From IMG/VR virus record IMGVR_UViG_3300006735_000030, positions 1-64,000 of that record: a stretch of DNA of 64,000 nucleotides; one strand, given 5' to 3'. Position 1 is the stretch's first letter. Every line of letters begins with the position of its first letter. This document shows positions 1-64,000 of this stretch, one piece after another. Under the pieces are notes generated by a model. The model did not search any database. It was not told the origin of the DNA and was given only the letters and a program-made list of their open reading frames with translations. Made by a program: the position numbers and the translations under genes. This stretch comes from a virus.

Positions 1-328
1 GGGAGTGACACTTGAAATGATGCATCCAACAATACCCTAATTTACCAGAGTCATCAGATACCTCTCCTGGCATACACTCTAACATTCTTGGTGATATATC
101 GAAAGCTACACAATTACCACATAGAGATTTGTTTACATTCTCTGGTTTGGTATTCCATTTCTTAGCTACTTTCTCCCAATAATCACCTGGGTTGTCTACA
201 TCTTGAGGCCCATAATTAAAATTTTTAGTAGTAGAGTCTCTATTCTTTGTATTTAACTCTACGTCTTTTGTTGCTGGTGGACACTCTTTGTAGTTTTCTC
301 CTAATAATATATCTTGTAATTTAATCAT
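1..328 (-). CDS. Partial Cys-containing small protein with a possible capsid-targeting leader
   Basis: The gene starts at 328 and runs off the low end of the window, so about 109 codons and no stop are visible. It begins MIKLQDILLGE, a leader shared with the genes starting at 1580, 1952 and 2412. The later part has CGNC, a further Cys, then CWMHHFKC, a spacing that could bind metal or an iron-sulfur cluster. The start abuts the stop of the gene at 329-706, so the two are probably co-translated. The function is unknown. The leader ends in L-x-E, the T4 prohead-protease cleavage pattern, so packaging as an internal head protein is possible; that is inference. Confidence 0.75.
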   Translation of the reverse strand, partial: MIKLQDILLGENYKECPPATKDVELNTKNRDSTTKNFNYGPQDVDNPGDYWEKVAKKWNTKPENVNKSLCGNCVAFDISPRMLECMPGEVSDDSGKLGYCWMHHFKCHS

Positions 329-706
329 TTAACTACCCTTACCAGTTCCACTCTTTTTACCACTACGTTTTGTATGTGTAGAAACACTCACTGGTTTTCT
401 ACCTTGTCCATGTTGTTTTTTACCACCACGTCCAGCTTTGTTTTGAGCCGCTCTCTTTCTTCTCGTAGCACTTTCCTTTTCTTTTTTGGTCATAGAAGCG
501 GCCTTTGAAGCAGGTACACATTTAGCATATCCTCTTTTGTCACCACTCGTACCACAAGCTGGATGTTTACCACTCTTGTCTTTCTTACCAATATTAACCC
601 ATTTGGATTTAAACCAATTTCTTAAATCTTCGTCAACAATATTTCCACAATGTATACAAGTGTGGTCTCGTATTACACCAACAATTAAAGCATCTTCTAA
701 CTTCAT
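329..706 (-). CDS. Small basic zinc-knuckle-like protein (DUF5872-like)
   Basis: This is a 125-residue, very basic protein. Near residues 17-20 it has a CIHC pair. The middle block (GKHPACG then YAKCVPASKA) resembles the small basic DUF5872-type proteins found in viruses, and the C-terminal 50 residues are rich in Lys, Arg and Gly. The composition suggests nucleic-acid binding, for example DNA condensation in the head, but no catalytic motif is seen. It overlaps the upstream gene by four bases (ATGA) and abuts the next gene, so it belongs to the same transcription unit as the proteins with the MIKL leader. Confidence 0.7.
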   Translation of the reverse strand: MKLEDALIVGVIRDHTCIHCGNIVDEDLRNWFKSKWVNIGKKDKSGKHPACGTSGDKRGYAKCVPASKAASMTKKEKESATRRKRAAQNKAGRGGKKQHGQGRKPVSVSTHTKRSGKKSGTGKGS

Positions 707-1245
707 TTTTTCAAACGACTCTTTTCAGCTCGTCCTCTATTTTTAGATTGAGATTCAAACCCTACAATTTTTCCCCCTTTGTGTGATGCATCTTTACCAT
801 CACCATTTCCATAAGTACCTTTCTTACGATTGTACTTATTTAATTCTGCTCTATATTTTTTAGATTTGGTGGAAGAACCATATTTTTTATATTCTTTCTT
901 GTAGTCTCTCAATGTACCTCTTGAATCTCTCTTCTTTGTTTCGATTAATTCTGAATCTTTCGTAAGTTTCTTCATCCTAACAGAGAACTCTATAAAATAT
1001 TTCTTGTAGAGTCTAGCTAACTCTAATCCCATCTTCTTATCTCTTTTACCAATAGAAAATATTTCTTTCTTCATACTATCGTTGAAACTATTAATAGTAT
1101 CCATGATACCTTCATTTACAGATTCAAACTTGTTCATAACTTTTTTAACTTTTTTGTTACCTTGTAAATCTAGCCAGATTTCTGGTTTGTACTTCTTAAT
1201 GTACAATAAGTAATCGAACATTTCTTTATCTGACATTTTTTTCAT
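703..1245 (-). CDS. Basic phage protein with Gly/Lys-rich C-terminal module
   Basis: The product is 180 residues, Lys-rich and largely helical, with an acidic-basic N-terminal two thirds. It ends in a conserved-looking module with YNRKKGTYGNGDGKD, SHKGG and NRGRAEKSRLKK. I recall this C-terminal module from small proteins of marine T4-like phages, where its function is not known. There is no signal peptide, membrane segment or enzyme motif. A basic protein next to candidate internal head proteins could bind packaged DNA; this is a guess from position and charge. Its stop overlaps the start of the 329-706 gene. Confidence 0.7.
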   Translation of the reverse strand: MKKMSDKEMFDYLLYIKKYKPEIWLDLQGNKKVKKVMNKFESVNEGIMDTINSFNDSMKKEIFSIGKRDKKMGLELARLYKKYFIEFSVRMKKLTKDSELIETKKRDSRGTLRDYKKEYKKYGSSTKSKKYRAELNKYNRKKGTYGNGDGKDASHKGGKIVGFESQSKNRGRAEKSRLKK

Positions 1246-1250
1246 AGGAT

Positions 1251-1580
1251 TTAGATTTTATCCATTATCCTTTTGATTTGTTTCAACATCTTATGAGTAC
1301 CTTGAGCATTCTGAAATACACCATAGTCCTCACCAACTTTGACTAACTCATCAATTTGGTCTCTTAGGTCATATTTCATCTGTCTCCATATTTTAGATGT
1401 TATCTTATCTTCTGGAACTACTTTGATATTACTTTCAACCAATGACTCTTCTTCTTTTACTTCTTCTTTATCACTATTATGGTTTTGCATAATACTCTGA
1501 AGTGTTGGTAAAGAGTCACCAAATTTTCTACCTTCAAATCCAGGTGTACCTTCTTTTATTAATTTTTTCAATTTAATCAT
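1251..1580 (-). CDS. Small protein with MIKLKKLIKE leader
   Basis: The protein is 109 residues, starting at the second of two adjacent ATG codons; the SD GGAG then sits six bases away, and the product matches the MIKL start of its neighbours. Residues 1-10 are MIKLKKLIKE, ending in I-x-E as in T4 capsid-targeting leaders cut by gp21. The body is charged and helical with no domain I recognise. It lies in a row of small genes with the same leader at 328, 1952 and 2412. The function is unknown; an internal head protein is the working hypothesis. Confidence 0.7.
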   Translation of the reverse strand: MIKLKKLIKEGTPGFEGRKFGDSLPTLQSIMQNHNSDKEEVKEEESLVESNIKVVPEDKITSKIWRQMKYDLRDQIDELVKVGEDYGVFQNAQGTHKMLKQIKRIMDKI

Positions 1581-1589
1581 CATTGTCTC

Positions 1590-1649
1590 CTAACAATCGC
1601 AACAGTTACATTCACAAGATTCACACTTGCAGTTTTCACATCCACACAT
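1590..1649 (-). CDS. 19-residue Cys-rich metallothionein-like microprotein
   Basis: This is a 20-codon frame (MCGCENCKCESCECNCCDC) with nine cysteines in 19 residues, arranged mostly as CxC and CxxC with one CC pair. An SD AGGAG lies seven bases before its ATG, and its stop overlaps the SD region of the next gene (start 1580), which argues that it is translated. The spacing is that of metallothioneins and metal-chelating peptides. It could bind zinc, copper or a soft-metal cluster. No family is claimed; the density of Cys in a frame with a good ribosome site is the evidence. Confidence 0.65.
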   Translation of the reverse strand: MCGCENCKCESCECNCCDC

Positions 1650-1658
1650 TTTATTCTC

Positions 1659-1952
1659 CTATAATACGCTGTAGATTATGTCAAAATTTGAAAACTTCTT
1701 CTTCAGTAGATTCATGAATGGTTTTTCCATATCATGTCTTACATCAGAAAGACCTTTTGGTAAGTGTCCTACTACATCTTGTATGTCCATTACACCTTGA
1801 TAGAATTTTACGTGTTGTTTACTACCAACAATTTTAGCTAATTCTAATCTAGCCATTGTATGATTGTTTCTATCAGTTAACAAACGAATCTTCTCAATGT
1901 AAGCTCCACCCATCTCTTGCTTTTCGTTTAATATGTTTTTTAACTTTATCAT
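1659..1952 (-). CDS. Small protein with MIKLKNILNE leader
   Basis: The frame is open upstream to 2006, but I place the start at the ATG at 1952 because it gives MIKLKNILNE, the leader shared by three neighbours, and sits just after the stop of the upstream gene at 1954. The product is 97 residues, helical and basic, with no domain I recognise. The leader ends in L-x-E, compatible with cleavage by a T4-type prohead protease. It is probably co-translated with the gene at 1954-2412. Confidence 0.7.
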   Translation of the reverse strand: MIKLKNILNEKQEMGGAYIEKIRLLTDRNNHTMARLELAKIVGSKQHVKFYQGVMDIQDVVGHLPKGLSDVRHDMEKPFMNLLKKKFSNFDIIYSVL

Positions 1953-1953
1953 C

Positions 1954-2412
1954 TTAGTCTTTAGGGTATCCATGTGTAGAGAATCCATCTGGAACAAGAC
2001 TAACATCTGTATATGGTTTTGGCCCTACTGGATGTATTTCAATCTTTTTGGATGTATCTTTACCACCAGTAACTTTCTTGAATCCAGCTTTCTTTAGTAT
2101 CTTAACAATTAATTTACCATCACCAGCCCAATTTAACATCATAGGTCGTGACCAATTGTTATGACCAGTAAAAGCAGAATCCATTGCTTGTTCATGAAAT
2201 CCAAACCAAGTTTTGTCTTCCCATTTCTTTGGTACTTTACCCATAATGTCTGAGTTGGTGTATCCAACTGGGTCTGTTTTATATTTTCTCCTTAGATGAG
2301 GACTCCAAGCTCCCATTCCGAGTACTATGTCCATGGCTTTTTCCCAACCATTTACAAAAACCCAACCATCTACGGATTTTCCTTCGTTTAATATTTCTTT
2401 TAATTTAATCAT
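1954..2412 (-). CDS. Protein with MIKLKEILNE leader, unknown function
   Basis: The product is 152 residues if started at the ATG at 2412, which has an SD GGAG seven bases upstream; an ATG two codons earlier is possible. It starts MIKLKEILNEG, the clearest copy of the shared leader. The body is rich in Trp and Gly (GWVFVNGWEKAMD, WGFHEQAMD-type helices, NWAGDG) and looks like a folded globular protein, unlike the charged neighbours. No catalytic motif is recognised. Packaging into the capsid through the leader is inferred from resemblance to T4 internal proteins. Confidence 0.7.
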   Translation of the reverse strand: MIKLKEILNEGKSVDGWVFVNGWEKAMDIVLGMGAWSPHLRRKYKTDPVGYTNSDIMGKVPKKWEDKTWFGFHEQAMDSAFTGHNNWSRPMMLNWAGDGKLIVKILKKAGFKKVTGGKDTSKKIEIHPVGPKPYTDVSLVPDGFSTHGYPKD

Positions 2413-2737
2413 CTGCATGCTCCAATAATTTTACGTCATCTTCAGCGTTGTTGAACCAAAAGTCAATGACTTTTGCGAACGAACCAACGAATCCACCTAA
2501 CATTAAGAGTAGAATTTCTTTCCATCCACCGACAACATCAACACCTGCACTCATAAAATAAATCATAAGTGCTAGTATAGATGAAAATAAAGCTACTACA
2601 GTTATACTAATAAACCATTTCTTATTTTGTCTAAATTTTATTATGTCTACCAATTGTTGATTGATAGCATGTTTTTGGTCTTGTATGTGGTAATCTTCTC
2701 TACTACCAGATACCTCTTTTAAAACTTTCTTATCCAC
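2405..2737 (-). CDS. Two-span membrane protein, holin-like candidate
   Basis: This 110-residue protein starts at a GTG with SD GGGAG. It has a charged N terminus, one hydrophobic span around residues 41-64, a short turn with GVDVVGGW, a second span around 73-95 with GGFVGSF, and an acidic tail. Size and topology fit a class II phage holin, and it is followed and preceded by other small membrane genes, which often mark a lysis cassette. No endolysin is visible in this window, so the lysis role is inference. An envelope or superinfection protein is the alternative. Confidence 0.6.
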   Translation of the reverse strand: MDKKVLKEVSGSREDYHIQDQKHAINQQLVDIIKFRQNKKWFISITVVALFSSILALMIYFMSAGVDVVGGWKEILLLMLGGFVGSFAKVIDFWFNNAEDDVKLLEHADD

Positions 2738-3014
2738 CTAACATCTCCCATACTTTGTCTATTATTAATGCAACAAACCCAACACCGACAATACCTCTCC
2801 ACTTACTCGTGTTATCTCTGAATTGTGTGTTGAGTTTGGTTTCAGCCCATAAGCCTTCATGTGGGTTGAATAGGTTTTCCTTTAAGAATCTAAGTGATTC
2901 TTCTGTCTTACCATGAGCCATTGACATTGATTGTTTCATCTCGTCAATATCTGATTTGATATCATCTATTTTATTATGTATCAATTCAAACTCTTTTCTA
3001 TCGGCTTGATTCAT
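2730..3014 (-). CDS. Coiled-coil protein with C-terminal membrane anchor
   Basis: I place the start at the ATG at 3014, which overlaps the stop of the upstream microprotein as ATGA; an ATG five codons earlier is open but has no such coupling. The 94-residue product has an amphipathic helical N-terminal half (HNKIDDIKSDIDEMKQSM) and a single hydrophobic segment near the C terminus (IVGVGFVALIIDKVW). Tail-anchored small phage proteins of this sort occur beside holins and may act as antiholins or holin partners. That role is inferred from neighbours only. Confidence 0.6.
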   Translation of the reverse strand: MNQADRKEFELIHNKIDDIKSDIDEMKQSMSMAHGKTEESLRFLKENLFNPHEGLWAETKLNTQFRDNTSKWRGIVGVGFVALIIDKVWEMLGG

Positions 3015-3106
3015 GTGTTTTCCCACCATATTTTAGCTATTATGTAAAATAGAAGTATTCCAACTATCCAAGATAACCATTCCATGATATAGTGTGGTAC
3101 TTCCAA
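3011..3106 (-). CDS. 31-residue single-span membrane microprotein
   Basis: A TTG at 3106 lies seven bases after an SD GGAG and opens a 31-codon frame; an in-frame ATG at 3085 would give 24 residues but has no nearby SD. The product is almost entirely one hydrophobic helix (WLSWIVGILLFYIIAKIWW) with a short polar end. Its stop overlaps the start of the next gene by ATGA, which supports translation. It sits among other small membrane proteins, so a role in lysis or envelope modification is plausible but unproven. Confidence 0.55.
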   Translation of the reverse strand: MEVPHYIMEWLSWIVGILLFYIIAKIWWENT

Positions 3107-3121
3107 GTATTTTCTCCTTTA

Positions 3122-3145
3122 CTCTAATATAAATATTAGTTAGAG
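3122..3145 (-). promoter_or_regulatory. Leader hairpin before the membrane microprotein
   Basis: The sequence CTCTAA at 3122-3127 can pair with TTAGAG at 3140-3145. An alternative pairing is CTAATAT at 3124-3130 with ATATTAG at 3133-3139. The hairpin is AT-rich, lacks a U run, and sits just upstream of the SD of the gene at 3011-3106. It may affect translation or RNA stability; nothing more can be said. Confidence 0.3.
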
Positions 3146-3162
3146 AAACTTTCCGATATTAT

Positions 3163-3408
3163 TTAGTTTGTCTTTTTAGGTTGTCTCCGATATGGTCTAC
3201 GTTTTTGACGAGGTTTTGGTTTAGGTTTTGATAACCTAAAAATCTCTTCTTTTAACATTTGTCTTTGTACACGTAAGTCTATTATTTCAGCTTCTAAGTC
3301 ACCTTGTTTAGAACCATTTAATATACTAATGGCAAACATCATTGACATTCCACCGACAACAACACCTACATAAATCCAACCTATCGTTGATAATGCTTCA
3401 TACCACAT
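3163..3408 (-). CDS. N-anchored coiled-coil protein with basic tail
   Basis: This is an 81-residue protein with an SD AGGAG before its ATG. Residues 8-32 form one hydrophobic span, residues 38-62 form a short coiled coil (EAEIIDLRVQRQMLKEEIFRL), and the last 20 residues are Pro, Lys and Arg rich. An N-terminal anchor followed by a coiled coil is the layout of inner-membrane spanins, but the very basic tail is not typical, and no matching outer-membrane lipoprotein is embedded in it. The start overlaps the upstream gene stop as TAATG. Confidence 0.6.
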   Translation of the reverse strand: MWYEALSTIGWIYVGVVVGGMSMMFAISILNGSKQGDLEAEIIDLRVQRQMLKEEIFRLSKPKPKPRQKRRPYRRQPKKTN

Positions 3409-3548
3409 TATTTTCTCCTTTGTGTTTTTCGTTTTTCATTCTTTCTTTTACGTGGTCTCTTCTTTCTTCTATCGTCACCACTTCTATTATCTACCGAACC
3501 CATTATGAACTCTTCGACTTCTTTCATTATCTTTATGAGTTTATTCAT
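3408..3548 (-). CDS. 46-residue highly basic protein
   Basis: A 46-codon frame from ATG at 3548 overlaps the end of the upstream gene by eight bases and its own stop overlaps the next start as TAATG, so it is translationally coupled on both sides. The N-terminal 20 residues form an amphipathic helix and the rest is a run of Lys and Arg residues. The composition suggests nucleic-acid binding. No family is recognised. Confidence 0.6.
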   Translation of the reverse strand: MNKLIKIMKEVEEFIMGSVDNRSGDDRRKKRPRKRKNEKRKTQRRK

Positions 3549-3783
3549 TATCCTCTTCCTTTTTCTTTAATTCAACTACAACATCCGTATCAAGTTTTAC
3601 TGATTCATCATCAAGTAAAACACTATCTTGATGAACTGATACTACCATTCCTTCCATTTCTGGTTGTGGATTCTGTTCGTAATCAGCTCTCATTTTGATA
3701 GCTTCAACTTCCATCTCAGCGGCTAATTTTTGTAATTCTTTTGTTTGTTCTTCTGTTAAGTGAACTTCTTTTCTCTCACCCAT
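3541..3783 (-). CDS. Acidic small protein, unknown function
   Basis: The frame is open from 3798, but the ATG at 3783 has an SD GGGGAG seven bases upstream, so I start there and get 80 residues. The product begins with a helical segment (HLTEEQTKELQKLAAEMEVE) and ends in an acidic beta-rich part with KKKEEDNE. It overlaps the oxygenase gene upstream by 28 bases. No signal peptide or domain is seen and no function is proposed. Confidence 0.6.
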   Translation of the reverse strand: MGERKEVHLTEEQTKELQKLAAEMEVEAIKMRADYEQNPQPEMEGMVVSVHQDSVLLDDESVKLDTDVVVELKKKEEDNE

Positions 3784-4355
3784 ATATTTGCTCCCCATTT
3801 TTCACAATTCTTTGGTGCTCTAGCTTCATGGTAACTATCTTTGTTTGGTCTTCCATTTATCATATTCATCCATAAAACCATTCTACCAGCTTTTGGTTTA
3901 ACTTCCATATCAATGTATGGAAAGTTTGTTGTACCACCTTCTTTGACATCATTGAGATACAAAAAAGCTGTCCATGTTCTTTGACCACCTCTGTTAATTT
4001 CTCTATCCCAATAACTACTATTTGGTTGAAAATAATCATGATGTGGTTTATAGTATTGACCAGGTTTATAATGTACAAGTTGCATACCTTCACAATTTTC
4101 TAATGGTACTTCAATCAAATCAGTAACTATTTTAGCTACATCATCTACTGGTTTCATACCTTCATTGTAATGTAGAAAAGTATTTGAACTTGTTCTATAC
4201 CCCTCTCTAAGTGGTTCTAAGGTAGTAGATGGTTTTAGTGTTGGTCTACCTAACATTATCAATTGTTGACAAACACTTCTTGGTATAACTTCATCTACAA
4301 TCCAACCAAACACACCACCTTCTTGTGTTTTTAATTTTTCTTCTTTAACAATCAT
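3756..4355 (-). CDS. 2-oxoglutarate/Fe(II) dioxygenase, prolyl 4-hydroxylase-like
   Basis: The 199-residue protein has the iron triad of the P4H/2OG-Fe(II) superfamily: H105-x-D107 in PHHDYF, H166 in DSYHEA, and a 2OG-binding Lys candidate at K176 before WGANIWVRE. FLYLNDVKEGG and FPYIDMEVKPKAGRMVLW are typical of prolyl 4-hydroxylase alpha-subunit-like enzymes. Such enzymes hydroxylate protein prolines or other substrates using oxygen and 2-oxoglutarate, and P4H-like genes are frequent in marine T4-like phages. The substrate here is unknown. The gene overlaps the downstream and upstream frames, so it is in an operon. Confidence 0.88.
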   Translation of the reverse strand: MIVKEEKLKTQEGGVFGWIVDEVIPRSVCQQLIMLGRPTLKPSTTLEPLREGYRTSSNTFLHYNEGMKPVDDVAKIVTDLIEVPLENCEGMQLVHYKPGQYYKPHHDYFQPNSSYWDREINRGGQRTWTAFLYLNDVKEGGTTNFPYIDMEVKPKAGRMVLWMNMINGRPNKDSYHEARAPKNCEKWGANIWVREKKFT

Positions 4356-4600
4356 TTGTCAATATCTAAATAACTTTGGTCATCCTTCCACCACTCATAT
4401 TGTTTACCTTGTCGGTTAGCTAAATCTCTTTGTGTATCGTAATGGTCTTCACTCATCACTTTCCATAACTTATCAAACTCTTTCTCTTCCATTTGTTTGA
4501 TACCCATAAAATATGTTTTAGCACCAGTAATACCAACACCACTTGCTATCTCACACTTACTAACTATCTCATCTGCTTTATTAACTAACACCCACTTCAT
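4352..4600 (-). CDS. Conserved-looking small protein, unknown function
   Basis: This 82-residue protein lies between the thioredoxin and the P4H-like oxygenase and overlaps both by four bases. It starts with a beta-rich part (KWVLVNKADEIVSKCEIA) and ends in a charged helical, Trp-rich part (QYEWWKDDQSYL). No domain is recognised. The tight coupling to a thioredoxin may be only operon packing. Confidence 0.6.
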   Translation of the reverse strand: MKWVLVNKADEIVSKCEIASGVGITGAKTYFMGIKQMEEKEFDKLWKVMSEDHYDTQRDLANRQGKQYEWWKDDQSYLDIDK

Positions 4601-4842
4601 GATAACCTCTGAATTACTGATTGTTTTGGTATTCCACCAACAAACCTATCAACTTCTACACCATTTTCTTCAATAACTGTAGTGGGAACAGACCTAACAT
4701 TATATTGTTGTGCTATATCTTTGTTTTGGTCTATGTCGAGTATTTGTACTGAATGACCTTCGTTCATTACTTCGGTCATTATTGGTTTAAATGCTTTACA
4801 TGGGCCACACCATGTAGCTGTAAAGTACTTAGCTGTTTTCAT
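4597..4842 (-). CDS. Thioredoxin-like protein
   Basis: The 81-residue product has the thioredoxin active site WCGPC at residues 11-15, a cis-Pro motif (VRSVPTT) near residue 53 and a final GGIPKQ segment, so the fold is complete though shorter than the usual 105 residues. It should reduce disulfides in the cytoplasm. The likely client in this genome is the ribonucleotide reductase at 41983-43989, as for phage-encoded thioredoxins elsewhere; that link is inference. No signal peptide is present. Confidence 0.92.
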   Translation of the reverse strand: MKTAKYFTATWCGPCKAFKPIMTEVMNEGHSVQILDIDQNKDIAQQYNVRSVPTTVIEENGVEVDRFVGGIPKQSVIQRLS

Positions 4843-4851
4843 CTTTGTCTC

Positions 4852-5373
4852 CTAATCTAATACAATTTGAACTTCTCCTTCGTTCAGATTACTTGAATAA
4901 TCTCTATATGTGTAACTAATTGTCATAGTGTCTCCAATCATACTTTGAACTGGTGCTATCATATTATTTACTTCTCCATCTGAATTACTATAACTACAAC
5001 AATTTGTTGTTGGTACTTCTGAACCATTGAACCAAGTAACATAGTTTGTGTCGTAACTTACATACTCTAAGTCATCCGTTAATCCGAACTCTACAACATA
5101 ACCAAGTGTGTCACCTATGTACCAATAGTGTGAACTATACCAATTAAATCTTATTAATTCCACTGGACCTTCTTCTACATAAACACTACCACTTATTCTA
5201 TGTAGTGTTTGCCAACCACTTCTATCCATTTGTAAATGGTAGTAACCATTTTCGTCCAATGGTAATCTTACATCTATGTCAAAAAACACCTCATCGTAGT
5301 CTGGTCCATATCGAGTATCACATCCTACGACAAGTAAAAAACTACCTACTACTACGCTTTTTATTAAACCCAT
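4852..5373 (-). CDS. Predicted lipoprotein
   Basis: The frame is open from a GTG at 5391, but the ATG at 5373 gives a cleaner lipoprotein signal: MGLIKSVVVGSFLLVVGC, with the lipobox LVVGC. The mature part is beta-rich, acidic and full of Tyr, with a CC pair around the middle (TTNCCSYS). It should be anchored in an envelope membrane of the host. It overlaps the upstream small gene by 32 bases in another frame. It could be an adsorption-blocking or cor-like lipoprotein, but no family is recognised. Confidence 0.72.
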   Translation of the reverse strand: MGLIKSVVVGSFLLVVGCDTRYGPDYDEVFFDIDVRLPLDENGYYHLQMDRSGWQTLHRISGSVYVEEGPVELIRFNWYSSHYWYIGDTLGYVVEFGLTDDLEYVSYDTNYVTWFNGSEVPTTNCCSYSNSDGEVNNMIAPVQSMIGDTMTISYTYRDYSSNLNEGEVQIVLD

Positions 5374-5509
5374 TATTTCGTTTATTCTCACGTTTTGTTT
5401 TAGCCTCCTTCCAAGACTTTTTTGGTTTCTTTGTTTTCAGAGATTTTGTATTCTCTTCGAACATTTCCTCTTCGAGAGCTTCGTAGTCATCCCAATTATA
5501 CTTAGACAT
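5342..5509 (-). CDS. 55-residue charged protein overlapping the lipoprotein start
   Basis: A 55-codon frame starts at ATG 5509, eight bases after an SD GGGAG, directly downstream of a strong sigma70-like promoter. The N-terminal half is acidic (DDYEALEEEMFEE) and the C-terminal half is basic (Lys, Arg, Asn), a layout seen in small nucleic-acid- or polymerase-binding phage proteins. Its end overlaps the lipoprotein start. Function unknown. Confidence 0.6.
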   Translation of the reverse strand: MSKYNWDDYEALEEEMFEENTKSLKTKKPKKSWKEAKTKRENKRNNGFNKKRSSR

Positions 5510-5526
5510 CATCTTTCTCCCTATGT

Positions 5527-5555
5527 ATATTACGAAATAAATTCATAAATGTCAA
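5527..5555 (-). promoter_or_regulatory. Sigma70-like promoter
   Basis: On the minus strand TTGACA (5550-5555) is followed by a 17-base spacer and TAATAT (5527-5532). This is a near-consensus bacterial housekeeping promoter and is the best in the window. It would drive the 5342-5509 gene and the genes below it. The -35 overlaps the end of the upstream gene. Confidence 0.7.
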
Positions 5556-5797
5556 GTGTTTTTTTGTATTTTTAGTTTTTCTATTGTGTCGAAAAATTTA
5601 GTGAGTGTTAGTTCTTTACCCATATCTGTTAATATTTTACTATCTGTAAGTGACTCTGGGTCATTGTGAATAATTTTATATAACGCTTCAAATCCATGTG
5701 ATGGATAAAATTTACCAAAACTCTCTTCTCCTAAAACGTTTGATTCGGATATTAAATCCTTTTTCGTATCACCTTTCAATAATAAATAGTAAACCAA
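5552..5797 (-). CDS. Conserved T4-like phage protein, unknown function
   Basis: The 81-residue protein starts MVYYLLLKGDTK and continues with VLGEESFGKFYPSHGFEAL. I recall very similar small proteins in marine T4-like phages, always without assigned function. There is no signal peptide or membrane segment. It is the last gene before the promoter at 5527 and follows the epimerase by three bases, so it may be the tail of the glycan operon rather than part of glycan metabolism. Confidence 0.7.
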   Translation of the reverse strand: MVYYLLLKGDTKKDLISESNVLGEESFGKFYPSHGFEALYKIIHNDPESLTDSKILTDMGKELTLTKFFDTIEKLKIQKNT

Positions 5798-5800
5798 AAC

Positions 5801-6706
5801 TCATTCCACGTAAGATTTTTTTATAAATTCAACTAAATCTTTGTTTGGTTTCCAACCAAGTAACTCATGAGCTTTAGTATCAGTACATAATGTGTTTCTC
5901 ATTTCTCCTGGTCTCTTTTCAATATACTCTCTTGGGTAGTCACCAAACGCATCAGCTACTTCATTTATAGAGTAGTTATTTCCAGTACCCAATTCGAACT
6001 CTTCACCACTAACCTTTGCATTATATGCATTAGGAATCCACAACGATTTACCACATCTAACAAATCCATCAACAATATCGTCAACGTGAGTAAAATCTCT
6101 TCTTTGTTCTCCATCCCAAGTTATGGTTAATGGTTTACCATTCTTAAATTGTCTTTCAAATATACCAACAACTGTACAATACTCCCCCTCAGTTAATTGA
6201 TGTGGGCCATACACATTATAAAATCTACATATAGCAGTTGGTGTATCATATATCTTATTATACATCTTAGTTAGTTCTTCACCTTGATACTTTGTGAATG
6301 TATATGGATTAGCATATATGTCACCATGTGATGAAGAAGAACCAGCATAAACTACAGGTATATTTCCATACTTTCTTGAGTACTCTAAAATATTTTGTGT
6401 ACCAACAACATTTGTTCTAAATGTTTCTGATGGTTTGTCAAATGATGGTTGTATCCTGGCTAAAGCTGCAAGATGAAATATTACATCAAATTTTGGTATC
6501 TGATTTGCTACTCTTATTGCATCTAAAGATTCTATAGAAACTTTATCTGATAACTCAACTTCATAATACTTACATCCATCTAAATGATTGGTTTTAAATC
6601 CAGTAGAATAATTGTCTAATGAAACAACTTTCCACCCATCACTCAATAATCTTTTAATTAGGTTTGTACCGATAAATCCGGCTCCACCTGTTACTAATGC
6701 TCGCAT
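5801..6706 (-). CDS. NAD-dependent nucleotide-sugar epimerase/dehydratase
   Basis: The 301-residue protein is an extended SDR of the UDP-glucose 4-epimerase / dTDP-glucose dehydratase type. It has the NAD-binding TGGAGFIG at residues 6-13, a D-N-Y-S-T-G segment after strand 2, and the catalytic Tyr-x3-Lys in PYTFTKYQGEE with the SSSSHG serines before it. These enzymes interconvert nucleotide sugars for glycan assembly in the cytoplasm. The gene overlaps the glycosyltransferase upstream by 13 bases and is the last clear member of the glycan operon. Exact substrate cannot be read from sequence. Confidence 0.9.
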   Translation of the reverse strand: MRALVTGGAGFIGTNLIKRLLSDGWKVVSLDNYSTGFKTNHLDGCKYYEVELSDKVSIESLDAIRVANQIPKFDVIFHLAALARIQPSFDKPSETFRTNVVGTQNILEYSRKYGNIPVVYAGSSSSHGDIYANPYTFTKYQGEELTKMYNKIYDTPTAICRFYNVYGPHQLTEGEYCTVVGIFERQFKNGKPLTITWDGEQRRDFTHVDDIVDGFVRCGKSLWIPNAYNAKVSGEEFELGTGNNYSINEVADAFGDYPREYIEKRPGEMRNTLCTDTKAHELLGWKPNKDLVEFIKKSYVE

Positions 6707-7899
6707 ACTATCAATTCCTTTTCATATGTGTTTAACGATTTAATCCAAAACTTAAATATTTCAAGTTCCATTTCTCCTACCTCACCACTATCTCGAAGTA
6801 TCTTTGGTAAGTTAGTTAGTATTTGAAAATTGTGCATTGTTAAATCATTACAATCAAACTCCACACAAATATCATGTAGTTCTGATATTTTACTATGTCC
6901 ATACAATTTTATTTTTTCATCTAAGTCAATTATTGTATTCGGTTGTTCTTCTTTTTTATATTCACCAATACAATCTGAATCACTCAAGTCTAAATATATT
7001 TTACTACACCAAGGTTCTAATTGACCCAATAATGATTTAGTACAATTATAAGCTACAAAAGCTATATCATACTTTGGTGTTACTATTGGTAACATATATT
7101 CATCATGTTGTACCATTGTTCCCCATTTACGAGTAAAATTTCTCATGTTCTTATGATTGGTCATTTGCCATTCTGGTGAGTCTTTACCAATATCACCACC
7201 AGAATATTTGTTATATCTACTACCACGACTCGTAAAATGATATACAAATGATTCCCAAGATTGTATCAAGTCATAACCCTTCAATAAAAATCTATTGAAT
7301 AAATCTGAATCTTCTCTTGATTGTGGAGCAAATAATTCATCATGTCCACCTACAGCTAAGTAATCTTCTTTGTACATACACCAAGGAGCAAATATACCAT
7401 TGGTTCTATCATTACCACTATCTTTAGGGCCGTATCTACCTTGTAATTCTTTAACTTTATCTTGAAACTTATCATTGTTAAAACTCTCTGGTTCTACACC
7501 ACAATCTAATATAACTTTTTCAACTCCCTCTGGATGTAATGGTGGTTCTATTCTTGTAGCACAAACTACTTTACCCTTTTCCAAGTATTGTAAAATGTGT
7601 ACATCCAAACGACTACCAGCTACCATATCAGCATGAAAGGCAAATATGATGTCTGTTGATGCCATTTCAATTCCTTTGTCAAACATTCCAACAATACCAA
7701 CTCTATCTGGTCCAGGATTTGTGTAGACGTGTAGGTTCTTATCTTCTAAACTCTTCAACCACTCTTCTGTACCATCAACACTAGCATCATTTAGTACAAG
7801 TATGTGGTGGTCATTACCTAAGTCCTTAATAGACTTATAACATAACTTTAGTAGTTCAAGATTATTTCTACTTGGTATAACAAATGTTATTTGTTTCAT
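6694..7899 (-). CDS. Family 2 glycosyltransferase
   Basis: The 401-residue protein begins with a GT-A nucleotide-sugar fold: ITFVIPSRNN near residue 4, LVLNDASVDGTEEW near 35, a DxD-like HAD in FAFHADMVAG, and the acceptor-site GGHDELFAPQSREDSDL around residue 190. The C-terminal 130 residues are a separate domain without a family I recognise. It should transfer a sugar from a nucleotide donor to a phage or host glycan. It overlaps both neighbours, so it is co-transcribed with the epimerase and the cupin. Confidence 0.85.
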   Translation of the reverse strand: MKQITFVIPSRNNLELLKLCYKSIKDLGNDHHILVLNDASVDGTEEWLKSLEDKNLHVYTNPGPDRVGIVGMFDKGIEMASTDIIFAFHADMVAGSRLDVHILQYLEKGKVVCATRIEPPLHPEGVEKVILDCGVEPESFNNDKFQDKVKELQGRYGPKDSGNDRTNGIFAPWCMYKEDYLAVGGHDELFAPQSREDSDLFNRFLLKGYDLIQSWESFVYHFTSRGSRYNKYSGGDIGKDSPEWQMTNHKNMRNFTRKWGTMVQHDEYMLPIVTPKYDIAFVAYNCTKSLLGQLEPWCSKIYLDLSDSDCIGEYKKEEQPNTIIDLDEKIKLYGHSKISELHDICVEFDCNDLTMHNFQILTNLPKILRDSGEVGEMELEIFKFWIKSLNTYEKELIVCEH

Positions 7900-8849
7900 A
7901 ACGACTCCAATATTTTCATTGTCTTTTCGACAAATACTTTCTCTGAGTATTTTTGTTCAAACAATCTTCTTGTCTCTCTTGAACATTGTTCGTAAAATGC
8001 TACATCCTCTTTTAGTCTAATAGCTAACTCAATACCTTTGTTTAGGTCTCCCTCTTCAATAGTAGTTTGTGGATGTAAATCTTTTTGTGGATTAACTTGG
8101 TCATAACCAATACAAGGTATTCCATGAAATGATAGGTTAAGATTAAATGTTCCCGCCGATGGTGTTCCTAATTGAACTCCCATATAAAATTTAGATATTA
8201 CGTGAATCCATTGATACCATTGCATCCAATCGAGATGAGTTATATCAAGTTGTCTCTCTTCTGGCTTCATTCGACCAGTAGTTGGAGCATAAATTGGTAG
8301 TCCTACTTGTTTACCAACTATGTAAGAATCGAACCCACGATAAGCACTAACAAAGTTACCACCAATAATTACACCATCTTTACTACCACCACCGCAAGAT
8401 GGTACTGAATCATTTCCATCTAAGTTATCTGTAATCATAACACTTTGTAATAACTCACATCTCCTTTGAGTTAGTCCACGATAATATTTTAAATCAACAT
8501 CATTGTGACAAAATATCAAATCTGCTTGTAGTAAACAATTATAGTACCAAACTTGTGTACCAATCTCATCATCTTGCCAATAGGAATAAGTACTCTCTTG
8601 CATTATACATACTTTTTTACATACTCTTTTCAACTCTTCCATCATATTGAATTGTTGAACAACCATTTTGTTTTTAGGTATTATAACAATACCAACATCA
8701 AATGTATCTTTCTTGACTTCCCTAACTAATGGAAGTGGTACGTGTTCTGCTCCAAGTGCACAAACCCAAGCTACATCTGTTCTCATATTTGGATGATTTC
8801 GTGGTACACCACCTTGGTAACCAGCTTCAGAAAAAAACCCTATTTTCAT
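7896..8849 (-). CDS. Glycosyltransferase-like protein (probable GT-B fold)
   Basis: This 317-residue protein starts MKIGFFSEAGYQGG, a typical first beta strand and loop of GT-B enzymes. It has a later GVIIGGNFVSAYRGFDSY segment and a C-terminal part (GTPSAGTFNLNLSFHGIPCIGYD) that matches the donor-binding half of such enzymes. A family number cannot be assigned. It overlaps the glycosyltransferase and the cupin genes by four bases each, placing it firmly in the glycan operon. Confidence 0.65.
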   Translation of the reverse strand: MKIGFFSEAGYQGGVPRNHPNMRTDVAWVCALGAEHVPLPLVREVKKDTFDVGIVIIPKNKMVVQQFNMMEELKRVCKKVCIMQESTYSYWQDDEIGTQVWYYNCLLQADLIFCHNDVDLKYYRGLTQRRCELLQSVMITDNLDGNDSVPSCGGGSKDGVIIGGNFVSAYRGFDSYIVGKQVGLPIYAPTTGRMKPEERQLDITHLDWMQWYQWIHVISKFYMGVQLGTPSAGTFNLNLSFHGIPCIGYDQVNPQKDLHPQTTIEEGDLNKGIELAIRLKEDVAFYEQCSRETRRLFEQKYSEKVFVEKTMKILESL

Positions 8850-9298
8850 TCTTTATTTCCTAAATTATTATCTCTTTCAAACTCTTCTACACTCTCCCAC
8901 ACTTCTGTTTGACTATCTCCTGGTAATACTCTATAAGAATCTGAATCTTCATGATGTGTAGATACTTCAAATATTCTACCATCTGTTAAAGCTTCTAATT
9001 GATGTGGTTGACCAGGATATTGTCTAACTACCCAACCAGGTTCTAATGTTATTGTGGTTGGTAATGCATTTTCAGTATCAATAAACGTGTACCTAAACTG
9101 ACCTTCTTCTACCCACCAAGTTTCATCTTTTTTCATGTGGTAGTGCATTGAAAATTTACAACCCTTGTTAAATACTAATATCTTTCCACAATACAATTCA
9201 TTGTTCTCTATGATTATTTCTTTACCCCAACCCTTTGGAATGTGACAAGCCTCTTCCATGAAGACTGGTGTTTTTATATCCCCATGTCTTAATGTCAT
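8846..9298 (-). CDS. Cupin-domain protein, sugar isomerase-like
   Basis: The 150-residue protein is a single cupin barrel. The metal-binding motif 1 is seen as FSMHYHMKKDETWWVEEG, and motif 2 as PGQPHQLEALTDGRIFEV. The best match in my knowledge is the mannose-6-phosphate isomerase/cupin group that accompanies nucleotide-sugar synthesis. It may act as a sugar isomerase or epimerase on a nucleotide- or phospho-sugar. It overlaps both neighbours by four bases. Confidence 0.8.
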   Translation of the reverse strand: MTLRHGDIKTPVFMEEACHIPKGWGKEIIIENNELYCGKILVFNKGCKFSMHYHMKKDETWWVEEGQFRYTFIDTENALPTTITLEPGWVVRQYPGQPHQLEALTDGRIFEVSTHHEDSDSYRVLPGDSQTEVWESVEEFERDNNLGNKE

Positions 9299-9924
9299 CC
9301 GTATAATCTCTCTATTCTAAATTGTTCTACATAACCAACACCAACTTTTGAACATTGGTAATTGGTATGAAATGATTTAATACTCTGTTCTTGAAAATAC
9401 AACTTATCTTTTTGTGAAGAGAATCCATCTCTAAGGTCTCGTATCTTAGAGTCCAATAACAAATCATCTATTTCAACATAGTAATTTGGAATCCACTCTT
9501 CTAATGTTGATGGTGTTCTATATGTTATTAGACCAGTACTAATTCCTCTCAACATAGCTTTTGATATGTGATTAACCATTCTATGTTCAAAGTGTGAATC
9601 GTGTTTTGGTAGAGATAATATAGCATCATAACCTTTTATATCAAAATTGTTTTCAAGATGATTAACCCAAAAATCTTCTGGACTATCTTTTACACAAGTA
9701 AATTCTAAACAAGTACCATTAACATTAGTTAGTTTATCCCAAATCCATTGACATTCACCAAATCTCGAATTACCAGTAGTAACATCAAAGTCACCACCAT
9801 TTGATAAAACTACTACATCAAATTGTGTATCACCACAACTTATCATAGAACCCAACACACCATATTCAGTATCATCTGGATGAGCTGATAGACATAAAAC
9901 CTTATTTAAATTTAAAAACTTCAT
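9295..9924 (-). CDS. PIG-L / LmbE family deacetylase
   Basis: The 209-residue protein has the diagnostic zinc motif AHPDD at residues 14-18 and a matching HDSHFEHR segment (LSLPKHDSHFEHRMVNH) around residue 110. PIG-L enzymes remove N-acetyl groups from sugars such as N-acetylglucosamine derivatives. In this operon it would deacetylate an amino sugar made with help of the DegT aminotransferase. It overlaps its neighbours by four bases on each side. Confidence 0.88.
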   Translation of the reverse strand: MKFLNLNKVLCLSAHPDDTEYGVLGSMISCGDTQFDVVVLSNGGDFDVTTGNSRFGECQWIWDKLTNVNGTCLEFTCVKDSPEDFWVNHLENNFDIKGYDAILSLPKHDSHFEHRMVNHISKAMLRGISTGLITYRTPSTLEEWIPNYYVEIDDLLLDSKIRDLRDGFSSQKDKLYFQEQSIKSFHTNYQCSKVGVGYVEQFRIERLYG

Positions 9925-10451
9925 TTATACAAATTTATATTATACTTTTGCTTTCTCGGTGAAATGGAATCAACCAAAGTCATATCTTTTATCTTAGTTT
10001 TTGGTCTTCCATTTGTTAGTAAATATCCTGCATTGTTTTTACACCAAGTAATAAAACTATCTTTAGGATTACTTTGTCTACCTGGCCAAATAGACTCGTG
10101 GATATTAAACATAATTGCAACATCAAATTTATATGACTCTAATTGTAATACTTGTGAGACATCTTTATTGTAAAACTTTATTGTGTCATCACTCCAAGTA
10201 TCATAAGCTATAGTATTAATACCTAACATTTCTGTACTCGTGAATGATGATTTTATTTTCTTTAGTACCTCACCTTTACCACAAAAGAAATCTATATAAC
10301 TACCACTATGTAGATTATTATTTTCTAATATGGTTTTTATAGAATCTAAAAAGAATTGACTTGATGTATCAAACTCATTATAATTTTCTGTTATTAGAGC
10401 ACTTGGTTCTGATAAATTATTTATGTTTGTACAAAGTTCTGTGTAGTTCAT
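9921..10451 (-). CDS. SAM-dependent methyltransferase-like protein
   Basis: The 176-residue protein has a class I methyltransferase-like start of the Rossmann fold, SYIDFFCGKGEVLKKI, near residue 50, followed by strand-like FDVAIMFNIHES near residue 110. The later motifs are weak and the protein is short, so it may be a reduced or divergent enzyme. Context suggests methylation of a glycan or a nucleotide-linked sugar. Confidence in the family is moderate. Confidence 0.55.
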   Translation of the reverse strand: MNYTELCTNINNLSEPSALITENYNEFDTSSQFFLDSIKTILENNNLHSGSYIDFFCGKGEVLKKIKSSFTSTEMLGINTIAYDTWSDDTIKFYNKDVSQVLQLESYKFDVAIMFNIHESIWPGRQSNPKDSFITWCKNNAGYLLTNGRPKTKIKDMTLVDSISPRKQKYNINLYK

Positions 10452-11254
10452 ATTGATTTAAAAACCTTACCATTATATATTTTTATTCCACGTCTACGAA
10501 GATAGTCTCTTAAATCTTCAGCTACTATATTATCACTACCTTCCATAGTTTTGTCTATTATATTATAAATAGTCTCATCACCATTATAATTCAAAAAAAT
10601 ATTTGGTTTCTCGTATCTTATTTTAGTATCTAAAAAATTGACACCCATGTCTGTTGTATTTATTTTGTGTTCCATTAACTCTGTCCAATCGTCAATGATA
10701 TTCCAAACCATACTTCTTAACCCATCATCACTAACTTCTCTTGGATAAACATTTTCTTTAATCACTTTACAAGGTGAACCAGCTGAGAAAGAACCACTTG
10801 GTAGACTTCTATTGATAATTGAATTGATTCCTATAACTACGTTATCACCAATAGTTACGTTAGGTAAAACAATACTCCTTGCTGGTAACCACACATTCTT
10901 ACCTATTGAAACTGGTCCAAAGTCTGCTGGAAATCCTTGTGTTATATCTAACCAAGCTCCATGAGTCCATATCTGAACATCACAACCTATACCAGTATTG
11001 TCTCCTATTGTAACTGGTGAGTTTGGATTTATAATAGTATTCTCAAATATACCAACATTATCTCCAATCGTTACATTTGAATGAACACCATTACATCCAC
11101 CTCTACCAACTTCAACTCCTTCTGTCATATAAAGATAATCACCAGCAATAAACTTACGACAAGTTATCTTTACATTAGGCCCTATGTAAGAATTTTTTCC
11201 TACTACAAATTCTTCACAATCTATAACAGCCGATTTACTTAATGAAACGCTCAT
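10448..11254 (-). CDS. Hexapeptide-repeat acyltransferase (left-handed beta-helix)
   Basis: The 268-residue protein is built from hexapeptide repeats: VGKNSYIGPNVKI, IGDNVGIFENTIINPNSPVTIGDN, IGKNVWLPARSIVLPNVTIGDNVVIGINS and similar turns over residues 15-170. This is the left-handed beta-helix of acetyl- and acyl-transferases. The C-terminal 90 residues are helical and unassigned. It likely acetylates a sugar in the glycan pathway. It overlaps the phosphatase-like gene upstream by 20 bases. Confidence 0.85.
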   Translation of the reverse strand: MSVSLSKSAVIDCEEFVVGKNSYIGPNVKITCRKFIAGDYLYMTEGVEVGRGGCNGVHSNVTIGDNVGIFENTIINPNSPVTIGDNTGIGCDVQIWTHGAWLDITQGFPADFGPVSIGKNVWLPARSIVLPNVTIGDNVVIGINSIINRSLPSGSFSAGSPCKVIKENVYPREVSDDGLRSMVWNIIDDWTELMEHKINTTDMGVNFLDTKIRYEKPNIFLNYNGDETIYNIIDKTMEGSDNIVAEDLRDYLRRRGIKIYNGKVFKSI

Positions 11255-11798
11255 AAAACTCTTCCATTGTTTTTACTCTATTGTGTGTATCAACATTTTG
11301 ATTATGTGGTGTATCCATTAATACAAATCCATTGTCTCTACGACCTATAGTCCAAGCATCATAATTTTCTGGTGAGTCATCTAATAAAAAGTCAACGTCT
11401 TGTTTCCATTTTTCTTCACCTCTTACAAAACGAACTTCTTCAAAATTTAATTGTTGATTACCCAACCACTTTAGAGTATAGTGTCTAGCGTGTTTTTTCT
11501 GTGAACTGATACAATAGAATTGGTGTTCTGTATTTTCCATCATCCATCTTAGAAATTCAACATTACCACTAAATGATTTACCATTACCAAATAGTTCATC
11601 AACGTGTCTGTACCAATAAATCTCTTTTAGTTCATCTCTTGTTGCATTAAAACACTTTTCCATATCCCATTCTGTTATTACATCAACACCAGGTTTTAAC
11701 CATTGTGGTCGTTCTCGTTTTACCACTTCATATAAATCACCAGAGAAATCTCTGAGAACTCCATCAACATCTATACCTATTTTTTTAATGTCCGACAT
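11235..11798 (-). CDS. HAD-superfamily phosphatase / deoxynucleotidase-like
   Basis: I start at the ATG at 11798, which has SD GGGAGG; the frame is open five codons further but without a proper start. The 187-residue protein has the HAD nucleophile motif DVDGVLRDF at residues 10-18 and the later motif DVDFLLDDSPENYDAW, matching the 5'-nucleotidase (NT5C) branch. These enzymes hydrolyse nucleotide or sugar phosphates. Here it may act on a sugar phosphate of the glycan pathway or on dNMPs. Confidence 0.8.
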   Translation of the reverse strand: MSDIKKIGIDVDGVLRDFSGDLYEVVKRERPQWLKPGVDVITEWDMEKCFNATRDELKEIYWYRHVDELFGNGKSFSGNVEFLRWMMENTEHQFYCISSQKKHARHYTLKWLGNQQLNFEEVRFVRGEEKWKQDVDFLLDDSPENYDAWTIGRRDNGFVLMDTPHNQNVDTHNRVKTMEEFYERFIK

Positions 11799-12406
11799 AT
11801 TACTGCCTCCCAATCATTATATTTCATTGTTCCATGTTGTGTTCCAGCTGGATAACCGATACCTTTTACTATTTCCATGTGTCCAAACCAACAAACTTCA
11901 TCTACCGCTTGTTTAACACCTTCAAACTTTTCATTTCCATAATCTTCTATGATGATGTATTTTTCTTGTTTAGGTTTTAGTTCGAGTGAATTAGCTATAT
12001 CTGTTTTTACTTTTTCGTACTCTCTTAGACAATCAATAAAAATAACTTCTACACCCCTAAATTTTTCTTCAATCTCTTCATTCCAAAAACCAGCTATACC
12101 TCTTCCTGGCCATGGTCTGTTACTATACGAATCATTCACAAAGTATGTTATGTTTTTATCTTCCTCTTGAGTAGGAATCCAATCATCACCTTTGTCGTTT
12201 ATGTTCATAGTAATTACCTTGTCAAACAAATGAGACATTAATTTAGTGGTGTGTCCTCTATGAGTACCAATTTCCATCGCTTTAACACCCCTAAATTTAC
12301 TATCAGAAAAGTAATTATACAAGTCTTTTTTAAACTTTTTTGATGTTGTATTTGGATACTCACTTTTATCAGGTATATCCTTTAGTATTTCATCTATACT
12401 AATCAT
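11777..12406 (-). CDS. Class I SAM-dependent methyltransferase
   Basis: The 209-residue protein carries the SAM-binding motif I as VKAMEIGTHRGHTT near residue 43 and a second acidic strand VEVIFIDCLREY near residue 125, followed by IIIEDYGNEKF. This resembles the cephalosporin hydroxylase/FkbM-like methyltransferases often placed in glycan clusters. It overlaps the next gene by 22 bases. Its target is probably a sugar hydroxyl, inferred from context. Confidence 0.72.
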   Translation of the reverse strand: MISIDEILKDIPDKSEYPNTTSKKFKKDLYNYFSDSKFRGVKAMEIGTHRGHTTKLMSHLFDKVITMNINDKGDDWIPTQEEDKNITYFVNDSYSNRPWPGRGIAGFWNEEIEEKFRGVEVIFIDCLREYEKVKTDIANSLELKPKQEKYIIIEDYGNEKFEGVKQAVDEVCWFGHMEIVKGIGYPAGTQHGTMKYNDWEAVICRTLKK

Positions 12407-12803
12407 CCCAACTTACCTCCCAGTCTTTAAATTCTGCGGCTATACAATCAACTTTATAATCTTTTCTACCACCTTCTTCAAGTGAATCTTGTATGATATT
12501 TTTAGCAGTATTTCTTATACCATTTAGTCCATGAGTCAATCCGAGATTACCATCACCTTCACCAGCTCGATATTTAGTTTCATTGTGCCATATGTGTAGA
12601 TTCATTTGAGCTAATACTACAATGGCTCTTATCATCTCACCACTTGGTTTTTCCCAATTCATTAGTTCATTTAAATCATGAACTATATCTTTAATCTCTT
12701 TAGCATATTCTTCTTTATGTTCTGGTATAAAAACCTCTTTCAATTGAACGATAGATAATCTATCTATCAGTTCTGCTATTGTTGGTAGATATTTTCTAGC
12801 CAT
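12399..12803 (-). CDS. Small helical protein of glycan clusters, unknown function
   Basis: The 134-residue protein is helical and begins PTIAELIDRLSIVQLKEVF. Segments like this recall a helical domain (DUF4254-like) that accompanies glycosyltransferases in some surface-glycan loci, but the resemblance is weak. It overlaps neighbours on both sides. No catalytic residue is evident. Confidence 0.55.
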   Translation of the reverse strand: MARKYLPTIAELIDRLSIVQLKEVFIPEHKEEYAKEIKDIVHDLNELMNWEKPSGEMIRAIVVLAQMNLHIWHNETKYRAGEGDGNLGLTHGLNGIRNTAKNIIQDSLEEGGRKDYKVDCIAAEFKDWEVSWDD

Positions 12804-13800
12804 CTATTTCTATCCTATCTTTGAATGGTTGTTGGTTGTCACCAAGTATTGTTAAATTGTGTTCACAAATACTATGGTTATTCATCCATTTACTATTAGA
12901 CTTTCTCTTTTCTTTATTACTTTTCATATCCACTTCTCCTTGGACATACTCTCTTTTCTTTGGATGATTTCTATTATGTACTTTCAGTATGTTTTTTACT
13001 ACAAATTGTCTGAAATTTTTACCCATCATTCTCATAGTTAAGTTTTGAAAGGCTGTATCTTCTCCACACGCCCAAACACCAGGTGGTACATTACAACCAT
13101 TAAGAACTAAGTCTGATGATATAACTAAACCACTACCATCGAATCTTGGATAATCTATAACTCTAACATCCATGTCTTCTGACATATTGTTTATCTTATC
13201 CATTTCTGAACTATCCATAGAATACCAAATACTTGACGGGTCATCTTTCCATTTTTCTGGTTCATGCATTTCGTGGTACTCTTTACCTTCTACAAAAGGG
13301 TGTTCTAACACTTCCCAACTTTTATCCCACATCTTTCTGATACCAAATGTTAATACAAATTTATTTATACCTTGTTCTCTAGCATACTTATCAACATTTT
13401 CAAGAACTACAAATTGTTCTCGTGGCATTAAACAATCACTTTCACCCCATATCAGTAAATCTCGGTCAACACAATAATTGGAATTGAATTGTCTTCTATA
13501 GTCACCAATAAAATATGGTCTTTCATCATCATCATATATAAAGTATTCTACATTAGCTCCTTGTTGTCTCATATCATCAATGTAATTTTCAAATCTTCTT
13601 ATGAGAAGTTTTTTACTTGTTTGTTCAGTATCTATCTTCTCAAAGTATTGTGATATATTAAAACAAAAATCAATGGTAACATTCTCTTTGTTCTCGATTG
13701 GTTCTATTGAAGCTAGTACACTATCCATATAATCTGGAACCATGTCTATTTCATAGAACATCACGTGACATCCTATAGCATATGTGTTACTTAGTTTCAT
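12796..13800 (-). CDS. Glycosyltransferase-like protein (GT-A)
   Basis: The 334-residue protein has GT-A-like features: LLIWGESDCLMPREQF (an acidic metal-site segment) around residue 115 and the later VWACGEDTAFQNLTMRMMG around residue 240, which fits the GGxxEDxxF acceptor helix of family 2 enzymes. The N-terminal nucleotide-binding strand is diverged. It lies between the DegT aminotransferase and a small helical protein and overlaps both. Confidence 0.65.
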   Translation of the reverse strand: MKLSNTYAIGCHVMFYEIDMVPDYMDSVLASIEPIENKENVTIDFCFNISQYFEKIDTEQTSKKLLIRRFENYIDDMRQQGANVEYFIYDDDERPYFIGDYRRQFNSNYCVDRDLLIWGESDCLMPREQFVVLENVDKYAREQGINKFVLTFGIRKMWDKSWEVLEHPFVEGKEYHEMHEPEKWKDDPSSIWYSMDSSEMDKINNMSEDMDVRVIDYPRFDGSGLVISSDLVLNGCNVPPGVWACGEDTAFQNLTMRMMGKNFRQFVVKNILKVHNRNHPKKREYVQGEVDMKSNKEKRKSNSKWMNNHSICEHNLTILGDNQQPFKDRIEIDG

Positions 13801-14911
13801 AGACTTCTTCTGCCCATTTGTTACACCAATAAATTACGTAATCAATATCCTCTTCAACCATTCTGTTATGAACTGGTAAAGATATCAACTTCAACCATTC
13901 CGTATCTGCTACTGGATATTCTCTATTTTGTTCCAATGGTGTATACTTATGAAGTGGTTTGAAATGTACTGATGTGTGTACCTTTTTGTCTGCTAGGTAA
14001 TCAATCAAATCATCTCTTGTAAGTTCATTTTTAGGTGTAATCCTTGGACAATAATATTGTACGGTTTCTGTATGTGGTGGTCTTTCAAATATAGGATTTA
14101 GTTCTTCGTTGTATCTTTTTTGTACGTGTCTACGAAACTCTAAATTAGATGGTAACTTTTTCATCTGTTCTAAACAAATAGCGGCCATTATATCAATCAT
14201 ATAATATTTGTAACCAAGTAAGTCCACTTGATAATCCCAAGCATAACCTGGTTTACCACTAGCACCACTAGCTCTACTCCAAGTAGATGATACTCCAAAC
14301 CAAGTCATCTCTCTACACTTTTCAATTAATTCTTTATCATTACTTGTAATCATTCCACCATCACCACACGGCATTGTCTTGACTGCTTGAAATGACCAAA
14401 CAGCTACATCACCACCTTGACCAGCTCCTGGTGTCCAACAACTATGTGCACAATCCTCAAGAATAAATCCACCAAAAACCTTTCTCAGTGCTTCGTAATC
14501 GGCTGGAACACCAGCTTCATTTACTGCTATCATAACTTCACTATTAGGTTTCTTATACCTTTCAACATCTTCTGGGTCTATACACAATGTGTCTCTTTTA
14601 ACATCAACTATATTTGATGTATAGTCATTCCACAACGGAATCATTGCTGTAGCTATAAAAGATATTGTTGGATTGATAACATCAATACCTTTAAATCCCA
14701 TAGCTTTCATAACCAAGTCTTGACCATGTGAAGCACTTGTTACAGCACAAGCATATTTATGTCCGACCATTTCTGCGAACTTCTCTTCAAACTCTGCTAC
14801 TTTAGGGCCTTTACCCCACCATCCACTCTCTATTACTTGAGTAAGAGCTTCTATCTCTTCTTTTCCACCTTTGGGGCCTAAGACTGGTAACATTGTATCT
14901 CTAATTTCCAT
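13787..14911 (-). CDS. DegT/DnrJ/EryC1/StrS sugar aminotransferase
   Basis: The 374-residue protein has the full PLP fold type I layout of nucleotide-sugar aminotransferases. The N-terminal block is ESGWWGKGPKVAEFEEKF, then the cofactor-contacting VTSASHGQDL, the Asp-containing ILEDCAHS, and the Schiff-base Lys in SFQAVKTMPCGDGG near residue 185. These enzymes transfer an amino group from glutamate to a keto sugar, for example after the epimerase/dehydratase encoded at 5801-6706. It overlaps both neighbouring genes. Confidence 0.9.
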   Translation of the reverse strand: MEIRDTMLPVLGPKGGKEEIEALTQVIESGWWGKGPKVAEFEEKFAEMVGHKYACAVTSASHGQDLVMKAMGFKGIDVINPTISFIATAMIPLWNDYTSNIVDVKRDTLCIDPEDVERYKKPNSEVMIAVNEAGVPADYEALRKVFGGFILEDCAHSCWTPGAGQGGDVAVWSFQAVKTMPCGDGGMITSNDKELIEKCREMTWFGVSSTWSRASGASGKPGYAWDYQVDLLGYKYYMIDIMAAICLEQMKKLPSNLEFRRHVQKRYNEELNPIFERPPHTETVQYYCPRITPKNELTRDDLIDYLADKKVHTSVHFKPLHKYTPLEQNREYPVADTEWLKLISLPVHNRMVEEDIDYVIYWCNKWAEEVYETK

Positions 14912-15128
14912 TATCTTCCTCCGAAAATACTTCTACCATTAAAACATTATTATCATTTATCATTATATAACGACCATCTTTACACTTAAATTTAGTAAAT
15001 TGTCCTTGTTCTATTGACAACGTATCTATTCCATGTATGGTCTTTCTATAACCTTCTTTAAAATGAACTATTTGTGTAACATATCTACCTTCGTGTGCAA
15101 CTGAAGATAGTAAATTCTTTTTACTCAT
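14901..15128 (-). CDS. Small protein, unknown function
   Basis: This 75-residue protein lies between a glycosyltransferase-like gene and the aminotransferase and overlaps each by several bases. It is beta-rich (RYVTQIVHFKEGYRKTI, FTKFKCKDGRYIMIND) and resembles a small barrel, but no family is recognised. There is no signal or membrane segment. Confidence 0.6.
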   Translation of the reverse strand: MSKKNLLSSVAHEGRYVTQIVHFKEGYRKTIHGIDTLSIEQGQFTKFKCKDGRYIMINDNNVLMVEVFSEEDNGN

Positions 15129-15909
15129 ATTCCCTCATTGGATGCATTTCTGAAACTTCTCCACGTTGACATTCATATATGTATTTTGAATCAACGTATG
15201 TACCACTTAAATAGGTTATCTTATCAGTACCAAATACAACATTCATTTTATAACACACTAATGCTGGAAATAGATTACCAAAAGAACCTAAACCTTTTGT
15301 ACCTCTGTAATGTGGTTCATCAGTAGGACACCACTCATCAGCTTTAGTTAGTGGTGGAATATATGCTTCTTGTCTTGGTTCAAAACCACCCATCTCTTTT
15401 ACACTACCAGCAGTCATACAAATAAAAGATGGTCTAACTTTAGCTATAGGTCGTTGTTTATCAAACATATGTTGATTTTCTTCTTTGACATAATCTTTGA
15501 AGTAAGCTCCATCAAACTGCTCTGTTATACCAATCTCTGTTTTTTTGAATGGGTCAAAATTATCACCATAGTCTCTACCATTACCAATAACCTTATAACC
15601 ACTTGCTAAAGCGTCAACACAAATTTGTATAAACTCAAAATCTTTTATGATTAAATCATCGTGTAAAAAGAAACAAACTACTTCTTCATCCAAATCAAGA
15701 AAGTCTACGGCTTGGTCAAAAGCTCCACACTCTTCACCACCATTAAAAAATACTCTATAATCAAATCTACCTTTGATTGATTCTGGTGGTTCTCTATGAC
15801 AAGACCAAAAGACATTAACGTCTTCATTCATCTCTTTTAAATCATATAGAGCTTGTATTGTATTTTCTTGATTGAAATGCCATCCTGTAACTATAAATTG
15901 TATTTTCAT
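15121..15909 (-). CDS. Glycosyltransferase-like protein (GT-A)
   Basis: The 262-residue protein begins MKIQFIVTGWHF, with a GT-A-like strand, and has FFLHDDLIIKDF around residue 80 as the probable DxD metal site. A later ICMTAGSVKEMGGFEPRQEAYIPP fits the acceptor loop. It is short for the family. A gap of 35 bases separates it from the large upstream glycosyltransferase; the gap is AT-rich and may hold a weak promoter, but no clear one is seen. Confidence 0.65.
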   Translation of the reverse strand: MKIQFIVTGWHFNQENTIQALYDLKEMNEDVNVFWSCHREPPESIKGRFDYRVFFNGGEECGAFDQAVDFLDLDEEVVCFFLHDDLIIKDFEFIQICVDALASGYKVIGNGRDYGDNFDPFKKTEIGITEQFDGAYFKDYVKEENQHMFDKQRPIAKVRPSFICMTAGSVKEMGGFEPRQEAYIPPLTKADEWCPTDEPHYRGTKGLGSFGNLFPALVCYKMNVVFGTDKITYLSGTYVDSKYIYECQRGEVSEMHPMREYE

Positions 15910-15944
15910 AAGATAACCTTTATTATAAGTATATTCTGATATTG

Positions 15945-18464
15945 CTAAACGTTCAACTTTTCTTCACACAATCTAATATTTTGTCGAACATTTTCTTGGT
16001 CAACACCCATTGGATTTTCTAACAACTTATTAGCGTAATCAATACCCTCTTGATATTTTCCAGCGTAATAACAATTAACTATGTGACAATCGTATGCTTT
16101 AAATGATTTGTCTGGGTAAATTTCAAAATGTAGTATGTAACTTCTGTTTGGGAATGGAAACTTATTTTTAACTATTATCTTAGACCAACGATAAGATATG
16201 TCATGTTCACCAGTATTGTAATAGTGTTGAACTATTTCCCATAAGGTTTCATTTCTGTCTGGACAATAATGGTAACCTTTAACTAACCACTTCATAGCTT
16301 CATCCCAATCTTCTCTATCTTGGTAAGTCAATCCAAGTAGATAACAACAATAAAAGTTAAGTTCGGCGTGTTCTGATTTTTCCATGAATTTTTTTAAATA
16401 CCAAATCATACGTTCTTGGTAATGTTCATTTTGTTTTTCACCATATGGTAATTTATCACCAAAACTTCTACCAATCGAATCAAAATAAGATTTACCAATA
16501 TGATACAAGTGATACATATCATCTGGACTTTCTAACATTTGTTTTTCTAACTCTAAAGCATCTTTGATAAATTTATAGTCTTCTGTCCAAGTATCTCCAC
16601 CAGGTAGTAATACGTGTCTGAAAGATTCTGGTAAATTATCATAGTATGGTTCTTGATTATCACAATGTATAGTTTCATGTCTTTTATCTAATGCGAAATA
16701 CCAATCTAATTTTGCACTCCACAACCAAGTTCTACTATATCTTACATTACCAGAAAATGTTGGTACATTCCAAGCGTCAGCTGTTTTCATTATGTTCCAA
16801 TCAAAATCTTCATCTACTTCTAATATCTCATCTGCATCCATTCTCAGTATAAAGTCACATCCATGATTTATTGATAAACATTTTTGTAATGTATCATTTC
16901 TATTCCAACCTGGATACTTCCACTCTGTTTCATAAACAAGTCCAGGTATACCAGTTTCTTTAGCCCATCTTTCGACTTTACTTTTTGTATCATCACCACC
17001 ATTACATTGAATAACAAAATAATCAATGTATGGTGTTACCGAATCTAACATTCTTCTGATAACTTTTGTTTCGTTACCAAACATACAATTCATTACTATT
17101 TTTACATCTTTAGGTACTTTGTTTACATCAATAACTTCTATCTCTTCACCAACACGAGAAATATAATTTACGTAACCCTCTTCGTCACCATATTTTGGAG
17201 ATAATTCGGTGGTGTCCTCATCATAATCTGGGTTAGCACCAAAGTAAAAGTTGATGTTGCTGCATCCCGTATCATCATTCCAAGTCCAGTCTTTAACTCC
17301 AAGCTCTTCAAACCTATCTTTAATCTTTTTATCATAATACTCCTGCATTAATCTAACGTGTCTTTGAACGTCATAAGCTCTTCTACCAGGTTTCTCACCA
17401 AAACTATCTTTTGGTTTTATTGAACAATCTAATTGTACATAATGAAATTTTGGTATATGAATCATTTTTGTTTCTAAAAACGTTCTAACTATTATATCAT
17501 AATCATCTGTAGCACAATAATGTGGATTATGTCCACCTATTTTCATGTAAACATCTTTTCTCCAAGCTTTAGGATGGTTTAGACTACTCCACAATTTTCT
17601 GATTGATAATGGATTTACATTTGGTGCTCCATGTACCCACACACCATCAACATCATATCGTTTACCATAACCAAATCCCCATCCTTCTCCATAATCCTTA
17701 TATTCACCAGTCTCTTCTACTTGTTCTACCCAATCAGAGAATGCAAATCCAGCGTCTGGAAACTCATTGAAAGCATATACGTAATCTTCAAGACATTTTG
17801 GAAGTAACATATCATCATCGTCTAACTCAAGAATATACTCTCCATGACAATTAGAGGCGGCTACAAATTTATTGTGACCTATACTTGAAGTCTTATGTTT
17901 TTTGTAACTACGATATAATCTAACTCTAAAATCTTTGTCTGCTATATCTGTTAATATATCCCACGTTTCATTGTCTGTCGAATCATCATATATTACCCAT
18001 TCCCAATTTCTGTATGTTTGTTCTTTTAGTGAGTTGTAAGCATTAAATATATTAGTCTTTATGTTGTAAGTTGATGTAAATACTGATATTAACTTATTTT
18101 TTGTAACATTTGAACTTACCTTTATGTAGTGTTTAGCTAAAATATTTCCCATCTCTTCAGTAACTTCATTGAAGTGTAAACATTTTTCTCTCCAATACCT
18201 TGGTAAATTTTTTACGTTTTTAAAATTATCTTCTGAACCAATACAACATATAACATCTGGATTTTCTTTTGTTATAATCTCATCAACTTTAGAATCATCA
18301 AGATTACAAATAGTATCTATCATACTCATTTCACCATAACGATGATTTGTTATCGTTTTTAACTCTAATTCTTCTAAACCAAATACAGCTACTGTAATTA
18401 TTCTATCATTTAATTTAGTTTCATCGTAAGTATAAAAGATACCTCTATGTTCAAACTCTGCCAT
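15945..18464 (-). CDS. Large two-domain glycosyltransferase with C-terminal helical repeats
   Basis: The 839-residue protein has an unassigned N-terminal 130 residues, then a family 2 GT-A domain (ISVFTSTYN, WVIYDDSTDNETW, YILELDDDDMLLP) at about 125-340. A second GT-A-like domain at about 460-620 has VKIVMNCMFGNETKVIRRML and the DxD site FILRMDADEILEV. The C terminus (about 650-839) is helical with TPR-like spacing (YHLYHIGKSYF, NFYCCYLLGLTYQDREDWDEAMKWL). Two active sites suggest sequential transfer of two sugars. It overlaps the start of its neighbour by one base. Confidence 0.82.
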   Translation of the reverse strand: MAEFEHRGIFYTYDETKLNDRIITVAVFGLEELELKTITNHRYGEMSMIDTICNLDDSKVDEIITKENPDVICCIGSEDNFKNVKNLPRYWREKCLHFNEVTEEMGNILAKHYIKVSSNVTKNKLISVFTSTYNIKTNIFNAYNSLKEQTYRNWEWVIYDDSTDNETWDILTDIADKDFRVRLYRSYKKHKTSSIGHNKFVAASNCHGEYILELDDDDMLLPKCLEDYVYAFNEFPDAGFAFSDWVEQVEETGEYKDYGEGWGFGYGKRYDVDGVWVHGAPNVNPLSIRKLWSSLNHPKAWRKDVYMKIGGHNPHYCATDDYDIIVRTFLETKMIHIPKFHYVQLDCSIKPKDSFGEKPGRRAYDVQRHVRLMQEYYDKKIKDRFEELGVKDWTWNDDTGCSNINFYFGANPDYDEDTTELSPKYGDEEGYVNYISRVGEEIEVIDVNKVPKDVKIVMNCMFGNETKVIRRMLDSVTPYIDYFVIQCNGGDDTKSKVERWAKETGIPGLVYETEWKYPGWNRNDTLQKCLSINHGCDFILRMDADEILEVDEDFDWNIMKTADAWNVPTFSGNVRYSRTWLWSAKLDWYFALDKRHETIHCDNQEPYYDNLPESFRHVLLPGGDTWTEDYKFIKDALELEKQMLESPDDMYHLYHIGKSYFDSIGRSFGDKLPYGEKQNEHYQERMIWYLKKFMEKSEHAELNFYCCYLLGLTYQDREDWDEAMKWLVKGYHYCPDRNETLWEIVQHYYNTGEHDISYRWSKIIVKNKFPFPNRSYILHFEIYPDKSFKAYDCHIVNCYYAGKYQEGIDYANKLLENPMGVDQENVRQNIRLCEEKLNV

Positions 18465-19954
18465 TATATAAACTCCAATCTACTTATACCAATTCCAAGT
18501 TCACCCTTTAATGAATACAATAAGTAATCATCGTAAATACACGGGTCTCTAAGTTCTTTTACAGCTCCACCACCATAAACAGTAGATGAACCTGGTTTAG
18601 ATGTTGTCAATGGTAAATTACCACCTTCCCATTCTTCTGTTGGTTTTACAAGAACTTCAAGTCTTTTTGGCTCCCACGTGTCTAAATCAAGTTCTAAAAC
18701 TTTAATTGATTCTGGTGTATCTCCAATTGTGGTGTAAAATAAAAATAAAATATTTTCCTTGACAAGACAAGCTGTATGTCGTATATTTGGTAGTAAGTTA
18801 AACATTGGTTTAAATTCACCTTCCCAACTATCAGATTCATAAACTATACCATCAATGTTTTTGTTTTTAGCTATAGAATAAAACTTGTCTTTGTATTTAA
18901 ATACTCTGAAATAAAATTCACCTAATACTTTATTATCCGTTTCAAAATTTATACCATCATTTGACCAACTGATAAATGATTTTTGACCACCTTCTATGTC
19001 TCCATGATAATACATAATTATTCTTTTTGACTCTTCATCAATGTGTACGTCTGGACTAGCGATATGTGATATACAATTTGTTTGGTCTTTTTGTAATGTA
19101 CCTGGATGATGTACTTTGTATGGCCCTTCTACATTATCAGAATAAGCTAGTCTTATATACTGACCACCATGATGTCCAAAATATAGATAGTATTTACCAA
19201 GTGGATTTTCTACCCAATCTGGAACTTTGATTAATGATGGGCCATTTATATTGTTTCCTTGGTTAAGTTCCATCATGTGCGGTTCTATAATTGGATGTAG
19301 TTTTTTAACATTAAATCTAGCATTAAATGTATAACCATGATATTGTATATCTTCTCTAAAGAAATTTGTAATTCTCTCTATGGTATCTTCGTCATTGTAA
19401 AATGTACTATAATGTTTTTTCTTTCTGAATCCACTTTTTTTATTGGACAACGGGGTAGTTGGTATATTTAACTTGTTACAAATGTATTCATAATCTTGTT
19501 GTAAGTTTTCATACCTACCAACAAAGTCAAGTTGACTTTTACCATCTCCAAGATAGATGTAAGGTTTATCTGTGATTTCCATATCACCTTTTGTCCACTC
19601 TGTAAAATCTTCTACTGAAGTATCTTTACCTCTTTTATTCCAATGGTAACGTGATACAGCTATATCATATGGATTTCTAACGAAACCAAATTTAAAATAA
19701 TCCAACCAAGTATCCCATCCATAGTTATCAATAAACCATTGGTGTGTTTCACGTAAAGGTGGATGTGGATGGTTGGTAAAAAACTTATCCATATTTAGAC
19801 CAGTAGAATGTGTCTCGTCATCTATACCATCTTGATACTGACCAGTTATAATATCATCTTCACCACAATGTTTTGCTAAAGTAACTTGAATACTTGAACC
19901 AGCAGTCTTTTTACTTTTAAAGAAAATAAACTTGTGTTTATGTGAGATAATCAT
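18464..19954 (-). CDS. Sulfotransferase fused to a glycosidase-like beta-propeller
   Basis: The 496-residue protein begins with a carbohydrate sulfotransferase: the PAPS 5'-phosphosulfate loop is FKSKKTAGSSIQ at residues 12-23, and the 3'-phosphate motif is FVRNPYDIAVSRYHW near residue 90. After about residue 235 it changes to repeats such as GKYYLYFGHHGGQYIRLAYSD, IIMYYHGDIEGGQKSF and FKYKDKFYSIAKN, the pattern of a five-bladed GH43/GH32/GH130-type propeller. A fused sulfation and sugar-binding (or cleaving) protein is unusual. It may sulfate a surface or virion glycan. Whether the propeller is catalytic is unknown. Confidence 0.75.
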   Translation of the reverse strand: MIISHKHKFIFFKSKKTAGSSIQVTLAKHCGEDDIITGQYQDGIDDETHSTGLNMDKFFTNHPHPPLRETHQWFIDNYGWDTWLDYFKFGFVRNPYDIAVSRYHWNKRGKDTSVEDFTEWTKGDMEITDKPYIYLGDGKSQLDFVGRYENLQQDYEYICNKLNIPTTPLSNKKSGFRKKKHYSTFYNDEDTIERITNFFREDIQYHGYTFNARFNVKKLHPIIEPHMMELNQGNNINGPSLIKVPDWVENPLGKYYLYFGHHGGQYIRLAYSDNVEGPYKVHHPGTLQKDQTNCISHIASPDVHIDEESKRIIMYYHGDIEGGQKSFISWSNDGINFETDNKVLGEFYFRVFKYKDKFYSIAKNKNIDGIVYESDSWEGEFKPMFNLLPNIRHTACLVKENILFLFYTTIGDTPESIKVLELDLDTWEPKRLEVLVKPTEEWEGGNLPLTTSKPGSSTVYGGGAVKELRDPCIYDDYLLYSLKGELGIGISRLEFI

Positions 19955-19955
19955 A

Positions 19956-21290
19956 CTAAAATTTATGTTCTAACTTATATACAAATTTGTTATCAACTTT
20001 TATTTCTTCAAACCCAAGTGATTTACATAGATTTCTTGAACCATCGTTATAGTCATTCGTTCTAGCAAAATGAAAAATATTTCTGTCTGGCCAATAAGTA
20101 TCACTTCTTGTCATACTTCTAAAATCAACAAGATGTGTCATTGGACGACCTTCCTTGTCAAAGAAAGAATTAACTTGTGTTAAAAAATCCATATTCATTT
20201 TCAAGAACTTTTTAGCTATACCCATCTTCTGATAATCTTTTCTTACAACATAATTGTGTATAAAAGATATAGTACCATCGTAGGTATCTTCTTCAAAAAG
20301 TTCAAGAGTAACACCTATAGCTTTGTAATTAGATAAGAATGAGGCTATAACTTGATTGTCTTTCTTGGATAGTAAAAATATTGGTGGTGAAAGTCCATCA
20401 CATTGTTGTGACATTTGTTCGGCATATTCTTCCTCACTAAGAGCTTGTCTGTCTGGTTTCCAAGTTTCAAGTTCTTCGTCAAGTGATGATAAAAATTGTG
20501 TCCACATATCGGCACTTATTTTATTTGTCATTACGTATGGTGAATCTGAAAAATACAACTTTGTTTTCTCTAACCAATACCAAGTCTTGTAAGAGTTACT
20601 ATTTACTGGTATTGCATTAAAGTGATAAACCCAACCCAACTTTGTAAACAACATATCCTCTCTCAATATTTCTTTTCTATGTAAATCTTGCATATTCCAT
20701 TTGTAAGGTAGTAACTTCAAATCAACATTGTTTTTTTGTACAAAGAAGTTTATCATTGGTTGGTCTGTACCAACACCATAATTTTTCTGAATACCACTTA
20801 CGAGCTCCTGGTTTGTCAAGTAAAATTCAAGTATATCTTTGAACAAAGTTTTATGTTCCTTGTTTACAACCATTACACCAGAATTAAAATACTCAGACCA
20901 ATCAAACATATAACCTTCAAATACGTGTTTAGAGTAAGTTTCCATACTTCTCATTACCCAATCATAACTACCATCATTATGTACGGCACAAAATTTATTA
21001 TCTGTTTCTTCAAATATATTTGGAGCATCTGGGTGTATGTATGTATCAGAATCAACTATTAAAACTTGGTCATATTCTATACCACTATTTTCTAACAAAT
21101 CAAATACAAGTAATTTGTGCCAATTTGGATTCATAACTTTTTTGTCATAAACCCATTGGTCTAATATAAAAACTTCACAATCATTCTTTTTTGCCCATAC
21201 TTTCCAACTATCTATTGATACTTGATATGGTTTACATCTTCTTGGATTATCTGGATTTTCTATATTTACTGTAAAAACTATATTAGACAT
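19956..21290 (-). CDS. Glycosyltransferase fused to GNAT acetyltransferase-like domain
   Basis: I start at ATG 21290, behind SD GGAGG; the frame extends four codons more to a TTG. Residues 1-270 form a GT8-like domain with VLIVDSDTYIHPD as metal site and SGVMVVNKEH as acceptor loop; it is paralogous to the gene at 21283-22032. Residues about 300-444 look like a GNAT domain, with the acetyl-CoA loop VVRKDYQKMGIAKKFL and the preceding strand pattern. The fusion could add and then acetylate an amino sugar. It overlaps its upstream neighbour by eight bases. Confidence 0.72.
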   Translation of the reverse strand: MSNIVFTVNIENPDNPRRCKPYQVSIDSWKVWAKKNDCEVFILDQWVYDKKVMNPNWHKLLVFDLLENSGIEYDQVLIVDSDTYIHPDAPNIFEETDNKFCAVHNDGSYDWVMRSMETYSKHVFEGYMFDWSEYFNSGVMVVNKEHKTLFKDILEFYLTNQELVSGIQKNYGVGTDQPMINFFVQKNNVDLKLLPYKWNMQDLHRKEILREDMLFTKLGWVYHFNAIPVNSNSYKTWYWLEKTKLYFSDSPYVMTNKISADMWTQFLSSLDEELETWKPDRQALSEEEYAEQMSQQCDGLSPPIFLLSKKDNQVIASFLSNYKAIGVTLELFEEDTYDGTISFIHNYVVRKDYQKMGIAKKFLKMNMDFLTQVNSFFDKEGRPMTHLVDFRSMTRSDTYWPDRNIFHFARTNDYNDGSRNLCKSLGFEEIKVDNKFVYKLEHKF

Positions 21291-22032
21291 ATTGACCTCC
21301 AAATCTTTCCCAAGTTATTCTCATCAGTTCTATTCTATCTTGTACACTTATACCAGTAAAGTGCCATATGTTACCATACTTTACAAAAAATGGTGTTGGG
21401 TCTTCTATTATTTGCCAATTACCAGCTAACATTTCTTTTTTATGCATTGAAAATAGATTCCACGTTGGTGGTAACAACTTTGGTGTTATATTATTTTTGA
21501 CCAAATGATAGTTTAAAATTGTTTGTTCTTTACCACCACCCTTATTCCAATTGTCAAGTTCTTCTTGATTGTCAAAGTAGAAATCCAATATCTCTTTGAA
21601 TATGTGTAAATGTTTTTTATGAAAAAATAGGACACCAGCATTAATATACTGATAGTAATCAATCTCCAAGTTTGGAAAGAACTTACCATACGCTTTTATA
21701 CTATCGTCCATCCACGTCATATTAGCTATATCATTTACTCCACAAAAATCTTCATCGAATAAATCAAATGGATTGGGTGAATCCCATTTCACCATTGTGT
21801 CCGAATCTACAAGACCTATTTTATCGTAACCTTCAGCTCTTTCATAGATTAGTTCTTTATTCCAAATAGGTTTACCAAATCTTTCATCATGTTCGGTGAT
21901 AACTTGTAAGTCTACGTTGTTTTTCTCACACCAATATTTCCAAGTGTTTAAACAATATTGACTATAACTACTATTTTTATATGTTGAACTTGGGTGGTCT
22001 ATTGTAACTATGTAAATTAAATTTTTACCCAT
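21283..22032 (-). CDS. GT8-like glycosyltransferase
   Basis: The 249-residue protein has IYIVTIDHPSS at the N terminus, the metal-binding DSD in IGLVDSDTMVKWD near residue 77, NAGVLFFHKKH near residue 132 and EQTILNYHLVKN near 170. It aligns along its length with the N-terminal domain of the 19956-21290 product, so the pair arose by duplication, and the other copy gained the GNAT domain. It overlaps both neighbours. Confidence 0.75.
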   Translation of the reverse strand: MGKNLIYIVTIDHPSSTYKNSSYSQYCLNTWKYWCEKNNVDLQVITEHDERFGKPIWNKELIYERAEGYDKIGLVDSDTMVKWDSPNPFDLFDEDFCGVNDIANMTWMDDSIKAYGKFFPNLEIDYYQYINAGVLFFHKKHLHIFKEILDFYFDNQEELDNWNKGGGKEQTILNYHLVKNNITPKLLPPTWNLFSMHKKEMLAGNWQIIEDPTPFFVKYGNIWHFTGISVQDRIELMRITWERFGGQYV

Positions 22033-22684
22033 TTTTCCTCACTAATAAGTCTCTACTGAAATTATCCATGTAGAATTTGTTTTGTTGTTCTTGTTTTTCT
22101 TTTGTCTTTGGATGATACAAACTCAATTCCTCTTGTGGTGGTAAGTGAGCATATGTTTTAGCACCAGTAATCAATTCGTGTAATGGTCTTACCCATTTTA
22201 TATCTTCATGATTACGAAATACTCTAGCTTGATAGTCTGGATAATTTACCCATCCTTGTTCTGTAACTCTCCAACCCCATTTTTGTACATCTTGTTCTGT
22301 AAAACCATCAACAGTATTTACTCGTGGTATCCATATCAAATCTACGTCATTAATATCTAATATTGTTTTTAATTGTAGTAATAATATTTCATGTGGATAC
22401 TCATCTGCATCAATGTGGAAAATATAGTCACCAGTTGAATTTTCAATAACCGAGTTTTTGTGAGCTGCAAAATCACCATCAAGTTTTCGTTGGTACACTT
22501 TTATCATCTTAGAGTCAGCATATTGTTGAGTCCAAGATTGTAAAACCATATCAACCGCATCATCTTTCCCATCAACACAGATTACTATCTCGTCTTCTGG
22601 GTCTGTCTTATGTACTAATATTTCTAATAACCTATTTAACTCATCGGATTCATTATGAACCGTGATACCATAACTAATTTTCAA
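22025..22684 (-). CDS. Family 2 glycosyltransferase
   Basis: The 219-residue protein starts ISYGITVHNESDELNRLLEIL and has EIVICVDGKDDAVD and the DxD site FHIDADEYPHE near residue 97, typical of the WaaE/LgtF-like branch of GT2. It likely adds a sugar to a lipopolysaccharide-type or virion glycan. It overlaps the upstream coiled-coil gene by four bases. Confidence 0.85.
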   Translation of the reverse strand: MKISYGITVHNESDELNRLLEILVHKTDPEDEIVICVDGKDDAVDMVLQSWTQQYADSKMIKVYQRKLDGDFAAHKNSVIENSTGDYIFHIDADEYPHEILLLQLKTILDINDVDLIWIPRVNTVDGFTEQDVQKWGWRVTEQGWVNYPDYQARVFRNHEDIKWVRPLHELITGAKTYAHLPPQEELSLYHPKTKEKQEQQNKFYMDNFSRDLLVRKNG

Positions 22685-23265
22685 GTTAATTTTCCTTGTG
22701 CTTTTCTTCTTAATAATTTTTCTTTTTCGACACCGAGTTTGTCAAGTTCTACTCGTAATTTTTTAGCTGAATCTTCACCAAGTTCTTCATTCATCAATTG
22801 TTGTTCTACGTCATCCATTTTTTCTTCTACATCATTTAATTTATCTAAGACAGTAACTCTTGGTGGTAAATCTTTTTCATTGAAAATACTACCATAGTCA
22901 AAGTCAACTAAATTTATTTCTTTGTAATTTTTTAAGGTATATGTTTTCCAAACTCCCTTAACTTCTTGGATAAAATCTCTGATGTATTTATTGAACGTAA
23001 TTGAACCATCTCGTATACCTTCTCCCATCTTGACTCTCATATAAGTAAACTCACCAGTATTGGTAAATTCAAGTCCACCGACTTTTCTAATCAATCTCTT
23101 TAAAACTTGTGGATATAAATTATCCAAATCAAATACATACAATTTTCTTTCTTGAATAGCACCTCTAAATGGCACCCAATCCAATACCAAAGAAACTTTA
23201 TATTTTATTTTACCAGTACTTTGTGATTTATACTTTCCTATAATCATATCACCTCTACGAATCAT
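22681..23265 (-). CDS. Conserved-looking phage protein with C-terminal coiled coil
   Basis: The frame is open back to 23376, but that part overlaps the upstream gene and is basic and low in structure. I start at ATG 23265, giving 194 residues; ATG 23247, with a GAGGTG site, is an alternative. The first half is beta-rich (KYKVSLVLDWVPFRG, RKLYVFDLDNLYPQVLK) and the last 55 residues form a coiled coil (VLDKLNDVEEKMDDVEQQL). It is unlike the glycan genes around it and may be a virion assembly or phage structural protein. Confidence 0.55.
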   Translation of the reverse strand: MIRRGDMIIGKYKSQSTGKIKYKVSLVLDWVPFRGAIQERKLYVFDLDNLYPQVLKRLIRKVGGLEFTNTGEFTYMRVKMGEGIRDGSITFNKYIRDFIQEVKGVWKTYTLKNYKEINLVDFDYGSIFNEKDLPPRVTVLDKLNDVEEKMDDVEQQLMNEELGEDSAKKLRVELDKLGVEKEKLLRRKAQGKLT

Positions 23266-23302
23266 ATTTCTTCGTATTAGTTCTCTTTTTAGGAATTTTG
23301 TT

Positions 23303-23812
23303 CTATACGATGCCGCTAGCCCCACTATTAGTCTCCAAGTTTTGTTTGACAAGACCCATATCTGTACAAGCTTCAAGAAACTCGAATTGACCGAATCTCT
23401 TAGCTCCTTCGGTATCTAATCGTGATTCATAGAACTCACCATCTTTACCTGGTACAGGATAATTTTTTCTATCTTCCTCTGGTATAAATATCACTTTAGC
23501 GTATCTCCAGTACCATTCTTCTCTTGTTCCTTCTGGAAATATTATACCTCTTGGCCCCATATTGATAACTGATGGATACCAATATATTTGTCGTTCTTCA
23601 TCAAAAAATTCTAAATCTTTGACTATATCTGCGGTTGTCTCTAATTGTTGAGCTCTTTGTTTAGATTCTTTTGTGTAATATGAGTTTGATGTAAACCCAC
23701 AATGGAAACATAAATAACTTTTAAAATCATCTTCTTCTTTTCGTTCTACAGTCTCTTCAAAACATTTTTCTTCAGAAAAACAATTAGGACATTTTATCTT
23801 AATTTCTGCCAT
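23303..23812 (-). CDS. Zinc-ribbon phage protein, unknown function
   Basis: The 169-residue protein has an N-terminal zinc ribbon: CPNC at residues 8-11 and CFHCG at about 35-39. The rest contains YWYPSVINMGPRGIIFPEG and EEWYWRYAKVIFIPEEDR, segments I recall in conserved proteins of marine T4-like phages without known function. It may bind DNA or RNA through the ribbon. It is one base from the glycosyltransferase upstream. Confidence 0.7.
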   Translation of the reverse strand: MAEIKIKCPNCFSEEKCFEETVERKEEDDFKSYLCFHCGFTSNSYYTKESKQRAQQLETTADIVKDLEFFDEERQIYWYPSVINMGPRGIIFPEGTREEWYWRYAKVIFIPEEDRKNYPVPGKDGEFYESRLDTEGAKRFGQFEFLEACTDMGLVKQNLETNSGASGIV

Positions 23813-23813
23813 A

Positions 23814-25151
23814 TTACACCTTTGTTAATTTTGGTAATTTAATATCTAAACCACTTGGTTTTGTATCTTCAACTTTTTTCAATTGTGGTAGTTTTAGATT
23901 TACTTGTTGTGGTTGTTCTTCAAACTTTGGTAAATACTTATCAAGTATTAAACTCAACTCTTTTGTCATGTTTTCTAAACTAAAACTCTTACTATGTAGA
24001 GATTGTTTTTTAGCTCCTATCAAGTATTTAGCATAGTTTTTAAAAATATCCATCATAACTCTACAAGCATTAGGATAGTTTGTAGTAAACCACTGCATTC
24101 CTTCAACAAACATACCTTCTGGAAAACCCGCAGTTGGTACACTACTCATACTACCTGGTAACAATACAGACATATCCTTTTCTAAGAAATCTGTATGACC
24201 ACTCCAATTTGGAGCTATAACTGGTTTTTCACTCAAACTAGCTTCCAACAATGGTCTACCAAATCCTTCACCATGTGTTAATGAAACATGAGCTTTTACT
24301 TTTGGATGATTATATAATTGATTCATCTCATCATCAGTAAAATCACCATGTAGTACATATATGTTTGGTAGTTCACCATATACGGTTTTACGTATATCTC
24401 TAATCTTTGAAAGAATCTCTTCTCTATCAATCACAGAAAATGTAGCTCCACTTGTCTTCATTATAAGACCTGGTGCGTTTTTGACGTTCTTAAATGTTTC
24501 CAAAAACGTTTTAACTAACATACCAGTATCTTTTCTATCTTCACCAATATTACCTTGTAACCAATGACCAGTATACAAGAAGTTAAATTTTTCTGGTATC
24601 TGTTCAAACTCCGAAACAATCTCTGGACTAAACTCATTAGTCTTTTTGTAAATGTTTAAATCGGCTCCTTCAAATAAGACTTCTATTGCTTTTTCCAATC
24701 TCAAGTCTGGTCCTTTTTGACCAGTTTGTTGGTCTACTCTTGAAAATGTAGTATTGATAAAACCTTGTTTAGTAAAGCTTGATGGAACTAATAATAAGTC
24801 CATTCTATTAGCACCTTCTAACCAAGTCTGATGAACTACAGTTGATTCTATACCAGCTGTTATTCCAATGTTATATTTAGCATTAACCATAAATTCATTT
24901 GGTACTACAATATGAAAGTGTATGTCTGGTTGTCTTGGTAACCTTGGTTCTGTCATCAACCTATCAATAATTCTTTTATCTCTTTCGTCATGTTCATCTA
25001 ACGCATTCATTGAACAATTACCCCAACGAACAGACATTATCTTAATGTCAAATTTGTCCATATCAATTAACGAATGAACTATATCTCTACTATGTGAACC
25101 ATAACCACTTCTTGTGGCTACTGGTGCAGTAACTAATACTAATGGTTTCAT
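23814..25151 (-). CDS. Family 4-type (GT-B) glycosyltransferase
   Basis: The 445-residue protein is a group 1 glycosyltransferase: RSGYGSHSRDIVHSL at the acceptor site near residue 13, and the donor-binding GEGFGRPLLEASLSEKPVIAP with the E-x7-E pattern near residue 290. The C-terminal tail carries a repeated short motif, LKLPQLKKV then IKLPKLTKV, which looks like a linear binding motif and not part of the enzyme fold. It should transfer a nucleotide-activated sugar in the cytoplasm. Confidence 0.88.
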   Translation of the reverse strand: MKPLVLVTAPVATRSGYGSHSRDIVHSLIDMDKFDIKIMSVRWGNCSMNALDEHDERDKRIIDRLMTEPRLPRQPDIHFHIVVPNEFMVNAKYNIGITAGIESTVVHQTWLEGANRMDLLLVPSSFTKQGFINTTFSRVDQQTGQKGPDLRLEKAIEVLFEGADLNIYKKTNEFSPEIVSEFEQIPEKFNFLYTGHWLQGNIGEDRKDTGMLVKTFLETFKNVKNAPGLIMKTSGATFSVIDREEILSKIRDIRKTVYGELPNIYVLHGDFTDDEMNQLYNHPKVKAHVSLTHGEGFGRPLLEASLSEKPVIAPNWSGHTDFLEKDMSVLLPGSMSSVPTAGFPEGMFVEGMQWFTTNYPNACRVMMDIFKNYAKYLIGAKKQSLHSKSFSLENMTKELSLILDKYLPKFEEQPQQVNLKLPQLKKVEDTKPSGLDIKLPKLTKV

Positions 25152-25343
25152 TTATCCCCCATATTCCTTTATCATTTCTTCAGCTCTTTCGTATTGTCCA
25201 TCATAACTATTCATATTAAGATACCAACCCTTTTTTCCATTGATACCAACTTTTATATGAGCTACAATTAGTTTAGCTAAATCCTCACTTGGTAAATTTT
25301 TTCTTCGATATTTTTCTATTACATCTTTAATTAATTTTTCCAT
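25152..25343 (-). CDS. Small helical protein, unknown function
   Basis: The 63-residue product is wedged between two family 4 glycosyltransferases, ending directly at the start of one. It is helical (EDLAKLIVAHIKVGINGKKG) and contains a short Tyr- and Asp-rich C terminus. It has an SD before its ATG. No function is recognised. Confidence 0.55.
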   Translation of the reverse strand: MEKLIKDVIEKYRRKNLPSEDLAKLIVAHIKVGINGKKGWYLNMNSYDGQYERAEEMIKEYGG

Positions 25344-25351
25344 GTTAACTC

Positions 25352-26746
25352 CTATGCTTTGTAAACACTAAAACGTTTTCTTGGTTTCCAAGTCTCAAAA
25401 ACTTTATCCATATGTTCAATAAAATTATTACACATTGATTCTCCACTCATCATAGAATCATCACCTATTGCCCATTCATGTCCAACCATACCACATCTTT
25501 TTCTTTCTTCTCTACCAACATCATACCAATCTTTTACTCTATCGGCTACATCATTCCAATCACATCTGTCATCGAAAATATATGGCGTTGGAACTGAACC
25601 CATTAGTGAACGAGTCCTTGGCCATACTGGTTTTACCCAATCTCCATGAGTTAATCTATCATTATTTTCCCATTTCCTATAATCATGAAACGAGTGTACT
25701 TCTGAATAATCTTTGTATGTGACGTAGTTACCATCTAATTTAAATCCACATTGGTCTTGCATTCCACCAGTAACATTTAAAATAACTGGTGTTCCACACA
25801 TAATAGATTCTGCACCAGACAACCCAAAACCCTCATTTGATGAAATCAACAATGTACAATCTGCTATATTATACAGATAGTTTAGAGCTTCATCAGATAA
25901 CTTTTGGTCTGAAAAGGCTACATCTCCATTTGGACATAACTCTTTCACAACATTTGGTAAGTGTGTACCATTGTTATCAATTGGTGTTGTATGCATAATC
26001 AGAAGACATTTGTCAGCTTTTTCTTTTGGTAACATACCACAAAACTTATTGTAAGACAAAATAATATCACCTACCATTTTACGTTTGATATTACGAGCAT
26101 TATAAAATAGAATAAAATCTCTATCTACACCCTTTACTGCATTTTTCTTGAAATCTATATATTTTTCGTCTTGTTTCTGTTCTTTAGTCATTGGAAAAAA
26201 ACTTTTATGATTTATACCATGTGGTATATATGTAGAATCAATATCAGTTCTTGGTTTATGTTGACAAACATTTTGAACAATATTATGAGTTTGTTTTGAA
26301 ATATTCATAATCAAATCACAAGACTCGTAGTAATTTTCATTCCATCTTGGATAAGGTAAGTCATCCCAAATATTATAATAAAATATAGGAATCTCTTGTC
26401 GTATCTCATGTTCCATTTGAAATAACCAAACCCAAAATCGTGGGTCTGTATAAATCATGATAGCGTCTGGTTTTTCTATACTCATTATTTCACGTAACAT
26501 ATCTGGGTTTCCATAACCACTTGTTGGATAAACCTTCAAATAAGGTGTTACTTCAAGTTTTAACTCTTTCTTAACATCGGCCGATAAATCGAATACCTTC
26601 CCTTCGTCTGGGTGTTTTATAGCTCCACCAATCTGAACCCAATCATAATGGTTTAACGTTCCCTTGACAAATTCCCTTGACATTGTACCGACACCAGAAG
26701 ACATACGTAAGTCATCTGACAACAACAATATTTTCTTTTTTGACAT
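25352..26746 (-). CDS. Family 4-type (GT-B) glycosyltransferase
   Basis: The 464-residue protein has MSSGVGTMSREFVKG near residue 15 as the acceptor-side loop and SNEGFGLSGAESIMCGTPVI near residue 300 as the nucleotide-sugar site with E-x7-E spacing. A GT-B enzyme is clear. It is first in the run of glycan genes that reads down to 5.8 kb. SD sequence is present before the start. Confidence 0.88.
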   Translation of the reverse strand: MSKKKILLLSDDLRMSSGVGTMSREFVKGTLNHYDWVQIGGAIKHPDEGKVFDLSADVKKELKLEVTPYLKVYPTSGYGNPDMLREIMSIEKPDAIMIYTDPRFWVWLFQMEHEIRQEIPIFYYNIWDDLPYPRWNENYYESCDLIMNISKQTHNIVQNVCQHKPRTDIDSTYIPHGINHKSFFPMTKEQKQDEKYIDFKKNAVKGVDRDFILFYNARNIKRKMVGDIILSYNKFCGMLPKEKADKCLLIMHTTPIDNNGTHLPNVVKELCPNGDVAFSDQKLSDEALNYLYNIADCTLLISSNEGFGLSGAESIMCGTPVILNVTGGMQDQCGFKLDGNYVTYKDYSEVHSFHDYRKWENNDRLTHGDWVKPVWPRTRSLMGSVPTPYIFDDRCDWNDVADRVKDWYDVGREERKRCGMVGHEWAIGDDSMMSGESMCNNFIEHMDKVFETWKPRKRFSVYKA

Positions 26747-26764
26747 TATAACCTCTTTAAATTT

Positions 26765-27016
26765 TTAATCGTTCAATAATTCCCGTTTAGTAATGGGTGT
26801 ATCTTTATAATCCATAAAATACTTTTTTAAAACCGATAACTTATCATCATACTCGGCTATGATAGCTAGTTCCTTCTCAATAGTTTCCATCACATCTGGA
26901 TGTTCTGCTACACCAACTCCATTTTCTAACAGAACTTCAACATTCATTCTATGTTTTTCTATAAGTGCTTCAAATTGAAGCTTACTAACTTTAATTAAAT
27001 CATCTCTTAACTGCAT
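26765..27016 (-). CDS. Small helical protein, unknown function
   Basis: The 83-residue protein is helical throughout, with heptad-like spacing at LIKVSKLQFEALIEKHRM and ETIEKELAIIAEYDDKL. It overlaps the stop of the ribbon-helix-helix-like gene by one base. The coupling suggests they may act together, for instance as a regulator and partner. No motif is recognised. Confidence 0.55.
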   Translation of the reverse strand: MQLRDDLIKVSKLQFEALIEKHRMNVEVLLENGVGVAEHPDVMETIEKELAIIAEYDDKLSVLKKYFMDYKDTPITKRELLND

Positions 27017-27213
27017 TAAAACTGACTCCCTGATACTTGTAAGTTTTCGTGTTCATGGATTCTTTTCCTAAAATCCTCATCTGATACATATCTATGTAAG
27101 CATCTATTAATTAATTTCTGTAGGGTGAACTCTGTCACTAAACTTTCTTGTTTAAATGATTTATACAAATCACTCAATAGTTTTACAGAAGTTAACTTAA
27201 CTTTATCTTCCAT
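27016..27213 (-). CDS. Ribbon-helix-helix-like small regulator
   Basis: The 65-residue protein has a short strand VKLTSVKL followed by two helices (LSDLYKSFKQESL and TLQKLINRCLHRYVSD), the Arc/CopG ribbon-helix-helix arrangement. Such proteins bind DNA operators as dimers. Upstream lies an AT-rich palindromic stretch at 27222-27244 that could be its operator. The call is from pattern only. Confidence 0.5.
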   Translation of the reverse strand: MEDKVKLTSVKLLSDLYKSFKQESLVTEFTLQKLINRCLHRYVSDEDFRKRIHEHENLQVSGSQF

Positions 27214-27246
27214 TATTTCTCTCCGTATATACGTATATATATATAA
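27214..27246 (-). promoter_or_regulatory. AT-rich palindromic promoter/operator region
   Basis: This 33-base gap holds an alternating TATATATATACGTATATAC run that is nearly self-complementary and contains several -10-like hexamers, followed by a GGAGAG ribosome site for the 27016-27213 gene. No clear -35 is found at 17 bases. It may be a phage middle/late promoter or an operator for the small ribbon-helix-helix-like protein. Confidence 0.35.
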
Positions 27247-27648
27247 TTAGTTAATAATAACTACTTTCTTACCAACTTTTTTCGCTTCTTTTATGGTACT
27301 GAAAGTTCCTTTGGACACCACGTCCTTTGGTATGAACGCAACAATTTTATCTGAGTATTCTACTATCTGTTTATTACGTTTATGGTAGTGCCATGTAGCA
27401 TATTGTTTACCATACTCAAATCTTGGTCTAACACAATGTACATTGTAGGGATAATGTGTTGGTGGAAATTCCGCATATTTCATATCAAACTCTAATGCAT
27501 ACTTTTTAGCGTATCCATCGGCTCCTTCTTTTTGTCCACCACTTACTATCTCAATATTCTCTCCAAACTTTTCTTTTAGTGCAAATACAAACTCTTTGAT
27601 TCTTCTTTTATTAGAATATTGTCTCGAACCTACTATTCCTATTTTCAT
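27247..27648 (-). CDS. SLOG-family protein (DUF2493-like)
   Basis: The 133-residue protein begins KIGIVGSRQYSN, has VSGGQKEGADGYAKKYA near residue 35, and a C-terminal SDKIVAFIPKDVVSKGTFSTIKEAKKVGKKVVII. This is the Rossmann-like nucleotide-sensing SLOG fold (DprA/YspA/DUF2493 group). In phages such proteins are often linked to NAD or ADP-ribose-type nucleotide signalling and may blunt host defences; no direct evidence is available here. It overlaps the next gene by four bases. Confidence 0.75.
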   Translation of the reverse strand: MKIGIVGSRQYSNKRRIKEFVFALKEKFGENIEIVSGGQKEGADGYAKKYALEFDMKYAEFPPTHYPYNVHCVRPRFEYGKQYATWHYHKRNKQIVEYSDKIVAFIPKDVVSKGTFSTIKEAKKVGKKVVIIN

Positions 27649-28088
27649 AAATCATTCCGTTTTTGTTTACGTTCTACCTTTTTTTCTTTGGGTGGTTTTT
27701 CTTTGAAGAATTTTATTGCTTCAGAGAACTTACTTAACCCAGTTGCTATTTGTGATGGTTCATGGTATCTATATTGAAATCTGAAGTTACCATTTAGTGT
27801 ATTTAAATCTTCTACACATCTGATATCGAACCAAGCATAGTCACTATCTTTCATCTTGGATATAGCTTTTATACTTGTTTTCCAATGATGAGCTTCGTTC
27901 ATAGATTCAAGTATTTTACCTAAATCAAAACTATTATCTTTTGCATCATCGAACCACAATTGTAATTCTACTACACCACTTGAAATTTTTTGAATATTTT
28001 CTAATTCTCGTAAAATTTCTTTTTCTACCTGTTCATTCGTGAAATCATCTAATTTCATTCTTATACTAATTTTTCCAAGATGATTCAT
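27645..28088 (-). CDS. Protein of unknown function
   Basis: The 147-residue protein has a mixed alpha/beta body (SIRMKLDDFTNEQVEKEILREL, VVELQLWFDDAKDNSF) and a very basic tail rich in Lys and Arg (KPPKEKKVERKQKRND). It lies between the SLOG protein and a RecB-like nuclease. The tail suggests nucleic-acid contact. No family recognised. Confidence 0.6.
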   Translation of the reverse strand: MNHLGKISIRMKLDDFTNEQVEKEILRELENIQKISSGVVELQLWFDDAKDNSFDLGKILESMNEAHHWKTSIKAISKMKDSDYAWFDIRCVEDLNTLNGNFRFQYRYHEPSQIATGLSKFSEAIKFFKEKPPKEKKVERKQKRNDL

Positions 28089-28090
28089 AA

Positions 28091-28963
28091 TTACCTCTTC
28101 CTATCACATAGTTCTGGTTTGTTCTTGAACTCACAATATTTACAATTCTTTTGTGAAGGCTCTTTTCTATAAATAGTATCCTGAAGATATTCTCCCTTCT
28201 CATCGAAACATTCTGCTAAAAAATTATTCAAGTTCAAAAGTACCCTATTAATACTTGGTTTACCAGAAGCAGGTACTACTTTCTGAACCCTCTTTTGTGG
28301 AAAGTCAACATTTTCCCATAACTTACGTTTTACAATGAAGAACTCAACATCTATCTTGTCAATCGGAACATTCATCTGAGCTGAATAAAATTGTTTGTAT
28401 AATAACAACTGGTCTGTCTTATTTTTGTCCTTCTTCTGCCATTTGTTCCAACCTTTTGTTGAAGTCTTAATGTCGTAGATGATATACTTGTCTCTAACTG
28501 TATCGTGGATTACGAGGTCAATATACCCCTTAAACACCACGTTACTCTTCATTTTATAATTTAGTTCTGTTTCAATACCAACAAGTTCATATCCCTTCTT
28601 ACTGAAATATTGAGCTCTTCTTTTCTTGAACCAGTCTAAAATAACACACCCATCATTGTAAAACTCTACCATATCATTTTCAGTACAAAAAACCTCACCA
28701 CCATTAGCTTTCATTATTCTTTCATAATGATATTGCATTCTTTGTCTTAATAGGTCTTCTACATCAATTGAATCTGCTTCTTTAGCAGTCTGATTATACA
28801 TTACGTGTAAATAAAATTGTAGTACTTCATGCATTGATGTACCAAACATTGTGTGAATACTATCTGTAAACTCACGAAGACCATCTACATATAATAATTT
28901 CCACCTATGTGGACATTGTGACCATAAATTATATTGACTATACGATACTGATTTCAAAACCAA
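28091..28963 (-). CDS. PD-(D/E)XK exonuclease, RecB/Cas4-like
   Basis: The 290-residue protein has the RecB-family nuclease signs: SYSQYNLWSQCPHRWKLLY at the N terminus, GTSMHEVLQF, then the metal-binding core GYIDLVIHD and YIIYDIKTSTKGW (D and D-x-K). An N-terminal Cys and three C-terminal Cys (CKYCEFKNKPELC) match the iron-sulfur anchor of Cas4/AddB-like nucleases. It would process DNA ends in recombination or replication. It overlaps the 28954-30351 gene by ten bases. Confidence 0.85.
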   Translation of the reverse strand: MVLKSVSYSQYNLWSQCPHRWKLLYVDGLREFTDSIHTMFGTSMHEVLQFYLHVMYNQTAKEADSIDVEDLLRQRMQYHYERIMKANGGEVFCTENDMVEFYNDGCVILDWFKKRRAQYFSKKGYELVGIETELNYKMKSNVVFKGYIDLVIHDTVRDKYIIYDIKTSTKGWNKWQKKDKNKTDQLLLYKQFYSAQMNVPIDKIDVEFFIVKRKLWENVDFPQKRVQKVVPASGKPSINRVLLNLNNFLAECFDEKGEYLQDTIYRKEPSQKNCKYCEFKNKPELCDRKR

Positions 28964-30351
28964 GACACCTCTTTATCTACTGAACTTAACTTCTTACGTT
29001 TATTTACTTTTAAATCTAATTCTACACTACTCAAACATTCATCAATCAACTCTTGGTCAATATTACTTTTAGACAAATCGTAATTAGTGTATGGTGTTTT
29101 TGGATTGTCTCTAACACCTTTACTTAGTAACCACCTACGAATGTACTGCCATGTTGAATTAGCTGCTAGATGTGGTTGAACTTGTTCTGTTATGTGACTT
29201 TTTTGTGTCACTCCATTTAATATACAATATAACCAATTCATAGCATCTTGTGGTAACTTGGGTCTAGCACGAGAAATGATTTCCTGCATGGTATTCCTCA
29301 AGTTCTCCCTAAAAGTTAACTCAAAATTATCTAAATTCCAAGAGCTTTTTTCAGGTATTTTTCGTATCATATTCTGAAACTCTTCTTTGGTTTTAAATGT
29401 GTATGGATAATTTTCTCCTACAACTTTACTCATTTGTGGATTGTCATACACCAAAACTGGTTTATCAACTTGTATACCATCTTGTACCGATAGATTCCAA
29501 GTCATATAACCATCAACAAAACTTACACTACAATGAGAGTTTTCTAACAAGTATCTATATTGACCTCTGTTTAATTTAGAAGCTACATACTCTTTTGGAG
29601 CTTGCCAATCAGTACTCCATATCATATACTCGTCTTCCAATCCTTCGAAATATTCTAACAACCTATTTACACCAGTAGTTTGACCCCACCTATGATTGAA
29701 TACAACAATCTTCTTATCTGTTGGTAAGTCTATAGGTTCTGCTGGTGGTAACGGGTCTGAAGCTAGTGGCATAGTTTTTGTCTTATTCTTGATATAATTC
29801 ATATCAATAGAAACTGGTTGTCCTTTTGTAAAGTTTCTAGCTAACCAATCATTCGATATATCAGTATGAAAGAATGCATTATCAGCCATACCTATTGATT
29901 CTATTTGTCTCATAAATGGTGGTGGTGTTGCTGAAGATACTCTACTACCTGGACAATCAACCCAGTGAAAGAATAAAAATCTACTTACAACTTGTCCATA
30001 TCTCTTATCACTCATAGCTACAAAGATATTATACAACATCTCTGGTTGGTGACAAAATACGAAATCAATGTCTTGTGTTTTAAAGTCTATGATATTTCTA
30101 AAAACAGAATCATGGAAAGCTGAACGATTAGATAGAGCGTTTCTATAGTATGGATATTTTATAAGAGTAACATTTGGTCTGTCATCAGGCATAGTATGTT
30201 TTTCTGGTACTAAAACATAATGATGACATTCTGGTAAGAATGATATTGTCTTTTCTAATACTTTATAATTAGAATCAAACTGATGTTGAAATACTCCACT
30301 ACTATCAAATCTTACTGGACTACCATAATGTAATATTCTTAATCCATCCAT
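28954..30351 (-). CDS. Glycosyltransferase-like protein, paralog A
   Basis: The 465-residue protein is alpha/beta with a possible GT-B layout: ILHYGSPVRFDSSG at the N terminus, DKKIVVFNHRWGQTTGVNRLLEYF near residue 212 and YRYLLENSHCSVSFVDGYMTWNLSVQDG near 265. It aligns over most of its length with the 37582-39033 product (shared HQPE, FFHWVDC, YMTWNLSVQD, FNHRW). Both end in a basic segment followed by a final SWF. A glycosyl transfer role, perhaps to DNA bases or a glycan, is inference. Confidence 0.6.
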   Translation of the reverse strand: MDGLRILHYGSPVRFDSSGVFQHQFDSNYKVLEKTISFLPECHHYVLVPEKHTMPDDRPNVTLIKYPYYRNALSNRSAFHDSVFRNIIDFKTQDIDFVFCHQPEMLYNIFVAMSDKRYGQVVSRFLFFHWVDCPGSRVSSATPPPFMRQIESIGMADNAFFHTDISNDWLARNFTKGQPVSIDMNYIKNKTKTMPLASDPLPPAEPIDLPTDKKIVVFNHRWGQTTGVNRLLEYFEGLEDEYMIWSTDWQAPKEYVASKLNRGQYRYLLENSHCSVSFVDGYMTWNLSVQDGIQVDKPVLVYDNPQMSKVVGENYPYTFKTKEEFQNMIRKIPEKSSWNLDNFELTFRENLRNTMQEIISRARPKLPQDAMNWLYCILNGVTQKSHITEQVQPHLAANSTWQYIRRWLLSKGVRDNPKTPYTNYDLSKSNIDQELIDECLSSVELDLKVNKRKKLSSVDKEVSWF

Positions 30352-30458
30352 TTACCATGCTCCTTTAAGTGCCATAATCTATGTGTGAACATTTCCCAAA
30401 CTAAACCAAATAGTGTATCTGATTCATACACTCCAGCTTTACATTCATATTTATACAT
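30339..30458 (-). CDS. 39-residue small protein
   Basis: A 39-codon frame starting at ATG 30458 (MYKYECKAGVYESD) overlaps the start of the glycosyltransferase-like gene by 13 bases. It contains one Cys and several aromatic residues. It sits immediately after the stop of another small frame. Coupled start and stop positions support that it is real. Confidence 0.5.
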   Translation of the reverse strand: MYKYECKAGVYESDTLFGLVWEMFTHRLWHLKEHGKWMD

Positions 30459-30576
30459 CTTTTTTACCCTTAGTATCTCTTAACCAATTTATGTAATGTC
30501 TAATCTTACCACCCAATTCCATATCATTAGGTGTTTCTTTAACCATTCTTTCTATAATCTTCAATGGTGATTTCAT
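30451..30576 (-). CDS. 41-residue small protein
   Basis: A 41-codon frame from ATG 30576, whose first base overlaps the previous stop as TAATG, ends eight bases after the next small start. It is basic and helical (MKSPLKIIERMVKE then KIRHYINWLRDTKGKK). Translational coupling on both sides argues for expression. No function recognised. Confidence 0.5.
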   Translation of the reverse strand: MKSPLKIIERMVKETPNDMELGGKIRHYINWLRDTKGKKDV

Positions 30577-30998
30577 TACTTACCCCATTTACCATTTTTA
30601 ACAATGGTTGCCATAATTCCATAATTACTAACATCTAAATAAGCATCTTCCATTGGTTCACCTTCTACAGCATTTCCTCTCTTACCCATTAATAAAGTTT
30701 TTAACCTTTGTATCTTATCATTCATCCTAAACCATAAACCAGTAAGTGACAAATGTATCTCGTCATCTGTTATTAATTGAGTACCAACCGAAATATTACC
30801 TGGGCCATAATCATGTTGTTTATGACAGAATAATTCGTATTGTTCTCTCTGTAGTTTTTTGAACTCTTGTGTCATTTCTGGCCATTCTTTTTCCATTTGT
30901 TCAACAATTGTTCCAGGTGAATCAACACCTGTTGGTGTGTCTTTTATAGTTTTCATAACTTTTCCTCTTTTTAAGTCTAATAAACTCGGTTCACTCAA
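30576..30998 (-). CDS. Nmad1/DUF1599-like nucleotide-modification-associated protein
   Basis: The 140-residue protein has the core of the small domain called nucleotide modification associated domain 1: LFCHKQHDYGPGNI near residue 57, SLTGLWFRMNDKIQRLKTL near 83 and a final EDAYLDVSNYGIMATIV. Related proteins belong to the all-alpha NTP pyrophosphohydrolase-like group and occur in phages with modified DNA. It may act on dNTPs or on modified bases. The assignment is by pattern. Confidence 0.7.
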   Translation of the reverse strand: MSEPSLLDLKRGKVMKTIKDTPTGVDSPGTIVEQMEKEWPEMTQEFKKLQREQYELFCHKQHDYGPGNISVGTQLITDDEIHLSLTGLWFRMNDKIQRLKTLLMGKRGNAVEGEPMEDAYLDVSNYGIMATIVKNGKWGK

Positions 30999-30999
30999 T

Positions 31000-31572
31000 T
31001 TACACTACCTCGTCTACGACACCATACTCCAAACATTCACTAGCTGTTAGATAGGTATCTTGTTTAGAAACTCCTTCCCAAAACTCCGAAGATTTCTTTG
31101 TTACATCTCCAAGAATATTACAAATTGTTTTTTGTAATAGTTTTAAATGGTCAGCTCCTTTTAGTACATCCGATGTTTTTCCAGCTTCAAACGCGGAACC
31201 TTCATGAACCATCACGGTTGAATTTTGAGTCATCGTTCTTTTACCAGTTCCACTAGCAAGTAAAACTGCTGCGGCCGACATACAAGCTCCAAGGCAGTGA
31301 GTGTTAACTTTAACTGGTAGACTTCTTATATAATCTATCATACCTAACATAGTATATACATCCCCACCATAGGAGCTTATAATCATATTTAGTGCTCTTC
31401 GTGGGTCTTTTTGGTGTCTTAATAGATTATCTATTTTTGTAACGATTGTATAAAGATTGTCCATATCAAAATCATATGCCATATAGACTGTATTTGTTTC
31501 TGTATTTACACCCCATTCTAACTCTTTCATTAAAATGGCGTGTTCGATATTTCTCTCTTCAAGATTAGTCAT
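31000..31572 (-). CDS. ClpP-like serine protease
   Basis: The 190-residue protein carries the ClpP triad: S99 in LGACMSAAAVLL, H123 in TVMVHEGS and D172 in KQDTYLTASE, with ISSYGGDVYTMLGMIDYI as the oxyanion and first substrate strand. Length is normal for a ClpP subunit. No ClpX/ClpA ATPase is visible in the window, so it may work with host ATPases or act alone. Phage ClpP-like proteins elsewhere serve as head-maturation proteases, but this copy sits with replication genes. Confidence 0.9.
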   Translation of the reverse strand: MTNLEERNIEHAILMKELEWGVNTETNTVYMAYDFDMDNLYTIVTKIDNLLRHQKDPRRALNMIISSYGGDVYTMLGMIDYIRSLPVKVNTHCLGACMSAAAVLLASGTGKRTMTQNSTVMVHEGSAFEAGKTSDVLKGADHLKLLQKTICNILGDVTKKSSEFWEGVSKQDTYLTASECLEYGVVDEVV

Positions 31573-31581
31573 TGTAAACTC

Positions 31582-32061
31582 CTATTGTAAACTAAATGGT
31601 AAATCCTTCCACATCTTTGGCTCTATGCCATATTTCTGTAGAACTTCTCTAATTTCATACATTCCTTGTTCTGTTAATATAAGTGTTTCTACAGCGTTAC
31701 CTACTTCTGATGTAGAACACTCATAGTGTTTGGTCATAATTTCAATAAACCACTTTGGTAAATTCATGTCGTTCTTCCCTTTTACGTATTTCAAAAATTG
31801 TTTTCCTTTTGGTAGAACATCACAATATATTTTATAATGTTCTCTTGGTGTTAAGACATCCCAATACTTTTGAACGTCATTAACGAAATCAACCCATTCC
31901 ATCTTCATTGATAGAAAACGATTGACCATGTAATCCGAATATGTTTTTTTATCCTCTGTTGAAAGAGTATCCCAATAATCTGGGTTCTGATATTGCGTTA
32001 CAGCATTTAAATGGTCGAATAGACCCTTTTTCTTAATTGTCTGTTTCTTCTTCTTTGACAC
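31582..32061 (-). CDS. 62: Clamp loader small subunit, gp62-like
   Basis: The 159-residue protein shows a pattern recalled from T4 gp62: a YSDYMVNRFLSM-type helix near residue 42, CDVLPKGKQFLKYVK near 82, MTKHYECSTSEVGNAVETL near 108 and a basic C terminus. Gp62 joins four gp44 subunits to load the gp45 clamp on DNA. In T4 genes 45, 44 and 62 are adjacent; here a zinc-ribbon gene and a PfkB kinase gene separate gp44 from gp62. The overlap of its start with the zinc-ribbon gene ties it to this operon. Confidence 0.75.
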   Translation of the reverse strand: MSKKKKQTIKKKGLFDHLNAVTQYQNPDYWDTLSTEDKKTYSDYMVNRFLSMKMEWVDFVNDVQKYWDVLTPREHYKIYCDVLPKGKQFLKYVKGKNDMNLPKWFIEIMTKHYECSTSEVGNAVETLILTEQGMYEIREVLQKYGIEPKMWKDLPFSLQ

Positions 32062-32308
32062 TTAGACCACTACTCTCTAAAAGTTGTTTTGGTACTTGAC
32101 CACAATTACCACAACTATAAACTTGAACTGGAACCAAACCAGCTTGTCCTGTTGGTGAGACGATAGCTGATATTTTCTTAATAACAAATGATGTTATAAA
32201 TAAATAGTTTCCACAATTGTCACATTTCATAGTTTCTTGGTCTTCAAGATTAATTTTTACTTCACTTTTTGGTGCACCTGGAAAAGGTTTCATTGGTTTT
32301 GTACTCAT
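32033..32308 (-). CDS. Zinc-ribbon protein
   Basis: The 91-residue protein has two CxxCG knuckles (KCDNCG near residue 29 and SCGNCG near residue 70), a classic zinc ribbon. It lies inside the clamp loader region, overlapping gp62 by 29 bases and the kinase by four. Similar small zinc-ribbon genes next to gp62 occur in other marine T4-like phages, as far as I recall. A DNA-binding or replication accessory role is likely. Confidence 0.72.
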   Translation of the reverse strand: MSTKPMKPFPGAPKSEVKINLEDQETMKCDNCGNYLFITSFVIKKISAIVSPTGQAGLVPVQVYSCGNCGQVPKQLLESSGLSVKEEETDN

Positions 32309-33090
32309 TCTATTTCTCCTATACTAACTGTTGCGACTCCATGTTTTTGTACAACCAATGTCGTACACTTTTGAGCTAATTCAATACCTCGTTCTATATT
32401 TCCTGTTTGTAAGTAACCACGAACCAATCCTGCTAAAAAAGTATCACCAGCTCCACTAACATCTCTAACTGGTACTGAATCTACTGGAAACTCTATGTCA
32501 TTCCATCTACATCCCTTACTACCCAAAGTAACAATAAGTTTGTCTTCAAATCCTTCATCTGATAATAACTCGTGGTTTTTCTTATACTCTAATTCATTTA
32601 TTTTTATAAAGTCTGCATTCTTAATCCAAGTACCAAGTTTCTTTTTTGTATCAACAAATACATTTTTATTATTGTCACAAATCCACTTGATATCATCTTC
32701 GTGTAAGAAACCTTTACAATAATCTGATATAATAATAGCATCAACTTCAACTTTACCACTCATTGATATATAACATTCATTATTCTGAATTGTTGATAGT
32801 AGTATGTCTTCTATTCTATCACAATAATCATGTTCATCAACTCTTAAAACCATTTGACCACTACGATTATCAACGTATCTTTTTTTAACAATACTATTCT
32901 GATTAGTAATTGTATGAATACCCATATCTAACGATTCAACATTATTTGAAACATTTCTAGCCATACCATCATTCGATTCTTCACGTGTAGGTACAAATAC
33001 TGGGATAGGAGCTTCTGGACTTATTCTTTCGATATCTCCATAAATAAAAACATCTTTACAACTATCTCCAACGACTAAGACTTTTTTCAT
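32305..33090 (-). CDS. PfkB/ribokinase-family sugar kinase (HldE kinase-like)
   Basis: The 261-residue protein belongs to the PfkB family: VVGDSCKDVFIYGDIERISPEAP at the N terminus, typical of the D-glycero-beta-D-manno-heptose 7-phosphate kinase (HldE/RfaE) branch, and the catalytic DVSGAGDTFLAGLVRGYL near residue 210. It is about 50 residues shorter than HldE kinase domains. It would phosphorylate a sugar, possibly a heptose, for nucleotide-sugar synthesis. It is inserted between the clamp loader genes. Confidence 0.88.
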   Translation of the reverse strand: MKKVLVVGDSCKDVFIYGDIERISPEAPIPVFVPTREESNDGMARNVSNNVESLDMGIHTITNQNSIVKKRYVDNRSGQMVLRVDEHDYCDRIEDILLSTIQNNECYISMSGKVEVDAIIISDYCKGFLHEDDIKWICDNNKNVFVDTKKKLGTWIKNADFIKINELEYKKNHELLSDEGFEDKLIVTLGSKGCRWNDIEFPVDSVPVRDVSGAGDTFLAGLVRGYLQTGNIERGIELAQKCTTLVVQKHGVATVSIGEIE

Positions 33091-34013
33091 TTTACAACTC
33101 CCAATAACTCTATTATCATAGACATTGCATTTATCTCCTTATCAACCACAATAGCATCAGATTGTTGATATTTAGCTAAGGTCAAGATACATTCTGCTAC
33201 ATGACCTTTACCCCAATCATCTACCTCATCATATAATAATCTAAACAACTCTGAATAATCCTTTACTTCACTATCTAATAACAATTGTCTTATGTTCTTA
33301 AATGCATTTCTTTTATCTTGGTTCTTCAAGATATCAAGTACTTTCATCTTGTAATCATTCTGAATGATACTTGTTTTATCCAACTCAAGATTACCATCAA
33401 CAGATTGTCTTTGTGCAGAATTTAAAACTCTACGAATATCTGGATAACAACTATTGATGATAAAAGCTATATCTTCGTTTTTATACGTAACATTTTCATT
33501 ATCAAGTATTTTACCAAGATGTATAGCTACTTCTTTTTTTGATGGTGGTGTTAGATTATACGCTTGACATCTACTTTGGATTGGGTCTATAATACGCTCA
33601 ACAAAATTACAAGTTAAGATAAATCTACAATGATTAGAATATGTTTCCATTATGTTACGAAGAGCCGCTTGACTTGTTGGTGTGATATAATCAACCTCAT
33701 CAAGTATAACGATTTTCATATTAGCGAAACCAAGAGAACCAGCGAAAGGTCTGATTTTATCTATGACCTCGACTCTTCTTTCATCCGATGCATTAATGTA
33801 TAGATATTCACAATCAATGTTCTTAACAAGTAATTTAGCGAGAGTGGTCTTACCTGTACCAGCCTTCCCATATAGTAAAAGATGTGGTAAGTCTCCACTC
33901 TCTATAGCGTCTTCTATCTTAGTCTTTAGGTGTTTGTTACCTATGTAAGATTCGAGACTTGTAGGCCGATACTTTTCTACCCATAGAGTGTTTTTATCGT
34001 TTGTAACTAACAT
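33087..34013 (-). CDS. 44: Sliding clamp loader ATPase, gp44-like (RFC small-subunit type)
   Basis: The 308-residue AAA+ protein has WVEKYRPTSLESYIG, the Walker A GKAGTGKTT at residues 49-57, Walker B VILDEVDY near 105, and the sensor-1 and SRC region RFILTCNFVERIIDPIQSRC. It is the ATPase that, with gp62, opens and loads gp45. It precedes gp45 by five bases and overlaps the kinase by four. Confidence 0.95.
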   Translation of the reverse strand: MLVTNDKNTLWVEKYRPTSLESYIGNKHLKTKIEDAIESGDLPHLLLYGKAGTGKTTLAKLLVKNIDCEYLYINASDERRVEVIDKIRPFAGSLGFANMKIVILDEVDYITPTSQAALRNIMETYSNHCRFILTCNFVERIIDPIQSRCQAYNLTPPSKKEVAIHLGKILDNENVTYKNEDIAFIINSCYPDIRRVLNSAQRQSVDGNLELDKTSIIQNDYKMKVLDILKNQDKRNAFKNIRQLLLDSEVKDYSELFRLLYDEVDDWGKGHVAECILTLAKYQQSDAIVVDKEINAMSMIIELLGVVK

Positions 34014-34018
34014 TCAAA

Positions 34019-34771
34019 TTATATAGCTGTACGTGATTGTAAAAAGTAAACTGCTGAATAATCATCAATGTTGAAAGACAACTTTACAAGTGGTCTATCT
34101 CCACCAACCATTTCAAAAGTACCAGTTTCACATTCTTTATTTACATTCAATATTTCAGACATAACATCACTATTGAAGTAAAATTTATCAACATCAGCAT
34201 ACTTTGTTGTTGTTACTGGTATTTCCAATCTGTTAGAGTGTGTTGTTCTCCAACCAATACAAACTGAAGTTTTTTCATTTTCAGTTAATACTGTAAATGT
34301 ATCTATTTCATCTCCAAGTGCTGATTTACCACTTGTAAATTTTTGAATGAAATTAGAATCCATTGTAAAAGATACTTCCCACTCTTGTTGAAAAAGAGTC
34401 TTCAATATCTCATCACTAGCTTTAGGTACGACACTTGTGTCGTGTAACATATATTTCGCTTTATTACCAAAATCATCTTTACAATTTACCTCAACCGCTT
34501 TCTTCTCACCATCTCTATCAATGCTAGTAACATCAAAAGATATTTCTGAACCAAGTGATTGTAATAAATTACTTAACTTTGAAATATCACCAACACCAAT
34601 AGTAGCTTCTTGCATCGGTGACTTTTCCATTTTCAAAACAACCAAACAATCTTTATTATCTGTTGCAACAGCAGAATGAGTATTACCATTATGTGTTGTT
34701 ATTTGTGTTTGTGTTATTTTGTTTCCAAGACGTATTTTGTCAAGGTAGCGAGTAAGTTTCGCTTTTTCCAT
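34019..34771 (-). CDS. 45: Sliding clamp, gp45-like
   Basis: The product is a gp45-type clamp: 250 residues if the second ATG at 34771 is used, nine bases from the SD; the ATG two codons earlier has the SD only three or four bases away. It has three-domain strand patterns such as DCLVVLKMEKSPMQEATIGVGDISKLSNLLQSL and DVMSEILNVNKECETGTFEMVGGDRPLVKLSF. Gp45 tethers the polymerase and activates late transcription in T4. Its place between gp44 and glutaredoxin/gp43 supports the call. Confidence 0.85.
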   Translation of the reverse strand: MEKAKLTRYLDKIRLGNKITQTQITTHNGNTHSAVATDNKDCLVVLKMEKSPMQEATIGVGDISKLSNLLQSLGSEISFDVTSIDRDGEKKAVEVNCKDDFGNKAKYMLHDTSVVPKASDEILKTLFQQEWEVSFTMDSNFIQKFTSGKSALGDEIDTFTVLTENEKTSVCIGWRTTHSNRLEIPVTTTKYADVDKFYFNSDVMSEILNVNKECETGTFEMVGGDRPLVKLSFNIDDYSAVYFLQSRTAI

Positions 34772-34798
34772 AACCATTTTCTCCTATTATTATATGAG

Positions 34799-34827
34799 TT
34801 ATATATACATATATATGACTCGTTCAA
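34799..34827 (-). promoter_or_regulatory. Sigma70-like promoter before the sliding clamp
   Basis: On the minus strand TTGAAC (34822-34827) is followed by 16-17 bases and TATATA/ATATAA (34799-34805). The -35 sequence TTGAACG is the same as in the two promoters flanking the structured RNA at 48.5-49.1 kb. It would drive gp45, gp44 and genes below. Confidence 0.55.
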
Positions 34828-34832
34828 AACCA

Positions 34833-35084
34833 TCAATTTATTTTTAATAAATCCTTAAATTTTTTTAATTGTTGTTCATTCAACCAACCATTGAAGTAAT
34901 TACCACTAATATTCATTATTGGATACGTCAATTTATCAGAATTTGTTTTCTTATAGAGTTTTTCCTCTAATTTTTTGTTCTCAAAAACTCTGACTTCCAT
35001 AAAGTTTACACCATTGTTTCTTAACCAAGTTTTAGCTTCTTTACAATATGGACACTTAGGAATTGTGTACAATACTAAAACCAT
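34833..35084 (-). CDS. Glutaredoxin
   Basis: The 83-residue protein has the dithiol active site CPYC at residues 11-14 after VLYTIPK, the cis-Pro LTYPIM near residue 55 and NGWLNEQQL at the glutathione-contact region. Length fits phage glutaredoxins (T4 NrdC class). It should reduce ribonucleotide reductase or other cytoplasmic proteins. It overlaps the DNA polymerase gene by ten bases. Confidence 0.92.
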   Translation of the reverse strand: MVLVLYTIPKCPYCKEAKTWLRNNGVNFMEVRVFENKKLEEKLYKKTNSDKLTYPIMNISGNYFNGWLNEQQLKKFKDLLKIN

Positions 35085-37591
35085 GCGTTTTCATTCTTTA
35101 CTTGTGGTTCACTCCAATCTAATGCACCATAAAACATATTTAGTTTTTTGGTCATAGCTTGTTCATACATCTTATCATAATCAATGTACTCTTTAATAAA
35201 ATCCATTATCTCTTTTGGGTCTTCATATCCCTTATAAGCAACAACGTCTAATTTCAATGGATTATCTTTCAAATACACCCATCTGATTTTAGAGTCGCTA
35301 ACAATTGGTTCATAACTTTTTTTCTTAAAATACTTTAACAAATCATTATAGTATATTGAAGACTTAACATGAACTGGTGTACCAGTCATAATGGCTGTTT
35401 TTGCTCCAACGTTACTGAATCCATCGTCTTTTTTTGGTGTATACTTTTCTATGTTCTTTACACCAACTGGATTTGCTATATCATCTACACTCAATTGTCT
35501 TATCTTAGATTTAAAGTCTAATATTCTTTCATCAACTTTATCCTTTGGAACATAATTCAATATATCATCAAGTACACTCTTTAGTAAATGTTTCATAGCT
35601 GGTGGGAATGTACTTCGAACTGTATCTAAACCTTTTACGTGAACCTTATTTACTTTTACCCCATTGTCATTGATAATTCTCATCCCATATCGTTTCTTAA
35701 CAACGAAGAAACCAGCTCTTGCTATAATCTCTTGTTTAATCTCAAATCTATGTTTAGAAATATTACAAAACTTTTTAGCAAAGTAATCATAAGACTTGTT
35801 CATATAACCTTGAACTTCTGTGGCTATCTCTGAAATCTTTTGTGTTTTCATAACATCAGAAAGTTCTTGATTTGGAAATCTCTTTTCAAGAAGTGGTACT
35901 GCAGAATAAAATACTGAATCGGTATCAATATAAATACAATAGTCTTTGTCATCTTCAAGTTCTTTATTATAAAAGTGATTACCAATCTTCTTTGTAAACT
36001 TAATTAGAGATTGACCAGTCAACGTTGTTGCTTCGGCGTTATCTAAATCATAAAACCTAAATACTGATAGACCTAATACACCATACAATGAATTTAAAAC
36101 AACTTTCTGAATGTATTGTTTCCTATTAAAATATTGATATTTCTCATCATCACCTTCGTCAGCAAACTTTTTAGCTAGTTTTCTAAACTCTACCCTTGTA
36201 TTAAACCATTGTTCCAATAGAGCGGGAATCAAACCTTTTTTATCTGTTTTATAAATTATACCATTGGATGAAATAGAGACTTGATTATCATTAAAATAAG
36301 TTTGTAACTCTTCGTGTGTAACCTTACCTTGTTCCTTACCACCCATTTTTACTGTATAAGTTTTTGGTACTTTTTGAACATACTCTTCTGGATTCCAACC
36401 AACTATTTCACCTATCTTTGTTTCTGGCGATATATTCAATGACATAATAATTGATGGATACATTGAAGTAATATCTAAATCATATATCCATTCGTGTCTA
36501 CCTTTTTGTGGGTCTTGTACATAAGCACCAGAGAACTTGTTCTCTTCAAATAAATCTTTTCTACCATCTTTCTTTTTGTTTGGTGCAACAATACCAAGTT
36601 TCTTTAAGTAAACTAATACGGCTCCTTCAAGATATCTCGAAGACCATTCTACTTCTTCGTATGGTACATGACCAACATGAGCAATACCTCGACACACATC
36701 TATAAAATCTAACTTATCATTTAACATCTTAACAAGTCTAACGTCATGAATGTTATATTCTACGAATTTATTTAAATCATTGTCATACAAATCATTTAGT
36801 GTTCCTTCATACTCAACTTTTTTCTCACCAAGTTCATCTTCTGCTATAGCATCTAATCTGTAAGATGTCTTTTGAGTATATGTAAAATTTTTATATAGTG
36901 ACAAGTAATCTAATTGAGATAGTCCAGCTATTTTATATCTATTTTGGTACTCACTCCAATTAACTCTTCTGATTGGAGAAAGACAATCTGCTATTTCAGA
37001 ACCAAGTACGTTTGTAGCTCTATTGTAAAGATATGGCATATCGAATCTCAAACTATTCCAACCAGTCAATATTGTAGGTCTTAACTGAAGAAATAATGCA
37101 TAAAATCTATTTAATAACTCACCTTCTTCTTGAAAAGCTTCTATCTCAATATCATCTTTAGTTTCAAGAGTTAGTCTGTTATCTGGGTCAAGAACAAGAC
37201 AAAAATATTTGTCCACTCCACTATCGTAATAAGCTATTGAAGTTATTTTGTTTTCTGCTTTTTGAACGTCTGGAAATCCTTGTGTAACCTCAACCTCGAT
37301 ATCAATAATACCAATTCTTATGTCTGAAGATATATCATCTGAATCTGTATACATATCAACAAGTGTTCTTGTCTCTGGATTAACATCAGATTCCCAAAGG
37401 TTTTTAGTCTTCTTATCGAACTTATATACTTTTTTTAGTTTATCTCCATATAGAGATACATAAGTTCCATAATTGTCTTTTACGTAAGCGTATTTTTTAT
37501 ATGGTAGGACGAGATAACCTTTTTCGTCATCCCAAATGTGTATCTTGTTTTTGAAGTTATCATAAAATATATTCTGATACATTAAAACCAA
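35075..37591 (-). CDS. 43: Family B DNA polymerase, gp43-like
   Basis: The 838-residue protein is a replicative family B polymerase. Exonuclease motifs include IGIIDIEVE near residue 92, GWNSLRFDMPYL near 190 and YNIHDVRLVKML near 276. Polymerase motif A is DLDITSMYPSIIM near residue 373, motif B VVLNSLYGVLG near 500 and motif C YIDTDSVFY near 550. Length is close to T4 gp43 (898). It acts with gp45, gp44/62, gp41 and gp32, all encoded in this window. Confidence 0.96.
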   Translation of the reverse strand: MVLMYQNIFYDNFKNKIHIWDDEKGYLVLPYKKYAYVKDNYGTYVSLYGDKLKKVYKFDKKTKNLWESDVNPETRTLVDMYTDSDDISSDIRIGIIDIEVEVTQGFPDVQKAENKITSIAYYDSGVDKYFCLVLDPDNRLTLETKDDIEIEAFQEEGELLNRFYALFLQLRPTILTGWNSLRFDMPYLYNRATNVLGSEIADCLSPIRRVNWSEYQNRYKIAGLSQLDYLSLYKNFTYTQKTSYRLDAIAEDELGEKKVEYEGTLNDLYDNDLNKFVEYNIHDVRLVKMLNDKLDFIDVCRGIAHVGHVPYEEVEWSSRYLEGAVLVYLKKLGIVAPNKKKDGRKDLFEENKFSGAYVQDPQKGRHEWIYDLDITSMYPSIIMSLNISPETKIGEIVGWNPEEYVQKVPKTYTVKMGGKEQGKVTHEELQTYFNDNQVSISSNGIIYKTDKKGLIPALLEQWFNTRVEFRKLAKKFADEGDDEKYQYFNRKQYIQKVVLNSLYGVLGLSVFRFYDLDNAEATTLTGQSLIKFTKKIGNHFYNKELEDDKDYCIYIDTDSVFYSAVPLLEKRFPNQELSDVMKTQKISEIATEVQGYMNKSYDYFAKKFCNISKHRFEIKQEIIARAGFFVVKKRYGMRIINDNGVKVNKVHVKGLDTVRSTFPPAMKHLLKSVLDDILNYVPKDKVDERILDFKSKIRQLSVDDIANPVGVKNIEKYTPKKDDGFSNVGAKTAIMTGTPVHVKSSIYYNDLLKYFKKKSYEPIVSDSKIRWVYLKDNPLKLDVVAYKGYEDPKEIMDFIKEYIDYDKMYEQAMTKKLNMFYGALDWSEPQVKNENAWF

Positions 37592-39033
37592 CTATCATCT
37601 TTATTGATTGTCTTGAACTTTGGGTCTACTTTAGACTCACCAAATGTCAATTCAGAATCATCAACGAGTTTTTGTATCTCATCTCGTTTATCATCTGGAA
37701 CAAATAACTTTGTATACTCATAATTTGGGTCATCTTTTATTCCTTTGGATATACACCAAAGTCTTATCTTCTCCCACGTGTTACTCAAATACAAATTAGG
37801 ATGACTATTGTATAATAAATTTTTCTTGAAACCATTACCTTTTAGAATATGGTATAACCACTCAATTCCAGCACTTGGTGTTTTTACAGTACGTTTCTTT
37901 TTACCATCACAAGCTTCACTCAAATCATTAATTAGATTTTCTTTAAATCTTTCATCGTGTGGTGGTAAATCCCATTGGAAATCTTTTGGTGTATTATCTA
38001 ACAACTCAAGAAAAGACTTTTTATCTGTAAAATATAATGGATAATCTTTACCTAAAACGTGTTCTTGTGTAGGATGTTTGAATGTTAAACTTGGTCTATT
38101 AGCTTTTATAGCATCTTGTACTGATAAATTCCAAGTCATATAATCGTTCACTATACAAATACTAGCATAACAATTATCTATCAAGTATCTATATTGACCA
38201 CCACTTGGTAAGTTTTGAACTTTCATCCAATCTGGTGCAGGTTTACCAGCTTTTGGTTTTTTAGCATCATCATCGGTAATCCAAACTAACCACTCATCTC
38301 TATCAAGGTCTTTCGTCCACTCTATAAGTTTTTTTATACCAGTAGATTGATTCCATCTGTGATTGAATACCAATATTTTTTTGTCTGGTAATGGAAATGG
38401 TTCTGGGTCAGGTAAGTCACCAACACCAAGTGGAAAGTAATTAATTTTTTCTTTCATGACGTTGTCATCAACACCTTGTGCTGTATGTGGCATCTTATCC
38501 CAATTGGATTTCATATAGTCCAAACTAACTGGACAATGAAAATAAGATTTTGTAGATAAATCAATAGCTTCTAATTGTCTGAAGAAACCAACTGGATAAC
38601 CACCAGTAGGTCTACTCTTTTCACAATCAACCCAATGGAAAAAATTGTAACTATCTACAGTCATTCCATACCTATCGGTCAGGATTGCGTTGTAAACATT
38701 GTACAATAATTCTGGTTGGTGATTAAAGATAAAGTCAACATCAAGTCTTTGAAAGTCAACTTTTTTCAATAGAGCTTTACTATCGAAGAAACCACGATTA
38801 AATAATACACTACCAGCATATGGAAACTTTATCATTGTGACATTATCTCCAAGATGTGGGATTGTATTGTTTGGTGGAACTAAAACATAATGATGACACA
38901 TAGGTAACCACTTTATAGTTTTAACCATTACTTTATAATTGGAATCTGCTTGATGCATAAATTTGGTTGAACGCCATCTTACAGGTGACATAACGTGTAA
39001 GACTCTTCTACCATATAACTTGTGATTTATCAT
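37582..39033 (-). CDS. Glycosyltransferase-like protein, paralog B
   Basis: The 483-residue protein is the paralog of the 28954-30351 product. Matching blocks include VLHVMSPVRWRSTKF, HHYVLVPPNNT, NHQPELLYNVYN, NFFHWVDCEKSR, ILVFNHRWNQSTGIKKLI and DYMTWNLSVQDAIKANRP. It may have a GT-B fold. The two copies bracket the ClpP-clamp-polymerase region, 28.9-39.0 kb. It overlaps the DNA polymerase start by ten bases and follows a candidate promoter. Confidence 0.6.
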   Translation of the reverse strand: MINHKLYGRRVLHVMSPVRWRSTKFMHQADSNYKVMVKTIKWLPMCHHYVLVPPNNTIPHLGDNVTMIKFPYAGSVLFNRGFFDSKALLKKVDFQRLDVDFIFNHQPELLYNVYNAILTDRYGMTVDSYNFFHWVDCEKSRPTGGYPVGFFRQLEAIDLSTKSYFHCPVSLDYMKSNWDKMPHTAQGVDDNVMKEKINYFPLGVGDLPDPEPFPLPDKKILVFNHRWNQSTGIKKLIEWTKDLDRDEWLVWITDDDAKKPKAGKPAPDWMKVQNLPSGGQYRYLIDNCYASICIVNDYMTWNLSVQDAIKANRPSLTFKHPTQEHVLGKDYPLYFTDKKSFLELLDNTPKDFQWDLPPHDERFKENLINDLSEACDGKKKRTVKTPSAGIEWLYHILKGNGFKKNLLYNSHPNLYLSNTWEKIRLWCISKGIKDDPNYEYTKLFVPDDKRDEIQKLVDDSELTFGESKVDPKFKTINKDDSWF

Positions 39034-39070
39034 TTAATAACCTTATTTTATAGAAATAAATAGTCACCCC

Positions 39071-39095
39071 AAAATCGAAAGGGTCAATATTTTTT
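39071..39095 (-). promoter_or_regulatory. Possible promoter downstream of the receptor gene
   Basis: On the minus strand TTGACC is followed at about 17-19 bases by ACTATTTATT. The -35 is good and the -10 weak. It lies between the receptor terminator hairpin and the 37582-39033 gene and would restart transcription after that terminator. Confidence 0.35.
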
Positions 39096-39104
39096 TGGTA
39101 AAAT

Positions 39105-39123
39105 GGGGGGATAAAATCCCCCC
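39105..39123 (-). terminator. GC-rich hairpin after the TonB-dependent receptor
   Basis: GGGGGGAT at 39105-39112 pairs with ATCCCCCC at 39116-39123 around a three-base loop, an exceptionally strong stem for this AT-rich genome. It lies just past the receptor stop codon. The U run after it on the minus strand is short (ATTTT), so it could also act as an RNA-stabilising 3' end. Confidence 0.6.
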
Positions 39124-39136
39124 AAATTGAACCATT

Positions 39137-41893
39137 TTAGAAATTAACAGTAAGTCCTAAATTAAAACTTCTTGGTGTTCCAAGAAATACTTCAGCGTTA
39201 TGAGCTAAGTGCATCTTATCACCATACCCATTGTACTTACTATTGTCAACGGCATCTTGAACATAAACATCGTCAAGTGCGTTAAATAAATGACCATGTA
39301 AAGTCATATCAAGTCCTGCCATTTTAGGTAACCTATAAGCTACGTGTATGTCCATCTTACCATAAGACGGGGTTTTCCATACTTGTGCTCTGTCAGCATC
39401 ACCTTCAACTTCACGACTATCTGGACTCCAATCAGAATAATGATTGTCGTACCATCTATATAGACCTTGGACACTCAATCCTTCAATTGGTTTGATTGTT
39501 AAACCACCAACATAAGATGTCTGTGGCATATCACCAACTTTTAGATTGTTTAAAGCGTATTCATACTCAGTAGATGTTTGTCCAATGATTTGATTATCAT
39601 CATTGTATTCCATCTCTGTGTAGTCACCTTTAGCATCTCCATCAAAATACCAATCTCCAATACTAACGGCAACATCCAAGTCAACCATTTCATGTAGAGC
39701 GACTTTAGACTCAATCTCGAAACCACTATGACTTTGGTTTACACCAGTCAAATAAATGATGTCTGTGTCACCTGAGTCACCTTGACCAGTCGTAACTGAC
39801 TTTGTAAGGTTTCTGTCTTTCCATTGAGTGTTATAGTAACTACCTTTGATAGCAACTTTGTCACTTCTATATTCTCCACCAACTTCTGTAGATATGAATT
39901 TCTCATTGTCTGGGTTTGTGGATACATTCCCATCATAATCAATTACATTATCTAAGATTGGTGGTTTCTGTACGTAACCAGCATTAGCAAATGCAGATAA
40001 TCTGTCATCAAGATTATATCTAGCTCCACCCTTTGCTTGAAAGGTTGTGATAGCAGGAGCTTCAACAAAATTATCAATCTTGTTTCCATCCTCATCTACA
40101 TTAAGAGCGAAATGGTCTTCGTAAGTATATCCAATTGTAGATATACCACCCATACCATATAGATTTATCTTTTCAGTATCATATTTACCTTGTAGAAAAG
40201 CTCCTAACCAATTTACAGTAGTTTCGTTATGATACGCAATAATATCACCTAAACGAACAACTTTACCATCGGCCATATTGTCATCAGCGTAGTCTACATA
40301 GTAGTCTCCACCAAGTAAATCACGAACTTCTCTAGCGTGTTCTATACCAGCAGTTCTCCAATCAATACCAACTTGAACTTCAAGTTCATCTGAAACATCA
40401 TAGTTCAATTTAGAAATTAAACCATAAGTATCTTGTCTATTGATTGAGTTTCTAAGGATACCTGTGGAACGATTTTCAACATCAGAGAACGCAGAATCTA
40501 CATTAGCAGAGTTCTGAGCTATCTCAGCATTCCAATCCCAAGTCCAAGGTGAACTTGCATACCAAGGGTTTCCTTCTATCGCGGGTGTCCTACTTACGCT
40601 ACCATAAGTACCAGTTCCTCCACCAGAACCACCACTCCAATATAGTACTGAACTTAACCTCATGTCTTCATTGATATCATAAAAATGATTCAAGTTAACA
40701 AGTGGTTTATGAAAGAAGTTTTCTCTTTCATTTAGGAAGTTAGAACTATACCTATCGGTTGTACGAGCTCCGTACATATACCAATATTGTTGACCTTTAT
40801 AATCTGGGTCAATTGGTGCAACGTTTTGGTTAAGGAATCTACCAGCCTCGTGTTCGAACTTTTCTCCTTCAACATAAGCAGAATCGTTGTATCCATCAAT
40901 ACTACCTGCTAACTCTTGTGAATAAGTTGCGATATTCTGTTTATATAGATTCTGACCATGACGCTGTGGAGCACCAACAGCATACAACTCAAGTCTATGG
41001 TCATCGTTCATCTGATAACTTGTTCCAAGATAGTAAGCCCAAGCGTCTGTCCATGTTCCATCTATAAAACCATCACCAGTTTTACGAACAATCGTTCCAC
41101 TTATTGCTAACTTATCATTTAACATAAGTCCTGAGTTATAATTCAAAGTAGATTTAAGGAATCCACCTTCACCTACTTCTTGTTTTACTTTACCACCCTT
41201 CTCGTGTTGAGCTGGGTCGGTAATTATGTTCATAGTTCCACCAATAGATGGTGTAGCTAGATTAACAGCTGAAAGACCTCTTTGCATCTGAATTGAGGTT
41301 GTAGCATCACCTACTCCATCCCAATTAGACCAATAGACCCATCCGTTCTCCATATCATTTTGGGGAACACCATTTATCATCACGGCCACGTTTCTTTGGT
41401 TAAATCCACGAACATTGATACGAGCATCACCCGCACCACCACCTTGACCAGTCGCATATACACTTGGTGTAGTATTAAGAATCATTGGAATATCTTGTGA
41501 ACCAAGACGTAATTCCATTTCTTCTTTATCTACAGTAGTGTAAGCAACAGGTGTCGTTTCATCAGCTCTTGAAGCAAGAACCTCAAGTGCTGACATTGCA
41601 ACGACATCAGTTTCTAAAGTGAAACTAACACTCGCTACAATATCCCCAACACTAACAGATTTAGTCTGGGTTATGTAACCAATGTAAGAAGCTGTCACAT
41701 CAAAAGTACCAGTGCCAGTCTCAATAGTAAATTTACCTTCACTATCCGAGACCCCGCCTAAGTCTGTACCTTCAATAGTAACATTAGCTCCTACAAGTGG
41801 TTTATCGCCTTTACCAACGAATCCTGTAACGACTTGTCCGAAAACAAATCCGCTCATCATCACCAGTAAAGACATGAGATTACGATAATTCAT
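39137..41893 (-). CDS. TonB-dependent outer-membrane receptor with CarboxypepD_reg-like domain
   Basis: The 918-residue protein has a signal peptide (MNYRNLMSLLVMMSGFVFGQ) and a carboxypeptidase-regulatory-like beta-sandwich at residues 21-100 (GDKPLVGANVTIEGTDLGG). A plug domain at about 110-230 follows (RINVRGFNQRNVAVMINGVPQ, LATPSIGGTMNIIT). A 22-strand-type barrel follows, ending in the outer-membrane terminal Phe (FNLGLTVNF). Such receptors import siderophores, vitamin B12 or glycans using TonB energy. The frame is intact. Phage genes of the same strand lie on both sides, so it is cargo carried by the phage. The ligand is unknown. Confidence 0.93.
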   Translation of the reverse strand: MNYRNLMSLLVMMSGFVFGQVVTGFVGKGDKPLVGANVTIEGTDLGGVSDSEGKFTIETGTGTFDVTASYIGYITQTKSVSVGDIVASVSFTLETDVVAMSALEVLASRADETTPVAYTTVDKEEMELRLGSQDIPMILNTTPSVYATGQGGGAGDARINVRGFNQRNVAVMINGVPQNDMENGWVYWSNWDGVGDATTSIQMQRGLSAVNLATPSIGGTMNIITDPAQHEKGGKVKQEVGEGGFLKSTLNYNSGLMLNDKLAISGTIVRKTGDGFIDGTWTDAWAYYLGTSYQMNDDHRLELYAVGAPQRHGQNLYKQNIATYSQELAGSIDGYNDSAYVEGEKFEHEAGRFLNQNVAPIDPDYKGQQYWYMYGARTTDRYSSNFLNERENFFHKPLVNLNHFYDINEDMRLSSVLYWSGGSGGGTGTYGSVSRTPAIEGNPWYASSPWTWDWNAEIAQNSANVDSAFSDVENRSTGILRNSINRQDTYGLISKLNYDVSDELEVQVGIDWRTAGIEHAREVRDLLGGDYYVDYADDNMADGKVVRLGDIIAYHNETTVNWLGAFLQGKYDTEKINLYGMGGISTIGYTYEDHFALNVDEDGNKIDNFVEAPAITTFQAKGGARYNLDDRLSAFANAGYVQKPPILDNVIDYDGNVSTNPDNEKFISTEVGGEYRSDKVAIKGSYYNTQWKDRNLTKSVTTGQGDSGDTDIIYLTGVNQSHSGFEIESKVALHEMVDLDVAVSIGDWYFDGDAKGDYTEMEYNDDNQIIGQTSTEYEYALNNLKVGDMPQTSYVGGLTIKPIEGLSVQGLYRWYDNHYSDWSPDSREVEGDADRAQVWKTPSYGKMDIHVAYRLPKMAGLDMTLHGHLFNALDDVYVQDAVDNSKYNGYGDKMHLAHNAEVFLGTPRSFNLGLTVNF

Positions 41894-41925
41894 AATCTTT
41901 CTCCTTGCTTATTATTCATATGAAT

Positions 41926-41959
41926 GACGCATTTTTCTACAGGTGCGTCGTCTGCCTGT
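41926..41959 (-). promoter_or_regulatory. 5' leader of the receptor gene with two exclusive hairpins
   Basis: GACGCA (41926-41931) can pair with TGCGTC (41944-41949), and ACAGG (41939-41943) can pair with CCTGT (41955-41959). The two stems share bases and cannot form together. A perfect 12-base palindrome ATTCATATGAAT at 41915-41926 and an SD AAGGAG follow toward the receptor start. The layout suggests a translational or attenuation switch for the receptor. No known riboswitch class is recognised. Confidence 0.4.
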
Positions 41960-41982
41960 CCGCTTTTTTTGTATGTGAAGTC

Positions 41983-43989
41983 TTAATTAGCATAGTCTTG
42001 GTCGTCATTATCACCAGTCATGGGTACTACTTCACAAACGTCATTGTTACAAAATTTATCTACATCAGCTTCTTCGTGTTTGATTGTACCAAAAGAAAGT
42101 TTACCAAGTTTCTTAACTTGTTTATTGTATTCTTTTTCATCAATAGACTCATACGGCATTTGTGGATATGCTCCGTAATCATGTCTTGGAAGAAGTGAGA
42201 TTCCCTTTAAATGATACTGATAATAATTTAAGACTTGTGGTATAACCGAACCCTCTGTTTCTGGGTCGAATGTTACTGTACAACTAACTTGATTGTCTGC
42301 CCAATGTCTTTGAAGAAAAGCGGCTAAACTGAATTGTTCCCAAATCGAAAGTTCAGCCGCTGTCCTAATCCCCTCACCGACATCTACAGGTACTTCAACA
42401 ACCATTGTTGTATCTTCAGAACCAAATGCAGGTTCTACTTTGTATTTTGCTTTTTTCAATGGTTCTAACAATTCTGAATGTTTTGAAACACGTATTCTCC
42501 TAATGTAAAAACGACTCTCAGGGTAATGTAATCCTGGAGTCGCTCCCGCTAATAGTGAAACTGTACCTGATGGCTTTACTGATGTAGTTTTTACACTACG
42601 TGGTACTGCCATCCAATCTGAATATTGTTTATCCCAAGTCTGAATAACATCATATCCACCATTCAACCAATTCTTTAGTTCGTCTAATCCACGATTTGTA
42701 ATAAATTGTGCGACACCACTAACACTACAACCAATTCTTCTGTTTCTTAACATTACACGATTTGTATCAGACCAATGAGTTTTACCAAGTGTTACAGTTT
42801 TCGCATAAAGATAAGCATATTTTAATGTTCTAGCATAATCTTCAAACGAATCGTGATTATTTGGAAATGTTTCTACTAAACAACATAACTCGTATGATTC
42901 CAATGATTGTTCCAAACAAGGATTACCACCCATTACTCTGTGGTCTTTGTTGTCTCCACCATTTTTCATACGAGAGTATTTTCTCATATTGTCTAACCAA
43001 GCTAAACCTGGTTCACCATTGTCTACAATTCTTTTTGATACTTCAGTATAATCCATACCCAATTCTGCAAATATACTATTATTGGATGTCCAACCATATT
43101 GGTCTCTATGTGGATTTACTTTATAATTTTTTAAATCTAAATATTCTTCATCATGTGGGTCTCCAAATACAATCTCAGCAGTTCTTCTTACATTACCAGC
43201 AACAACACACTTACCAATCAAATTCATTATGTCTACGATTGTAGTGATTGTGATTGGTTCTCCACTATTTTTATCAAGAACTTTTCTAATTGCTTCGTGT
43301 ACTTCTTGTAATGGTTCATGTCCACTCGATACACCACCAAAACCCGCTATAGGAGCTCCCGCAGGTCTTATCTTTGTGTAATCAAACTCCATTGGTGCTT
43401 GTCCATGAAAGTAACTTTCTAATAGTAGTCTTAAAGATTCTACCCAACCTTCACGAGTATCTGGTATTTCATATACTTGTTCGTCTCTATCTTTTTGAAC
43501 ACCTTTAACTACTATCTCTCCAGCACCTTTGGTATCGAATCCTACACCAACACCTAACATACTTGCATCCATAAGGAAACAGAAAGGTTTAGCATAGTCT
43601 TCTTTTAGTGTTTTCGTAGATACGAAAGCACAATTGTTTAGGGCGGCATATAATCCCTTTTTTTCTGTGATAGCTGTTCCCATAGCCCACAGTCCGCGAC
43701 CAGGGGGCAAGAATTTCATATTGAAAATTCGCTCATACATATCTTGAGCTGACTTTTGTGCTTGCCACGGATTCCACCCTAATTGATGTGAGTCTATCCA
43801 ATTCATTTGCATTGAATAAGTTCCCTCTACGACTCGTTGTACAGTTTCCCACCATCTTTCGTTTTTACCATCTTCTTTAATTCTTGAATAGGTTCTCATA
43901 TAAACTAATTCACCTAATCCATTAAAACCAAAAGGAGCTTTCTTCCTTTTATACTTACTTATAAAATTTTCTGATAACTTAAAATTCAT
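41983..43989 (-). CDS. nrdJ: Adenosylcobalamin-dependent ribonucleotide reductase (class II, RTPR type)
   Basis: The 668-residue protein matches monomeric class II ribonucleoside-triphosphate reductase. FLPPGRGLWAMGT near residue 93, NNCAFVST near 118, and GGNPCLEQSLESYELCCLVET near 355 with the active-site Cys-x-Glu are typical. SVKPSGTVSLLAGATPGLHYPES lies near residue 478. The C terminus (CNNDVCEVVPMT) supplies a Cys pair likely used for re-reduction by thioredoxin. It makes dNTPs from rNTPs and needs vitamin B12 from the host. It is shorter than the L. leichmannii enzyme (739). Confidence 0.92.
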   Translation of the reverse strand: MNFKLSENFISKYKRKKAPFGFNGLGELVYMRTYSRIKEDGKNERWWETVQRVVEGTYSMQMNWIDSHQLGWNPWQAQKSAQDMYERIFNMKFLPPGRGLWAMGTAITEKKGLYAALNNCAFVSTKTLKEDYAKPFCFLMDASMLGVGVGFDTKGAGEIVVKGVQKDRDEQVYEIPDTREGWVESLRLLLESYFHGQAPMEFDYTKIRPAGAPIAGFGGVSSGHEPLQEVHEAIRKVLDKNSGEPITITTIVDIMNLIGKCVVAGNVRRTAEIVFGDPHDEEYLDLKNYKVNPHRDQYGWTSNNSIFAELGMDYTEVSKRIVDNGEPGLAWLDNMRKYSRMKNGGDNKDHRVMGGNPCLEQSLESYELCCLVETFPNNHDSFEDYARTLKYAYLYAKTVTLGKTHWSDTNRVMLRNRRIGCSVSGVAQFITNRGLDELKNWLNGGYDVIQTWDKQYSDWMAVPRSVKTTSVKPSGTVSLLAGATPGLHYPESRFYIRRIRVSKHSELLEPLKKAKYKVEPAFGSEDTTMVVEVPVDVGEGIRTAAELSIWEQFSLAAFLQRHWADNQVSCTVTFDPETEGSVIPQVLNYYQYHLKGISLLPRHDYGAYPQMPYESIDEKEYNKQVKKLGKLSFGTIKHEEADVDKFCNNDVCEVVPMTGDNDDQDYAN

Positions 43990-44014
43990 ATTATTTTTTC
44001 CTCATAAACTTTCG

Positions 44015-44044
44015 TGTATACTGATTCCATATATAATTATTCAA
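44015..44044 (-). promoter_or_regulatory. Possible sigma70-like promoter before nrdJ
   Basis: On the minus strand TTGAAT (44039-44044) is followed by 18 bases and TATACA (44015-44020). The -10 equals that of the structured RNA promoter. It lies in the 47-base gap between gp41 and nrdJ. Confidence 0.4.
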
Positions 44045-45413
44045 ACCCTTCCATTTTGCCATCATCAGTTTTAAAATCGTCATATTTATTTTTGGCTAAT
44101 TTTCTCAAATACTCATCTGAACTATCCATCTTCTTCTGTTGTGATTTACCACCAACAGAATTTGATTCGTGAATCTCTATCTTACCAATATTAGTATTCA
44201 TCATCATTGGATATGTCATACCATCAACTCCAAATCTATTCTTGATAACGTGACAACGAGCAGTATTAGATATTTTATCTTCTACCTTACGACTTATTGA
44301 CATTACAAAATCAGATGTCATAACCTTAGAATAATCTTCAGATACTTTTGTAGCATCAATTACTTCCTCTTCAAGAGCACTTCTATTAGCTTGTGAAGCT
44401 GTCCATACGGGAATTTCAAACTCACCCGCTAACTCTCTAAGTCTTTCGTAATTATCTCCAATAGAATGTCTCTTTTCTCTGAATGTACCAAGTGGTTTTA
44501 CAATATCAGCATAATCACATACAACTAAATCTGGTTTTATACCTTGAATTAGTAATTGTTGTAAATGTGAATTTAACGTCTGAACTGTAGCCGAACGAGT
44601 AGGATAATATTTTATGTATAAATCACCTTTAAGTGTGTCTATCTTCTTCTGTACGTCATCTTTATAAAACTTGATATTACCAGTAGTCACTCCACTAAAC
44701 ACTGTATCGTATCTCAATCCAACATATGTCTGATTTAATTCTAAACTATAATGAACTACAGTTTTACCTCTAGCCATAGCATTAGCTCCAATAACTTGTA
44801 ACATCCAAGTCTTACCAATACCAGCTGGTGCAACTATAACACCAAGTTCACCTGCACCAAGACCACCATCCATAACTTCGTCTATTATATCCCAACCAGT
44901 AGGTGTGGTATTTCTAACCGACTCTGTTAATCTTTCTTCTAAACTTGTTACGTACTCGTGACCCAAATCTCGTTCAGTACCAACCGACATAGACTTATCT
45001 ATAAGTGCTTTTATACCATCGTAATCTTGATTTTCTAATAGATTAACTGATTCTAATATTGCACCTTTTAAAACTTGATTTTTACAAAAATCTAAACACT
45101 TCTCTTTTACAAAATCTAAATCAGAAGACTCGATATGTTTCCAACACTCTCTTAAAGCATCTACTACAGCAACTTGTAATGTATCCGATTCTATGTCATT
45201 GATTTTTATTTTTAAAACATCAAGTGTTGGTACATCTTTATGTTTCATAAAGTAATCAACTATCTCATCAGCTAACCAAGCATTAGAATCAGAATCAAAT
45301 ATATCACCATTCAATATATCCGAAGATGTTTGTAAAAACTTAACATCAGATAATAGAGATGATAAAACTTTTACTTGAAATGGTGTACCATATATTGATA
45401 ACTTATCGCTCAT
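44037..45413 (-). CDS. 41: Replicative DNA helicase, gp41-like (DnaB family)
   Basis: The 458-residue protein is a RecA-fold replicative helicase. The N-terminal 180 residues are a helical domain; the motor has Walker A APAGIGKTW at residues 195-203, Walker B LVVCDYADIVKP near 300 and WTASQANRSALEEEVI near 345. Gp41 unwinds DNA ahead of gp43 and binds primase. It overlaps the nuclease gene by 11 bases. Confidence 0.92.
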   Translation of the reverse strand: MSDKLSIYGTPFQVKVLSSLLSDVKFLQTSSDILNGDIFDSDSNAWLADEIVDYFMKHKDVPTLDVLKIKINDIESDTLQVAVVDALRECWKHIESSDLDFVKEKCLDFCKNQVLKGAILESVNLLENQDYDGIKALIDKSMSVGTERDLGHEYVTSLEERLTESVRNTTPTGWDIIDEVMDGGLGAGELGVIVAPAGIGKTWMLQVIGANAMARGKTVVHYSLELNQTYVGLRYDTVFSGVTTGNIKFYKDDVQKKIDTLKGDLYIKYYPTRSATVQTLNSHLQQLLIQGIKPDLVVCDYADIVKPLGTFREKRHSIGDNYERLRELAGEFEIPVWTASQANRSALEEEVIDATKVSEDYSKVMTSDFVMSISRKVEDKISNTARCHVIKNRFGVDGMTYPMMMNTNIGKIEIHESNSVGGKSQQKKMDSSDEYLRKLAKNKYDDFKTDDGKMEGFE

Positions 45414-46464
45414 TACTTATCCCCGCATATTTGTTTAGAGTAGAGAATGTAGTCAATAACCAACTATCAACATTTGGTAATGATTGAAATAATTTGTCTC
45501 GTAAAAACATTTTTGTAAATTCAAACTTAGTTAATTGTTGAATTGGTTCATCAACAATGTCTTTTATTTTTAATTTAGCGTTACCACTAATATTAACATC
45601 ATTTAATTGCATTAAATCGTTGTTTAATTGTAATTGTTTTTGATTGTCTTCTGTCAACATAGACTTGACATTTTTTGTAACTTCATTGTCTTCAATGTAT
45701 TTTAAAACTTCTTCTATACTAACTATCTGCTCATTTTGTAAAAGAGGTAAGCATTTTTGAATTGTTTTTAGTGCAACTCCTTTGATACCTGGAATATTAT
45801 CTGATTTGTCACCATCAATTATTTTATACATCAAAAAGTTATGAGATGGTATACCAAACTCTTCTTGAACTTCATCTGGTGTATATTTCTTTTTCTTGGT
45901 TGGGCTCCAAACAGAGATTCTATTATCTACCAACTGAAGAAAATCTTTATCGGTAGACATTATTGTTATTTTAGAATCTGTTAAGATTTGTTTGGAGATG
46001 TAACCAATAGCATCATCAGCTTCCATGTGGTTAGCAGATATAATAGTTAGAGGAAGTAATTGTAAATACTCCACCAACCGACTCATCTGAAACAACATAG
46101 ATTGGTGTTCATCTTCTGGTGTATTCCAATCATAAGCTCTATTCAAACGTATTTTTGTTCTACGTTTAGCTTTATAGTTTGGAAATATTTTACGACGGCG
46201 GTCAGAGCCTCCTTCTCCATCAAATACTATGATACACCTTGTTGGATTGTGCATCTTAATAGCGTAACCAACTGATTTTAAGAAACCAATTATTCCACCA
46301 ACGTGAGCACCATCATCATTGGTAATTGGTACAACGCTGAAAACTCTTATGAAAGTATTCAGGCCATCTATAATCAATACTTTATCGTTTGGATTATTAT
46401 GCTCAACTTGACCGCCGTCTTTCTTGATTTGTTCTAATATAGAAAGGTATTTTTCATTACTCAC
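45403..46464 (-). CDS. 5'-3' exonuclease / RNase H, T4 Rnh-like
   Basis: The 353-residue protein belongs to the FEN/PIN nuclease group. VLIIDGLNTFIRVF holds the first catalytic Asp near residue 33, FDGEGGSDRRRKIFPNYKAKR follows near 105, MEADDAIGYIS near 165 and STDKDFLQLVDN near 185. A helix-hairpin-helix DGDKSDNIPGIKGVALKTI lies near residue 230. T4 RNase H removes RNA primers from Okazaki fragments. It lies between gp41 and UvsX and overlaps both. Confidence 0.9.
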   Translation of the reverse strand: MSNEKYLSILEQIKKDGGQVEHNNPNDKVLIIDGLNTFIRVFSVVPITNDDGAHVGGIIGFLKSVGYAIKMHNPTRCIIVFDGEGGSDRRRKIFPNYKAKRRTKIRLNRAYDWNTPEDEHQSMLFQMSRLVEYLQLLPLTIISANHMEADDAIGYISKQILTDSKITIMSTDKDFLQLVDNRISVWSPTKKKKYTPDEVQEEFGIPSHNFLMYKIIDGDKSDNIPGIKGVALKTIQKCLPLLQNEQIVSIEEVLKYIEDNEVTKNVKSMLTEDNQKQLQLNNDLMQLNDVNISGNAKLKIKDIVDEPIQQLTKFEFTKMFLRDKLFQSLPNVDSWLLTTFSTLNKYAGISNER

Positions 46465-47578
46465 TAATCACCTCATCTGTCATTTCTACATCATCAATAC
46501 CTAAATCATCTTTTGTGTACTTTAATATAACCTTGTCACAAATCAAGTTATAACAATAGTCTCGTAGTTCTTTATCTTCTAACATACTTGACCAATCTTT
46601 AGATTGAAACTTCTTCTCATCTGTAACTTCACCAGTTTCCATATCAATAATTGGAAGTGTGTACCAAGCTCCTGCAACTTTTACAATTTTATGTTCTTTC
46701 ATTATGGTCAACCAACTACCATCATCATCAATACCACTTTCAAAATAAAGTGGAAACTCACAATGTCGTAGTGGTGGCCCTAATCTGTTCTTAACAACTT
46801 GAGCTTGTATATTCATTCCAATCGTATTCTTTTTAGTGTCTTTTATTTGACCTTTATTCTTCAATCGAATACGAGTAGAAGCATGAAATGGTAACGCTTT
46901 TCCACCACTTGTTGTCCAAGGGTCTCCAAACATTACACCCAATTTTTGTCTTAACTGATTAGTGAACACAAGAGCAACCTTACGTCTTCCAATCATTTGT
47001 GTAATCTTTCTCATCGCTTTTGAGATGATAATTGCTTTACTGGTAGCCCATCCATCTTTTTCGAAGTCAGCTTCCATCTCTACTTTGGTAGAAGCACCAG
47101 CTAAACTATCAACTAAAATAGTAACTAATCTTGTGTTATCTTCTTCTCTAACCTTAGTAACTATCTTTTCTATAGCTTCAAATATTTCTTCTACAGTTTC
47201 TAAGTGGACATATAACATATTGTCTATATCAACACCGATAACCTCAAGAAATTCTCTACTAACTGCAGTTTCAGTATCTATATAGACGGCTACACCACCC
47301 TTCTTTTGTGTGGAAGCTAATAAATGAGCTCCAACCAAGGATTTACCACTTGATTCAAGACCATTTATTTCTGTAATTCTACCAACGGCAATTCCACCAT
47401 CTGGTCTATTTGATATAGCCAAATCCAACATGGAACTACCAGTGGATATAAAATCCGTAATATCTGTTGGTGTGTCATCAGTACCATCAAGAAAATATGC
47501 GACTTTGGGATAATCTTTTTTAAATTGTTTATTTAGACTTGTGGATAAAACCGAAGCCAATTCGTCTCTTGCAGACAT
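46457..47578 (-). CDS. uvsX: UvsX recombinase (RecA family)
   Basis: The 373-residue protein has Walker A GLESSGKS at residues 73-80, VAVYIDTETAVS, the Walker B strand TILVDSLAGAS near residue 150 and the L2-region VFTNQLRQKLGVMFGDPWTTSGGKALPF. It forms filaments on ssDNA and drives recombination-dependent replication with gp32. Length is near T4 UvsX (391). It follows an attenuator-like hairpin after gp32. Confidence 0.94.
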   Translation of the reverse strand: MSARDELASVLSTSLNKQFKKDYPKVAYFLDGTDDTPTDITDFISTGSSMLDLAISNRPDGGIAVGRITEINGLESSGKSLVGAHLLASTQKKGGVAVYIDTETAVSREFLEVIGVDIDNMLYVHLETVEEIFEAIEKIVTKVREEDNTRLVTILVDSLAGASTKVEMEADFEKDGWATSKAIIISKAMRKITQMIGRRKVALVFTNQLRQKLGVMFGDPWTTSGGKALPFHASTRIRLKNKGQIKDTKKNTIGMNIQAQVVKNRLGPPLRHCEFPLYFESGIDDDGSWLTIMKEHKIVKVAGAWYTLPIIDMETGEVTDEKKFQSKDWSSMLEDKELRDYCYNLICDKVILKYTKDDLGIDDVEMTDEVISE

Positions 47579-47591
47579 ATAATTCTCCTAT

Positions 47592-47665
47592 GAAAAAAAG
47601 TGGGTGGTTCCAGAAAGCGGAGTGTTCCTCTATCTTAACAGTGGCTCTTAACCTTAGCCACCCAC
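47592..47665 (-). terminator. Attenuator-type hairpin between gp32 and uvsX
   Basis: GTGGGTGG (47600-47607) pairs with CCACCCAC (47658-47665) to close a large hairpin followed on the minus strand by seven U residues. Inside, GTGGCT (47641-47646) pairs with AGCCAC (47656-47661), and this shares bases with the outer stem, so the two folds compete. The arrangement fits a regulated terminator controlling the step from gp32 to uvsX. Confidence 0.65.
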
Positions 47666-47678
47666 AATGTTATCTTAT

Positions 47679-48443
47679 TTACCGATTAAATAACTCGTCA
47701 AATGCAGATGAAGCATCATCAACAGTAGTAGTTTCTTTCAGAGTCTTTTTAGTCTCTGTAGTTTCTACTGTTTCTTCTTCTCCACCTTCTTTGTTTTCTG
47801 GGTTTAACCACTCATTAAGAACGTTAGTAAGTTCATCATAACCAAGTTCGTTATAAACTTCGTTAAGATTAACTTGGTTCTCCAAGCTGTTTTCCATCAA
47901 TTTAGAATCCTCTGATATAGGTGTTTGATTTGGTTTAACACGAATACCAGTGGTAGGAAATGATTTACCAGTTTCTTCTGCGGTCTTAAACTCTACAACA
48001 ACATCACGACCATTGGTTGCATCTGAAATGTCACCATAGTCTGGGTCAGCGATTATAGATAGAAGTTCTTGGTATACAGTTTTACCAAAACCCCAAAATT
48101 TAATACCATCGTTCTCGGCTCCACGAACTAATACGGGTGCAAAAGTTCTCATCTTAGCTTCCAACTTTTTACCAAGTCTCCAATCGTCACGATTACCACT
48201 TGATTTCAATTTGTCGGCAAACTCTTCGATAGGGTCTGGTCTTCCAAAAGAAATTGGTGATAAGTAAGTACGTCCACCTAAGTCATAATGAAAATACAAC
48301 TCAATAAAGGGTGTAGATTTATTATACTTGAATGGTACTATTCTTACGATTTGTTTTCCTGGTGATGGTTTCCAAAGATTATTGGAACGTTGATTAGTAG
48401 TTTGTAACTGGTCTAAACGTTTACGTATTGCATCAATATCCAT
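47679..48443 (-). CDS. 32: Single-stranded DNA-binding protein, gp32-like
   Basis: The 254-residue protein starts with a short helix and NQRSNNLWKPSPGKQIVRIVP, has the OB-fold blocks YFHYDLGGRTYLSPISFGRPDPI, FAPVLVRG and IKFWGFGKTVYQELLSIIADPDYGDI, and ends in an acidic tail (GGEEETVETTETKK then DDASSAFDELF). This is T4 gp32: basic N terminus for cooperativity, DNA core, acidic tail for protein contacts. The Cys zinc site of T4 is not present. The tail resembles that of other marine T4-like gp32. Confidence 0.9.
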   Translation of the reverse strand: MDIDAIRKRLDQLQTTNQRSNNLWKPSPGKQIVRIVPFKYNKSTPFIELYFHYDLGGRTYLSPISFGRPDPIEEFADKLKSSGNRDDWRLGKKLEAKMRTFAPVLVRGAENDGIKFWGFGKTVYQELLSIIADPDYGDISDATNGRDVVVEFKTAEETGKSFPTTGIRVKPNQTPISEDSKLMENSLENQVNLNEVYNELGYDELTNVLNEWLNPENKEGGEEETVETTETKKTLKETTTVDDASSAFDELFNR

Positions 48444-48507
48444 TTTATATTCTCCTAATTTATTATTTGTTAATTATTAATCAAAGATGTAACCTTGATT
48501 TATAATA

Positions 48508-48536
48508 TATATAACCTTGTTAATTAAAACGTTCAA
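48508..48536 (-). promoter_or_regulatory. Sigma70-like promoter of gp32
   Basis: On the minus strand TTGAAC (48531-48536) is followed by 17 bases and TATATA (48508-48513). It is preceded by AATAGC, the same extension as the promoter at 49071-49099. It starts about 60 bases before gp32. Confidence 0.65.
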
Positions 48537-48555
48537 GCTATTTTATGTTGGCAAT

Positions 48556-48625
48556 AAAAAAAGGGTTCGGTAGTTTTTTAAGTTTTAATATAGTGGAAAC
48601 TAAAAATCGGTTGAACCCTTTTTTT
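48556..48625 (-). terminator. Terminator of the structured RNA
   Basis: GGGTTC (48563-48568) pairs with GAACCC (48613-48618). Seven A bases (plus strand) on one side and seven T on the other make it bidirectional. On the minus strand a run of seven U follows the stem. An inner stem of TAGTTTTT with AAACTAAAAA extends the hairpin. Confidence 0.7.
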
Positions 48626-48771
48626 AAAATTTGAAAATTTGGGGATGTGAGATTAACGATTACTCACAACTTTCAGCTTAGATTTTTTTTACCTTGTACC
48701 TAACACTCATCAGTTACGATGATTCTTCTCAAAGTGGTTAACTTCATTGAAGTGAGTACAACCTCTGTGTT

Positions 48772-48807
48772 ATTACCTTATCTCTCTAAGATTAGATTAT
48801 TCGGTCA
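48772..48807 (-). repeat. Two-box module, copy B
   Basis: The module is ATTACCTTAT (48772-48781), a 14-base variable hairpin-prone spacer, and ATTATTCGGTCA (48796-48807) on the plus strand. Both boxes are identical to those of copy A at 48961-49000. It lies inside the candidate RNA. Confidence 0.6.
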
Positions 48808-48960
48808 TGAAGTTGGATTTCAGTTTTACCCTTACCAACAACAAGGTCAAAGAATCGTGTTCTTTATTTATTCTGAAAGTACATTCCGAGTCATATGTCT
48901 ATGAATCACTTACAACCCACAATATCTAGCAGGTGGATAGTCACCACAACTTCTCGGTAG

Positions 48961-49000
48961 ATTACCTTATGAGCTTCAATGGTCACTCATTATTCGGTCA
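48961..49000 (-). repeat. Two-box module, copy A
   Basis: The module is ATTACCTTAT (48961-48970), an 18-base spacer forming an ATGAG/CTCAT hairpin, and ATTATTCGGTCA (48989-49000). Identical boxes with a different spacer in copy B suggest a repeated RNA motif where the conserved bases, not the stem sequence, matter. Confidence 0.6.
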
Positions 49001-49070
49001 ATCCCATAAAGAGTTAATTACTCTCTTTACTTTCTAATTTTCAATTTGTCAATAAACTTGTATATATATA

Positions 49071-49099
49071 TGTATACACTAAAAAACCAAAACGTTCAA
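49071..49099 (-). promoter_or_regulatory. Sigma70-like promoter of the structured RNA
   Basis: TTGAAC (49094-49099), 17 bases, TATACA (49071-49076) on the minus strand. Extension AATAGC precedes the -35. The transcript would start near 49064, 47 bases below the stop of the TonB-domain gene. Confidence 0.65.
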
Positions 49100-49110
49100 G
49101 CTATTTTTAA

Positions 49111-49446
49111 TTATTTAAATAATATTGGTAATTGGTAGTTTACTTTTACTGGTATTCCATTTTGTTTAGCTGGTTCGAATTTAATTGCCATAACTCTGTC
49201 TATTATAGCATCATTTAGAGCTATATTAAATGTATCCATAATGTATGGTTCTACAATTCTACCATTTTCATCTACTGTAAATTTTACTAAAACCTTTCCT
49301 CTAAGTTCAGAAGTATCTATTTTTGAAATATGGTCATAACTTAAATGAAATGGTTTTTTCATTATTGGTCGTTGTTGATTCCCACCCGTTGGTAAGTCTT
49401 GGGCTACCAACAAGCCCATTAGTAATAAACACAAAAGGTGCCTCAT
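49111..49446 (-). CDS. Exported TonB C-terminal-domain protein
   Basis: I start at ATG 49446, where an SD GGAG is present; the frame is open further to 49488. The 111-residue protein has a signal peptide (MRHLLCLLLMGLLVAQ) and then one TonB_C-type domain: GKVLVKFTVDENGRIVEPYI, IIDRVMAIKFEPAKQNGIPVKVNYQLPILF. There is no inner-membrane anchor that would remain and no Pro-rich spacer, unlike TonB itself. If the signal is cleaved, the product would be a free periplasmic TonB domain. It is last in the pilin cargo operon. Confidence 0.8.
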   Translation of the reverse strand: MRHLLCLLLMGLLVAQDLPTGGNQQRPIMKKPFHLSYDHISKIDTSELRGKVLVKFTVDENGRIVEPYIMDTFNIALNDAIIDRVMAIKFEPAKQNGIPVKVNYQLPILFK

Positions 49447-49516
49447 ATTGTTCTCCGCAATTGATTGATTAACTCCTTTCGTCTTCAAAAATATATATAA
49501 ACATTTTTTAAAAAAT

Positions 49517-50143
49517 TTAGGTATTTTTCATCTTTATTTCTAATTGTGAAAGCAAATTATTAATTTTTTCTAATTTAGGATGGTCTGGGTCTGTCTCAAT
49601 AAGTTTGTCTTTTGTATTCATCAACTTACCATATGCTTTTTGTAAATCAATTAGAGCAATTCCTTTCATACTTCGTCTATAATATAAATGATGTAATGCT
49701 TCATCCTCTGCTTCTGCACCTCGAACACCTGCTACCGCCGTAATCTGTTCTACTTCTCCATATATAGTATCTTCTATATCTGTTATCTCAACCCAAACCG
49801 TATTATCCCACATAGCATCTAAATCAAAATCCATGTCTTCTATTTCTGCCATCTCAATACTATCTTGTTTTGCCTTTTCTATCTTTCTTAGTCTATCTCT
49901 TTCGGCAAATTCTCTATTTAAATTTACTGTACGAATTGAATCACATTCAGATATCCATCCACCATAACCTTTCCAAGCAGGTGAACCTTTGTAATCTCTG
50001 TATTCTGTATCATCACAATCTTGTCCGTAGGCTTTACCTCGTTTAAATTCAGATGTTCTTGTGATACCTTGGTCTGCAAAAACTTGTTCGTCTACTTGTG
50101 AATATATAACACTTATTGATAATAAAAGTGTTAGGTACTTCAT
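49517..50143 (-). CDS. Exported periplasmic protein, unknown function
   Basis: The 208-residue protein has a signal peptide (MKYLTLLLSISVIYSQ) and then a mostly helical, charged body with DCDDTEYRDYKGSPAWKGYGG, a Cys pair and AVAGVRGAEAEDEALHHLYYRR near residue 138. The AGVRGAE block is a pattern I have seen in FCB-group envelope proteins, without known role. Four bases of overlap link it to the upstream membrane protein gene. Confidence 0.65.
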   Translation of the reverse strand: MKYLTLLLSISVIYSQVDEQVFADQGITRTSEFKRGKAYGQDCDDTEYRDYKGSPAWKGYGGWISECDSIRTVNLNREFAERDRLRKIEKAKQDSIEMAEIEDMDFDLDAMWDNTVWVEITDIEDTIYGEVEQITAVAGVRGAEAEDEALHHLYYRRSMKGIALIDLQKAYGKLMNTKDKLIETDPDHPKLEKINNLLSQLEIKMKNT

Positions 50144-50565
50144 AATACTTCTATCTCTGTACCTATACCTCTTTTATCGTGGTCTGTTCCAACTACTATT
50201 GTATAGTATCCTGGGTCTACATCAGATGTCCATTCAGTTCTGTAAAGTTTCCAAACATATGTTTCTGTTCGTTCTCTACCATCACGAAATCTATCTAATG
50301 CTAGTGGTGTTTGGTGAACTAATTTACCATTGAAATCAAACATATATAATCTTGTTTTATCCCTCTGTACTTTGTATCTAATCTTTACACAAGGGCCACC
50401 TTTTCTGTCATAAGCTCTCCAAGCTACTATCGGTGTTTCATCAAAATATTCCATTGATGGTGGTTTTACTTTTGGTATTTCATTTGGGTCTGGTCTGAAA
50501 AACACATACCCAAAACATAAAGCTATTCCAATGTATAGTAAGTATTCTTTTATTTGTTCATTCAT
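50140..50565 (-). CDS. Membrane-anchored protein with FlgD-like Ig domain
   Basis: The 141-residue protein has one N-terminal hydrophobic span (YLLYIGIALCFGYVFF) and then a beta-rich domain with RLYMFDFNGKLVHQTPLALDRFRDG and WTSDVDPGYYTIVVGTDHDKRG. The last part resembles FlgD/T9SS-type Ig modules used in exported and surface proteins. It sits between the pseudopilins and the periplasmic protein, overlapping each by a few bases, so it is probably part of the same envelope system. Confidence 0.6.
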   Translation of the reverse strand: MNEQIKEYLLYIGIALCFGYVFFRPDPNEIPKVKPPSMEYFDETPIVAWRAYDRKGGPCVKIRYKVQRDKTRLYMFDFNGKLVHQTPLALDRFRDGRERTETYVWKLYRTEWTSDVDPGYYTIVVGTDHDKRGIGTEIEVL

Positions 50566-51005
50566 TATTGTGCTATATACCTCACTGGTTCTTCTGCTAA
50601 TTCAAATGATGTAGAGTCATATGTGTAATAATAAATCTCATCGTCAGGTCTTTGATGAAAGATAGCAGGTTCTCCTGCATCAATCAAACTAAACTGCCAT
50701 TCATTATCTTCATCAGGTACACCCAACTCTAAATTTATTTTCAAATTACGGGTTCTACCAAATGTTGTTAATGGATTGAATGGCCAATTTTCAGTTCCAG
50801 TCTCTAATAGTTTATCACTTGCATATTGTTCACATCCTGCCCATATTGTGTTTACTGTAGTCTTTTCAGCTCTTACTGACGCTTTATGTAATACATGAGT
50901 CATCTTAGGTACTGCAACAGCGGCTAATATTCCTAAGATGACCATAACCATTACTAATTCTACTAAAGAAAAACCTTCATTCATTTTCTCTTTCAGTATT
51001 TTCAT
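50565..51005 (-). CDS. Type II/IV pseudopilin 1
   Basis: The 146-residue protein has the prepilin peptidase site MNEG/FSLVELVMVMVILGILAAVAVP at residues 8-33, with Gly before the cut and Glu at position +5 of the mature form. A hydrophobic helix and a C-terminal globular domain follow, with a WPFNP segment as in its two sisters. It should be exported by the Sec system and assembled like a pilin if a prepilin peptidase (host or phage) is available. Confidence 0.9.
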   Translation of the reverse strand: MKILKEKMNEGFSLVELVMVMVILGILAAVAVPKMTHVLHKASVRAEKTTVNTIWAGCEQYASDKLLETGTENWPFNPLTTFGRTRNLKINLELGVPDEDNEWQFSLIDAGEPAIFHQRPDDEIYYYTYDSTSFELAEEPVRYIAQ

Positions 51006-51016
51006 TATTCTTTATC

Positions 51017-51481
51017 CTAATCCAAATCAGGTCTATATACTACCTGGTCTGGTTGATATGGTGGATTGGAATACCCAATCTCACCTGTTGTTGAATTATA
51101 AGTCCATATTGCTAGACTATCTTCTTTTCTTCTATGAACAATTCGATTTTTGAAATCATTACTCTTATCAGCAGTAAATATCCAATCACTATCGTCCATT
51201 TCTTTCATCATAACGGTTCCACTTTTGTCGTAATATTGTGGTACTTTATTTAAAGCATCAAAAGGATTATCTGGCCACTTCATAACACCATTGTCAATAA
51301 ACTCTTCTTGACTATAAGTATCTAAAGCGGCGACTAAATTAACAAGTACTCCTTGTTCAGAAGCCGCTTCAGATTGTCTTACGATATTAGTGAATCTCGG
51401 AATGGAGACTGCGGCTAATATACCAATGATTACCATTACCATAATAAGTTCAACTAAGGTAAATCCGTTTTTATTGTCCAC
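51017..51481 (-). CDS. Type II/IV pseudopilin 2
   Basis: The 154-residue protein has NKNG/FTLVELIMVMVIIGILAAVSIP near its start, with Glu +5. The globular part includes MKWPDNPFDALNKVPQYY and a late DWIFTADKSND, shared in pattern with pseudopilin 3. It overlaps pseudopilin 3 by 11 bases. These are paralogs made by tandem duplication. Confidence 0.9.
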   Translation of the reverse strand: MDNKNGFTLVELIMVMVIIGILAAVSIPRFTNIVRQSEAASEQGVLVNLVAALDTYSQEEFIDNGVMKWPDNPFDALNKVPQYYDKSGTVMMKEMDDSDWIFTADKSNDFKNRIVHRRKEDSLAIWTYNSTTGEIGYSNPPYQPDQVVYRPDLD

Positions 51482-51923
51482 TTACCAGACTTTCTCTACT
51501 GCCTAATGTACCAGTAGTATCTGTGTCTGTTCCTGTGTTGATTCCAGCATCATATTCCCACTTCCACCTCGTGTTATCAGAACGTTGGTGAGTAATATAT
51601 GCGGGGTCACCATCCACAAATGTCCACTCATTGTCGGTATCAGCATTTGTACCATCAGTTGTGTATGTTTGTGGTTTGTCCTTTAAAGCGTCAAATGGAT
51701 TATCTGGCCATATAGCTCTTCCACTATCTATGAGTTTATGAACTCCGTAGTTTTCAAGTGCTACACTAATATTACTTATGACTGCATCTTCGGAAGCTTC
51801 TTCAGCTTTCTCGATAGTCTCTAAGTATCGTGGAATTGCAACAGCTGATAATACTCCTAAGATTATCATCACCATTATCAATTCGATTAATGTAAAACCA
51901 TCATTTGATTTTTTTATTTTCAT
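51471..51923 (-). CDS. Type II/IV pseudopilin 3
   Basis: The 150-residue protein has SNDG/FTLIELIMVMIILGVLSAVAIPRY at its N terminus with Glu +5. It has AIWPDNPFDALKDKPQTYT in the middle and a C-terminal Thr/Gly/Asp-rich tail. It is the closest paralog of pseudopilin 2. Confidence 0.9.
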   Translation of the reverse strand: MKIKKSNDGFTLIELIMVMIILGVLSAVAIPRYLETIEKAEEASEDAVISNISVALENYGVHKLIDSGRAIWPDNPFDALKDKPQTYTTDGTNADTDNEWTFVDGDPAYITHQRSDNTRWKWEYDAGINTGTDTDTTGTLGSRESLVSGQ

Positions 51924-51960
51924 TGTGTTTCTCTTTCCGAACTTTCGTTCTGTTTTTTGG

Positions 51961-52602
51961 TTAAGGTACTAAAGTTTTATTTAGTTCTGCGGGATTCTCT
52001 GTGTCTATTACGACAAGAGCAGGTGCTTGAGCATCTGTACCACTACCACTACCTGGTATTACTAAGTAAGCGTATGAACCATCCTGGAATGGGGATGATA
52101 TTCCGTTGTTACCAAAGTCTTTTTTGAAGTCTAATGCTCCATCAGTATCAAATACTACTGAAGTTTCAAGGTTCATCCAATTACCTTGTAAAGCGTCATC
52201 GTCATCTGAAGCAGTTGAGAATATGTAAACAAACTCACCTAAATCTGATTCATAGTTTTCTTTAGAATCAAGAATAGTTTCCATGTAGATTTCTAAAGCT
52301 TCATCTGTAAGTTGTCCTTCAGACAATGTAACACCACCAACTGGTTGGTCATATTTTGATTGTCCAGGAAATCTTCCCTTACCCTCTTCGGATAATGTTT
52401 GGTTATAAAAATTGTTAGCAACTGTTACAATCTTGTCAATGTTTGCTATAGTTTTCTTTTCTTTAGCACCAGCACCGATTTGTCCAAATTTTGGAGCGGC
52501 TGTTGTAGCAAGTGTTGCCATCATAGCGGTAGTAACAGCAAATTCAGCAAGTGAATTACCTTTGTTACTCTTTATTCTTTTAAATAATTTTGTGAACTTC
52601 AT
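51961..52602 (-). CDS. Variant pilin-like protein (pseudopilin 4)
   Basis: The 213-residue protein has KSNKG/NSLAEFAVTTAMMATLATTAAP near residue 15, a prepilin-like signal with Glu at +5 and a hydrophobic helix rich in Ala and Thr in place of Val and Ile. The rest is beta-rich and acidic with ALDFKKDFGNNG and a final SGTDAQAPALVVID. It may be the major subunit or a minor pilin of the same apparatus. It is first in the operon and has an SD AAGGAAC. Confidence 0.7.
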   Translation of the reverse strand: MKFTKLFKRIKSNKGNSLAEFAVTTAMMATLATTAAPKFGQIGAGAKEKKTIANIDKIVTVANNFYNQTLSEEGKGRFPGQSKYDQPVGGVTLSEGQLTDEALEIYMETILDSKENYESDLGEFVYIFSTASDDDDALQGNWMNLETSVVFDTDGALDFKKDFGNNGISSPFQDGSYAYLVIPGSGSGTDAQAPALVVIDTENPAELNKTLVP

Positions 52603-52840
52603 TTCTTGTTCCTTTTACGTTTATTTATGGATTTGTCCTTTTGACTCTTCCCTTTACCTATATAGTTACAAGCATCGTACCAAAGTACCCTATTTTTGAA
52701 AAAAAAATTATTTTTTTTTAAAGTCAAATATTACTAAAGATAGAAGTTCGTGTTTTTAGCTAAAAAAAAACTACTCGTATGAGTAGTTTTTCTATGTGTA
52801 TTATTTTGTTACCTATAGTGTAACATTTTGTTTTAGTATG
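52603..52840. other. Intergenic region before the pilin operon
   Basis: This 238-base gap is very AT-rich with long A and T tracts near 52700-52720. It contains the bidirectional terminator at 52761-52791 and most of the inverted repeat at 52818-52846. A pilin operon promoter must lie here; TTGACT at about 52720-52725 and TAACTATAT near 52655 are candidate parts but not well spaced, so I do not call one. Confidence 0.5.
52761..52791 (-). terminator. Bidirectional terminator
   Basis: ACTACTC and GAGTAGT form a seven-base stem with a GTAT loop (52770-52787), with nine A bases before it and five T after it on the plus strand. On the minus strand it ends with nine U and would stop transcripts from the genes at 52841-53567. 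Confidence 0.75.
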
Positions 52841-52846
52841 TTACAC
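52818..52846 (-). repeat. Perfect 9-base inverted repeat at a gene end
   Basis: GTGTAACAT (52818-52826) and ATGTTACAC (52838-52846) are perfect complements with an 11-base loop. The right arm covers the stop of the 52841-53023 gene. With no U run beside it, it may be an RNA 3'-stability hairpin or a protein-binding site. Confidence 0.55.
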
Positions 52847-53023
52847 TTTGATACTCACTTCCTCTTTTTTGAGTTTAATCATCAAATCCTCTACTAAACC
52901 TTTACCTTGGTCTATGTAATATAATGAATCACTATTAATCTCACCTTCATGTCCAGTGTTGTAAGCATCTGTCAAAGAATCTTCTATTTCTTTTAGTAAT
53001 TCTATTATTTGTTCTTTAGTCAT
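52841..53023 (-). CDS. Small acidic helical protein
   Basis: The 60-residue protein (MTKEQIIELLKEIEDSLTDAY) is helical and acidic, and starts one base after the stop of the gene above. Function is unknown. Its stop codon lies inside an inverted repeat. Confidence 0.55.
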   Translation of the reverse strand: MTKEQIIELLKEIEDSLTDAYNTGHEGEINSDSLYYIDQGKGLVEDLMIKLKKEEVSIKV

Positions 53024-53359
53024 TTATCCTCCGATTGTTTGTTCTAATTCACCCCACATAAGAATACTACAATATAGTATCTCATCATTCAAAGACCAAT
53101 CTCTACCACTTGGTGTATCTACATCATCAAAGTCATCTTCCCAATATATTTCACCAGTATCGTGGTTGTAGATTTGTTCTATCTGAAGTTCACCATGATA
53201 TTCTTTCCATACAACTGCAAAATTATCACATTCACTTCTTGTATAGTCTTTACAGAACTCTAACATAAGATTGTCAAATGTAACCTCTCTGAATGGTGGG
53301 TCTAATTCTTCCACACCCATTGTTTGGTTTTTGTGGTAAATAGTTTCATTAAACCCCAT
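53024..53359 (-). CDS. Small protein, unknown function
   Basis: The 111-residue protein is acidic and mixed alpha/beta, with LEFCKDYTRSECDNFAVVWKEYHG and DDFDDVDTPSGRDWSL. It overlaps the upstream gene by 11 bases. It lacks signal or membrane segments. No family is recognised. Confidence 0.55.
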   Translation of the reverse strand: MGFNETIYHKNQTMGVEELDPPFREVTFDNLMLEFCKDYTRSECDNFAVVWKEYHGELQIEQIYNHDTGEIYWEDDFDDVDTPSGRDWSLNDEILYCSILMWGELEQTIGG

Positions 53360-53567
53360 AATGAACCTCGGCTTTCATTTCCCAAAACTCAGACTCAGAT
53401 AAGTCATTAGCTCCACAACCATCACCTGGTTCAGAAAACTCACAAATAGTACAACACTTCTCAGGTTCTGGTAAATGGTCGGTAATAACATCTACCTCAT
53501 CAGGGTCTTTTTGAATTTCAAAATAATCTATCATATCTTTTCTTGTTTTAAACGTTGTTGATTTCAT
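53349..53567 (-). CDS. Small Cys-containing protein, possible zinc site
   Basis: The 72-residue protein has CCTICEFSEPGDGCG near its middle, four Cys in a pattern that could hold zinc. It starts 12 bases after an SD-like AGGAG and follows a TTGACC promoter. Function unknown. Confidence 0.6.
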   Translation of the reverse strand: MKSTTFKTRKDMIDYFEIQKDPDEVDVITDHLPEPEKCCTICEFSEPGDGCGANDLSESEFWEMKAEVHYGV

Positions 53568-53593
53568 TCTTTTACTCCTTTAACTTACCCCTA

Positions 53594-53623
53594 AAGGTAC
53601 TAAAAAACCAGTATACGGGTCAA
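53594..53623 (-). promoter_or_regulatory. Promoter-like site with AGCTCTTGAC extension
   Basis: TTGACC (53618-53623) preceded by TAGCTC, then 18 bases and TACCTT (53594-53599). The upstream extension is identical in the promoters at 53927-53955 and 54501-54529. It would drive the three small genes to 52841. Confidence 0.5.
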
Positions 53624-53644
53624 GAGCTATTTTTAAAAATCTTT

Positions 53645-53739
53645 GGTGGTGGGAAAACAACAAAATAATAAGGATTAAAACAAAACCCACCACCATGTGT
53701 AGAAGTGGTGGTTTTCTTTTTGGGGAGTGTGTCACCACC
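53645..53739 (-). repeat. Four alternating GGTGGTG/CCACCAC segments
   Basis: On the plus strand GGTGGTGGG (53645-53653), CCCACCACC (53686-53694), GTGGTGG (53705-53711) and CACCACC (53733-53739) occur in order. The first two pair over nine bases, the second and third over seven and the third and fourth over about six, so exclusive folds exist. T runs beside the middle hairpin make it a terminator on either strand. Confidence 0.6.
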
Positions 53740-53920
53740 AAAGACACTCGCTTTAGAGAATAGGTGGGGATTCGAACCCCACAGCTCCTCAAACAATTTA
53801 CTCAAGTAATCAACTGTTTCAATCTCAGAACACCATTAGACTCAAGAGGTGATTAGTCTCTCTCAACATCCTTCTATCCGTTGTTGATTATCCGTTTTTA
53901 AAAGTACTCATCTCAATCAA
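53677..53920 (-). ncRNA. Candidate RNA with a tRNA-like T-arm
   Basis: The gap 53568-53974 is over 400 bases with no credible gene; the open frames here translate the repeats. On the minus strand a promoter (53927-53955) is followed by about 245 bases that end in a terminator-like hairpin. At 53765-53781 there is a perfect tRNA T-arm: TGGGG, loop TTCGAAT, CCCCA. GAATAG (53758-53763) next to it can pair with CTATCC (53874-53879) as a short acceptor-like stem, but the span of about 120 bases is too long for a tRNA and I find no good D-arm, anticodon arm or CCA. It could be a tRNA-like RNA, a decayed tRNA or an unusual tmRNA relative. Confidence 0.5.
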
Positions 53921-53926
53921 CACCTT

Positions 53927-53955
53927 AACTTACGAATAAAAATCGTAAAAGTCAA
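53927..53955 (-). promoter_or_regulatory. Promoter-like site of the T-arm RNA
   Basis: TTGACT (53950-53955), 17 bases, TAAGTT (53927-53932) on the minus strand; the -10 is weak. TAGCTC precedes the -35 and TTCG precedes the -10, as in the promoter at 54501-54529. Confidence 0.45.
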
Positions 53956-53974
53956 GAGCTATTTTAAACTTTTT

Positions 53975-54079
53975 TTAATGAAATGGAGCTCCATCCAAAG
54001 TAAACATTATAACGGCCCAAATGTATAACATTATAACCAATACTATACTACCAAGTATTTCTTTTATTTTTTCACTCAT
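53975..54079 (-). CDS. 34-residue single-span membrane microprotein
   Basis: A frame of 34 codons starts at ATG 54079 behind SD TAGGAG. The product has a polar N terminus (MSEKIKEIL) and one hydrophobic span (GSIVLVIMLYIWAVIMF). It is similar in type to the membrane microprotein at 3011-3106. A membrane role is likely; no more can be said. Confidence 0.6.
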   Translation of the reverse strand: MSEKIKEILGSIVLVIMLYIWAVIMFTLDGAPFH

Positions 54080-54087
54080 TTTAACTC

Positions 54088-54471
54088 CTATATTATATAG
54101 TTTGGACCAGTCCAATGAAACCAAGTCTGATTGTCATCAAATATTGAACCCCTTGCCCATTTAGCAGGAGCTCTCCAACCAGCGGCTTTAAAGACATCAC
54201 CTTTCTTATGTGGTATTCCTTTGTGAACTCCATCAGTTTTAGCGATAAAACCCCAAACAGAACCACCTTGTATAACTTTGTCATATTTTTTACCACTCTT
54301 GATATCTAAACCTTTATTGAACTCGTCAATCATTTTAAGTCTAATATCTTTTTGTTGTGGTGTTATATCATCCATTGAATTACCACCCCAACTAGCGTAG
54401 TCTTTTTTGATACCATCCATTAATTTACCGATAGCATCATAATAATCTATTGTTGAATTTTTGTCTAACAT
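54088..54471 (-). CDS. Phage protein of unknown function
   Basis: I start at ATG 54471, which has SD GGGAG eight bases away; earlier in-frame starts (to 54492) would leave almost no leader after the promoter at 54501. The 127-residue protein has IDYYDAIGKLMDGIKKDYASWGGNSM and a C-terminal AAGWRAPAKWARGSIFDDNQTWFHW, giving it a Trp-rich end. No family is recognised. It is not obviously a membrane protein. Confidence 0.6.
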   Translation of the reverse strand: MLDKNSTIDYYDAIGKLMDGIKKDYASWGGNSMDDITPQQKDIRLKMIDEFNKGLDIKSGKKYDKVIQGGSVWGFIAKTDGVHKGIPHKKGDVFKAAGWRAPAKWARGSIFDDNQTWFHWTGPNYII

Positions 54472-54500
54472 TGTTGTATCTCCCATTCTCATTTCACTTA

Positions 54501-54529
54501 AATATACGAAGAAAAAGGATACAAGTCAA
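54501..54529 (-). promoter_or_regulatory. Sigma70-like promoter
   Basis: TTGACT (54524-54529), 17 bases, TATATT (54501-54506) on the minus strand, preceded by AAGCTC. It lies just above the 54088-54471 gene. The predicted transcript starts near 54494, leaving a leader of about 20 bases that includes the SD. Confidence 0.7.
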
Positions 54530-54537
54530 GAGCTTTT

Positions 54538-55107
54538 TTATATTTTATTGAAGAAAAATGTTTGGAATAATCTTCCAGTGTATTTGTCGAAACCAAAGTA
54601 TTCTATACTTGAATGAAACATATTACCAGGATATACTATTGCACGATTGAATACATTACCAACCCTATCTACAATATCCCACTTTGTGTAATCTCTACCA
54701 TCTGATAATAACCTTTCACACAAATCTTCATTTTCTGGTTTCTCTGTTATTCCAGTTGTTTTGTGTCTGAATATAGCTGTACCAGTATGTAATGGAGCAT
54801 CTGGTGTAAGATAGATAACACAAGCATAATCATTCCAATTGTCATAGTGTATCCAAGATTTTTCCCAAGCTACAGCGTGTTGATAACAACCTTGATAAGA
54901 ACCCTCGTGTGTTGGAAAATCTACATCACCACCCCAATTACCTTTTACTATAGATGTCAACTTTTCTCTAGCTTCATCGTTTATAAGGCTTTCTGTTCTA
55001 TGTCCAGGATAATTACCAGTTATATTAAAATCTTGCTTTAGTGCAAAATTTCTTATTTCATTTGGATTATCGTAGAAATCGTCAACAACTACGATTGATT
55101 TTTTCAT
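54538..55107 (-). CDS. 2OG-Fe(II) oxygenase-like protein (DUF6445-like)
   Basis: The 189-residue protein has an iron-site pair H87-x-D89 in WIHYDNWNDYACVIYL and a distal H165 in YPGNMFHSS, followed by an Arg in YTGRLFQTFFF for 2-oxoglutarate. TPDAPLHTGTAIFRHKTTG is typical of the DUF6445 group found in phages. A hydroxylase is likely; the substrate is unknown. It is the second such enzyme in the window and unlike the one at 3756-4355. Confidence 0.8.
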   Translation of the reverse strand: MKKSIVVVDDFYDNPNEIRNFALKQDFNITGNYPGHRTESLINDEAREKLTSIVKGNWGGDVDFPTHEGSYQGCYQHAVAWEKSWIHYDNWNDYACVIYLTPDAPLHTGTAIFRHKTTGITEKPENEDLCERLLSDGRDYTKWDIVDRVGNVFNRAIVYPGNMFHSSIEYFGFDKYTGRLFQTFFFNKI

Positions 55108-55526
55108 AACTTTCTATCTCGTTTCCAAGTTTCTATATCTACTATCGAATAAATTCGTGTAGGTATAACGTTTAAATCATTTTCATTAGTTAATAATAAT
55201 GAATTTCTATACTCATCCCAAGGTATGATAAATTTTTTATCAAGTATACCATTGTTTTTTTGTCTAATGATTGTATTGATTGCATTTATTGTATATAATG
55301 TGTTTGTTTGTTTTTTTCTATGTAAAGAGATTGTATCTCTTGTATCAGCTCCAGCAAAATCATAATCACCCGTAATATTATATGTGGTTATTAATTCATG
55401 ATGGTCGTTTTCATTTGTGAAAACATAAATCTTATTAAATAGTATATCATGGCAAGCAATAATAATATCTATAGTATCATAGAGTTTATTCCTTTTCGTG
55501 AATGTACATAGTAATTGAGACCTCAT
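55104..55526 (-). CDS. Conserved T4-like phage protein, unknown function
   Basis: The 140-residue protein begins RSQLLCTFTKRNKLYDTIDIII and has KIYVFTNENDHHELITTYNI and HRKKQTNTLYTINAIN. I recall this pattern in many marine T4-like phages near structural genes. There is no membrane part. It is coupled to its neighbours by overlap. Confidence 0.65.
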   Translation of the reverse strand: MRSQLLCTFTKRNKLYDTIDIIIACHDILFNKIYVFTNENDHHELITTYNITGDYDFAGADTRDTISLHRKKQTNTLYTINAINTIIRQKNNGILDKKFIIPWDEYRNSLLLTNENDLNVIPTRIYSIVDIETWKRDRKL

Positions 55527-57334
55527 TAAACTATCTCACTTAACTTTTCATCAATATCAAATGGCCCTAACACAGCTTGTCCTTCAAAAACAAATGTTAT
55601 TCTACTTGAAGAATTAGTACCAGTTCTAATCTTAACATAGAACTTTCCAGTATCTGTGATTTCTTGTAACAAGTAACAAGTTATTACATAATAAGGATTT
55701 TTTGAATGTGGATGTATTTTAGTACCCATTAACTCTATATTAACATCTTCTGCGTCTAATTTCTGTTCTGTTGTTTTAGCTGTACCCAAGTAGGAATAAG
55801 CTTTATCACCAGAAGACATCTTACCATAAACTTTGTATAGTGGTTGGTTTGTAGCACCAAATAACATCTCAGTAACTAAATCTGCTATTATCTTCTTTAA
55901 TTGTCCACTCTTACTTGCTAAATCATTTATTGTTTCTAACGTTGCTATATTAGATATTAGAGTTAAAACAACACTTGCACCTGGAACTTTCTCACCACTT
56001 GTTGTAGGTATCTTTTTTGGAGATGTTAACTTTACTATATCACCATAACCCAAGTCACCAAGAGTTTTTATTTTACTTTCGACAACTTTGACTTCTTTAG
56101 CTAAGTTAGAATACGCTTTCGATGGTTTATCGAATATAGCTTTAATTGTAGCTTTGGTATTATCTGTCATCTTTCCTTCTAACAACAAATCACAATCAGC
56201 TTGTGTCCATTCTTTAATTGTATAACCCTTTGTTAATTTATTAATAGTCTTTGGTTTTATCTTTGCACCATCTTTAAATGATTTAGAAAATAGTCCTTTT
56301 AATGTTGATAAACCTTTATTAACTAAGTTTTTAGCTTTTTTGAAAACAGAAGATACTGTATCTTTTACTTTATCCCAAAGACCCTCGTATATTAAGTTTT
56401 CAATTTCATTACGTTCTTCTTGTAAGTAATCAGATGCTTCTTGATTAGTCATACCAAGATTGTAAGTACCCCTTATCAATTTAGTAAACTTACCCATTTG
56501 TGAAGCACCAACACCCTTTTTAAGAGAAGTTTGAATGTAAGTTATATCTTTTCCCAGAGATACAGTTCCATCAGTTTCATTCCCTACAATTTCATTGGTA
56601 TCGTCTTTTAGAGCTTTTAATAAAGTACTAGCATCTACATTTGATATTATAGCATCTGGTGTAGCCGCTTTAGAACCTACTCTCGTGATACCTCTGTTAA
56701 TTTCTGCTTTGTAAAAATCCATAATCTTAGAATGAATAAATTGTGGTGAAGAAAAAGTTACTTTTTCTGATACAAATACTGACATACCCCACGCTAAACC
56801 ACCACAAACGGCGATTGTTTGTAAACCATTTTCATAAAAAACTGGAACACCATCTTCTATCTTTAACTCTGGTAAAACAGTACCTTTTATTATAGAAACT
56901 CCATTACTATTCCAATCTCCTGGTTTACCCAACCCCTTTATCAATTCTTTTCTAGCATCACTACACAACTTTACTATTTCTTTACATTGTTTTTTAAAAT
57001 CTTCTATATCATCTTTTTTGGTGACTTTAATTTTCTTGAATACTTTTGGTGAATCTAATAAATCAATAAATGGTTGAATTGAACCACCAGTAGTTCCTAT
57101 TAATGCGGCGGTTTCCATCATATCTGTATTGTCTGTAGCTTCTTCTCTTTTACCTTCTAATACAACTCTTGGTTTGGTAATTGGTTGAAAACCATCCACT
57201 AATTCTAAAGGATAACCAAAATCTTTCATAACATCACGTAAAACTGACTTGTGATATCTATTAGTATAAATTGGTTCTCTACCACTCATCCTATCAGACC
57301 ACTCTTTTACTAATTTGTCGTAATTAATTTCCAT
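55526..57334 (-). CDS. Large protein of unknown function, possibly virion-associated
   Basis: The 602-residue protein contains an N-terminal region with YHKSVLRDVMKDFGYPLELVDG, a middle part with basic helices (VKDTVSSVFKKAKNLVNKGL), and a C-terminal beta-rich part with YYVITCYLLQEI and KIRTGTNSSSRITFVFEG. It lacks a signal peptide. Its position above baseplate genes suggests a virion or internal protein, but I recognise no domain. Confidence 0.6.
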   Translation of the reverse strand: MEINYDKLVKEWSDRMSGREPIYTNRYHKSVLRDVMKDFGYPLELVDGFQPITKPRVVLEGKREEATDNTDMMETAALIGTTGGSIQPFIDLLDSPKVFKKIKVTKKDDIEDFKKQCKEIVKLCSDARKELIKGLGKPGDWNSNGVSIIKGTVLPELKIEDGVPVFYENGLQTIAVCGGLAWGMSVFVSEKVTFSSPQFIHSKIMDFYKAEINRGITRVGSKAATPDAIISNVDASTLLKALKDDTNEIVGNETDGTVSLGKDITYIQTSLKKGVGASQMGKFTKLIRGTYNLGMTNQEASDYLQEERNEIENLIYEGLWDKVKDTVSSVFKKAKNLVNKGLSTLKGLFSKSFKDGAKIKPKTINKLTKGYTIKEWTQADCDLLLEGKMTDNTKATIKAIFDKPSKAYSNLAKEVKVVESKIKTLGDLGYGDIVKLTSPKKIPTTSGEKVPGASVVLTLISNIATLETINDLASKSGQLKKIIADLVTEMLFGATNQPLYKVYGKMSSGDKAYSYLGTAKTTEQKLDAEDVNIELMGTKIHPHSKNPYYVITCYLLQEITDTGKFYVKIRTGTNSSSRITFVFEGQAVLGPFDIDEKLSEIV

Positions 57335-58625
57335 TAAATTTTCCTGTTATATCATCCATCTCATGATAATTTTTTCCCTTTGCTATCTTGACTGGGTATG
57401 TACCACCTTGTTCTAATGTCTCCTTTACCATACCAATAAAGTCCAACCCGTCACTAATCTTAAAGTCAAATAGGAAAGAATCATAACTATAGAGAATTAA
57501 TTTACTCTTGTACCCTTTTAGTTTGGGAATTAAATCTGAAAGAGCTCTCATATTATTCTCTGTTTCCATTAACTGAATAAGATAATTGAACACTTTATTC
57601 TTATTCATATCAATTAGATTTTCCCTATATATTTCCTTATTATAAATATCAGATGTAATAAAATTACCACTTTTATACTCTTGCCATTTTTTGTTAATGT
57701 AACCATCAACTTTCTTAAAGAATGGATTTATATCAATCACTTCTTGTGGTATATGACCATACAAATATTGAAAAGACAACTTCTTACTTTCTTCATAACT
57801 ACATTTATAAAATTTAGACATATGTTCGTGTACCGAACCATTTGGAAATTTGTAACCAACGATTTTACCAATCAACCTCAAATGGTAAGCATCAAAATCC
57901 ATCTCAACCAACATACCATCTTTGTATCTACTAACAAATTGTTGTCTACTACCATCTTTCTTATTTAGAGCTGCAAAATTGATACCACCAAATCTGTTAC
58001 TTGGTCTTCCAGTACTTGTGTATGGATTGTATTCTGAATAAACCAATCCATTATTCTTTGTCATCAAACCAAATTGTTCTATGTATTGTAGATTTTCTAA
58101 CACTTCAAAATTGTACGTATCATAACAATCTTGTTTCTTACCAAATACAACCATAGCTATTTTCTTGACAACTTCCCTACACCACTCAACGTGTTTTAGA
58201 AGTGGTACTACACAATTTATGTTATCAAACTTACGAAAGTATGTGTAAAAATGTTGATGTGAATTTGTAGTAATCTCATCAATTGATAATGGGTCATTTT
58301 TACGTAAGTAATGTATCATCTGTAAATCAAATACATTATCCCATTTCAAAAAATGTAGTAATACTTTTTTATCGTGTGTATAAACATTCTTTGATGTTCT
58401 AATCTTGTTGATGTATTTTAAGTCTAAATTTAAAGAATCAGAGTGTCTAAAAGGCAGTACATACTCTTTTGTATCATCATCTAATAATCTAATATATAGA
58501 AGACACAATTTTGTATCTACTGGATGTTTATTTACATCACATTGAATAGGAACTACAACAGAGTCATGTTTTTTAAACTCTCTTATAAACTTATCCCATT
58601 CTCTACTTGATTCTACTATGACCAA
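57324..58625 (-). CDS. Divergent family A DNA polymerase
   Basis: The 433-residue protein has a weak 3'-5' exonuclease-like N terminus (no clear DxE), then polymerase A signs: YNPYTSTGRPSNRFGGINFA near residue 205, motif A as VEMDFDAYHLRLIG near 243, a motif B-like SYEESKKLSFQYLYG near 275 and motif C as LYSYDSFLFDF near 378. Both catalytic Asp residues are kept, though the usual Ile-Glu-Leu after motif A and His-Asp-Glu of motif C are changed. It is a second polymerase beside gp43. Its role may be repair, plasmid-like replication or DNA modification. Confidence 0.75.
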   Translation of the reverse strand: MVIVESSREWDKFIREFKKHDSVVVPIQCDVNKHPVDTKLCLLYIRLLDDDTKEYVLPFRHSDSLNLDLKYINKIRTSKNVYTHDKKVLLHFLKWDNVFDLQMIHYLRKNDPLSIDEITTNSHQHFYTYFRKFDNINCVVPLLKHVEWCREVVKKIAMVVFGKKQDCYDTYNFEVLENLQYIEQFGLMTKNNGLVYSEYNPYTSTGRPSNRFGGINFAALNKKDGSRQQFVSRYKDGMLVEMDFDAYHLRLIGKIVGYKFPNGSVHEHMSKFYKCSYEESKKLSFQYLYGHIPQEVIDINPFFKKVDGYINKKWQEYKSGNFITSDIYNKEIYRENLIDMNKNKVFNYLIQLMETENNMRALSDLIPKLKGYKSKLILYSYDSFLFDFKISDGLDFIGMVKETLEQGGTYPVKIAKGKNYHEMDDITGKFNGN

Positions 58626-59314
58626 TTGTGTGCTTCACTCCATAGTTCTGTTGTTTTAGGGTATACTTCTTTCATTTGTTCCAATAACACTTTAGCATAT
58701 TCTTGTATTTCCCATTGAGAAGTTTTCTCATTTCTTAACTCTATGAAATTCATAATAGCTTGAAACGATGCTGTCCAATATACTTCGGTGTATTGATTCA
58801 ATGGAAGTATTGCTCTTGCTTGTTCTTTACCAACTCCCATGTCTAATAACTTTTGATATTGTTGGTTAGCATGAAACATAGCAGTTTCCCAATGATGTTT
58901 TGCTACATCTTGTTCCTCAACTGCTCCTTCTGTTGCTTGTTTGTTATCTTCTGATTGTTGTCTGAATACTTCTGGTGTGTAGAAGTCTTCAACTACAACA
59001 TACCTACCACTAATCTCATTCCAAGCATGGTCTTTGGTGGAAGAGTTAGATGTTGTCTCTATTCCAACTACGTGTTTATACCATTGTCTCATTACGAACT
59101 CTGGTGCTTTAATATGAAATTGAACTTGTAAGTGTCTGAATGGGGAGTAGTGTTTGTATTTAGCAAGATAACGAACTAATCGTTCATCTGACTTATCGAA
59201 CTTCTCTTTTCTCTTACCGAATGATACACGAGCAGAATTAACCACAGTTAGGTCACTTCCGAGCGAATCTATAACTTCGATAAAACCTTTGTCTAATACT
59301 TGGGATTTTAACAT
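58616..59314 (-). CDS. thyX: Flavin-dependent thymidylate synthase
   Basis: The 232-residue protein has the ThyX features RVSFGKRKE, YSPFRHLQVQFHIKAPEFVMRQWYKH, a longer form of the RHR motif ending in HAWNEISGRY near residue 104, and the C-terminal RAILPLNQYTEVYWTASFQAIMNFIELR. The stretch between YKH and NEISGRY is expanded, as in several phage ThyX proteins. It makes dTMP from dUMP with FAD and folate. Confidence 0.93.
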   Translation of the reverse strand: MLKSQVLDKGFIEVIDSLGSDLTVVNSARVSFGKRKEKFDKSDERLVRYLAKYKHYSPFRHLQVQFHIKAPEFVMRQWYKHVVGIETTSNSSTKDHAWNEISGRYVVVEDFYTPEVFRQQSEDNKQATEGAVEEQDVAKHHWETAMFHANQQYQKLLDMGVGKEQARAILPLNQYTEVYWTASFQAIMNFIELRNEKTSQWEIQEYAKVLLEQMKEVYPKTTELWSEAHNWS

Positions 59315-59342
59315 ATATAACCTTTATTTAAATATAAGTAGT

Positions 59343-59972
59343 TTAGTAAATGTCCATCCTATCAAGCTTTTTTTGCAATTCTATCATTTCTTTATCTTTT
59401 TCTGATGGTTGATACCCGTCTAATAAACCAAGAGTTAATGCTGTTAGATTTTTGAAGTCTCGTTCGGCTTTTTCCAAAACATTAACGTTATGTGTTTTGA
59501 TATCATCTTCTTTACCAGTTATTTTCCATTTAATTTTTATTTTTTTATATGTTGGTGGAACACTCTTAAAAGCTGATGGTTTTATTTCGATTGGAACAGA
59601 TTCTTCATTAGCGGCTATTCTAACAAAAGCTCTATCTACAAAACCTTTTTTAGCATCAGTAAGTCTTGTTTTAAAACTAAATGGTTTTGGTGTATAAAAA
59701 GGTGGTACTTTATCTTTAGCTCTTACATACTCTTTATAATCTGTCTCACCTTTCTGTCTCATTATTACTTCTGATTTATTTTCATCAAAGTCTACTTCAG
59801 TAACATATATTTCTGTACCATCACTTTGATACATAATATGATATGGTATTTCAGGACTTACAAATTCTCCATCAAGATATTTGAAATCATTTACACCAGT
59901 TTTTCCAGCGTAAGTTTCTATTCTATTAGATTTTGTTATTAATTGTTGTATGTATACTGTATCTTCTGGCAT
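59343..59972 (-). CDS. Possible baseplate or virion protein
   Basis: The 209-residue protein is beta-rich with FVSPEIPYHIMYQSDGTEIYVTEVDFDENKSE and PPTYKKIKIKWKITGKEDD, and ends in a helix (KEMIELQKKLDRMDIY). It lies between ThyX and a large virion protein. A structural role is guessed from context and composition. Confidence 0.55.
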   Translation of the reverse strand: MPEDTVYIQQLITKSNRIETYAGKTGVNDFKYLDGEFVSPEIPYHIMYQSDGTEIYVTEVDFDENKSEVIMRQKGETDYKEYVRAKDKVPPFYTPKPFSFKTRLTDAKKGFVDRAFVRIAANEESVPIEIKPSAFKSVPPTYKKIKIKWKITGKEDDIKTHNVNVLEKAERDFKNLTALTLGLLDGYQPSEKDKEMIELQKKLDRMDIY

Positions 59973-59978
59973 TTTATT

Positions 59979-62900
59979 CTACTTCTGAAGTTTTGTTTGT
60001 CCATATGGTTGTGGTGGTTCTATATTATTATCCCAAAATTTCTTTCTAACTGAAAATGGTACTGGTTGTTTTGGTGACTCACCAAAGTAAGATGTATTCT
60101 TACTACCACCAGCTTTTGGTGGTCTCCACTTTGGCATCCTCACATATACATATAAGTCATTTTGTTTATGTGTTCCAGAATATGTGGATTCAAGTGGTAA
60201 TTGTTTTTTAACCTTTTTCCCTTTTGGTTTTTGTTTTTCTTTTTGTTTTCTCTTTCTTTCTGCTTCTTTTCTTTTTCTTTCTTGTTCTTGTTTTTTCTTT
60301 CTATTAGCCGCATCTCTTTCAGCTTTAATTCTTTCGGCTTCTTTTCTCTTCTCTTCCTCTGGGTCAGGGTCTTTTGGTTGTGGTTGTTTTGGCCCTACAA
60401 AACCATCGTCTGATGGTGGTGATAAAGAACCTGGTGGTAATGGTAAACCTAAAGCTTTCATCTTTTCTGCTTTTGTTAAACTCTTTTCGTAGTTCTCATT
60501 TTGTACTATCTTTATTTTTTGTTCTTCAGATAGTGCAATTGCTTCTGAGTCTGTTGTACTAGCACATCTCATCAAACCTTTTATTCCAGTAACCCAACCA
60601 TCAGTTCCTATATTATGTGAAATATCAGTAGCTTGAAAACATACCAAATCATCATACATTTCTGGTAAGTAACTCGTAAGAAAAGCATTACCAGGAACTA
60701 TACCACCAATCCCAGTAACTTCTATATCAATTTCTAATGGAACTAATATGTCTCTTCTTGAGTTACTACTCCCTTCACCAGTAGTTAATATTGATTTCAT
60801 AATCTCTTGATAATTTATAGTACCTTTTGTTTTCAATATACCAAATTGGTTATATATTTTTCTATCATCATCGTCTATTTCGAAGACTGGTTTTTTTTCA
60901 TCACCAAAGGATTGAACTTCCTCTTTTTTACCTTTTGTTTGTAATGCAGTAACAAACACTTTTTCTTTTTCTTGTAGTTCAAAAGCGGCTCTTAGAGCGG
61001 CGTTTTTTGCTTTTACGGCTTCATCTTCTGAATTGTCATCTTCTTTATCTTTTTCTGCTTCTTCTGATGGTTTTATAGCTATTTCTGGACCAGAATCTAA
61101 AGTTAGTTCACCTCTATTTGCATTTGGGTCTTCTGGATTCTCACTACCAAAGTTAAGTCTCTCCCACGCCATTTTCATATCACCAATAGAGTCATCTTTA
61201 GTTTGTCCAGATAATTTACCAAGTCTTATAGCTCCTGGATTACCAGCGGTAGATGGAGCTTCACCACTCGTATTGGCTCCGAACATAGCCGCTGTCTGCA
61301 TTGAACTTGGTAGTTTAGCTGTAAGATTGTGTGTTTTTACAATACTTCTTTCATTCATTACATTGAATATGTATAATAATCCATCAACTTTACTACCATC
61401 ATAAGTACTTGGGCTTTCAATTAAATCTTTAACACTCTGGTGTGTATAATGTTCATCAATGACACTACATCTACCATCTTTACCAGTATTACTTGTGGTG
61501 ATTTTTAAATTCCAAATACCATATCGTGCATTTAATTTGTTAAAAATATTGGTCATTCCAGCTTCTATTGTTAAAACATCTTTGAAAGCTTGTTTTATCA
61601 CATCAAAGTGAATTAGAATATTTCTTAGTCTACCTTTATTTGCATCTCCTGGGGCTGCAAAATCTGGAAAGACATCTTTTCTTTCAACCAACATATTATA
61701 AAATTTCAATACTTTTTCACTATCACCGCCCCAATCATCGTCTCCATTAGCAGTTAATGGCCATTGTCCAGGAAAAATAAACTCTGAAATATCTGCAGTA
61801 ACTAAACTTTCATGGTTTGATATTAAAACAGATTCAAAGTCATCTAATTGTGGTATACCATCTTTCATCTTTGGTATTATACTTCTAAAATCAGAAAATA
61901 CCCTTTCCTCTGGATTTGAACCACCACTTGTATTAATTTTTCCTAAGAACTTACTTATGATATTGTCTTCCATCCAACCCCAAGTTATGTAAGGGCCAAA
62001 TTGAGTATCACCATACCACTTTTGAACTTCAAACGCTACCAAACCATTTGGTTGTTCTCCTGGTGGTAGAAAAGAATTACCAAACCATTTGCCAGAAGAA
62101 CATAAAGCTTGTATTTCTTTTTCTAATTGATTTATGAACTCTGGTAAAGTTGGTATAGTTCGAGACTTTGGTGTTTCTTCATCACTTTCATCGGAAGAAT
62201 GTTTTGAAGCAGTACTTCCTTTTATTTCTTGACCCAAAGTATTTACACCCAAAGAAGTTATTTCTGTTGTACAATCAAAACCACCATCTTCACGAGTTTT
62301 CCACTCAAAGTTTTTAATCAAACCAGCCATAGCGTCGTACTTACCTTTTAGTGACCATATCTGTTCTTGTATTTGTTTATACGCGTCACCATTAGATATT
62401 GCGTCTATATCCATAAATCTAATATCTGATAAATCTTTTAGTGATGAGAATCCCCATTCCAAAACTACTGGTTTACCATGAGCTAAAAAATGTGGTGTTA
62501 ATCTTGATATGTCTTCAAATGAAAAACAAGTCCAACTAATTGTAGCGTTTCTTATAGCTTTCATTGAACCAGCAAATTCTACACTAATAGAAGTCACACC
62601 TGGTAATGGTCTATATCTATCAGCTAACTTACCATCTCTTGTATTGGTAGCATTTAAAGTATCCCATCTTCCCATGTCGTACATATCTCTAAAACCATCT
62701 GCGTTAACAAAGTTTCCATTGTCATCTTTTGCTAACTCACCACCCATTATAGAAACAAATTTCATACCACCATTTCTATTTCTAACAAAAACTGGTTTCT
62801 TTTTATTTTCATCTGAATAAACTAACTTTCCCTCTTCATCTTTTTTCTGTACCAAAGTACTATCTACTGGAGAAAACATTCTAATGAATGTAGATTTAGC

Positions 62901-63029
62901 ATAAATGTCTTTTATTTTTTGACCAACACCCGCTTGTGGTGTATTTGGCGAAATATCCCTAACCATTGCATTCTCAATTTCATGCAACGTTTTTCTAACG
63001 TCTGGATGTATTTCTGATAAGTTTAACAA
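59979..63029 (-). CDS. Large virion/baseplate-associated protein
   Basis: The 1016-residue protein contains YRPLPGVTSISVEFAGSMKAIRNATISWTC... near residue 140 and RLTPHFLAHGKPVVLEWGFS near 182, segments I recall in structural proteins of marine T4-like phages. The C terminus holds a long Lys/Glu/Arg-rich coiled region (residues about 900-960) then a Pro-rich tail. It may be a baseplate or tail component of the puncturing device. Exact identity is unknown. Confidence 0.7.
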   Translation of the reverse strand: MLNLSEIHPDVRKTLHEIENAMVRDISPNTPQAGVGQKIKDIYAKSTFIRMFSPVDSTLVQKKDEEGKLVYSDENKKKPVFVRNRNGGMKFVSIMGGELAKDDNGNFVNADGFRDMYDMGRWDTLNATNTRDGKLADRYRPLPGVTSISVEFAGSMKAIRNATISWTCFSFEDISRLTPHFLAHGKPVVLEWGFSSLKDLSDIRFMDIDAISNGDAYKQIQEQIWSLKGKYDAMAGLIKNFEWKTREDGGFDCTTEITSLGVNTLGQEIKGSTASKHSSDESDEETPKSRTIPTLPEFINQLEKEIQALCSSGKWFGNSFLPPGEQPNGLVAFEVQKWYGDTQFGPYITWGWMEDNIISKFLGKINTSGGSNPEERVFSDFRSIIPKMKDGIPQLDDFESVLISNHESLVTADISEFIFPGQWPLTANGDDDWGGDSEKVLKFYNMLVERKDVFPDFAAPGDANKGRLRNILIHFDVIKQAFKDVLTIEAGMTNIFNKLNARYGIWNLKITTSNTGKDGRCSVIDEHYTHQSVKDLIESPSTYDGSKVDGLLYIFNVMNERSIVKTHNLTAKLPSSMQTAAMFGANTSGEAPSTAGNPGAIRLGKLSGQTKDDSIGDMKMAWERLNFGSENPEDPNANRGELTLDSGPEIAIKPSEEAEKDKEDDNSEDEAVKAKNAALRAAFELQEKEKVFVTALQTKGKKEEVQSFGDEKKPVFEIDDDDRKIYNQFGILKTKGTINYQEIMKSILTTGEGSSNSRRDILVPLEIDIEVTGIGGIVPGNAFLTSYLPEMYDDLVCFQATDISHNIGTDGWVTGIKGLMRCASTTDSEAIALSEEQKIKIVQNENYEKSLTKAEKMKALGLPLPPGSLSPPSDDGFVGPKQPQPKDPDPEEEKRKEAERIKAERDAANRKKKQEQERKRKEAERKRKQKEKQKPKGKKVKKQLPLESTYSGTHKQNDLYVYVRMPKWRPPKAGGSKNTSYFGESPKQPVPFSVRKKFWDNNIEPPQPYGQTKLQK

Positions 63030-63040
63030 CTTACAACCCT

Positions 63041-63340
63041 CTATCGTTTAGTATTGATTCTTTTAAATTCGTCTAATATGACACTTATATTTCTTGGTAT
63101 ACGAATCCTATCACCTGGTTTTGGTCTTGATTCATGTGAGTAACCATTGGCTTTTGCTAAAATCCACCACAATGTTGAATCTTGATAGTATTTATACGCT
63201 AACCAATCAAATCTTTCAAAGTCACGAGCAAAATGAAATGTATCTGTATCTTGAATTGGAATCTCTGGGAACAATGTTATACCAAATGAACGTTTTCCAT
63301 TTTTGTCTATTTTTTCTTTACTATATTTGTATCTTTCCAT
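63041..63340 (-). CDS. 53: Baseplate wedge subunit, gp53-like (LysM-type)
   Basis: The 99-residue protein has FERFDWLAYKYYQDSTLWWILAKANG followed by SRPKPGDRIRIPRNI, the pattern of gp53-type wedge proteins that carry a LysM-like fold. T4 gp53 is 196 residues, so this is a reduced form as in many marine phages. It overlaps the C-terminal gene by one base. Confidence 0.8.
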   Translation of the reverse strand: MERYKYSKEKIDKNGKRSFGITLFPEIPIQDTDTFHFARDFERFDWLAYKYYQDSTLWWILAKANGYSHESRPKPGDRIRIPRNISVILDEFKRINTKR

Positions 63341-64000
63341 TAACTACCCCTACCTGAGTTTTGTATTGCTTCATAAGTCCTATCTGGGTCAATTCTAACT
63401 GGGTCTTGTGGTTCATTATTTGTTGGGTCTGTAGCAAAAGTTCCAAATTCTTCAGTACCACTTAACCAAGGTAAATCAAAATGTTTACCAGTCATTGATA
63501 ATGCGTATTGACCAATAAACTTAAATCCAATTTGTACAGTCACAAATTTTGGTAACTGCATTGGTACATCAATATCCCAAGGGCTTCCGTCTTCTATTGT
63601 TAAAGAAATATTATCAATTAATCCTGGTGTATTTTTATATAAATTACCAATAGTCAATTCTATAAATGGTGGTGTCATTAATCTACCACCAGTTTCACCA
63701 GCAGATTTAAATTGTGGATAACCAAGACCAACAAGATAATTTAATTTTTCCCACATAGGAATCATCTCTTGTTTTGACATTGGATAAACTTTGAAACCAA
63801 ATCCTATGGCTCTATCTGCACCAGTGTAAGTATAAACTTTGTCTGGTCTACCTATATATTGAGTCTCATTCCAACCTGGTGTTATTGTATCACTAATTCC
63901 TTCTAAGGTTGCTCTAAATACTATGAACTTATTATTAACTAAGTCCTTAAATTTAAATGGAATAAAATCCATATCTGAATTATCAGAACCATATGGTGTC
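63340..64000 (-). CDS. Virion protein, start outside the window
   Basis: An ATG at 63972 would give 210 residues, but the frame stays open to the window edge (TPYGSDNSD precedes), so the start is probably beyond 64000. Conserved-looking parts are FIPFKFKDLVNNKFIVFRATLEGISDTI, RPDKVYTYTGADRAIGFGFKVYP and WEKLNYLVGLGYPQF. I recall C-terminal parts like this in baseplate-associated proteins of marine T4-like phages. It is next to gp53. Confidence 0.72.
   Translation of the reverse strand, partial: TPYGSDNSDMDFIPFKFKDLVNNKFIVFRATLEGISDTITPGWNETQYIGRPDKVYTYTGADRAIGFGFKVYPMSKQEMIPMWEKLNYLVGLGYPQFKSAGETGGRLMTPPFIELTIGNLYKNTPGLIDNISLTIEDGSPWDIDVPMQLPKFVTVQIGFKFIGQYALSMTGKHFDLPWLSGTEEFGTFATDPTNNEPQDPVRIDPDRTYEAIQNSGRGS

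Follow-up and report, generated by a model that had tools for sequence, protein, structure and literature searches.

The ten-residue leader MIKLKxILxE, which recurs on four otherwise unrelated genes at the left end of an IMG/VR virus record, is very probably (about 0.8, as judged from sequence comparison) a propeptide by which a marine T4-like phage targets proteins to its capsid and which would be removed by the prohead protease. It marks likely virus-particle proteins, some of which are probably injected into bacteria.

A leader shared by four genes

The analysed stretch of 64,000 nucleotides is referred to as the window. The pattern MIKL-x-x-(I/L)-(L/I)-x-E opens four of its minus-strand genes, starting at positions 2412, 1952, 1580, and 328 (Table 1), and all four leaders are closed by L/I-x-E, with the Glu at residue 10 in the first three genes and at residue 11 in gene 328. 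The sequence-only reading had given these N-termini and their positions correctly, and had also described the bodies behind them as unrelated, in agreement with the finding that no similarity was seen among the bodies of the four genes. Note that a mechanical list of open reading frames opens genes 1580, 1952, and 2412 between 1 and 18 codons 5' of the MIKL ATG, which was taken as the start because the leaders of relatives align there. The recurrence of the leader in the window is beyond chance: with the amino acid composition of the window, 79 greedily called minus-strand genes should yield 0.035 MIKL starts, and the four observed correspond to a Poisson P of about 6e-8, or to P = 1e-14 if [LI]-x-E is required at residue 10 or 11.

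Table 1. Features at the left end of the window; a slash marks a joint or putative cut site here and in the text.
Feature	Position	Strand	Basis or remark
TATTTATA box, upstream of the small-gene run leading into the leader cluster	3128..3135	-	candidate late promoter
Leader MIKLKEILNE of gene 1954-2412	2383..2412	-	L267 orthologue starts MIRLKDVLNE
Leader gene, 152 aa, body without assigned function	1954..2412	-	matches in 2 contigs only
Leader MIKLKNILNE of gene 1659-1952	1923..1952	-	present in 8/8 contigs found by body alone
Leader gene, 97 aa, all-helical body	1659..1952	-	AlphaFold2; homologues in head operons L271-L273
Leader MIKLKKLIKE of gene 1251-1580	1551..1580	-	sequence read
Leader gene, 109 aa, RKFGDSLPTL module, then NIKVVPEDK module	1251..1580	-	module comparison with L276
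Modular gene, 180 aa, internal ESVNE/G site at 1125-1111	703..1245	-	module homologues in ORFs of the L271, L273, and L276 head operons
Fifth gene, without leader; body after IVDE (residue 26); basic, Cys-containing	329..706	-	body heads leader genes elsewhere
Leader MIKLQDILLGE of gene 1-328	296..328	-	sequence read
Leader gene, 109 residues visible, truncated at the left edge of the record	1..328	-	phage homologues and L088

The bodies differ in how much can be said about them. Gene 2412 matched no Pfam or PHROG family and had no homologue among the records of phage isolates, and the AlphaFold2 model of its product was set aside as poor (mean pLDDT 37). The product of gene 1952 was modelled with a mean pLDDT of 91 and a value of 58 for the first block of ten residues, the leader block thus being predicted with much less confidence than the folded body; this model gave no PDB match with E < 0.001 and one viral match. 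One of the eight contigs keeping the leader on homologues of gene 1952 has an insertion before PLTE. A relative of gene 1580 in L276, which adjoins gp21, joins the leader directly to the second module (MIKLKELLNE/NIKVIPEDK). The body of the fifth gene, IVDE/DLRNWFKSKW, compares with MIRLIDLLDE/DLRKWFGKGK in L062 and MIRLVDLLSE/DLRRWVKEKW in G018, and the gene shares phrog_727 with the virion protein gp160 of the cyanophage S-CREM2, the direct BLAST match being weak. Homologues of gene 1-328 in six phage records carry the annotation "high potential iron-sulfur protein," and its counterpart in L088 reads MIKLQNILIE/LEGKCPEATQD. The TATTTATA box upstream of the cluster is a possible late promoter.

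Comparison with T4 and cyanophage virions

The internal proteins IPI, IPII, and IPIII of T4 carry a capsid-targeting sequence on diverse bodies and are cut by gp21 after L/I-x-E (excerpts of PMC3012670 and PMC9026906); in the T4 leader MKTYQEFIAE, residues 4 and 7 serve targeting and cutting depends on residues 8 and 10 (excerpt of PMC9026906). The leader described here shares with IPII and IPIII its length of ten residues, the hydrophobic residues 4, 7, and 8, and the Glu at position 10, and as in the T4 internal proteins, it is the only part common to diverse bodies. However, its letters are different (MIKLKDILNE as against the sequence of IPII and IPIII given above), its carriers are environmental phages, unlike T4, and the MIKL set comprises far more body families (110), enzyme bodies, and shuffling into polyprotein-like genes. 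The T4 shell protein gp24 has a start close to MAKLKNLLNE and MIKLKDILNE, namely MAKINELLRE/STTT, and we take its cut position to lie between these two blocks. Another shell protein, gp23, retains the T4 site in the leader-carrying phages: [LIVM]-x-E stands at the end of the T4 propeptide in 28 of 29 alignment rows, which include gp23 and gp24 of T4 itself, and the remaining row is an incomplete sequence.

Virion data come from cyanophages, whose leaders have letters such as MKxFxxFLxE, unlike MIKL; mass spectrometry of virions thus covers the cyanophage form of the leader, and the MIKL form is known from genes alone. Five of the six S-CREM2 genes obeying the T4 rule are present in the published virion proteome, in which 52 of 219 genes were detected (P = 0.003 by Fisher's test, and 0.0002 once the 24 structural proteins are set aside), the exact rule having been set after the N-termini of S-CREM2 had been seen; the proteome table is one without N-termini, gp13 is based on one peptide, and its authors allowed for contamination. 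The kinase of S-CRM01 (MISFDQFLSE) and the T4-GC190 protein of S-SM2 (MKSFFQFLSE), both from families reported in virions, obey the rule as well. More generally, the kinase, SAM hydrolase, and cytidylyltransferase known as virion enzymes of S-CREM2, S-CRM01, and S-SM1 follow it in their own N-termini or those of close relatives, and the excerpts of PMC10665884 and PMC3037559 give no packaging signal for such enzymes.

The capsid targeting and L/I-x-E cutting proposed in the sequence-only reading therefore gain support from the T4 spacing, the homologues in head operons, the Glu at the joint, the gp23 site, and the cyanophage virions, and packaging and cutting of the leader proteins appear well supported by comparison. 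The proteins would be made late in infection and bound to the growing prohead core via the hydrophobic residues 4, 7, and 8 of the leader; a gp21-type S77 prohead protease would cut after Glu-10 within L/I-x-E, and the body would stay inside the head. Many packaged bodies would then probably enter the host along with the DNA, as the same reading had suggested, and some of the small ones may be parts of the prohead core.

Head operons, modules, and cargo

Beyond the window, the leader was found on 210 distinct proteins of 110 body families, nearly all from viral contigs. Matches to the leader pattern open frames of at least 40 codons in 87 of 88 cases from 80 viral loci vs. 17 of 41 from cellular genomes, where eight matches in seven contigs resemble genuine leader genes. 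As a point against the propeptide reading, a strict-type leader is absent from 35 gp44-selected loci (398 kb), which contain one loose in-frame match, and from G023 and G028, both chosen independently of the leader. No description of the MIKL leader or of marine-phage prohead-protease polyproteins turned up in searches of the open-licence PMC literature.

An S77 protease is encoded in 11 of 22 long contigs selected by the leader, and of the 15 contigs in which a search with the body alone found homologues of window genes, 9 have gp21 in the fetched flanks. In the 68.8-kb record itself, which is possibly a fragment, gp21 was not found, which counts against the propeptide reading, and a control search also matched nothing. 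Homologues of window genes sit within gp20-gp21-gp22-gp23 head operons, those of genes 1580 and 1952 close to gp21 and 5' of gp22/gp23, in the region occupied by core genes. This location speaks for an explanation in which the leader also targets the core and is cut, while most window bodies are core or scaffold proteins (like gp67, gp68, and gp22 of T4) or DNA-binding head fillers acting in assembly rather than injected effectors, and the small size, the helical or basic character, and the lack of enzyme domains of the window bodies point in the same direction. We nevertheless regard it as rather unlikely, because the domains behind the leader in relatives include NUDIX, ADP-ribosyltransferase, Zeta-toxin-type kinase, HD, exonuclease, and lysozyme, most of them unlikely scaffolds, and because leader genes are spread genome-wide: ten whole contigs that encode gp21 contain 29 leader genes, and 6 of these are no more than 6 kb away from gp21, compared with a chance expectation of 6.3. 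In view of this chance level, which also counts against the propeptide reading, the proposal that every leader gene belongs to the head operon was abandoned.

The putative cut site was followed in leader bodies that also occur behind another sequence, using alignments starting from body residue 1. Of 43 such cases, 18 have the motif [LIVM]-x-E precisely at the joint, compared with a mean of 1.3 per other offset; weighted by family, the values are 10.85 of 26 families at the joint and at most 3.6 at other offsets. The kinase body, for example, is preceded by ILNE, ILKE, VISE, NVNE, FLNE, EVTE, and others, and ES[VIL][NKT]E joints occur 74 times, whereas shuffling the proteins gives 8.4 and scrambling the motif gives 6-12. 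The same [LIVM]-x-E joint appears to divide the modules of longer polyprotein-like genes, and since it is shared, bodies could shuffle between stand-alone leader genes and polyproteins. One polyprotein module had been read by eye as an RNA ligase, which was given up, as Pfam gave nothing for the stand-alone form.

Such multidomain genes recall the polyvalent proteins and head-packaged ARTs of Iyer, Aravind, and colleagues, multidomain effectors predicted to enter with the phage DNA (excerpts of PMC9503650 and PMC5512222). ART-PolyVal is among the leader bodies, and a chain of modules in G010 (L211:4269-8174; 1301 aa) may be a case of the polyvalent pattern, in which polypeptides with several conflict-related domains are predicted to be virion-borne. 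Whereas the polyvalent systems use release by an embedded peptidase or packaging via MuF or head-protein fusion, according to excerpts of the same two papers, the short leaders and [LIVM]-x-E joints of the MIKL set would fit a separate gp21-type protease. The wider proposal, to which we give even odds, is that marine T4-like phages have a plug-in delivery of swappable modules bounded by [LIVM]-x-E, laid down either as zip-coded genes or as polyproteins diced by the prohead protease, so that one protease would both remodel the shell and process an extensive and rapidly changing repertoire of injected effectors. If so, packaged phage proteins could be predicted from raw environmental sequence via the leader. 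The head cargo of environmental phages is almost unknown because few of them have been brought into culture and few virion proteomes exist, and a label of ten residues whose cut site can be checked would make the finding of packaged cargo a sequence search. The leader nominates about 110 body families as candidate cargo, most without any function, suggests how kinases, SAM hydrolases, and nucleotidyltransferases, detected by proteomics in cyanophage particles with no packaging signal to explain them, could get there, and provides pairs of leader and protease ready for trial in T4.

Other roles and origins of the leader

Some other N-terminal role, such as membrane or polar targeting, a degron, or an optimal translation start, would make Glu-10 incidental. 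The start region is A-rich and codons 5-7 (AAA GAC ATA) are over-used, GACATA accounting for 69% of Asp-Ile in leaders and 8% in bodies, and conservation of the leader is therefore mostly, and not wholly, at the protein level. Yet such a role is improbable, given that the Glu and the hydrophobic residue two positions earlier recur at the same joint behind entirely different upstream sequences, that the leader fits the T4 rule and the virion data, and that Glu is the commonest residue at position 10 among starts with hydrophobic residues 4, 7, and 8 (38 vs. 18 for the runner-up, with selection bias present). Finally, it is hardly conceivable that one functionless 5' end was copied onto several genes by recent duplication or gene conversion, since, despite a slightly raised DNA identity among identical leader peptides (0.842 vs. 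0.802 expected), the four window copies are separated by synonymous base differences and are therefore not simply one copied 5' end, the 210 leaders contain 162 different 24-mers, and the leader, absent in 3 of 19 homologue cases found by the body, is retained in the other 16, distant ones included.

The MIKL leader, its spread and its upstream box

As far as sequence-level tests can tell, the MIKL leader appears to work like the capsid-targeting sequence (CTS) of T4 internal proteins; for the MIKL form, virion presence, cutting and injection are predicted, and the virion detections concern cyanophage proteins. Counting against this reading are the lack of clustering of leader genes near gp21, the absence of strict-type leaders from the gp44-chosen loci and a codon bias within the leader, all given below. 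T-even internal proteins have already been described as diverse proteins with only the CTS in common (PMC3012670, in the part available), so this kind of protein set is already known. What is new, as far as our literature searches show, is this type of leader, how broadly it occurs and the polyprotein form with shuffled modules.

The four MIKL N-termini reported in the sequence-only reading (genes 328, 1580, 1952 and 2412, named by start position) are confirmed, and all four genes lie on the minus strand; the Poisson probability of four such starts among 79 genes is about 6e-8, with the expectation taken from the window's own composition. Replication genes of the T4 type are also encoded there, as is a tail region (gene names by reading, except gp44). 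The window comprises bases 1-64000 of its parent IMG/VR record of 68,802 bases, which is classed as linear and is therefore possibly a fragment.

Positions of the upstream box, of unusual genes in the window and of two genes in other phage loci
Feature	Sequence	Position	Strand	Remarks
TATTTATA box	window	3128-3135	-	
Sugar/glycosyltransferase-like genes	window	5801-26746	-	very long run between replication genes and leader cluster (by reading)
TonB-dependent-receptor-like gene	window	39137-41893	-	Plug and carboxypeptidase-regulatory domains; unusual cargo for a T4-like phage
TonB C-terminal domain gene	window	49111-49488	-	unusual phage cargo
Type IV pilin-like genes	window	50565-51923	-	three in tandem, with N-terminal methylation motifs
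Fourth gene, resembling the pilin-like trio by eye	window	51961-52602		without Pfam match
Polyprotein-like gene	L211	4269-8174	-	1301 aa; adjoins terminase gene
S-CREM2 gp12	L290	7704-10313	-	annotated Cas9-like

At least 119 stretches of the viral collection match a degenerate DNA pattern of the leader, and among the matches listed, 87 of 88 (in 80 viral loci) open frames of at least 40 codons. When the pattern was run against cellular genomes, 40 stretches contained 41 matches; 17 of the matches open frames of this length, and 8 matches in 7 contigs resemble true leader genes. All loci fetched to that point contained 215 distinct strict-leader proteins in 115 body families (the body being the protein after the leader), or 210 in 110 families once five chance loci are excluded; the loci chosen by gp44, 398 kb in all, showed no strict-type leader. 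A Pfam search with 107 sequences (4 window proteins and 103 family representatives, E ≤0.001) matched 36 families, including ART-PolyVal, Phage_lysozyme, NUDIX, RNase_T, HD, Zeta_toxin, RimK ATP-grasp and Peptidase_M23. In the 210 leader genes, AAA GAC ATA at leader codons 5-7 is used far more than in the bodies that follow, and this bias is a DNA-level signal.

Of 206 leader genes, 25 are preceded within 80 bases by the box TATTTATA, which is the T4 late box in reverse complement; the same holds for 7 of 29 gp20 genes, 3 of 30 gp17 genes and 1 of 14 reductase genes. Within this distance the box was found ahead of none of 92 replication genes (gp43, gp44, gp45, uvsX, gp41), 26 gp23, 41 gp21 and 3 thyX genes. 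It may be a late promoter, a role that would fit virion proteins.

Relatives found by body and their neighbours

Searches with the bodies, the leader being omitted from the query, provide a non-circular test of leader retention and yielded relatives in 15 distinct contigs. Gene 1952 retains the leader in all 8 contigs (with an insertion ahead of PLTE in L270), gene 1580 in 6 of 9 and gene 2412 in 2 of 2. Nine 1952-type proteins were aligned, one from the window, seven from the body search and one, of L100, from the leader search; 6 of 10 positions are invariant in the leader versus 14 of 87 in the body.

A gp21 homologue is encoded in the fetched flanks of nine of the 15 contigs (L271, L272, L273, L275, L276, L277, L279, L280 and L281, of which L271 and L272 are alike in appearance), and most of the nine carry portal, gp22-like or gp23 genes nearby. 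The flank names gp17, gp20 and gp22 derive from gene order and reading, gp21 from PF03420 in the parent contig G010, and gp23 from PHROGs. Clustering of leader genes near gp21 was looked for in ten whole contigs and not found. PF03420 matches 11 of 28 long contigs: 11 of the 22 chosen by leader and none of the 6 chosen by gp44.

Putative cut sites and module joints

The T4 gp23 propeptide consists of 65 residues and ends at residue 65 (PMC9026906, as far as accessible). In the corresponding column, 28 of 29 aligned capsid proteins show [LIVM]-x-E, the rows including T4 gp23 and gp24 and one truncated sequence.

The leader bodies also occur in other combinations. The 1580 protein has two modules. 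Its second module directly follows the leader in L276 (MIKLKELLNE|NIKVIPEDK) and follows SLVES in the window; its first module stands ahead of the 1952 body in L271, and in L275 this body follows a different module plus NVNE. Comparison of the leader bodies with every open frame in the loci fetched revealed another upstream sequence at 160 places, or 102 once leader-like strings were removed. Among 43 alignments starting at body residue 1, [LIVM]-x-E falls exactly at the joint in 18, versus a mean of 1.3 at the other 40 offsets, and Glu is at the joint in 22. Family-weighted values (alignments from residue 1 or 2) are 10.85 of 26 at the joint versus at most 3.61 at other offsets; some of the offsets +3 to +5 show raised counts, in part because one family appears to have its true joint four residues downstream. 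Joints of the type ES[VIL][NKT]E number 74 in 1470 frames of at least 150 aa, versus 8.4 after shuffling. The modules of the polyprotein-like gene of L211 are joined at [LIVM]-x-E sites and comprise a kinase like the Zeta-toxin-type one of L045, a nucleotidyltransferase and one in which a ligase-like KLDG motif is recognised by eye.

Leader-like N-termini of cyanophage virion proteins

The virion proteome of the cyanophage S-CREM2 covers 52 detected genes (PMC10665884, consulted in part) out of 219. The rule applied to it (hydrophobic residues at 4, 7 and 8, Glu at 10) takes its positions from T4, its exact form having been set after the S-CREM2 N-termini were seen. Six annotated starts obey it (gp6, gp13, gp14, gp136, gp154 and gp175), with six further matches away from annotated starts. 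All of these six genes except gp175 are detected in virions (5 of 6; Fisher P = 0.003 for all genes and 0.0002 without 24 structural genes). Checked later than S-CREM2, the S-CRM01 kinase and the S-SM2 protein of family T4-GC190 obey the rule as well; the kinase is reported in virions (PMC10665884) and the family was detected in those of S-SM1 (PMC3037559), both as stated in the portions available. In two further relatives the leader ends sooner, by one or two residues (MKKFSEIIE|A in Melnitz and MKSLKIFE|A in MA01). The virion-detected gp12 of S-CREM2 contains LRFASFMAE|A about 25 residues in, possibly a late-positioned leader, and its layout recurs in S-CRM01 g128 and in phage MA01.

Follow-up and report, generated by a model that had tools for sequence, protein, structure and literature searches.

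Why a phage should carry a complete TonB-dependent outer-membrane receptor (TBDT) is the question raised by a locus in the window, as we call the whole 64,000-nucleotide stretch of viral DNA that was analysed (Table 1). The earlier note had described a complete receptor with a regulatory-like domain, a plug and a terminal Phe, placed on the phage strand between the gp43 side and nrdJ of a T4-like phage, and this description was borne out in both its parts. The receptor frame contains the two Pfam domains, and its AlphaFold2 model (pLDDT 82, pTM 0.78) shows a plug and a barrel of 22 strands, as counted from DSSP, with Phe918 as the last residue; no Pfam barrel family matched the protein. The N-terminus, read from sequence alone, is hydrophobic and signal-peptide-like. 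A NGVPQNDMENGWVYWSNWDG motif in the plug is nearly invariant across FCB phyla, and residues 103-111 (LEVLASRAD), a TonB-box-like region, were invariant in 16 of the 16 phage copies compared. Identifiable replication genes surround the receptor: gp43, gp41, UvsX, gp32 and gp44-type genes lie in one block on the same strand, as in a T4-like phage, among them a T4 gp32-type SSB and a clamp loader. The gap between nrdJ, which lies upstream, and the receptor is 89 bp. Elsewhere, the window carries ThyX, a manA RNA motif and a set of surface-glycan type genes comprising GtrB-like and other glycosyltransferases, a GDP-mannose-dehydratase-like protein, a DegT aminotransferase, a hexapeptide transferase and a sulfotransferase.

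Table 1 Features of the receptor locus and of related contigs; positions refer to the window unless a contig is named
Feature	Position	Strand	Basis or remark
Surface-glycan type genes	5801-7899, 10448-14911, 18464-26746	-	
gp43 DNA polymerase	35075..37591	-	Pfam/PHROG; downstream of receptor
483-aa ORF between receptor and gp43	37582..39033	-	no Pfam/PHROG match at E 1e-3
Terminator-like G6/C6 hairpin after receptor stop codon	39105..39123	-	in most relatives
TBDT ORF, P0001	39137..41893	-	918 aa, ATG start
Predicted transmembrane beta-barrel, residues 233-917	39143..41197	-	AlphaFold2 model
Plug domain PF07715, residues 112-220	41234..41560	-	Pfam E 1.6e-13, 51.6 bits vs cut-off 23.9
CarboxypepD_reg_2 domain, residues 28-102	41588..41812	-	Pfam PF13715 (CarbopepD_reg_2), E 9e-14, above gathering score
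AGGAG ribosome-binding site	41901..41905	-	read from sequence
Phage-specific H-type pseudoknot in receptor leader, 44 nt	41920..41963	-	covariation; model R1, 67.4 bits
Pseudoknot P1	41955-41959 with 41939-41943	-	ACAGG/CCUGU
Pseudoknot P2	41944-41949 with 41926-41931	-	GACGCA/UGCGUC
Pseudoknot A-rich loop	41932-41938	-	
nrdJ, adenosylcobalamin-dependent ribonucleoside-triphosphate reductase (RTPR type)	41983..43989	-	PHROG 367 E 1e-138; TIGR02505 366 bits, over cut-off
gp41 helicase, 5'-3' exonuclease, UvsX and gp32 genes	44037..48443	-	upstream of nrdJ; core block for comparisons
manA RNA motif RF01745, upstream of gp32	48642-48840	-	73 bits, E 2e-16; also in L003 and L010
ThyX (flavin-dependent thymidylate synthase)	58616-59314	-	
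Receptor on Marinimicrobia contig L082	L082 986-3736		74% identical to phage L223
Lipobox-like protein, directly 3' of receptor	L013 10789-11292; L015 10657-11157; L004 10807-11307		
Glutamine synthetase adjoining receptor or nrdJ	L009 7337-8314; L015 6561-7547; L024 7061-8056; L189, after nrdJ		Pfam Gln-synt_C/N in L009; N-terminus likeness in L015, L024 and L189
tRNA genes in place of post-receptor hairpin	L069 10734-10883		two Rfam tRNA hits

The top Foldseek matches of the receptor model were TBDTs. BtuB headed the structural match list with siderophore receptors nearly level, and BtuB, Fiu, FhuA and PqqU fitted the model about equally in structural alignment, so the ligand is not discriminated by the fold. 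A prediction of ligand type, BtuB-like or glycan-type, had been proposed earlier, and it came out on neither side: to this even fit of the fold is added that P0001 was matched neither by the NCBIfam TonB-B12/BtuB model (TIGR01779) nor, at 1e-3, by the SusC/RagA model (TIGR04056). No SusD partner was found among the phage neighbour genes searched.

The adjacent class II reductase had suggested that the receptor might import vitamin B12 for this enzyme. The constant linkage of receptor and nrdJ agrees with such a role, as does the first rank of BtuB, close as it is to a tie with the siderophore receptors, but the host genomes argue otherwise. One cobalamin riboswitch was present in 15 of the 18 host genomes carrying a receptor orthologue, and where the gene behind it was read, this encodes a different, BtuB-like receptor. 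Among ten genes lying behind this riboswitch, Pfam recognised a plug domain in seven, a CarboxypepD domain only in one and nothing in two. Seven riboswitch-linked receptors, read full length, form one family of 664-705 aa, which is related to P0001 marginally and in the N-terminus only. Mutual identity among the riboswitch-linked BtuB-like Marinimicrobia receptors (L305-L319) is 24-45%, and three of the riboswitch-linked receptors matched TIGR01779, the model that P0001 does not match, at E ~1e-24, below the curated cut-off. The window, four phage loci and 20 host receptor loci yielded no cobalamin riboswitch. The host genomes also have B12-dependent NrdJ_Z reductases (the type of all three host reductases tested), indicating that host B12 uptake already exists. 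We consider B12 import for the reductase very improbable; the B12 link drawn in the earlier note did not hold up, and no finding specifically favours iron supply, which had been raised beside it.

A 158-protein tree places the phage receptors inside receptors of Marinimicrobia (Fidelibacterota), in agreement with the expectation of a host-like nearest relative from FCB bacteria or Marinimicrobia. A full-length orthologue was present in 18 of 18 Marinimicrobia genomes at 53-67% identity, with two in one genome, and the other receptors of these genomes reached at most 38% identity in weak, N-terminal matches. The orthologue is a conserved, usually single-copy receptor of Marinimicrobia, and the assignment of this phylum as host rests on the receptor gene. 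A strict single origin of the phage copies was rejected (AU test, p = 0.0007, the group tested having been defined with the first tree in view): in a second tree, the short Marinimicrobia contig L082, which also carries a second receptor copy in tandem, nests among the phage receptors. Its placement possibly reflects back-transfer or a second acquisition or donor. Phage NrdJ had no match among the 18 host genomes, and the nrdJ-receptor pair was therefore not taken as one host operon. The phage receptor is of cellular origin and stably resident in phage genomes.

With the receptor protein as query, IMG/VR viral contigs yielded 323 stretches coding for relatives; for the top 80, best-segment identity is 74% or higher along almost the entire matched length. 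Both junctions of the receptor recur on dozens of independent IMG/VR contigs, which rules out a chimeric assembly; neither this artefact nor a lack of viral relatives, the two findings named at the outset as damaging to the original reading, was encountered. The claim that complete phage-encoded receptors are rare stands for reference phages, where 22 of 50,697 records matched and only two matches were full length (unannotated gut contigs, ~30% identical), and fails for the present lineage with its many relatives. BFVD contained one full-length viral TBDT-type match. The receptor is widespread within one group of marine T4-like phages. In these phages nrdJ precedes the receptor in 72 of 75 loci with room upstream, the exceptions being two loci with just 156-217 bp upstream and one in which the receptor frame runs into nrdJ. 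The receptor in turn is carried by 64 of the 74 phage loci in which a close nrdJ is followed by sufficient sequence. Of the ten loci scored as lacking it, two can be read otherwise: the frame of L181 is truncated or disturbed, and L189 has another gene followed by the contig end. In four loci (L164, L165, L166 and L169) the leader and the 5' end of the gene, from the start codon through the codons for MKNRNLISLAV, are still present, and in L214 the 3' end is, with the codons for GLSVNF, the stop and the hairpin; these two deletion scars indicate that absence is due to loss and that the receptor is ancestral. The loss in the four loci is recent, since their gp43 is 94% identical to that of the window. 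The 483-aa frame between receptor and gp43 is kept at 89% identity in receptor-less relatives.

Distances among 44 phages, dereplicated to 35 for Mantel tests, were compared between genes. Those of gp43, gp41, UvsX and the exonuclease mutually agree (r 0.82-0.95 in the 44 phages) and those of the receptor disagree with them. Among the 35 phages, Mantel r was 0.07 (p = 0.20) between receptor and gp43 and 0.06 between receptor and gp41, compared to 0.80 between gp43 and gp41; between receptor and nrdJ it was 0.29 (p = 0.02). This decoupling from the core genes indicates that phages have exchanged the receptor while its genomic position stayed fixed. Within the receptor gene, agreement between segments drops with distance, which fits recombination inside the gene. 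The dN/dS ratio is 0.09-0.16, an approximate value as dS is near 1, and the receptor is under strong purifying selection in phages. Conservation between phage and host copies is 89% in the plug and 68% in the linker with the TonB-box-like region. When strand identity is matched, phages resemble one another more closely in the extracellular loops than hosts do (0.74 and 0.63, respectively, where strands are 70-75% identical, with loop limits taken from the model). A passenger gene without present function might be deleted in some relatives, as the receptor is, but would hardly show dN/dS of about 0.1, conservation over its full length, presence at most nrdJ loci and a covarying leader structure; purifying selection at this divergence refutes the idea, to which we give next to no credence.

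Covariation in the aligned sequences supports folding of the receptor leader into an H-type pseudoknot. The 44-nt element occurs in 81 of 81 distinct phage leaders, with its 3' end 24-39 nt ahead of the start codon, and in the same leaders the GGAG end lies 6-9 nt 5' of the ATG. In the alignment, which comprised 46 distinct sequences, pairing holds in 98.6% of cells and 6 of 11 pairs have changed on both sides; these sequences were partly picked by pattern, with some bases fixed, and invariant positions were therefore excluded as evidence. None of 500 shuffles paired as highly, a result inflated by sequence kinship, and the counts of changes on both sides are robust, as is the control in which sliding of the pairing partner abolished the signal. 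When viral contigs were scanned with a looser pattern, 80 hits resulted, of which 76 lie upstream of the receptor, one at a contig end before a receptor-like start and three at contig edges. Rfam offered no fitting match even at E 10. The pattern had one poor, three-mismatch hit in 18 host genomes, equal to the level of the reversed-pattern control, and a model search of 199 genomes, run with strict filters and without a positive control in genomes, found nothing. We infer a regulatory role for the pseudoknot. At the other end of the gene, the terminator-like hairpin is followed in many relatives by a TTGAC...TATA-like promoter ahead of the next unit, as judged by eye, which suggests that a single transcript probably closes with nrdJ and the receptor; a scan for the T4-type late promoter motif was uninformative. 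In L069 and in L072-L074, tRNA genes replace the usual hairpin.

Neighbour genes were clustered around bacterial copies of the receptor at 74 testable loci. The family leading by a wide margin, found at 16 of the 74, is a secreted protein of ~400 aa encoded on the same strand, mostly 70-160 bp downstream, at loci from six or more groups at phylum level (Bacteroidota, Ignavibacteriota, Balneolota, Calditrichota, Chlorobiota and KSB1). This protein belongs to the type I phosphodiesterases/nucleotide pyrophosphatases (NPP; PF01663, E 1e-90 to 1e-97), with ENPP5, ENPP1, snake-venom phosphodiesterase, ENPP4 and a Xanthomonas NPP as its best PDB matches. These genomes have one strong NPP each, and in nine of nine non-Marinimicrobia genomes examined an NPP is present at the receptor locus. 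Seven of eight Marinimicrobia genomes have an NPP, which lies away from the receptor and in two cases adjoins an apparent sodium-solute symporter (by eye). In two Marinimicrobia contigs, L083 and L125, a deoxynucleoside kinase (dNK) lies directly downstream of the receptor.

The pairing of bacterial copies with NPP, and of the two Marinimicrobia copies with dNK, points to a substrate that is likely of nucleotide or nucleoside type. The explanation we favour, with a confidence somewhat short of even, is that the receptor is a host-derived transporter for nucleotide-type compounds which would be made together with the dNTP genes of the phage. Its phage neighbours agree with this, namely nrdJ and, in some relatives, dUTPase, ThyA, a YfbR-type nucleotidase and an AAA/P-loop kinase at the receptor/nrdJ site, and the low dN/dS, conserved plug and TonB-box-like region and conserved loops suggest that function is kept. 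Against it, the Marinimicrobia NPP is not at the receptor, dNK adjacency is rare, the linkage to nrdJ may have been inherited as gene order, the ligand cannot be read from the fold, and the surface-glycan genes of the phage would suit a role in surface remodelling. Some enzymes of the NPP family cleave lipid or choline phosphodiesters, so the NPP product need not be a nucleotide. The same host-derived transporter might instead import another nutrient, such as an iron chelate, a glycan or another cofactor, as would suit the TBDT fold, the conserved plug and structural matches that include iron, PQQ and cobalamin transporters. We judge this rather unlikely, as the NPP pairing indicates phosphodiesters, iron- or glycan-specific genes are absent among the bacterial neighbour families examined, and the phage protein has no SusC/RagA model match.

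Another possible role is superinfection exclusion or replacement of the receptor, in which the phage-encoded protein would displace or mask the host copy and so block adsorption of rivals. TBDTs are classic phage receptors (PDB entries show T5 pb5 with FhuA and the exclusion lipoprotein Llp with FhuA), the gene is swapped independently of core genes, and the window has GtrB-like glycosyltransferase, GDP-mannose-dehydratase-like and other surface-glycan genes. In some relatives a small lipoprotein gene directly follows the receptor. This alternative too seems rather unlikely to us: a mere mask without energised transport would not need the conserved plug and TonB-box-like region, the extracellular loops, rather than being diversified, vary less among phages than among hosts, and the NPP and dNK neighbours of the bacterial family favour uptake. 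The protein encoded after the receptor has 166-167 aa and a lipobox-like N-terminus and was seen in ~9 relatives; it had no Pfam match and was not found in 15 host genomes.

Under the nucleotide transporter reading, a T4-like marine phage lineage, having taken up a conserved Marinimicrobia-type TBDT and retained it behind nrdJ under strong purifying selection, would probably make the receptor with its replication and dNTP genes from an mRNA whose leader is predicted to fold into the phage-specific, possibly regulatory pseudoknot. Host Sec and BAM would probably deliver the protein to the host outer membrane, where host TonB would drive import of the substrate of the host family, most likely a nucleotide- or nucleoside-type compound, judging from the bacterial neighbourhood. 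The imported compound may then feed phage DNA synthesis and phosphorus demand during shutdown of host uptake genes. A more far-reaching proposal, which we hold as doubtful, is that a widespread lineage of lytic marine phages reprograms nutrient entry at the outer membrane of the host, an RNA-switch-controlled copy of the conserved host receptor scavenging extracellular nucleotides for phage DNA and the gene being exchanged independently of core genomes. A conserved, host-derived outer-membrane transporter of this kind, common among marine T4-like phages, would mean that infection can alter which compounds a cell imports from seawater.

Host-derived auxiliary metabolic genes such as psbA and pstS lie near replication genes under purifying selection in lytic phages. 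Phage auxiliary genes mostly serve intracellular metabolism, whereas the gene described here encodes an outer-membrane transporter of host derivation with its own phage-specific RNA leader. The Lc porin of lambdoid phage PA-2 and the T5 lipoprotein Llp are phage products that affect receptor availability at the host outer membrane, both without the TonB-dependent transport expected of a TBDT. The direct homologue is the unnamed core TBDT family of Marinimicrobia and other FCB bacteria with the NGVPQNDMENGWVYWSNWDG motif, which is alike over its full length and in its domains; the bacterial genes differ in having no pseudoknot and, in other phyla, in standing beside NPP, whereas the phage genes stand beside nrdJ. 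For this widespread family the neighbourhood offers a guess at the substrate. E. coli BtuB and the Marinimicrobia BtuB-like receptors share the plug-barrel fold, the latter being set apart by their length, riboswitch linkage and TIGR01779 match. The leader resembles other H-type pseudoknot leaders, those of the preQ1-I and SAM-II riboswitches and the T4 gene 32 operator, in its interleaved stems, A-rich third loop and position 5' of the start codon, and differs from them in its unrelated sequence and in having no fitting Rfam match; it would be a new structured RNA.

Among complete marine phage-borne TBDTs, the putative TonB-dependent receptor SusC of the marine megaphage Mar_Mega_1, for which carbohydrate uptake was suggested (PMC9723777), is comparable to the present receptor, which belongs to another family, adjoins nrdJ in T4-like phage genomes, is preceded by an RNA leader and has many relatives. 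The BFVD entry A0A8D9FQQ5 ('TonB-dependent receptor SusC', uncultured marine phage), with 12% identity to our receptor in structural alignment, may be related to the Mar_Mega_1 protein. The open-access literature searched contained nothing on the receptor family, the leader RNA or the NPP pairing, and on phage TBDTs, exclusion or TBDTs with NPP nothing closer than the Mar_Mega_1 SusC.

Glutamine synthetase and peroxiredoxin (AhpC/TSA) genes also occur at the phage receptor site, and the receptor/nrdJ site appears to be a hot spot for genes of host origin. In L237, a tRNA gene follows nrdJ, seemingly in the receptor's place as judged by eye.

Follow-up and report, generated by a model that had tools for sequence, protein, structure and literature searches.

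A non-coding RNA of two manA-type units with exchanged strands upstream of gp32 in a 64-kb stretch of viral DNA

The locus upstream of gp32

The window analysed here is the whole stretch of 64,000 nucleotides from virus record IMGVR_UViG_3300006735_000030. The region of interest lies between the gp32 gene and a group of genes at 49111-52602, which encode a TonB C-terminal-like protein (PF03544) and several prepilin-like proteins, adjoining replication genes; the one prepilin-like protein tested carries the N-methylation motif PF07963. The features of the locus are as follows.

47679..48443, minus strand: gp32 single-stranded DNA-binding protein (Pfam PF08804, 41.7 bits against a cut-off of 26.8)
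48505..48536, minus strand: separate candidate gp32 promoter, TTGAACGTTTT ... TATATATAT, with the second exact copy of AGCTTGAACGTTTT
48555..48624, minus strand: terminator hairpin (48624-48563, folding well) and U tract (end at about 48556)
48642..49030, minus strand: core of the double manA RNA, with 19 covarying helices (from the nhmmer family, pair counts and a tree-aware covariation test)
49071..49099, minus strand: candidate promoter TTGAAC-17-TATACA (TTGAAC 49099-49094, TATACA 49076-49071), expected start at about 49064

A preliminary description of this DNA had taken 48444-49110 to be free of genes, and no conserved gene was found there: of the 44 homologs only 4-6 keep the small ORFs (e.g., 48719-48904 on the plus strand) open, and ORF lengths are not preserved modulo 3, for which reason a protein-coding reading was ruled out. 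We are highly confident that the locus holds a conserved non-coding RNA with a core of two tandem manA-type units. The RNA is some 490-510 nt long, and the predicted fold of the 510-nt transcript has an energy of -114.4 kcal/mol (z = -2.39).

The window contains just two perfect copies of AGCTTGAACGTTTT, one at the promoter of the RNA and the other in front of gp32. The letters of TTGAAC-17-TATACA, proposed earlier as a minus-strand promoter, are present and the region upstream of the RNA is kept in close relatives and conserved in most copies, though it matches sigma-70 poorly; a scan with the sigma-70 consensus did no better than chance (2 other sites versus 3.3 in shuffles). The U-tailed terminator, also proposed earlier, was borne out. 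Its apex AGUUUCCACUAUA (48601-48589) is conserved, and among relatives its lower stem varies on both arms, with 24 different 3′ arms. A terminator hairpin was found no more than 260 nt downstream of the core in 73 of 81 distinct copies, with the U tract mostly 60-80 nt after the core; a stricter scan of 150 nt, in which near-duplicates were counted, gave 127 of 172. The apex AGUUUCCAC is present on most of these hairpins and the same apex serves as a terminator elsewhere. A hairpin with apex AGUUUCCAC(U/C)AUA recurs in contigs L177, L179, L180, L181, and L195, also after other genes, and in some contigs (L177, L179, L180) it directly follows a promoter-like region, the manA core being absent. 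The gp32 promoter anticipated behind the terminator likewise has a candidate in the window and a comparable region between terminator and gp32 in relatives, in most of which gp32 is thus separated from the RNA by both a terminator and a promoter region.

The gp32 leader itself (48499-48444) consists of a hairpin, ATCAAGGTTACATCTTTGAT, followed by an A/T-rich run to the ribosome site, and is kept with changes in relatives; its layout resembles that of T4 gene 32 autoregulation. In one clade (L013 1735-1890, L014, L015, L035) an extra block of about 140 nt, CTCGGAGGATAACGATGACATA...GGATGGTATCTAAAGAGGGACGG, lies between core and terminator, for which no Rfam match was found. In L025 (540-910) the double manA is immediately preceded by a further long stretch that lacks genes and ends in a U-tailed hairpin.

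Identity and architecture of the RNA

An Rfam scan matched the 3′ half of the RNA (48642-48840, minus strand) to manA (RF01745) with 73.4 bits against a gathering cut-off of 55.2, and manA was the only Rfam family to reach its gathering score across the entire 64-kb window. The 5′ half gave a weaker manA match, at 16.3 bits in a local scan and 28.4 bits in a scan of the whole record, both below the cut-off. The Rfam models of GOLLD, ROOL, OLE, HEARO, and tmRNA had no match in the window, and ARAGORN found no tmRNA. The preliminary description was therefore right in proposing that a promoter and a terminator flank a large structured phage RNA, for which covariation among homologs is strong, and wrong in calling it a new class, since half of it belongs to a family reported in marine phages in 2010. 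By descent the RNA belongs with manA; what is new is that two manA units are fused in tandem, strand-swapped, and usually terminator-ended. In the openly accessible literature that was searched, neither a double nor a strand-swapped manA is described, and single instances may be present, unrecognised, in the metagenome set of 2010.

Starting from the RNAalifold result, a structure with 96 pairs in 19 helices was assembled by hand and evaluated on an alignment of 45 homologs less than 95% identical to each other. Its parts in the window are as follows.

48848..49030, minus strand: unit A (weak manA matches; unit-A covariance model), comprising P1A 49030-49006, GGGAU 49005-49001, the GACCGAAUAA box and hairpin 48998-48964, the branched arm P3A 48957-48886, the P4 5′ strand 48880-48873 and then a linker hairpin
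48642..48847, minus strand: the P4 3′ strand (48847-48841) and P5 hairpin (48839-48812) of unit A, followed by unit B, which comprises a box and hairpin 48805-48775, the cloverleaf arm 48772-48701, P4 strands, the P5 hairpin 48667-48647 and AUCCC 48646-48642
49005-49001 with 48646-48642, minus strand: outer closing helix GGGAU/AUCCC, from the 5′ end of A to the 3′ end of B
48880-48873 with 48676-48669, minus strand: swapped helix L1, ACUUUCAG of A with CUGAAAGU of B
48847-48841 with 48697-48691, minus strand: swapped helix L2, ACCUUGU of A with ACAAGGU of B
48957-48953 with 48890-48886, minus strand: long-range stem CCGAG/CTCGG
48790-48785 with 48682-48677 (span 48677..48790), minus strand: pseudoknot CUUAGA/UCUAAG

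Across the 45 sequences 96.9% of cells in this structure are paired, versus 34-41% when the partners are slid by 1-3 columns, and 71 pairs show changes on both sides. Because kinship among sequences can mimic covariation, a tree-aware null was used, in which the substitutions of an inferred tree were replayed at random positions; this follows the idea of R-scape with our own script and 40 null alignments. Against it 36 of the 96 pairs are significant, with at least one in each of the 19 helices, and 11 column pairs score higher than any pair in the 40 null alignments, all of them within the structure. The box hairpin and cloverleaf-like arm of unit B (helices 11, 12, and 14-18) are 82-100% paired and covarying. 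The pseudoknot, which joins the loop of a hairpin in unit B to the strand preceding P4, is 100% paired, with three pairs changed on both sides and one significant covarying pair. Two other candidates were rejected: an outermost A/T-rich helix P0, taken from the fold, pairs no better with its own partner than with that of another sequence (8.87 versus 8.78), and the RNAalifold helix 214-217/224-227 was dropped as L2 pairs better across all sequences.

The main claim is based on the helices between the units. The outer helix is paired in 100% of cells, with two pairs changed on both sides and one significant covarying pair, and in L1 all eight pairs are changed on both sides, two of them covarying significantly. 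L2 is paired in 95.9% of cells with one significant covarying pair, and its longest paired run is 6-8 in every sequence versus 3-5 for within-unit alternatives. For P4 as a whole the swapped runs average 8.0 and 6.8 over the 45 sequences, against 3.8 and 3.7 for the alternatives within units. Thus P4 does not form within a unit, as it does in single manA, and nor does the GGGAG/CUCCC helix: the inner closing strands are absent, and the homologous helix links the GGGAU of A to the AUCCC of B over 360 nt. The architecture can be viewed either as a manA with a second, circularly permuted manA in its P4 loop, or as the outcome of a tandem duplication in which strands were exchanged. Both long-range stems named in the preliminary description, CCGAG/CTCGG and TTTCAG/CTGAAA, are real; the latter, which is L1, was thought to enclose two hairpins and encloses far more, joining the halves of the RNA. 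The hairpin inventory given there had missed the outer GGGAU/AUCCC and ACCUUGU/ACAAGGU helices, the pseudoknot and the repetition of the fold.

That unit A is homologous to manA is likely. The Rfam model gives weak matches at its exact position in several relatives (19-39 bits, top 39.1), and with a covariance model built from unit A only, the three best matches in 420 kb were single cyanophage manA RNAs (23.4, 16.1, and 14.4 bits; best E 0.008) and the second match in the window was unit B. A plain sequence profile of unit A did not find single manA (best E 0.49). As the sequence profile misses what the covariance model finds weakly, the homology of unit A rests on structure, the Rfam matches at the site and the shared boxes.

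Distribution, neighbours and single manA RNAs

Relatives were gathered as 80 related virus contigs through the gp32 protein, and many more through RNA patterns independent of gp32. An nhmmer profile found 186 nearly full-length copies in marine virus contigs, 119 of them distinct; every copy measures about 410 nt and contains both halves. The partial copies inspected are located at contig ends, and no single-unit member was found in the double family. The Rfam manA model run on twenty large records found one manA locus per record, and its cut-off was exceeded in 9 of 50 gp32-derived contigs and in 16 of 20 of a second set (two of which are single-manA contigs). When the RNA of the window and that of a distant relative were compared by blastn with 50,697 records of isolated phages, only short chance matches were found, and in the isolates with the closest gp32 (Microcystis phage Mel-JY01 and Flavobacterium phage immuto) the space upstream of this gene measures only some 110 nt. 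A lone RNA-pattern match in a bacterium (Lederbergia) was rejected as a chance match at a gene start.

The gp32 gene lies within 2.5 kb downstream in 97 of the 112 contigs found by RNA pattern, and in others the RNA precedes hsp20-like genes (named by the look of the protein) or others. In some relatives a methyltransferase-like gene separates the terminator from gp32, and a few double copies (L088, L374, L414) are without a clear terminator and have a gene close behind. The leader of the hsp20-like gene downstream of the RNA in L178, L374, L386, and L429 has a conserved stretch, GAATTCGACGCTCAAATGAGGTCGATA, which is perhaps another structured leader.

The manA motif has been known since 2010 in marine phages, where it was classed as a cis-regulatory riboswitch candidate (Weinberg et al., 2010, PMC2864571). 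The literature searched yielded no report of a ligand. In an alignment of 27 diverse single copies from cyanophages the order is P1, GGGAG, the GACUGAAUAA box and hairpin, a branched arm, P4, the P5 hairpin and CUCCC. There P4 pairs and covaries within the unit, and the GGGAG/CUCCC helix, marked "pseudoknot?" in 2010, is invariant in the single copies and covarying in the double RNA. Among 91 single copies (L239-L247, L249-L368) a promoter that departs from TTGACA/TATAAT at no more than one position stands just upstream in 56, versus 1 of 600 background windows, so that the +1 end of transcripts seems to be marked by manA. A start codon follows 11-50 nt downstream in about half of the 91 cases. 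Genes, tRNAs, U tracts or terminators come after these single loci.

The double RNA shares with manA RF01745 the GACYGAAUAA box and hairpin, YAAGGYAAU, the branched cloverleaf-like arm with its GUGGUG/GUUGUA loop, stem P4, the terminal P5 hairpin, the GGGA(G/U)...(C/A)UCCC closing strands and its occurrence in marine phages. The positions are also alike, as a single manA lies directly before gp32 in P-HM2 and manA has been reported before ibpA (hsp20-type) genes. It differs in having two units per RNA (about 500 versus 200 nt), a closing helix and P4 that pair between units, a unit A under the Rfam cut-off, and usually a terminator at its end rather than a gene into which it leads directly.

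Tandem riboswitches are usually laid out as self-contained domains side by side. The double manA resembles them, and candidates such as the tandem glnA RNAs (PMC2864571), in carrying two related RNA domains in tandem, whereas its domains share and exchange helices. With GOLLD, ROOL, and OLE it has in common that it is a large non-coding RNA, GOLLD being found in phages and prophages (PMC12286853); those RNAs bring together several copies of one fold as separate assembling molecules (PMC12286853), whereas here two copies are joined in one chain, with no Rfam match to those families. As a working model only, it may be likened to the HK022 put RNA, a phage RNA at a transcript start with terminators after it, which as nascent RNA can act as an antitermination element (PMC9378689).

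What the double manA may do

We propose that the RNA would be made from its own promoter at the same stage as gp32, given the promoter box that they share, and would be ended at its own terminator. The folded molecule would then act as a two-headed scaffold, with its two manA heads binding a phage or host factor. Its origin would probably be the duplication of a single manA leader, the two near-identical P4 stems of which then paired across. We lean towards a free-standing phage RNA rather than a cis-acting one, if only by a little more than even confidence; scaffolding or factor binding by the double manA is a more tentative suggestion, to which we would give somewhat less than an even chance. 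The evidence weighs towards a separate RNA and away from a gp32 switch: the RNA has its own ends, gp32 has its own promoter region, genes are inserted between the two, and the core is sometimes absent. The contigs with promoter and terminator but no core, together with the methyltransferase-like insertions, speak against a dedicated gp32 switch, and the position of the RNA before hsp20-like and other genes was also counted in favour of the free-standing reading. Against it, single manA occupies the position of a 5′ leader, with start codons close, and the terminator-poor copies have a gene close behind.

With gp32 next in 97 of 112 contigs, control in cis could operate. The double manA would in that case be a leader that folds co-transcriptionally and sets the read-through of the terminator into the gp32, hsp20 or methyltransferase gene, as a ligand-sensing attenuator or as an antiterminator like HK022 put. 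Such a leader would suit the near-consensus promoters by which single manA heads transcripts, the terminators close behind the double RNA, the methyltransferase-like gene that directly follows the terminator in some relatives with no promoter seen between, and the cis-regulatory classification of manA by Rfam and Weinberg et al., with HK022 put as a precedent (PMC9378689). However, downstream of the terminator there is a separate promoter region for gp32, both in the window and in relatives, and the lower stem of the terminator varies freely; we consider this explanation possible though rather unlikely.

Two further readings fare much worse. It might be supposed that an ordinary single manA riboswitch candidate, unit B, controls gp32 and that unit A is a chance or unrelated neighbour, as unit B alone passes the Rfam cut-off and the single manA of P-HM2 lies directly before gp32. 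Yet unit A is present in every full-length homolog and three covarying helices pair the two units, and because of this inter-unit covariation the supposition is already contradicted; we give it very little credence. The element could otherwise act mainly as DNA, or through being transcribed, for example in a transcription-dependent start of replication by gp32, and it does adjoin replication genes (gp32, a RecA-like recombinase and a DnaB-like helicase). However, its 19 helices change on both sides and keep G-U pairs, as expected of RNA, and it is placed before other genes too, which makes a DNA element most improbable.

A further and speculative view, which we think has some chance of being correct, though well below even, is that the double manA is a new kind of free-standing phage RNA, in which duplication of a fold gave rise to a permanent, single-chain version of a strand-swapped "dimer". 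By extension, single manA may also dimerise by swapping, and manA may be a general element of 5′ transcript ends or an RNA scaffold in marine phages, and not a metabolite riboswitch.

Since 2010 manA has ranked as an orphan among the candidate riboswitches, and more than 100 double versions now supply strong covariation for its structure, including the helix once marked "pseudoknot?" that never varies in the aligned single copies. The manA fold is able to leave the leader position and stand with its own terminator, and in the double RNA the exchange of strands between duplicated domains is clear and open to testing. As this RNA regularly lies beside gp32 and is apparently transcribed separately, the role of manA in infection can be tested directly.
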